From Lactobacillaceae bacterium AF64-9pH9TA (GTDB lineage: Bacteria; Bacillota; Bacilli; Lactobacillales; Lactobacillaceae), in NCBI GenBank assembly GCA_027681045.1, contig JAQDCK010000008.1:1-18352 (forward strand): a stretch of DNA of 18,352 nucleotides, given 5' to 3'. Both the position numbers and the translations under genes were made by a program. How positions within the stretch are numbered: the stretch's first letter is position 1; the number at the start of each line of letters is the position of its first letter. Below, piece by piece: positions 1-18,352 of the stretch. Under the pieces are notes generated by a model. That model was not told where the DNA came from. It saw only the letters and a list, made by a program, of their open reading frames with translations, and did no database searches.

Positions 1-87
1 GAACGGGTTATTGCCTGGATCTGCAAGCTGGACCACGTTCGTGAAGCCATTCCATTCCCAAGAATGATCAACAGAATGCAACCATAA
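1..87 (+). CDS. asnS: Asparaginyl-tRNA synthetase, C-terminal end (partial)
   Basis: The last 28 codons of a gene that enters from the left edge, read in frame 1 and ending in TAA. The peptide starts ERVIAW and ends HVREAIPFPRMINRMQP. ER followed by a W and the IPFPR tail is the class II motif 3 end of asparaginyl-tRNA synthetases in Firmicutes; the enzyme charges tRNA-Asn in the cytoplasm. Motif 3 carries the arginine (here in ER) that contacts ATP. An aspartyl- or lysyl-type enzyme is less likely because of the IPFPR ending. A hairpin terminator follows 12 bases after the stop. The rest of the gene and its promoter lie outside the window. Confidence 0.8.
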   Translation, partial: ERVIAWICKLDHVREAIPFPRMINRMQP

Positions 88-97
88 TATATATACG

Positions 98-138
98 AAA
101 AATAGCTTGGAGAAAATCTATCTCCAAGCTATTTCTTT
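98..138. terminator. Bidirectional terminator between asnS and the acetyltransferase gene
   Basis: A perfect 14-bp inverted repeat (100-113 and 121-134, arms AAATAGCTTGGAGA and its complement) around a 7-base loop. On the minus strand it is followed by TTTTT, on the plus strand by a weaker TTTCTTT. It sits between two convergent genes and probably ends transcripts from both sides. Confidence 0.85.
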
Positions 139-152
139 GCTGTTAGTATCTC

Positions 153-743
153 TTACTTCTTCCAGTTCAAGTCACTAGTTGCGTCATCTTCAGTGATTTT
201 CCGGATAACCCGGCAAGGGTTGCCAGCGGCCACAGAGTTGGCCGGGATGTCTTTAACGACGACGCTGCCGGCGCCGATCACGGAGTTGTCACCGATTGAG
301 ACGCCAGGCACCACCCGGACTCCTCCGCCGATCCAGACATTGTTGCCAACAATAATCGGGTAGGCATATTCCAGGCCGGTATTTCTTCTGGCCGCGTCCA
401 GCGGGTGGCCTGAGGTGTAGAAGCCGCAGTCAGGGCCGATGAACACATTGTCGCCAAAGGTCACTCCCCCAGCATCCAGGACAGTCAAATTATGGTTGGC
501 GTAGAAGTTGTCGCCTACTTTAATATTCCAGCCATAGTCGCACCAGAAGTTGGGTTCGATGTGGCAGTTTTCACCAGTTTGGCCTAGGATTTCCTTTAAG
601 AGTTCCTTCTTTTCTGCTCCTGCCGGCAATTGGTTGTAGCGGAGGCACTTGGCCTTGCAGGCCGTCAGTTCCGTCACCAGTTCTTCGTCTTGGCCAGGAT
701 TATAGACCTGGCCAGCCAGCATTTTTTCTCTTTCAGTCGGCAT
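153..743 (-). CDS. Hexapeptide-repeat O-acetyltransferase, maltose/galactoside acetyltransferase type
   Basis: A 196-residue protein of the left-handed beta-helix acyltransferase family, normal length for maltose or thiogalactoside acetyltransferases. These transfer acetyl from acetyl-CoA to a sugar hydroxyl, usually as cytoplasmic trimers. An N-terminal helical maltose-acetyltransferase cap covers about residues 3-57 (EREKMLAG, then an AKCLRYNQL stretch). Imperfect hexapeptide repeats run from about 75 to 180, with YTSGHPLD carrying the catalytic histidine. The tail GAGSVVVKDIPANSVAAGNP is the usual coenzyme A-binding end. The start is set by GGAGG about 8 bases before the ATG. The gene stands alone with its own promoter and terminator. 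The real acceptor sugar cannot be read from sequence; detoxifying acetylation of non-metabolised sugars is the usual proposal. Confidence 0.9.
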   Translation of the reverse strand: MPTEREKMLAGQVYNPGQDEELVTELTACKAKCLRYNQLPAGAEKKELLKEILGQTGENCHIEPNFWCDYGWNIKVGDNFYANHNLTVLDAGGVTFGDNVFIGPDCGFYTSGHPLDAARRNTGLEYAYPIIVGNNVWIGGGVRVVPGVSIGDNSVIGAGSVVVKDIPANSVAAGNPCRVIRKITEDDATSDLNWKK

Positions 744-782
744 TTCTTTCCTCCAGTCCCTGCCAAATCTTTTTTGCTCGTT

Positions 783-811
783 ATTTTACTATAAGAGTTA
801 TTTTTGAGCAA
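783..811 (-). promoter_or_regulatory. Promoter of the acetyltransferase gene
   Basis: On the minus strand, -35 TTGCTC (806-811), a 17-base spacer and -10 TAAAAT (783-788), about 40 bases before the start codon. Confidence 0.6.
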
Positions 812-887
812 TTAACTATTTGTCCAAAGGAAGTCAATCGAACACTTTATTAAGCCAGCAGACCTTTTGCCAACATTGTTTTGTTGG

Positions 888-918
888 GCGCGGCGAAGCC
901 GCGCATTTGTGTTATAAT
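888..918 (+). promoter_or_regulatory. Extended -10 promoter with a GC-rich hairpin over the -35 region
   Basis: TGT followed by TATAAT (910-918) is an extended -10 box. There is no recognisable -35; the expected place is taken by a perfect 7-bp inverted repeat, GCGCGGC-GAA-GCCGCGC (888-904), six bases before the extended -10. The dyad could be an operator. It could also be a short hairpin terminator from upstream, but it lacks a T-tract. It drives the recombinase-like gene at 975. Confidence 0.55.
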
Positions 919-974
919 TATTGTAGTAACAATTAGGATGCTTAATGGAGCATTAAAAAAGAAAGGAGCATGTC

Positions 975-1811
975 ATGTATCCCCACCAGGAAGGCTTTGA
1001 AAATTGGTGCCGGGGCCCGCAAAGGCTCAGCCCTAAGTCAATTGCGAACGCCGATTACTGTTTGGACCACTTCTTCACCTATGCTGAAGTAAATTTTCCA
1101 TCCAGCGATGTCAACGAGATCACAGCCAGCAATGTCCGTGACTACTTGCAGCAGTTAGCGACTAAAGAAAACCTGCAGGTCACGACCGTTAACAAGTATG
1201 TCTCCTACATCAAAAAGTACTTCTACTACCTGGCCCTGGCTGGAATTACCCCAAGCTATCGTTTACTAGAGCTCAAGGGCTACTCTTTTGAGCGGCAGAA
1301 GACCTATATGATCGACTGGCCAGAGCATTTGCCTGCCCTTATCCCCTACGTCAAGCAGCCGCTGACTCTTTGGCTGCTGCAGCTTTTTGCCCTGGGCTAC
1401 CAGGCTAAGGAACTCTTAGGGCTTCGCTATAGCGAGGTAAAAGACAATTTAGGAGAGATGACTGACTACCTGACCGGAACACTTTCCTTTGAAAAGGACC
1501 CGGATCCTTATATTTTCGCCTCCAGGTCCGGAGAGCCATATGCCAGTACCAACAACATCATGCAACTGGTCAAGGCCGATAAGGATCTCCTCTCCCCTAT
1601 GCCAATCACTTTGACCAATCTCCGCCTCTCTTATGTCTATTCCTTGATCAGCCAGCAGAAGTATTCTGATAAGGAACTCCTGGAGATTTTCCGCTGCCCG
1701 CCAAAGCGTCTAGCCTACTACCAGTACAACGCTGCCCAGTGTAATCTCATTCCATTTTCTGAAGAGATGCTAAAAAAGACCGGCCCAAACGCCGCCCCTG
1801 CAAGAAAATAG
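975..1811 (+). CDS. Tyrosine-recombinase-like protein lacking catalytic residues
   Basis: 278 residues with the two-domain layout of XerC/XerD-type recombinases. An N-terminal SAM-like core-binding domain spans about 5-95 (TTVNKYVSYIKKYFYYLALAG is typical) and a C-terminal catalytic-fold domain about 118-255. The active site is degraded. Where active enzymes have GLRISELLGL this protein has GYQAKELLGL (first Arg replaced by Gln143). The HxLRH box reads TNLRL (214-218; both His lost, Arg217 kept), and the later GH box reads RC. Tyrosines at 248-251 remain near the nucleophile position. DNA binding without strand cleavage is therefore the likely activity. AGGAG six bases before the ATG sets the start. 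The signal peptidase gene begins 43 bases downstream. The frame is intact, so it looks like a maintained gene rather than a relic. Partner DNA and role are unknown. Confidence 0.8.
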   Translation: MYPHQEGFENWCRGPQRLSPKSIANADYCLDHFFTYAEVNFPSSDVNEITASNVRDYLQQLATKENLQVTTVNKYVSYIKKYFYYLALAGITPSYRLLELKGYSFERQKTYMIDWPEHLPALIPYVKQPLTLWLLQLFALGYQAKELLGLRYSEVKDNLGEMTDYLTGTLSFEKDPDPYIFASRSGEPYASTNNIMQLVKADKDLLSPMPITLTNLRLSYVYSLISQQKYSDKELLEIFRCPPKRLAYYQYNAAQCNLIPFSEEMLKKTGPNAAPARK

Positions 1812-1813
1812 GC

Positions 1814-1819
1814 TATAAT
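1814..1819 (+). promoter_or_regulatory. Possible -10 box for the first signal peptidase gene
   Basis: A perfect TATAAT lies directly after the upstream stop codon, 35 bases before the next ATG. No convincing -35 is present, so read-through from the upstream gene may also contribute. Confidence 0.4.
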
Positions 1820-1854
1820 AAGTTAATAGTCAGTAAAAGGAGATTTTTAATCAA

Positions 1855-2421
1855 ATGAAGAAAAAGAATAAGCAAGCAGCTGAAGAAGAAAGCTGGGGCA
1901 AGTTTTTCCGGGATGTCCTGGTCATGTTCCTGGTTTTTGCCTCAATTTATTATGTTGTCTTCTCCTTCTTCTTAGCCAATGAAGTGGTTTCTGGCCCGTC
2001 CATGCAACCGACCTTTGAAGACGGCGACCGTTTGATTGCTGTGCGCCACTTCACTCCGAAGAGGAACGACGTCGTCATCATCAAGGCACCGGACCAGGCA
2101 AACGCCATGTACATCAAGCGGGTGATCGGCCTGCCAGGTGACACGGTTCAGTCCAAGAACGACGTCCTCTACATCAACGGCAAGAAGACGACCCAGCCAT
2201 ACTTGAACAACAAGTACAAGAAGGCCGACCGTTTAGCCGGGGTCAACTACACGAGCAACTTCAAGATCAAGCTGAAGAAGAACCAATACTGGGTCATGGG
2301 GGACCACCGGGACGTTTCAAAGGACTCCCGCTACTTCGGCCCAATCAAGCGGAGCAAGATCTTAAGCAAGGTAGTTCTGCGCTACTGGCCAGTTACCCAG
2401 ATCAGCAGTAACTTTTACTAA
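1855..2421 (+). CDS. lepB: Type I signal peptidase, first tandem copy
   Basis: A 188-residue membrane protease that removes signal peptides from secreted proteins on the outer face of the membrane. After a charged N-terminus there is one transmembrane segment (about 20-41). Box B SGPSMQPT holds nucleophile Ser49, and box D YIKRVIGLPGD holds general base Lys88. Box E GDHRDVSKDSRYFGP follows. All family boxes are intact and the length is normal for Gram-positive SipS-type enzymes. AAGGAG lies about 12 bases before the ATG, slightly far. A closely related second copy follows at 2511. The two share 113 of 115 bases over 2076-2190 but diverge strongly just after. No terminator is visible between the copies. 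Confidence 0.93.
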   Translation: MKKKNKQAAEEESWGKFFRDVLVMFLVFASIYYVVFSFFLANEVVSGPSMQPTFEDGDRLIAVRHFTPKRNDVVIIKAPDQANAMYIKRVIGLPGDTVQSKNDVLYINGKKTTQPYLNNKYKKADRLAGVNYTSNFKIKLKKNQYWVMGDHRDVSKDSRYFGPIKRSKILSKVVLRYWPVTQISSNFY

Positions 2422-2448
2422 TAAGTAGTAAAGGGATAAAAAAGCCTC

Positions 2449-2476
2449 TTTCCAAAATTTTTCATTGTGCTATAAT
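2449..2476 (+). promoter_or_regulatory. Promoter of the second signal peptidase gene
   Basis: -10 TATAAT at 2471-2476 with a weak TTTCCA (2449-2454) at 16 bases. Transcription would begin near 2483, which argues against the upstream ATG at 2484 as start codon. Confidence 0.55.
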
Positions 2477-2510
2477 CTGGAAAATGTTTAAAGGAAACGA
2501 GGTAATTGAA

Positions 2511-3119
2511 ATGGAAAGCAAAAAGAAAGCCCTTGAAGAAGAGAGTTGGGGCAAGGAAGAAGAGAGTTGGGGCAAGTTTTTCCGGGACGTCTTAGTCATG
2601 TACCTGGTCTCCGCCTTAGTCATGTTCCTGGTCTTCGTCTCAATCTGTTATGTGGTCTTCTCCTTCTTCTTAGCCAGTGAAGTGGTGTCTGGCTCCTCCA
2701 TGCAGCCGACCTTTGAAGACAGTGACCGTTTGATCGCGGTCCGCCGCTTCACTCCTAAGAGAAACGATGTCATCATCATCAAGGCGCCGGACCAGGCAAA
2801 CGCCATGTACATCAAGCGGGTGATCGGCCTGCCAGGTGACACGGTTCAGTCCAAGAACGACGTCCTATACATCAACGGCAAGAAGACGGCTCAACCGTAT
2901 TTAAACAATAAATACCAAAAAGCTGACCATTTAGCAGGCGTAACTTATACTAATAACTTCAAGGTCAAGCTGAAGAAGAACCAGTACTGGGTCATGGGTG
3001 ACCACCGGGATGTGTCTAACGACTCCCGCCGCTTCGGGCCGGTTTCCAGAAGCTCTATCTTGAGCAAGGTGGTCCTCCGCTACTGGCCAGTTACCCAGAT
3101 CAGCAGCAACTTTTACTAA
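2511..3119 (+). CDS. lepB: Type I signal peptidase, second tandem copy with internal duplications
   Basis: 202 residues when started at the ATG at 2511, which has GAGG eight bases upstream; an ATG at 2484 would sit at the predicted transcription start without a ribosome site. It has the same boxes as its neighbour: SGSSMQPT with the catalytic Ser, YIKRVIGLPGD with the Lys, and GDHRDVSNDSRRFGP. The SGP of copy one is SGS here. Two in-frame tandem duplications make it longer: an exact 21-bp repeat (2535-2555, 2556-2576) doubling EEESWGK, and a 24-bp repeat with three mismatches (2591-2614, 2615-2638) that adds eight hydrophobic residues (LVMYLVSA/LVMFLVFV) to the membrane helix. It is probably active. 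Whether it serves different substrates from copy one is unknown. Confidence 0.92.
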   Translation: MESKKKALEEESWGKEEESWGKFFRDVLVMYLVSALVMFLVFVSICYVVFSFFLASEVVSGSSMQPTFEDSDRLIAVRRFTPKRNDVIIIKAPDQANAMYIKRVIGLPGDTVQSKNDVLYINGKKTAQPYLNNKYQKADHLAGVTYTNNFKVKLKKNQYWVMGDHRDVSNDSRRFGPVSRSSILSKVVLRYWPVTQISSNFY

Positions 3120-3155
3120 AAAATTCTGAAGCTCCCTCACTAGCTTTTCAAAAAA

Positions 3156-3164
3156 TGGTAAAAT
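3156..3164 (+). promoter_or_regulatory. Extended -10 promoter of the 61-residue protein
   Basis: TGG followed by TAAAAT (3156-3164), about 25 bases before the ATG at 3189. AAGGAG (3174-3179) is the ribosome site. Confidence 0.5.
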
Positions 3165-3188
3165 AAAGTTATTAAGGAGTGAAAATCA

Positions 3189-3374
3189 ATGAAACCAGAA
3201 GAACTTTCGGATGCAATTATCGAATTTCAGAACAAGCACTCTGTGAGCGATACTACCCTGGCCTTCGCCAGCCACCTCTCAGTGGAAAAGGTGCACGCCA
3301 TGAAGCAAGGGCGGGGCAACTTTACCAGCGATGAAATCAATCAGATGCTGGACTATCTCCAGAGCCAAATGTAA
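3189..3374 (+). CDS. Small HTH-like protein of unknown function
   Basis: 61 residues, with AAGGAG about nine bases before the ATG. It is acidic and predicted helical. The stretch DTTLAFASHLSVEKVHAMKQ (about 21-40) has the rhythm of a helix-turn-helix of the Xre/Cro type, followed by SDEINQMLDYL. It resembles a family of roughly 60-residue lactobacillar proteins (I recall the label LBP_cg2779 family, unverified). There is no membrane segment or cysteine cluster. It has its own extended -10 promoter and an excellent terminator, so it is likely a real single-gene unit. It is too short for a full repressor; a DNA-binding or partner role would be inference. Confidence 0.75.
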   Translation: MKPEELSDAIIEFQNKHSVSDTTLAFASHLSVEKVHAMKQGRGNFTSDEINQMLDYLQSQM

Positions 3375-3376
3375 GC

Positions 3377-3405
3377 AACCGGGCCAAACGGCCCGGTTTT
3401 CTTTT
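3377..3405 (+). terminator. Rho-independent terminator after the 61-residue gene
   Basis: A perfect 9-bp stem AACCGGGCC (3377-3385) and its complement (3390-3398) with an AAAC loop, followed by a T-rich tail TTTTCTTTT. Confidence 0.93.
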
Positions 3406-3683
3406 GCCTTTTTTCCTCTCTCATTTCTTTTTATTCCTTCATTGTTTCACGCTAACTATTTTACATTTTGTGTAAAGTGTAAAATAGCTAAAATATTGTT
3501 ATATCAAGGACAACAGCTGTTATTTTCTTAACAGCTGCCATTTTTATCATTTAACTTTAAAACGCAATCACAAGCGATGGAGCCTGCTATTACAGCATTT
3601 CTCTTTACAGCTCTGTAAGCCTTTTTCTTCAATTTTTGTTCCACGGTCTCTTTTTAACCTATCCCCGGCCAAGTTATTCACAG
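3406..3683. other. Gene-free convergent interval with several inverted repeats
   Basis: No supportable ORF on either strand. It contains a 10-bp inverted repeat (3456-3465 with 3478-3487, arm CTATTTTACA), inside which TTACA-TTTTG-TGTAA forms a smaller dyad. It also has a hairpin at 3514-3537 and a TTACAG-CT-CTGTAA dyad (3605-3618). The interval lies between converging transcription units, so operator-like dyads here serve no visible gene; an untranslated RNA or a decayed element is possible. Confidence 0.5.
3514..3545 (+). terminator. Orphan terminator-like hairpin
   Basis: A perfect 9-bp stem CAGCTGTTA (3514-3522) with its complement (3529-3537) and a 6-base loop, then CCATTTTT. It is about 110 bases beyond a complete terminator, with no gene between, so it may end a small RNA or be a backup. 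Confidence 0.45.
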
Positions 3684-3719
3684 GCAAAAAATAAGAGCCG
3701 CCCTAGAGCAGCTCTTATT
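3684..3719 (-). terminator. Terminator of pepT
   Basis: Minus-strand stem AATAAGAGC (3711-3719) pairing with 3690-3698, extended by inner GC pairs and followed by TTTTTGCC. Confidence 0.85.
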
Positions 3720-3741
3720 CTACAGTTATTCTCTTCTTGTC

Positions 3742-4980
3742 TTACTTGTTCCGTTCAGCTTGCAGTTCAGCCATCTTGATCATGACGTCGACAGCCTTCC
3801 ACATTGATTCCAGAACCGTGTATTCGTAGCGGCCGTGCATGTTTTCTTCCCCGGCAAAGAGGTTCGGGCATGGCAGACCCATGTAAGTCAGTTGTGACCC
3901 GTCCGTGCCCCCTCTAACTGGTTCTTCATTGATTTCAGTTAAGCCGCAAGCTCTGTAGGCATCCCGGGCCAGGTCAATGATTTCCATGTGCTTAGCCAGT
4001 TCATCAGCCATGTTATAGTACTGGTCCCACATCTTCAGCGTGATTCTGTCCCCGTACTTGGCGTTGAGTTCAGCCACCTTTTCCTTGACCAGGTTCTTCC
4101 GGGCTTCCAGGCCGTCGCGTTTGAAGTCACGGATGATGTAGGCCAGGTGGGCGTTGTCAACCGTACCAGAGAAGTCCATCAAATGGTAGAAACCTTCTTC
4201 GCCTTCAGTCTTTTCTGGTACTTCGTCTTGCGGCAAGGAGTTCTGGAAGTCGATCCCGACTTGAATGGCGTTGATCATCTGCCCCTTGGCTACAGCCGGG
4301 TGGACGTTAACCCCTTGAATATCCAGTTCAAACTGAGCAGCTGAGAAGGTTCCCCAGTCCAGCTTGCCCGGGCCTTCCCCGTCAACCGTGAAGGCAAAAG
4401 CAGCGTTGAAGTCTTCCACGTCAAAGTGCTGAGCACCAGTGCCGATTTCTTCATCTGGCGTGAAGCCCAGGCGGATTTCCCCGTGCTTGATTTCCGGGTG
4501 AGCCAGGAGGTATTCAGCAAAGGTGACCAGTTCGGCATCCCCGCACTTGTCGTCCCCGCCCAAAAGGGTGTCACCGGAAGCAGAGATAATGGTCTGTCCC
4601 TTGTACTTCTTCAAGTTCGGGAAGACGGCCGGGTCCAGGTAAAATTCGCTGTCGCCCAATTGGATCTTGCTTTCCCCGTCGTAGTTTTCAGTAATCTGCG
4701 GCTTAACGTTTTCTGAATTGAAGTCAGCCGTGTCGCAGTGGGCCAAGAAGCCCATAACCGGCACATCCCAGTCAACGTTGGAAGGAATAGTCGCGATGAC
4801 CGTACCAGCCTTTTCATTGTAGTGAACGTCACTTAAGCCCAGTTCTTCCAGTTCCTTCATGATGACCATTTGGTAGTCCACTTCTCTTTGGGTGGATGGG
4901 AAGCGGTCAACATGTTCATCTGACCGGGAGTTGATCTTGACGTACTTCAAAAATCTTGGCAACAAAGTTGGGTATTCCAT
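3742..4980 (-). CDS. pepT: Peptidase T (tripeptide aminopeptidase)
   Basis: 412 residues, normal for the M20B di-zinc family; it releases the N-terminal residue of tripeptides in the cytoplasm and feeds amino acid supply from milk or peptone peptides. Visible motifs: LAHCDTAD with zinc ligand His81 and Asp83; LLGGDDKCGDAE with bridging Asp143; GFTPDEEIGTGA with catalytic Glu177/Glu178; TVDGEG with Asp200; HPAVAKGQMINA in the dimerisation domain; RGGTDGSQLTYMGLPCPN and MHGRYEY with zinc ligand His382. KCGD replaces the commoner KAGV after the bridging Asp, a mild variation. GGAG seven bases before the ATG sets the start. It is last in the operon trmK-nif3-pepT, 40 bases after nif3 with no terminator between. 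Confidence 0.96.
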   Translation of the reverse strand: MEYPTLLPRFLKYVKINSRSDEHVDRFPSTQREVDYQMVIMKELEELGLSDVHYNEKAGTVIATIPSNVDWDVPVMGFLAHCDTADFNSENVKPQITENYDGESKIQLGDSEFYLDPAVFPNLKKYKGQTIISASGDTLLGGDDKCGDAELVTFAEYLLAHPEIKHGEIRLGFTPDEEIGTGAQHFDVEDFNAAFAFTVDGEGPGKLDWGTFSAAQFELDIQGVNVHPAVAKGQMINAIQVGIDFQNSLPQDEVPEKTEGEEGFYHLMDFSGTVDNAHLAYIIRDFKRDGLEARKNLVKEKVAELNAKYGDRITLKMWDQYYNMADELAKHMEIIDLARDAYRACGLTEINEEPVRGGTDGSQLTYMGLPCPNLFAGEENMHGRYEYTVLESMWKAVDVMIKMAELQAERNK

Positions 4981-5020
4981 CTTTTTCTCCTTTTTCTTTA
5001 CATAAACAAAAATATTTCAC

Positions 5021-5821
5021 TTACTCAAAAATATTCTGGAAGGGATCGGTTGATTCAGCGCTGATCATGCACTCTACGCTCCAGCCCTCTTCCTTCTGCC
5101 AGGCTCTAAGGCGCTTGGCAGCTTCATACTTGAAGAGCTTCTCCGTGTAGTGGCCTGGATCAACTACTACCAAGCCTGACGAAATCATGTCATGGCCAGT
5201 GTGGTAGTAGACGTCACCGGTGATGTAGGCATCGCACTTGTCGGCTAAGGCCTGCTTCCAGAACTTGTTCCCGTCTCCGCAGACAAAGGCAACAGTTTCC
5301 ACCATCTTATCCTGGTCAGCGCAGATCAAGCGGACCAGGTCCACCCCCATCTTTTCCTTGACGTAGTGGGCAAAATCAATTGCCTTCATGGCTTCTGGCA
5401 GGCGGCCCTTGCGGCCAATGGCGATTCCGTCCTCGTCTGGGGCAAAGCCGGTTACGTCCAAGAGGCCAAGTTCTTCCGCCTGCCAGTCGCTTGACCCGTC
5501 TTGGGCCTTGTCAGAATTAGTATGAATGGAGTAAACGGTAATGCCGTTAGCGATAATCTTAGCGTACATGGCCTTTTGCGGGTCGCTGTAGTCCAGGTTG
5601 TTAACCGGACGGAAGATCAAGGGGTGGTGGCTGACGATGAGGTCAGCGCCTCGCTTGATGGCTTCATCAACCACGTTTGGCCGGACGTCTAAAGTCACCA
5701 GGATCTTGTGGACTGCTGCTTCAATGCTGCCGATCTGCAGGCCGACCGGGTCGCCGGCACTGGCGATACTTTCCGGGAAAGCTTCATTCAGTTTAGCTAC
5801 AATGTCTTTTACTTTAGTCAT
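5021..5821 (-). CDS. Nif3-like dinuclear metal-centre protein
   Basis: 266 residues from the ATG at 5821, which overlaps the preceding trmK stop as ATGACTAA; a GTG at 5830 would add three residues but has a worse position relative to GGGTGGGG. Nif3/YqfO-family proteins form toroidal hexamers with a two-metal site; they are often labelled GTP cyclohydrolase 1 type 2, a function not proven. Metal-ligand motifs are present: VSHHPLIF, SIHTNSDKAQDG (usual form HTNLD), CGDGNKFWKQAL, ITGDVYYHTGHDM and VVVDPGHYTE. Lactobacillales commonly place it directly after trmK, and the stop-start overlap suggests translational coupling. The large insert domain of longer homologues is absent. Confidence 0.9.
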   Translation of the reverse strand: MTKVKDIVAKLNEAFPESIASAGDPVGLQIGSIEAAVHKILVTLDVRPNVVDEAIKRGADLIVSHHPLIFRPVNNLDYSDPQKAMYAKIIANGITVYSIHTNSDKAQDGSSDWQAEELGLLDVTGFAPDEDGIAIGRKGRLPEAMKAIDFAHYVKEKMGVDLVRLICADQDKMVETVAFVCGDGNKFWKQALADKCDAYITGDVYYHTGHDMISSGLVVVDPGHYTEKLFKYEAAKRLRAWQKEEGWSVECMISAESTDPFQNIFE

Positions 5822-6506
5822 TTTCCCCACCCAATTCTGTCTTGATCATAGCCAGCAGGTCTTCGACTTCCTTGATCCGGGTCAAGTCCTTTTCCCGGGC
5901 CTTGTTAAGGTTAGCCAGGAGCTTTTGGTAGTAGGCTTCCTGTCCCTGCCACTTTTTATAAAAGACTTCGGTCTTGTTCTTCAAGAGCAAGGGGCCAAAT
6001 TCCTGCTCGCGGACAGTCAATTCGTGAACTTCGCTAGTTAAGCGGGCCTTGATCAGCTCATAGATGTGGCCTGCTTCATAGACGATGTCTTCAGCGACGA
6101 TCTCGTACTTGTTGGCCATCAGCCAGCGGCGGACGGTGTTTTCCCCAATATTGGCTTCAAGGACCAGAGTTGGGTAGTAAACGCCCCGGGAGGCGGCTTC
6201 AGAGAGCAGGTTGACCATCAATTTGCCGCCCATGCCGGCGATGACGACCGTGTCGATTTGGTCGCTTTCCTTAATGGTTTCCAGGCCTGAACCCAGGCGG
6301 GTTTCAATCTGGTCAGAAAGTCCCGCGGCGGCGATGTCCGTTTTCGCGTTCTCTAAGGGGCCAGCCGCGACGTCACTGGCGATAGCGTGGCTGATCTTAC
6401 CGCTCTCTACCAAGAGGATCGGCAGGTAGGCGTGGTCGGTGCCGATATCGGCCAGGCGGCTATCTGGATCAACCATTTCGGCAAGTCTGTTAAGTCTTAA
6501 ATTCAT
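5814..6506 (-). CDS. trmK: tRNA (adenine(22)-N1)-methyltransferase TrmK
   Basis: 230 residues, usual family length. It transfers methyl from S-adenosylmethionine to N1 of A22 in tRNA. The Rossmann-type SAM motif I reads LADIGTDHAYLPI (about 18-30), followed by AIASDVAAGPLENA with the acidic ribose contact and VVIAGMGGKLM (motif IV region). LVLEANIGENTVRRWL is also typical. A C-terminal helical hairpin (about 165-225), rich in charged residues, is the coiled-coil-like domain of the family. GGAG about ten bases before the ATG sets the start. It is the first gene of the trmK-nif3-pepT operon. The rpoD gene often found upstream in Firmicutes is absent; a divergent NUDIX gene is there instead. Confidence 0.94.
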   Translation of the reverse strand: MNLRLNRLAEMVDPDSRLADIGTDHAYLPILLVESGKISHAIASDVAAGPLENAKTDIAAAGLSDQIETRLGSGLETIKESDQIDTVVIAGMGGKLMVNLLSEAASRGVYYPTLVLEANIGENTVRRWLMANKYEIVAEDIVYEAGHIYELIKARLTSEVHELTVREQEFGPLLLKNKTEVFYKKWQGQEAYYQKLLANLNKAREKDLTRIKEVEDLLAMIKTELGGEND

Positions 6507-6535
6507 TAGTAAAACGCTCCTTTATCCAAAAGTAA

Positions 6536-6544
6536 ATTCTATCA
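6536..6544 (-). promoter_or_regulatory. Extended -10 promoter of the trmK-nif3-pepT operon
   Basis: Minus strand TGA followed by TAGAAT; no good -35. It lies about 30 bases before trmK and is divergent from the NUDIX promoter. Confidence 0.45.
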
Positions 6545-6592
6545 TATGCCAGCCGGCAAAAGACAGTTTCTGCAAAAAAATAATCCACGTGC

Positions 6593-6598
6593 TATAAT
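6593..6598 (+). promoter_or_regulatory. -10 box of the NUDIX-M23 pair
   Basis: A perfect TATAAT with a weak CTGCAA at 17 bases. Transcription near 6605 excludes the longer reading frame that begins upstream at 6546. Confidence 0.55.
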
Positions 6599-6650
6599 TA
6601 GTTGTAGTTTTGTCAACTTTTTGAATGACAGGAGGAAAAGAGATAGGGAA

Positions 6651-7091
6651 ATGGACCGGACGGAGCCTACTACTTTAACTAATATGTGCATGATCGTGGA
6701 CAAAGACCGGGTTCTGACGATCGACCGGGAGGACCCGGTTTGGCCAGGCCTGGCTTTTCCAGGCGGCCATATTGAAAAGCATGAGTCATTTCATGATTCA
6801 GTCATTCGCGAGGTCAAGGAAGAGACCAACCTGGACATTGTCAGTCCCCGCCTGGTCGGCTTCAAGCAGTTTTTTGACAAGCTGGACCGGCGTTACCTGG
6901 TCTTCTTCTACCGGGCCGACAATTTTTCAGGAAGCCTCCACGCTTCAAGAGAAGGCAAACTGGAATGGGTCAAGATCAGTGACTTGCCAAAGCGGCAGTT
7001 GGCCTACAACTTTGACCGGGACCTGGAAGTCTTTTTAAAGAATGACCTTGATGAGCATGTATTGTTGGACAAGAAGGACTTTTTATATTAA
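6651..7091 (+). CDS. NUDIX hydrolase, MutT/MutX-like
   Basis: 146 residues from the ATG at 6651. An in-frame ATG at 6546 lies before the promoter and gives a non-homologous extension, so I reject it. AGGAGG at 6630-6635 is unusually far (15 bases) from this ATG; AGGG just before it is very close, so initiation may be modest. The NUDIX box GGHIEKHESFHDSVIREVKE continuing to ETNL fits Gx5Ex7REUxEE, with Asn in place of the last Gly. The start TNMCMIVDKDRVL and LAFPGGH match the 8-oxo-dGTP diphosphatase (MutX) group, which hydrolyses damaged or non-canonical nucleotides in the cytoplasm. The actual substrate is unproven. Its stop overlaps the next start (TAATG), so the pair is coupled. Confidence 0.88.
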   Translation: MDRTEPTTLTNMCMIVDKDRVLTIDREDPVWPGLAFPGGHIEKHESFHDSVIREVKEETNLDIVSPRLVGFKQFFDKLDRRYLVFFYRADNFSGSLHASREGKLEWVKISDLPKRQLAYNFDRDLEVFLKNDLDEHVLLDKKDFLY

Positions 7092-7918
7092 TGAGCAAGA
7101 AAAAGAAAAATAATAAGAAGAGCAAGCAGATTTGGGGCGGAGTCGTGACGGTGGCACTTTTTGCTGCCCTCTTCGCTTTCGTAGGCGTGTATATCAATAC
7201 TTATCCGGTAGCTAAAGACGTTAAGCTGGTCGCCACCCAGCCTAAGGCCTTGAAAGCCAAGAAGACGGTGGCTGAAAAGGACATCTGGGGCTATCCATTC
7301 GCCAAGTGCTACACCAAGAAGATCAAGTACCTGTCCGGCCAGCGCTACGGGAAGACCGATGTCTGCCGGCGAGTCTACCCGAAGAAGTCCTACTTCCATG
7401 ACGGCTGGGACTTTGGCTGGAGCGAGGTTGGCAACAAGGCGGCTGTTTTGGCTATTCACCCGGGGACGGTGAAGAAAGTTGCCTACTTCACGGGTCTGGG
7501 CTGGTATATCTGGGTCGTTTCTCCAGACGGCTATGTTGAAGTCTACCAGGAAGGTTTCGCCAACCGGTCAGACATTACGGTTAAGGCCGGTCAGAAGGTC
7601 AAGCTGGGCGAAAAGCTCGGCCGGCTGACTGACTCCCACCTGCACCTGGGGATCACTAAGACCAGCGCTGACTACATCAGCAAGCATGGTCACCCATACA
7701 AGAACTACTGGCGGGACAACGGCACCTGGCTGAACCCGATGAAGGTGATTACTGAAAGCTTGCAGCTGCAAGCAGATGTTAAGGAATACAACGCTAAGGC
7801 AGCCAACTACAATGCCAAGGCTACCAGCTACAACGAAAAGCTGGCGGCTAAGAAGAAGAAGCTAAAGGCGGAAGAAAGCAAGCACCCTTACCACTACTTG
7901 AAGTCATTTATCAAATAG
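7091..7918 (+). CDS. Membrane-anchored M23 (LytM-type) peptidase
   Basis: 275 residues. A basic N-terminus and one transmembrane helix (about 14-35) without a cleavage site suggest an anchor with the rest outside the cell. The M23 domain spans about 95-190: FHDGWDF gives zinc ligands His103 and Asp107 (HxxxD), and SHLHLGI gives catalytic His183 and zinc ligand His185 (HxH). The set is complete, so an active peptidoglycan endopeptidase is likely. Cys73 and Cys92 could form a disulphide. Residues 231-265 are a lysine-rich helical tail with repeated YNAKA units, plausibly a coiled coil or wall-binding segment. Its ATG overlaps the NUDIX stop by one base, and a strong terminator follows. Confidence 0.85.
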   Translation: MSKKKKNNKKSKQIWGGVVTVALFAALFAFVGVYINTYPVAKDVKLVATQPKALKAKKTVAEKDIWGYPFAKCYTKKIKYLSGQRYGKTDVCRRVYPKKSYFHDGWDFGWSEVGNKAAVLAIHPGTVKKVAYFTGLGWYIWVVSPDGYVEVYQEGFANRSDITVKAGQKVKLGEKLGRLTDSHLHLGITKTSADYISKHGHPYKNYWRDNGTWLNPMKVITESLQLQADVKEYNAKAANYNAKATSYNEKLAAKKKKLKAEESKHPYHYLKSFIK

Positions 7919-7926
7919 ACAGAGAG

Positions 7927-7961
7927 AAAAAGACGACTGAAATTAATCAGCCGTCTTTTTT
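7927..7961. terminator. Bidirectional terminator between the M23 and ada genes
   Basis: AAAAGACG-A-CTGA pairs with TCAG-C-CGTCTTTT around AATTAA. A T-tract follows on the plus strand, and TTTTTCTCTC on the minus strand. Confidence 0.88.
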
Positions 7962-7965
7962 GTGC

Positions 7966-8825
7966 TTACTGTTCTTTACTGCTCTTTTCCAGGTCTAATA
8001 GATAACGTTTAGCGGCAAGGCCAGCGACATAGCCGGTAAGGCTGCCGGCAGCCCCGATGACCCGGTGGCAAGGAATTAAGATCAAGATCGGGTTGCAATT
8101 GTTGGCCAGGCCGATTGCCCGGCTGGCATTCTTGTCGCCGGTCATTTCAGCCACCTCCTGGTAGCTTCTGGTCTCTCCGTAAGGAATCTGCTGGAGCTGA
8201 TGCCAGACTTTTTGCTGGAAGCTGGTGCCTTCTGGCGAAAGGGGCAGGTCGAATTTTTGTCTTTGGCCGGCAAAGTATTCCTTCAGCTCTCTCATGCAGG
8301 CCTTAACCAAGTCGTCGGAAGGATCATTTGGGATAATCCGGTCAGCCGGGACCTGGTCAGTTGCTTGGCCAGCCTTTTTCTCAAGATAATTTTCTGGTTC
8401 AACGCAGAGGATGGCGTCTTGGGAAGCAACAATTCTGAGCGGCCCGATTGGCGTGTCCATGACGGCCCGGGAGATGTTTTGGGCAAAAAGCTGCCGGTAC
8501 TTAGCTGGCGACATCCCGGACAGCTTGCGGAAGTGGGCATAAAAGCTGGAGAGGTTAGTATAGCCGGAATCAGCGGCAACATCGAAAATGCTGGCTCCGG
8601 CCTGCAGGGCTTGCTTAGCGGCAGCGATTCTCACCTGGATCAAGTATTCTGCCGGCTTCATGTCGTAGTAACGCTTGAAGACCAGGGACATTTGTTTTCT
8701 AGTTGCGCCCAGCTCTTTCAGCTGTTGGTTAAGCTCTTGCCGGTCACTGAAATAGTTGTCAAAGACGGCCTTGCTTCAGCCAGGTCGCAAGTTTGGACTG
8801 CCTGCCACATTTCATTGTCATCCAT
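7966..8825 (-). pseudogene. ada: Ada-like AraC-HTH / O6-methylguanine-DNA methyltransferase, frameshifted
   Basis: The intended start is the ATG at 8825, preceded by GGAGGAGAAGAGCT. It reads MDDNEMWQAVQTCDLAEA, then shifts and stops after about 17 unrelated codons. Restoring one A at 8771-8772 (GCAAGG to GCAAAGG) continues as KAVFDNYFSDRQELNQQLKE and joins the long downstream frame, for about 286 residues. Domains: AraC-type HTH (about 5-120, including ASIFDVAADSGYTNLSSFYA) and methyltransferase (about 125-286) with active-site PCHRVIG and the GTSFQQKVWHQLQQIPYGET DNA-contact region. The phosphotriester Zn domain of E. coli Ada is absent. The family removes alkyl groups from O6-guanine onto its cysteine. 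The internal ATG at 8691 lacks a ribosome site and would cut the HTH. A sequencing error is possible. Confidence 0.85.
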
Positions 8826-8922
8826 AGCTCTTCTCCTCCATTCTCTAGTAGCTTCTACATGAGACTTTAACATATTCAGCATGTGTTTGCTTCCAAAAAA
8901 GGCAGATTCAATTGTTAGGACG

Positions 8923-8956
8923 AAAAAAAACGGCTGACCCAAGTCAGTCGTTTTTT
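8923..8956 (-). terminator. Terminator of the flavoprotein reductase gene
   Basis: Minus-strand stem AAAACGACTGAC (paired with 8927-8938) around a short TTGG loop, followed by eight T residues. The arms pair with one A-C mismatch. There is also a T-run on the plus strand, so it may work both ways. Confidence 0.85.
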
Positions 8957-8968
8957 AACTCTATGCAA

Positions 8969-10699
8969 TTACTTCTCAATGAATTTGGCTGCTTCCAGGC
9001 CGGCAATGCGGCCGGAGTTTACGGCAAAGCCCATGGTGTTGCCTGGCAGGGTAAAGTTGTAGCTGTCAGCGTAGATGGTGTTAGCATCTGATCCCGCGCT
9101 GTAGAGGCCTGGAATAACTTGCTCTTCATCATCCAGGACTTGGCAGTTTTCATCAATCTTAACGCCGCCAACCGTGCCATAAGCACCGCTGTAGAACTTG
9201 CCAACCAGGTAGCCGCCTTCCCCGGTCAATTTGTGAAGGTAGTCAAGATTTTTGAAAAATTCCTCGTCCTTGCCATGGTCACAGTAGCTGTTGTAGTCGT
9301 CAATGGTCTTTTGCAGTTTATCGGCTGGGATGTTCAGCTTTTCAGCTAATTCGCCGACGCTGTCAGCCGTAATAATGGCCTCATATCCATTCTCTTCCGC
9401 CTTCTTGATCACCGGATCCAGCATCTTAAAGCCAGCAGCTGGGTGGACAATGTCCATGATGTCTGGACCATCTTCCTGATACTTTTGCAAAATCGCCCGG
9501 TCCATGATGACATAAGCGTAATGGCCTGGCTGCAGGAACATGGCATTGCCGGAAAAAGTAGTGTTGCCCAGCATCCCTTCATCCATAAAACGGTCACCCT
9601 TCTGGTTGATCATCAGGTTTGGCTGACGCAGCACCCCGTCAGCGACCATGTATTCCAGGTTGTGCGGCAAAATGTAGATCATTTCAACCGTGTCGCCGTA
9701 CTTTTGGGCACCGGCATCCCACATCATCTCCAAGCCTTCACCATTGATACCCGGCACGTTGAAGGTAAAGAAGTCCTTGTCCAGGTTGAAGCCTAAGCGG
9801 TCCTTCAGCATTTCAGCGTTTGACCCGTAGCCGCCAGTAGCCACTACAACGGCTTTAGCGTGGACAGTGTACTTGACCGCTTCGCTTTCAGCGATTAAGC
9901 CAGTCACCTTGCCGTCTTCAGTCAAAAGCCCTTTAACTGGAGTTTCCAGGTAGAACTTAACGCCCAATTCTTCAGCCCGCTTGGTCAAGGCCTTGTTCAT
10001 GGCTGAGGCACAGCCTGGCCCGATCTTGCCGTCGCCTGGATCAACGATGTGCCAGGTGGCGTTGGATTCCTTGAAGTAGCGGAAAGCTCCGGCGAACTTG
10101 ACCCCCATGCCTTCCAGCCAGTCGATGGTTGAGGCGGACTGCTTGAAGTAGCGAGCGACCAGGCGGCCGTTAACCCGGTAGTGGGTGTATTCCATCTGGT
10201 TCTTCAAGGCTTCGGCCACTGAGATTTCATTGAAGTTGGCTTTTTGGATCTTGCTATTGATCCCCAGTGGCCCCATACCCATGTTGGCAGTCCCGCCAGT
10301 GATCTTTTCCTTTTCAAAAACCAGAACCTTGACGCCTTGTTCAGCGGCAGATACTGCTGCAGCTAAGCCAGCTGGTCCGGCGGCAACGATGGCCAGGTCA
10401 GTGGTCAATTCTTCACTGGTCTTGTCCTGGCTTTCCCCGCTGGCCTCCTGCAGGGCCTTTTTGACAGCGGTCATGATGGCATTGGAAGAAACCGTAGCGC
10501 CAGATACGGCATCGACATCGGTAGACTGGGCGGCGATGATTTCACTGGCGATTATGTCGTTGGCCTTAGACTGGTATTCCCCTGCTCCGACCAGGACTTC
10601 TACAGCACTGATCTTCCCGCCAGTAATGGTGGTAGCGACTTTAACTGGGCCGTGCAGGCCTTCTGCTTCAGTTTGGTACTTTCCGTCTTGATATGACAT
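8969..10699 (-). CDS. Flavoprotein reductase: FMN-binding domain plus FAD-binding fumarate-reductase-like domain
   Basis: 576 residues. Residues about 5-88 form an FMN-binding domain with DAVSGATVSS, which fits the ApbE flavinylation motif (covalent FMN on the Thr). A FAD-binding-2 domain follows, starting at about 104 with LAIVAAGPAGLAAAVSAAEQ and an EKEKITGGTANMG stretch; the first Gly of GxGxxG is Ala. The C-terminus ADSYNFTLPGNTMGFAVNSG and GRIAG is the family FAD contact. There is no signal peptide, so it is probably cytoplasmic. The RFxNExxxR segment carrying the catalytic Arg of fumarate reductases reads RFMDEGMLGN here, so fumarate is not assured; urocanate-, acrylate- or other enoate-type acceptors are possible. 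It is divergent from an AraC regulator. GGAG lies nine bases before the ATG. Confidence 0.87.
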   Translation of the reverse strand: MSYQDGKYQTEAEGLHGPVKVATTITGGKISAVEVLVGAGEYQSKANDIIASEIIAAQSTDVDAVSGATVSSNAIMTAVKKALQEASGESQDKTSEELTTDLAIVAAGPAGLAAAVSAAEQGVKVLVFEKEKITGGTANMGMGPLGINSKIQKANFNEISVAEALKNQMEYTHYRVNGRLVARYFKQSASTIDWLEGMGVKFAGAFRYFKESNATWHIVDPGDGKIGPGCASAMNKALTKRAEELGVKFYLETPVKGLLTEDGKVTGLIAESEAVKYTVHAKAVVVATGGYGSNAEMLKDRLGFNLDKDFFTFNVPGINGEGLEMMWDAGAQKYGDTVEMIYILPHNLEYMVADGVLRQPNLMINQKGDRFMDEGMLGNTTFSGNAMFLQPGHYAYVIMDRAILQKYQEDGPDIMDIVHPAAGFKMLDPVIKKAEENGYEAIITADSVGELAEKLNIPADKLQKTIDDYNSYCDHGKDEEFFKNLDYLHKLTGEGGYLVGKFYSGAYGTVGGVKIDENCQVLDDEEQVIPGLYSAGSDANTIYADSYNFTLPGNTMGFAVNSGRIAGLEAAKFIEK

Positions 10700-10739
10700 G
10701 GTATTTCTCCTTGCTTTCCTTACTTGTTTTCTTTAACCG

Positions 10740-10773
10740 CTTACATTGTATCGTGAAGAAAGTATAATAGTAA
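10740..10773. promoter_or_regulatory. Overlapping divergent promoters, reductase and AraC regulator
   Basis: Plus strand: CTTACA (10740-10745), 17 bases, TATAAT (10763-10768). Minus strand: -10 TACAAT (10745-10750) with a weak TTACTA 17 bases upstream (10768-10773). The two promoters occupy the same DNA, so polymerase or regulator binding for one should affect the other. Confidence 0.6.
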
Positions 10774-10827
10774 TTAAGCAAGGTATCTAAATCATTAGCA
10801 AAAAGTAACTATTTAGAGGAGCAAAAA

Positions 10828-11700
10828 ATGTTTAAAGAGCTGGAAAACGTTGACAGAGTTGAGATCAGCCATGATTCTTTTATTGAGGAAAATAACAGCA
10901 AAAATAGCTCAGACTTTCACTTGGAGTTGGTTGAAGTCCTCATCCCTTGTCACGCGGTCTTAAACAAGCTGCCCTGTCAGCTGGCAGCCTATGATATCGT
11001 TATCTCAAGGAAGTTTCCGCGGCTGGCTTTTTTCAACAAAGAACCTTTTAGTCTTAGACTGGTCAGTCTGGACTTTAAGCGGCAGGAGGTGCTCGACATG
11101 CTCACCATGGCCAATAACGGGCTGGTGCACGACATCTTTAAGGACCTGGACCAGGCGGAGAGCTACGTGCACTATACCGGCCTGGACAAGATGATTTGCC
11201 ATGAGGGGCTGAACTTCTGCCAGCGAATCGCTGAGGCAGGTGAAGACGGCTATTTCGTGGATTATGAATTGTCTCTGGCCTGCGCGGGCTTTCTGACAGA
11301 GCTTTCCAGGCACTACCACGCCAGAGTCCGGCTGGATTCTTCACGCTTTCCCAGCAGCAATGTCCATTATGCTAATCCGATGACCAGGACGGGGATGATC
11401 ATGAATTACCTGGTGGCTAATATTCAAGACGTGACTTTGGAAAAAATGGCTGTCCACTTCGGCTATCAGCCTAAGTATTTGTCCCGCTTGATCCGGCAGC
11501 TTTTTGACCAGACTTTCAGCCAGCTGAAGATGGAGACCCGGGTGTCGATCAGCAAGTCGCTCTTGGAGCTAACGACCAAGAGCATCGAGGAGATCAGCGA
11601 GATCGTCGGCTACCCTAGCGTCAGCAACTATTACCGAGCCTTTAAACTGGCCACCGGACTGACGCCGAGCGAGTATAGGAAGATCCGGCGGGAGGGATGA
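10828..11700 (+). CDS. AraC-family transcriptional regulator
   Basis: 290 residues. The N-terminal about 180 residues are an unassigned sensor domain. The C-terminal DNA-binding domain (about 190-288) has two HTH units: DVTLEKMAVHFGYQPKYLSR, then SIEEISEIVGYPSVSNYYRA and FKLATGLTPSEYRKIRR, the standard AraC signature. AGAGGAG six bases before the ATG sets the start. The leader can form a 7-bp pairing, TCTAAAT (10786-10792) with ATTTAGA (10811-10817), which would overlap the ribosome site. The divergent arrangement suggests it controls the neighbouring flavoprotein reductase and itself. The inducer is unknown, though the reductase's substrate is a natural guess. Confidence 0.9.
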   Translation: MFKELENVDRVEISHDSFIEENNSKNSSDFHLELVEVLIPCHAVLNKLPCQLAAYDIVISRKFPRLAFFNKEPFSLRLVSLDFKRQEVLDMLTMANNGLVHDIFKDLDQAESYVHYTGLDKMICHEGLNFCQRIAEAGEDGYFVDYELSLACAGFLTELSRHYHARVRLDSSRFPSSNVHYANPMTRTGMIMNYLVANIQDVTLEKMAVHFGYQPKYLSRLIRQLFDQTFSQLKMETRVSISKSLLELTTKSIEEISEIVGYPSVSNYYRAFKLATGLTPSEYRKIRREG

Positions 11701-11708
11701 TATAGAGC

Positions 11709-11743
11709 AAAAAGAAGTCTAGCAAAAAGCTAGGCTTCTTTCT
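11709..11743 (+). terminator. Terminator of the AraC regulator gene
   Basis: AAAGAAG-T-CTAGC pairs with GCTAG-G-CTTCTTT around AAAAA, ending in a T-rich run. Confidence 0.85.
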
Positions 11744-11801
11744 ATGGTATATTCTCAAAAAGTCAGCGGACCAGCTGCTAACAAGCGGATGGCTTTGGCT
11801 G

Positions 11802-11966
11802 TTATCCAGGCAAGTCCTTTTGCATCCGCCGCTGACGGGCAATTTCCTCCCGGAATGCTTGGTTTTCGTCGTTCTCCAATCTACGCAAATCCTACTCTCT
11901 GCCTCGGATAGCTACGCTCTCTCGCACCCGCCAATCAGGGTCAGCGACAAGCGATTTAGACTCCGT
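11802..11966 (-). pseudogene. C-terminal remnant of a HEAT-like repeat protein
   Basis: On the minus strand one frame reads TESKSLVADPDWRVRESVAI, RGRE, an in-frame TAG, then DLRRLENDENQAFREEIARQ, RRMQKDLPG and TAA. The pattern LVxDPDWRVRxxVAxxG...LxxLxND is that of the short HEAT-like (variant leucine-rich) repeats common in Firmicutes hypothetical proteins. An in-frame TAA precedes it (11967-11969) and there is no start, so only the last one to two repeats remain and they carry a stop. It lies just beyond the helicase, same strand. It was either part of the same module or a resident gene cut by its arrival. Confidence 0.6.
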
Positions 11967-11997
11967 TTAGCTTCTTGAGTTTTCAACTGCTTCGCCT

Positions 11998-14900
11998 TTA
12001 TTTATAGTTCCGAGTGCCTTTGCATTTAGGAAAGTCTGAGCATCCCCAGAACTTAGCCCCGTCTGATCTTCTACTTCTCATTTTCATCTGCTTGCCGCAA
12101 ATTGGACAGGCGGGGATATTGTTTTCTTGCCCTGCATTCTGCTGTACCTTGGGACTAACTTCATCCGCTCCTTGAACAACTTGTTCTTCAGCTTGATTCT
12201 CAATTTGAGTATTGTCGTCGTAGAGATCAGGATGCTTTTGCTGGTACTTCTTCATTTCAGCAAAGGTCGTATCAGCAACCTTCTTGCCCTTGTACAGTGA
12301 TAAGTCACCAATCACATAGAACTCTTTCTTTGCCCGGGTTGCCGCGACATTCATCATATTTGGCTCTTGAACCGCCCAACTTGCAGCACCCGCGCTATCT
12401 TTATCAGCACCTAAAACCATGAAGACGATTGGTGCTTCTTTACCTTGGAAGGTATGAATCGTACCAACATTTGTTGCTTTCCCTTTATTATATCTGGTAA
12501 AACCAATTTTTCTCAGTTCCTTAGCAAGTTCGCTAGCCACGTGCTTGAACGGTGAAATGACGTAGACAATATCTGGCTTGTCTTTATCTAATATATCTGG
12601 GTTCTCCTTGGCCATTTCCAGGATCTTTTGCTTAAGAAATTCCCCTTGTTCCTTAACGTATTTGTCCCTTGCCTTGCCCTTGATGTCATACCAGCCAGTT
12701 TTACCGTCTGATTTATTCCCTTGAACCATCAAACCGCCATATGACAGTTCATTGGAAATGTTGAACATCGGATACTTGCATCTTCTGTGAACCCACAGAG
12801 GAATCCCGATCCAATCAGTCTTCTCTTTGTCCTTATAGAAGCCATAGTGGCTGGCATTGTCAACCAGAGTTTGAACTGAAGCTGATTCGGAGAGATACTT
12901 CTCGCCAACTTTAAAGTGTTTACCTAGCATTGCCAAGATGCCTGGTTCCAGGCCTAAAACTGGCTTAATCTGTGACGGGTCGCCGACGACCATGACGTGG
13001 CGGCTGCGGAAGATTGCCCCGACTGCAGCTTGCGGCAGAGCTTGCCCCGCTTCATCGACAAACAAGTGCCCTAAAGACTGTGACTTGATGTTCTTGAACA
13101 TGGATCCAAAACTTGCAAAAGTTGAGCTGATTACCGGGATCGTAAAGTTAATCCACTCCCAGGCATAGCCGATCAACTCTGGGCTCTTTTCCAAAGCCTT
13201 CTTTTGATCTTCCCAGATCATCTTCGCGGAGATAAGATTCCCCTTATTTTCAAAAAGGAACTGCTTACGTACCCGCAAAGCAGCAACGAACAGCTTAGTT
13301 TGCTCAATCCGGTACTCTTCATCAAACCATGGACTGGAGAGTTGCAAAGACTCGTAGTCAGCGTTCATATCCAGCGGCTTGCCTGAGTAAGCAGAAATCT
13401 CCGATTTTAAGCTAGCGATACTTTGTTGCTGCTCAGCATCCCAAGCAGTAAAAGCTGCCTGCTTAGCTTGAATTTCAGCATCGGAGCTTTCAATTGTCCG
13501 AGTATATTGCTTACTTTCCCGCTTTAAGCCATCTTCTTTAACCTTTAAATCAGCCAGCTGCAGATTTAGATCTGCCCCTTCTTGGTTCAAGGAGCTGATC
13601 TGCTCTTCATATTCTTTTTCTTCCGCGCTTGGCGCAAAGATGGAGAATAATCCTTTCTTTGGTTTCTTTGCTTCGGCCGCCTTAATTGCAAGTTCGTTAC
13701 GCTTAAGCTTGTCTGCCAGCTCATCTCGCTGGTCACTAAGGTCCCTCAGCTTTTCCTCCAGTTGAGGTTGCTTGCTTTGCGCTTCAGAAAGCGCGGCTTT
13801 AATATCGGTAATCTCGCTATCCAAACTCTGCTGGCGATTCTGTTTTTCAGCATCGTAGTTACTGCTCAGCTGGTCAAGTTGATTATATTTTTGGGCAAAA
13901 GTTTCTGCTTTATCACGCAGTGCATGAACTTTTTGATATTGATCAGCAAAATCCTTATATGCCTGGGTGTCTGGAATGTAATCGTCTTTTAAGTACTGGT
14001 ATACAGCACTTAAGTAGTCACAAATCTGCTTCATATTAGCTGATTTGCCACCCTCAAGTGAGAACAAGCCCCAGAACTTGTCAGGATCTTCGTTTGCTTC
14101 TATATTCAGCTTAGCCTTGCCATTTTCCCACTCTGTCTTGACTTTGGAGTTGGAAAGCTCACGGAAATAATCAATATCCTTAAACTTACTGTCTAAGTTC
14201 TCGACTAGCGGCAGTTCATTGACAATGTTTTGAACCGCACCGTTGTTTGAACTAGCAACAACAATACTATTTTCGGTGATTTTGTCTGGAAGAACGCTGA
14301 TTTCCAAACCGTTGCGTTTGATCGCCTTGTCATCTCCAAGACCAACGATATCTCTAGCTTGCTCGACGACTAGTTCAGCAAAAATATCTTTCAGCAGCGT
14401 CGTCTTACCTGTGCCCGGAGGGCCATTGACACTCTGAATCTGTTGCTTATTAGCTTCAGTTGCCATGGTTGCTATGTTAACTGCGGTCTGCTGCATGAAG
14501 GATAAGGCATATTTTGTCTCGCTCGGAAATCTGCCCAAAGGGTAGTTCTTAGGTTCCAAAATCTTTTTGAAAGCGTCAGGATTGAAGCTTGGAGAATCCT
14601 TCTTGGAGTCCAGATTAATTCGTTCACCGGTTTGGTTGCCAAGCAAATATTGGCGCAAATTTTCACTATCAACGCCCTTGGCATATTCCAAGTCATTGAT
14701 GAAGAACGAATGCAAGTTAGTAGCATCAGTCTCCAAGTTACGGACTACTTGGAAGCGGCTTGTTTCCTTCTTAAAGCCACATTTAGCAAATACTTTTGCT
14801 ACAGCTTCATTGAATTTTTCACTCTTTTGAGAGCTATCAGCCTCATTGGCTTCTTCAAAAATCTTTTTGAGCTTATCATCCGTCAAGTCTTGCTCTACTG

Positions 14901-15297
14901 CTTGGAACTCGGTTTCGTTTGGTACCTTTTGTTCCTTGAGAATGTAGCTGCTCTCAGTATAGAAAGTTTTCTTATCATCAAAGTTCAAATCTCTGTCAAA
15001 ATACAGGGCTAACGTGAACTTATTACCGTAGTTGATCGATTCTACTGGAGCTTTCAATCCATAAATTCTTCGCAAGAAGTCGACCACCTTGGTGAAGTCG
15101 AAAATGTCGAAGTAAAGAACCAGCCCACCATTCTCTCCGATCTTGTTCTTTTTTAATTGCTTTTGGAACAAGTCATAGTAGTCTGCTTGGTTCAAATCAT
15201 CGAATTTATACATCAACCTGTCCTTAAGATCAATGTCACCTTCTGAGAGGTGCTCAACCATGATCCAAGACTCGAGAATTTTCTCCTTATCAGCCAT
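11998..15297 (-). CDS. UPF1-like superfamily 1 helicase with coiled coil and zinc ribbon
   Basis: 1099 residues, intact, with GAGGAAA about nine bases before the ATG. Residues 1-260 are an unassigned N-terminal domain. The SF1 core is split: Walker A GPPGTGKT (292-299), then a long insert with a predicted coiled coil (about 450-640, rich in E/K/Q), then motif II VDEAGQ (747-752), motif III GDPSQIKPV (772-780), WVHRRC (motif IV region, Arg839), VGTIHTFQGKEAPIV (motif V, 944-958) and NVAATRAKKEF (motif VI, 983-993). DEAGQ and the motif order place it with the UPF1/DNA2 group, ATP-driven RNA or DNA translocases. The end is a topoisomerase-I-type four-Cys zinc ribbon (Cys1064, 1067, 1086, 1092: CPICGKQM, FWGCSDFPKC). 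Lower GC (about 40-48% in sampled lines) suggests transfer. Its target is unknown. Confidence 0.88.
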   Translation of the reverse strand: MADKEKILESWIMVEHLSEGDIDLKDRLMYKFDDLNQADYYDLFQKQLKKNKIGENGGLVLYFDIFDFTKVVDFLRRIYGLKAPVESINYGNKFTLALYFDRDLNFDDKKTFYTESSYILKEQKVPNETEFQAVEQDLTDDKLKKIFEEANEADSSQKSEKFNEAVAKVFAKCGFKKETSRFQVVRNLETDATNLHSFFINDLEYAKGVDSENLRQYLLGNQTGERINLDSKKDSPSFNPDAFKKILEPKNYPLGRFPSETKYALSFMQQTAVNIATMATEANKQQIQSVNGPPGTGKTTLLKDIFAELVVEQARDIVGLGDDKAIKRNGLEISVLPDKITENSIVVASSNNGAVQNIVNELPLVENLDSKFKDIDYFRELSNSKVKTEWENGKAKLNIEANEDPDKFWGLFSLEGGKSANMKQICDYLSAVYQYLKDDYIPDTQAYKDFADQYQKVHALRDKAETFAQKYNQLDQLSSNYDAEKQNRQQSLDSEITDIKAALSEAQSKQPQLEEKLRDLSDQRDELADKLKRNELAIKAAEAKKPKKGLFSIFAPSAEEKEYEEQISSLNQEGADLNLQLADLKVKEDGLKRESKQYTRTIESSDAEIQAKQAAFTAWDAEQQQSIASLKSEISAYSGKPLDMNADYESLQLSSPWFDEEYRIEQTKLFVAALRVRKQFLFENKGNLISAKMIWEDQKKALEKSPELIGYAWEWINFTIPVISSTFASFGSMFKNIKSQSLGHLFVDEAGQALPQAAVGAIFRSRHVMVVGDPSQIKPVLGLEPGILAMLGKHFKVGEKYLSESASVQTLVDNASHYGFYKDKEKTDWIGIPLWVHRRCKYPMFNISNELSYGGLMVQGNKSDGKTGWYDIKGKARDKYVKEQGEFLKQKILEMAKENPDILDKDKPDIVYVISPFKHVASELAKELRKIGFTRYNKGKATNVGTIHTFQGKEAPIVFMVLGADKDSAGAASWAVQEPNMMNVAATRAKKEFYVIGDLSLYKGKKVADTTFAEMKKYQQKHPDLYDDNTQIENQAEEQVVQGADEVSPKVQQNAGQENNIPACPICGKQMKMRSRRSDGAKFWGCSDFPKCKGTRNYK

Positions 15298-15317
15298 AGT
15301 TATCTTTCCTCATTAAT

Positions 15318-15384
15318 TTTATAGCAGTATGATTAATCAAAAAGAAATGAATATACTTAATCCGCTTCTTTTATGTCGCATAAA
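15318..15384 (-). promoter_or_regulatory. Helicase promoter with two palindromes
   Basis: Minus strand TGC followed by TATAAA (15318-15326) is an extended -10 about 20 bases before the ATG. A perfect palindrome TGATTAATCA (15330-15339) sits in the spacer, and TTTATG-TCG-CATAAA (15370-15384) lies further upstream. Both are plausible operators. Confidence 0.45.
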
Positions 15385-15471
15385 TCCAGCATTTTAGGTC
15401 ATGATGCTATCTTTAACATTGTCCTAGCTTTACTTTAAGGTTTTTCTGTTAAAAAAACAATATTAAATATC

Positions 15472-15507
15472 AAAAAATGACTCCGATATGATTACCGAAG
15501 TCATTTT
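15472..15507 (-). terminator. Terminator of the 74-residue membrane protein gene
   Basis: AAAATGACT (15474-15482) pairs with AGTCATTTT (15499-15507). On the minus strand the hairpin ends in a run of T. It separates this gene from the helicase promoter. Confidence 0.75.
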
Positions 15508-15529
15508 GGTAGGTTATCTACTAGTTCTT

Positions 15530-15754
15530 TTAGCTGGTCTTGCCTTGAACGCCCTTTAAGTAGCTGTTTTCAGCACGAAAGATACGGTTCTCACATTGAA
15601 GCCTGTCGAGTTCTGCCTTCAGCTCTTCTACCTCTAGATCCGTATGAATACTGTCTTTTGCTTTTTGGCGAAAGCGAAGAGTACACAGCACAAGCGCTGT
15701 AGCTGATAAAACCAAACTAATGGCGTTTAAAATGTACCTTACATTACTGCTCAT
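15530..15754 (-). CDS. Small membrane protein with a cytoplasmic or surface coiled coil
   Basis: 74 residues with GGAGAG about seven bases before the ATG, its own extended -10 promoter and its own terminator, so I regard it as real. Residues about 7-27 (YILNAISLVLSATALVLCTL) form one transmembrane helix. RFRQKAK follows as a positive-inside stop, then an acidic/heptad-like segment (about 40-68, LEVEELKAELDRLQCENRIF) reads as a coiled coil. The positive flank predicts that the coiled coil is inside the cell. I do not recognise a family. It lies between the GIY-YIG ATPase and the helicase, same strand, so it may be their membrane partner or an effector. A self-standing phage-holin-like or type I toxin-like peptide is the alternative. 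Confidence 0.65.
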   Translation of the reverse strand: MSSNVRYILNAISLVLSATALVLCTLRFRQKAKDSIHTDLEVEELKAELDRLQCENRIFRAENSYLKGVQGKTS

Positions 15755-15872
15755 CTTTTTTCTCTCCGTAACAAATAAAAAAGTATTCCATCTTGCTCAT
15801 GGTGAGATTACTAGGAAATTACCGGTCTTCAGACATCTACCTTTTAATCCTCAAAAAAGGCCATCGCGATCA

Positions 15873-15881
15873 ATTATATCA
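15873..15881 (-). promoter_or_regulatory. Extended -10 promoter of the 74-residue gene
   Basis: Minus strand TGA followed by perfect TATAAT, 118 bases before the ATG. This leaves a long leader that includes the 18-codon overlapping ORF and a TCGCGA palindrome. Confidence 0.5.
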
Positions 15882-15976
15882 AGACAGTCGCTATGAGGCA
15901 TTTATCACGCTTCTTCAGTTTTTCGCTCGTCACTCACTACCCCTTTGCCAAATTTCTGTATCTGACTAAAATAATA

Positions 15977-16039
15977 CTACAACAAGTGGCCAAAATGCAG
16001 CTTTGCCAATGACAGTATTTCACTTTTTATCACATTCAT
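15977..16039 (-). CDS. Possible 20-residue peptide
   Basis: MNVIKSEILSLAKLHFGHLL, with AAGGA four bases upstream. It has a hydrophobic, amphipathic-helix-like composition. No clear promoter or family; it could be chance or the tail of a decayed gene, since the same frame is open further upstream. Confidence 0.2.
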   Translation of the reverse strand: MNVIKSEILSLAKLHFGHLL

Positions 16040-16156
16040 GTTATCCTTGTCCCTCTCATATTTCTCGTCATGGAATGAGATGAAATGTGGCGTACCTAGC
16101 TTCAAAGGATAGCTGGATCTTCGCTGTCTTTGATTGCCACAACTTCCTAGTAGTAA

Positions 16157-16203
16157 CGAAAAAACGCGAAATTGGTTTAACCACCATTTTTCGCGTTTTT
16201 TAT
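16157..16203 (-). terminator. Terminator of the GIY-YIG ATPase gene
   Basis: A long stem AAAAACGCGAAA with its complement, enclosing an inner TGGT/ACCA hairpin. T-tracts on both sides allow bidirectional use. Confidence 0.88.
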
Positions 16204-16228
16204 GCGTTCAAATATCCGTAAGCAATCT

Positions 16229-18013
16229 TTACTCTACAACCCTGTCCTTGCCTGCTGCCTCTTCTAAAGCCTGCTGCAAGGCTGGGTCAACAGCGTGAAG
16301 GTACAAGCCGTGAACTCCCCGGGTTAAAAGAACATTCAGTTCGTTTGGCAATAGATCTTCCGCAAAGTTTTCCTTAGTCCCATCCGCGAAAGTACGATAT
16401 TGGACAGCATCTTTATTGCAGCTCTCTGCAGGGACATGGATGATTTTTCCATCCTTAAGTTTTACAGAGGGTCCAATTTCAACACCAACATAGTTGAGGT
16501 CAAAGCCTTGGACTGTGTAGGTTGAACCGATCTCACCAATTGTCACTGGCTGTTGAGCCCATGAAAGTTCCTTATAGCTAACGCCATCGTCAGTTTTTCT
16601 AGGCTTTTCGACTTGGTAATTCCACGGCATTTTCCAGTCGCCTTCGCTGACTTGCCAGTATTCAGAGCCATCCTTTGGACTGCTCTTGCTGGAATATTCC
16701 CAATCATAAGTAGCAACCATCCGGCTTATGCCATTATTTTGGTCATCGTTCTTTTCTTGGATGGCCTTCTGCATATCTTGGGGCTTCTTGAAGACTTTAA
16801 TTTCATACTTGCCATCTTCTGGAACCTCGTCAATCAAACCCTTTTTTATGACATTATTCAACCATTCAATAGTCTGAGGCTCAGCATCGATCCGCATTTG
16901 GTTGTGCAGATGGATAATGTTCTCTTCTCCAATGCTATCTTTAAGCTCTTGAAATGAATTGCCTTGCCAAACTTGGGTTTTAGAAAGCACCTGCTTTTTA
17001 TCGTAAATGGCGACAACAATTTTTGCACGCTGGCGAATATCTTCCAGCATGTTGGCAGTATCTGAAGTATAGCCTTGATTCTTTTGAGTTCTGAGCAGGT
17101 GTGCCTCATCAACAAATGCCACGTCTACCGGCTCATCCGGAGAATAATGATTGATAAAGCTAGCTGGTTTGAGGACACTCTTTGCATCCCCGATACCCAA
17201 TTTTTTAGCAATTTGCAGGTAAACCTTAAGTTGCTCATCATGATTGACCATCATTGCCAAGGAAATCTTATTGCCATCTTTGCTAGTCAATTTGGCCAAG
17301 TCATAGTAAACATTACTCATCAAGACGGTTTTACCAGCACCCGCATCCCCAGTAACCAAGATCAGCTTGCCAGTTTCATTCTTGTCCAAAGCCTCTTGAA
17401 CGCGCTGAAGAATCAGATCCTTAGCCTTGTTCTGTTCCTGCGTCAGTTTATTGAAAGGCGAAGCTTTAAAAATCGCTGAATTCTCAATTTCTTTTCTGGC
17501 TGGAAAAAGATACTTATAGTCTTTCTTAGCTGCTAATGTATCCCAGATCTTGTTGAAGATCGGCACAAATTCATCTTCGGTGTAATACATCCGCTGGGCG
17601 TTCTCACGACGATTGTTTAAGTGAGATACAGCGTCAACACTACTCAAATACTGCATCATCCGGTTTTCGATGTCCAGGGTGAGTGACTTGTTGAAGTGCT
17701 TATGACCGATCACAAACATGTGGGCATTATTTGCGTTCTTCAAAACCTGCCAGTCCGTTCTGCGCTCCGCATCCCCATTCAAGTGTTCCAGAGTCCGCCG
17801 CTGAATATCAATGGTTTCACCGACATAAACAGTATAGTCGTGGCGGTGATTGCTTTGCTTGCCAGGTTGGTCAATGATATAGACAGTCGGATAATCGATC
17901 AAATATTCTTGATCAGCCTTATCTGCATACGCTTGACGAATCTCTTCATTGATTTGCTTGGCATTATCGTCGCTATACTGAGTTTCGTAAATTATTGGTT
18001 CGTCAACTTTCAT
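16229..18013 (-). CDS. GIY-YIG nuclease fused to a DUF2075-type P-loop ATPase
   Basis: 594 residues from the ATG at 18013, which has GGATGGAG four bases upstream; a GTG at 18031 has no ribosome site. Residues about 40-120 form a GIY-YIG domain: TVYII (43-47) for GIY, YVGETIDIQRR (63-73) with the catalytic Arg, His77, and IENRM with candidate metal ligand Glu116. Residues about 190-590 form a DUF2075 SF1-like ATPase: GDAGAGKT (Lys228), VAFVDEAH (302-305 DEAH), HNQMRID, TYTVQGFD (about 498-505), and LLTRGVHGLYLHA with the Arg of motif VI (about 565). Nuclease plus ATP motor in one chain fits ATP-controlled DNA cleavage, as in restriction-like defence. It has its own terminator and low GC (about 37% in a sampled line). 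Function is inferred. Confidence 0.85.
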   Translation of the reverse strand: MKVDEPIIYETQYSDDNAKQINEEIRQAYADKADQEYLIDYPTVYIIDQPGKQSNHRHDYTVYVGETIDIQRRTLEHLNGDAERRTDWQVLKNANNAHMFVIGHKHFNKSLTLDIENRMMQYLSSVDAVSHLNNRRENAQRMYYTEDEFVPIFNKIWDTLAAKKDYKYLFPARKEIENSAIFKASPFNKLTQEQNKAKDLILQRVQEALDKNETGKLILVTGDAGAGKTVLMSNVYYDLAKLTSKDGNKISLAMMVNHDEQLKVYLQIAKKLGIGDAKSVLKPASFINHYSPDEPVDVAFVDEAHLLRTQKNQGYTSDTANMLEDIRQRAKIVVAIYDKKQVLSKTQVWQGNSFQELKDSIGEENIIHLHNQMRIDAEPQTIEWLNNVIKKGLIDEVPEDGKYEIKVFKKPQDMQKAIQEKNDDQNNGISRMVATYDWEYSSKSSPKDGSEYWQVSEGDWKMPWNYQVEKPRKTDDGVSYKELSWAQQPVTIGEIGSTYTVQGFDLNYVGVEIGPSVKLKDGKIIHVPAESCNKDAVQYRTFADGTKENFAEDLLPNELNVLLTRGVHGLYLHAVDPALQQALEEAAGKDRVVE

Positions 18014-18048
18014 TTTGCTCCATCCTATCACGTTGTGTATATTCCCAG

Positions 18049-18054
18049 TTTATA
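18049..18054 (-). promoter_or_regulatory. Possible -10 box of the GIY-YIG ATPase gene
   Basis: TATAAA on the minus strand, about 36 bases before the ATG, with no clear -35. The insertion sequence begins only 56 bases upstream of it. Confidence 0.35.
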
Positions 18055-18109
18055 CTTTAAAGAGCTTTTGCTAAAAAGGCAATATCTAGGGCGAAAAAGC
18101 TATTAAAAC

Positions 18110-18352
18110 GTAAGCACCCAATAGCGTGGTATCTATCAACCCTCGGGCAATAGTCATATACTGTTCTTAACAATTGAATACGGAGGAACACGACTGAACA
18201 TCCAATCGTACCGCTCGAGCTGCCGAAGGGCAAACTCAGAACTAGGAATAAGCTTCCAAAGAACAGACTTGTCCTTAATCTGAAGTCCAATGGAGTTGAG
18301 CTGTCATTTTACAGTGATGCCACTAACGAGCTTATGCTCGAAGTCGTAGACA
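18110..18352 (+). mobile_element. Left end of an IS66-family insertion sequence (partial)
   Basis: GTAAGCACCC at 18110 matches the GTAAGCG/CCC-like terminal repeat of IS66-family elements. The preceding eight bases, ATTAAAAC (18102-18109), would be one half of the family's 8-bp target duplication. About 70 bases in, a GGAGG ribosome site is followed by an open frame. The other end is outside the window, so completeness and the duplication cannot be checked. Confidence 0.6.
18190..18352 (+). CDS. Possible first accessory ORF of the IS66-like element (partial)
   Basis: From about 18190 to the right edge one frame is open and reads TEHPIVPLELPKGKLRTRNK, then a stretch ending GVELSFYSDATNELMLEVVD. 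The pattern of a short hydrophobic strand, G, F and a helix resembles the small TnpA-type ORF of IS66 elements. GGAGG lies at 18182-18186, but no ATG, GTG or TTG follows in frame at a proper distance; the first available codon is ACG at 18190. Either a rare or mutated start is used, or the ORF is decayed. Confidence 0.4.

Follow-up and report, generated by a model that had tools for sequence, protein, structure and literature searches.

A UPF1-like helicase gene and a GIY-YIG/Schlafen gene, unlinked in their distribution, at a variable site in a Lactobacillaceae genome

The block between an AraC-type regulator gene and an IS66-type element is best read as a variable insertion site that holds two independently acquired, stand-alone accessory genes, one for a MkoC/CnuH-like helicase and one for a GIY-Schlafen protein, both perhaps defensive; we place the probability of this reading at about 0.64. 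The block lies in the window, by which we mean the whole 18,352-nucleotide stretch of Lactobacillaceae bacterium AF64-9pH9TA that was analysed (Table 1). The domains and motifs of both proteins can be recognized, the terminators in the block are separate, and the distribution of the two genes is patchy and unlinked.

Table 1. Features of the block and of its borders (positions in the window)
Feature	Position	Strand	Remark
AraC-type regulator	10828..11700	+	borders the variable site on the left; intact or broken copies in three close genomes
HEAT-like peptide remnant	11802..11957	-	in-frame TAG; under the Pfam cut-off
UPF1-like SF1 helicase, 1099 aa	11998..15297	-	SF1 motifs, zinc ribbon; looks intact
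Intrinsic terminator-like hairpin after the 74-aa gene	15474..15507	-	T tract, fold z -5.2
74-aa protein, one membrane helix and coiled coil (by eye)	15530..15754	-	37 homologue clusters including the window's own
Intrinsic terminator-like hairpin after the GIY gene	16159..16201	-	T tract, fold z -5.5
GIY-YIG nuclease fused to Schlafen group 3 helicase (DUF2075), 594 aa from ATG	16229..18013	-	looks intact
Probable left end of an IS66-type element	18110..18352	+	starts GTAAGC; continues beyond the window

Both the lower GC of the block and the insertion sequence end at its border, which the original prediction had pointed out, were confirmed. GC is 0.427 across 11702-18100 versus 0.498 across 1-11700, and at third codon positions the two large genes have 0.478 and 0.469, compared with 0.633 and 0.649 for two genes of the flanks. 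From about 18110, the window matches part of a Ligilactobacillus salivarius plasmid with 91.6% identity across 243 query bases; the plasmid segment bears a hypothetical-protein annotation. Because this segment directly precedes IS66 tnpB and transposase genes, the sequence from 18110 onward probably represents the left terminus of an IS66-type element, and GTAAGC at 18110 is presumably the terminal motif. A composite transposon was considered and rejected, as in 11600-18352 no inverted repeats were found and only three two-copy direct repeats (16-30 bases), and there was neither a tRNA nor an Rfam match. At the left border, the flank is common to the window and the close genomes G379, G443 and G440 up to 11680-11703, that is, to the end of the AraC gene, beyond which the three genomes depart from the window and from one another. 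By eye, G379 continues with a membrane gene, rpoD-like genes and dnaG; of the other two, G443 and G440, one continues with an hsdS-like fragment and the other with transporter genes and a more distant type I restriction set. The window flank DNA was matched at all in 12 of the 75 genomes of the genus. The rpoD-like (sigma factor) genes of G379 are three in a row, of 374-389 codons, ahead of dnaG (L168:12369-15845), by eye an unusual triplication. The window itself carries a tandem duplication of adjacent, very similar genes (1855-2421 and 2484-3119), signal-peptidase-I-like by eye, both of which align to a single place in G379.

The block had been described as four same-strand units, each with its own promoter and terminator. 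Three of the units, namely the GIY-YIG/DUF2075 fusion, the 74-residue frame and the 1099-residue helicase, stood, and the fourth, the HEAT-like remnant, is weak: read with X at its stop, it reaches Pfam HEAT with an E of 0.026 and 15.2 bits versus a cut-off of 23.5. Terminator-like hairpins were found after the GIY-Schlafen and 74-aa genes; for individual promoters there was no such support, the 14 promoter-like matches being near the shuffle mean of 10.7 (sd 3.2). An operon was rejected in view of gaps of 232 and 474 bases and the strong terminators. The predicted 74-residue frame, with membrane helix and coiled coil visible by eye, has homologues in 37 clusters, one of them named Lactobacillus delbrueckii, and a search of six genomes, run without a positive control, gave no match. 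Judged by these homologues the gene is lineage-restricted and no widespread partner. Its clusters lie at 76-100% identity, which is much variation for a small and narrowly distributed gene.

The original prediction had further combined the two large ATPases and the 74-aa membrane protein into one system, and both co-occurrence, the test that the prediction itself had put forward, and synteny speak against this. Among 397 Lactobacillaceae genomes, a helicase match is present in 10, including a 96-residue remnant (G135) and a distant match (G305), and a near-full-length GIY-Schlafen protein (query start ≤65, end ≥589) is present in at least 98, counted among the matches listed; some match to the GIY-Schlafen protein, many to its helicase part alone, is found in 327. 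Both genes are carried by three of the 10 helicase genomes (G042, G248 and G305), which is chance level (Fisher p 0.71, with GIY-Schlafen counted among the matches listed), and they share a contig only in G042, where they lie 18 kb apart and the helicase frame contains a stop. A GIY-Schlafen relative lies near the helicase in two (L011, L032) of 80 loci, which are the best 80 of 444 confirmed and have flanks of up to 10 kb, often shorter; the two genes are on opposite strands in both. Two Bacillaceae genomes and one Lactobacillaceae genome hold both genes within 18 kb. The close genome G379 has the GIY-Schlafen gene on another contig and has no helicase, and nucleotide similarity in the region fetched around that gene is limited to window positions 16239-18086. 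A helicase was found in none of G379, G443 and G440, except for a weak 92-residue match in G440. Because co-occurrence is at chance, the GIY-Schlafen gene stands alone elsewhere in G379 and the site past the AraC gene is variable, the two genes look separately acquired. The idea that the GIY-Schlafen, 74-aa and helicase genes are one multi-gene defence system can still draw on their adjacency on one strand of the window, on their similar GC and GC3, and on Alkalihalobacillus macyae and Bacillus inaquosorum, where the helicase is found beside a GIY-Schlafen and a MazG-like gene. Set against the distribution and opposite strands given above, the separate terminators and the narrow range of the 74-aa gene, however, it is highly improbable.

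The helicase was correctly predicted as a 1099-residue UPF1-like protein with a zinc ribbon, having SF1 motifs and four C-terminal cysteines. An N-terminal region (1-250) is followed by Walker A (292), motif Ia (348), a coiled-coil hairpin (446-635), Walker B (DEAGQ, 748), motif VI (985) and a C4 zinc ribbon (1064-1098). Its top PADLOC model is MkoC of Mokosh type II (256 bits, residues 260-1019 to profile positions 244-963), which is also matched by nine diverse relatives at 218-251 bits, and what the window helicase and MkoC have in common is a UPF1-like helicase core. On this ground the helicase could be taken as a Mokosh type II protein and the block as a known system plus a passenger, which we regard as quite unlikely. 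The matches of the window protein and of the nine relatives stop at positions 945-963 of the 1136 in the MkoC profile, leaving the final ~170-190 unmatched. The accessible text of PMC10952713 names a PLD-like domain for both Mokosh I and Mokosh II, and the unmatched end would correspond to this domain. A Pfam scan of the window helicase gave no PLD domain, and the HxKxxxxD motif is absent from it and from the tails of 115 listed homologues, although one locus protein (L064) has the motif in its tail. Instead, the window helicase carries the zinc ribbon, and relatives carry another tail. One tail pattern is found in 71 of the 115 listed homologues; it resembled a cold-shock/OB fold, but Pfam CSD reached only E 0.066, below the cut-off, and the pattern is left unnamed. 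A second resemblance is to CnuH of CoCoNuT types II and III, which the accessible text of PMC11090510 describes as a UPF1-like helicase of SF1 whose Walker A is followed by a large helical, coiled-coil insertion; the predicted model and motifs place a coiled-coil insertion likewise after Walker A in the window helicase. Unlike in CoCoNuT, no McrB-type GTPase gene (CnuB) adjoins the helicase within the window, where its neighbours are the AraC, 74-aa and GIY-Schlafen genes, and it has no recurrent partner in 53 mapped loci.

The predicted GIY-YIG/DUF2075 fusion proved sound. Pfam SLFN-g3_helicase covers residues 222-582 at 290.7 bits versus a cut-off of 24, and the GIY-YIG domain scores 21.3, slightly below its cut-off of 22.6, with Y51, Y69, R79 and E122 invariant across 32 sequences. 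Conserved Tyr, Tyr, Arg and Glu residues are typical of the GIY-YIG domain. The frame was listed as 16229-18031 (600 aa from GTG), and its likely start is the ATG at 18013, which is preceded by GGATGGAG and gives 594 aa, the length also of the homologues P0121, P0122, P0124 and P0125. The protein resembles Schlafen group 3 helicases and AbiO in its helicase part alone, the AbiO match in PADLOC being partial (55 bits, residues 196-443, profile 179-383 of 468), and differs from them by the additional N-terminal GIY-YIG domain. A MazG-like gene adjoins GIY-Schlafen in 12 of 29 relatives' loci, on the other strand in one of the 12; the 29 are a non-random sample of the 20 best-scoring Lactobacillaceae loci and nine others. 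These pairs have the same GIY-Schlafen architecture as the window protein, whereas neither the window nor the 10 GIY-Schlafen loci most similar to it yielded a MazG-like gene. In a Lactiplantibacillus plantarum plasmid (NZ_CP028230.1, L132:4339-9734), NUDIX, PLD-DEAD-DUF3427 helicase, MazG-like and GIY-Schlafen genes stand in a row ahead of two hypothetical genes and one with DUF2357 (the domain named for McrC); this looks like a layered restriction island.

The genomic context of the helicase is heterogeneous. Across 53 mapped loci, including the window (L019 is the same place as L157), no gene family immediately adjoins the helicase in more than two, and the commonest neighbour cluster, which includes proteins resembling ABC ATPases by eye, occurs in 12 loci at shifting positions. 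Helicase relatives are adjoined by GajA (Gabija) in Streptococcus phocae and by PDC-S01 in a Lachnospiraceae MAG, AbiU lies two genes away in Bacillus australimaris, and SAVED, ThiF and nucleotidyltransferase genes, in our reading CBASS-like, lie nearby on a Priestia plasmid. When ten chosen neighbours were scanned directly, four gave a PADLOC family at E ≤ 1e-15 and six gave none. At the same threshold, 136 helicase-neighbour proteins (drawn from L001-L018 and L064: 137 of 177 genes, less one helicase fragment) yielded 106 families versus 16 from 133 proteins of 20 control regions, the controls being Lactobacillaceae genomes and the helicase loci mostly of other phyla or families. A clear defence-gene excess was rejected nonetheless, because the 106 families reflect overlapping models of single proteins (48 came from one GajA and seven from one PDC-S01 protein) and the difference per protein is not significant: at E ≤ 1e-100 there remain, among the families listed, five names (GajA, AbiU, PDC-S01, PDC-S02 and PDC-S04) from one protein each, or 5/136, versus a single lookalike type (DndA/SspA), or 1/133, in the controls (Fisher p 0.21). 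Near GIY-Schlafen no PADLOC excess was found, with 13 families from 149 proteins (the first 150 of 188 genes, minus one GIY fragment) versus 16 from the 133 control proteins. In three loci of related Lactobacillaceae (L156, L157 and L161, from G089, G001 and G342), the helicase, intact or broken, stands amid genes that are transporter/permease-like by eye. With this non-significant excess and these neighbours, the defence context of the helicase is suggestive at single loci and is not established as a rule. The three loci share the same transporter/permease set, with the helicase at two different points in it.

Both genes might alternatively encode general nucleic-acid helicases gained by transfer and have no defence role. 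UPF1- and Schlafen-type helicases do work in RNA and DNA metabolism, and the ordinary neighbours in L156, L157 and L161 and a defence-gene excess that is non-significant for the helicase and absent for GIY-Schlafen would fit. We nevertheless hold this to be rather unlikely given the patchy presence of the genes (10 and, among the matches listed, at least 98 of 397 genomes), the stops or split frames in several copies, the occurrence on plasmids, and single loci where GajA, AbiU, CBASS-like or restriction genes lie alongside. A phage-borne module was rejected, as single-protein scans of viral contigs, with a reach of close relatives only, gave no relative; among phage records, five matched the helicase, with coverage below 80% of the query in every case, and two matched GIY-Schlafen, one with 80% coverage. 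Of the original proposal, a defence role is possible for each large gene, both being accessory and having some relatives that adjoin defence genes; the joint system fails. Going by sequence, defence is our leading guess for both, and of the two the UPF1-like helicase, lacking a nuclease, makes the stronger candidate for a new immune protein.

For both proteins we infer a defence function, with the following substrates and order of steps. The MkoC/CnuH-like helicase, in which no nuclease is recognizable, would most likely load on exposed RNA or single-stranded DNA formed during invasion and translocate along it using ATP, while its coiled-coil arm and zinc ribbon would sense or hold the substrate; the invader might then be blocked through remodelling or through recruitment of a further factor. 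The GIY-Schlafen protein may be a restriction-like cutter, its GIY-YIG endonuclease driven by the Schlafen group 3 helicase, which would act alone here and in other lineages often beside a MazG-like nucleotide pyrophosphohydrolase. Tentatively, and as something we find possible rather than probable, the two could represent undescribed immune families. In one, a UPF1-like coiled-coil helicase lacking a nuclease would sense or remodel invader RNA unaided, and its C-terminal tail (zinc ribbon, another type or none) would be exchangeable; in the other, a GIY-YIG/Schlafen helicase would usually be partnered by a MazG-like nucleotide pyrophosphohydrolase. In the accessible text of the open literature on Mokosh, CoCoNuT and DUF2075 (including PMC10952713, PMC11090510 and PMC13092281; subscription papers lay outside the scope), we found no description of either protein and no phage experiment on either. 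The helicase family is very large: of 7997 scored candidates, 6276 match at E ≤ 0.001. Even so, the text accessible to us describes its closest named systems, Mokosh II and CoCoNuT, with nucleases that our searches did not find in these proteins. Eukaryotic RNA surveillance uses UPF1-type and Schlafen helicases. If a lone UPF1-type helicase does protect cells, bacteria would have a counterpart to such surveillance, and one that could be tested with a single gene.

Further variation is seen within the helicase family. Three relatives at 57-58% identity (P0051, P0089 and P0095) are devoid of the coiled-coil hairpin; P0089 has two tandem zinc ribbons, and P0095 appears alike in the alignment. A 169-codon frame in G440 (G440:C1:269632-269904, L185) is weakly similar (27%, E 2.6e-4) to helicase residues 93-184, perhaps as a free-standing N-terminal domain or by chance. 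Distant relatives are found on 622 plasmid records, 537 of which are Klebsiella (~29% identity in the Klebsiella matches listed), and in the one Klebsiella plasmid record examined the relative lies near a traG gene.
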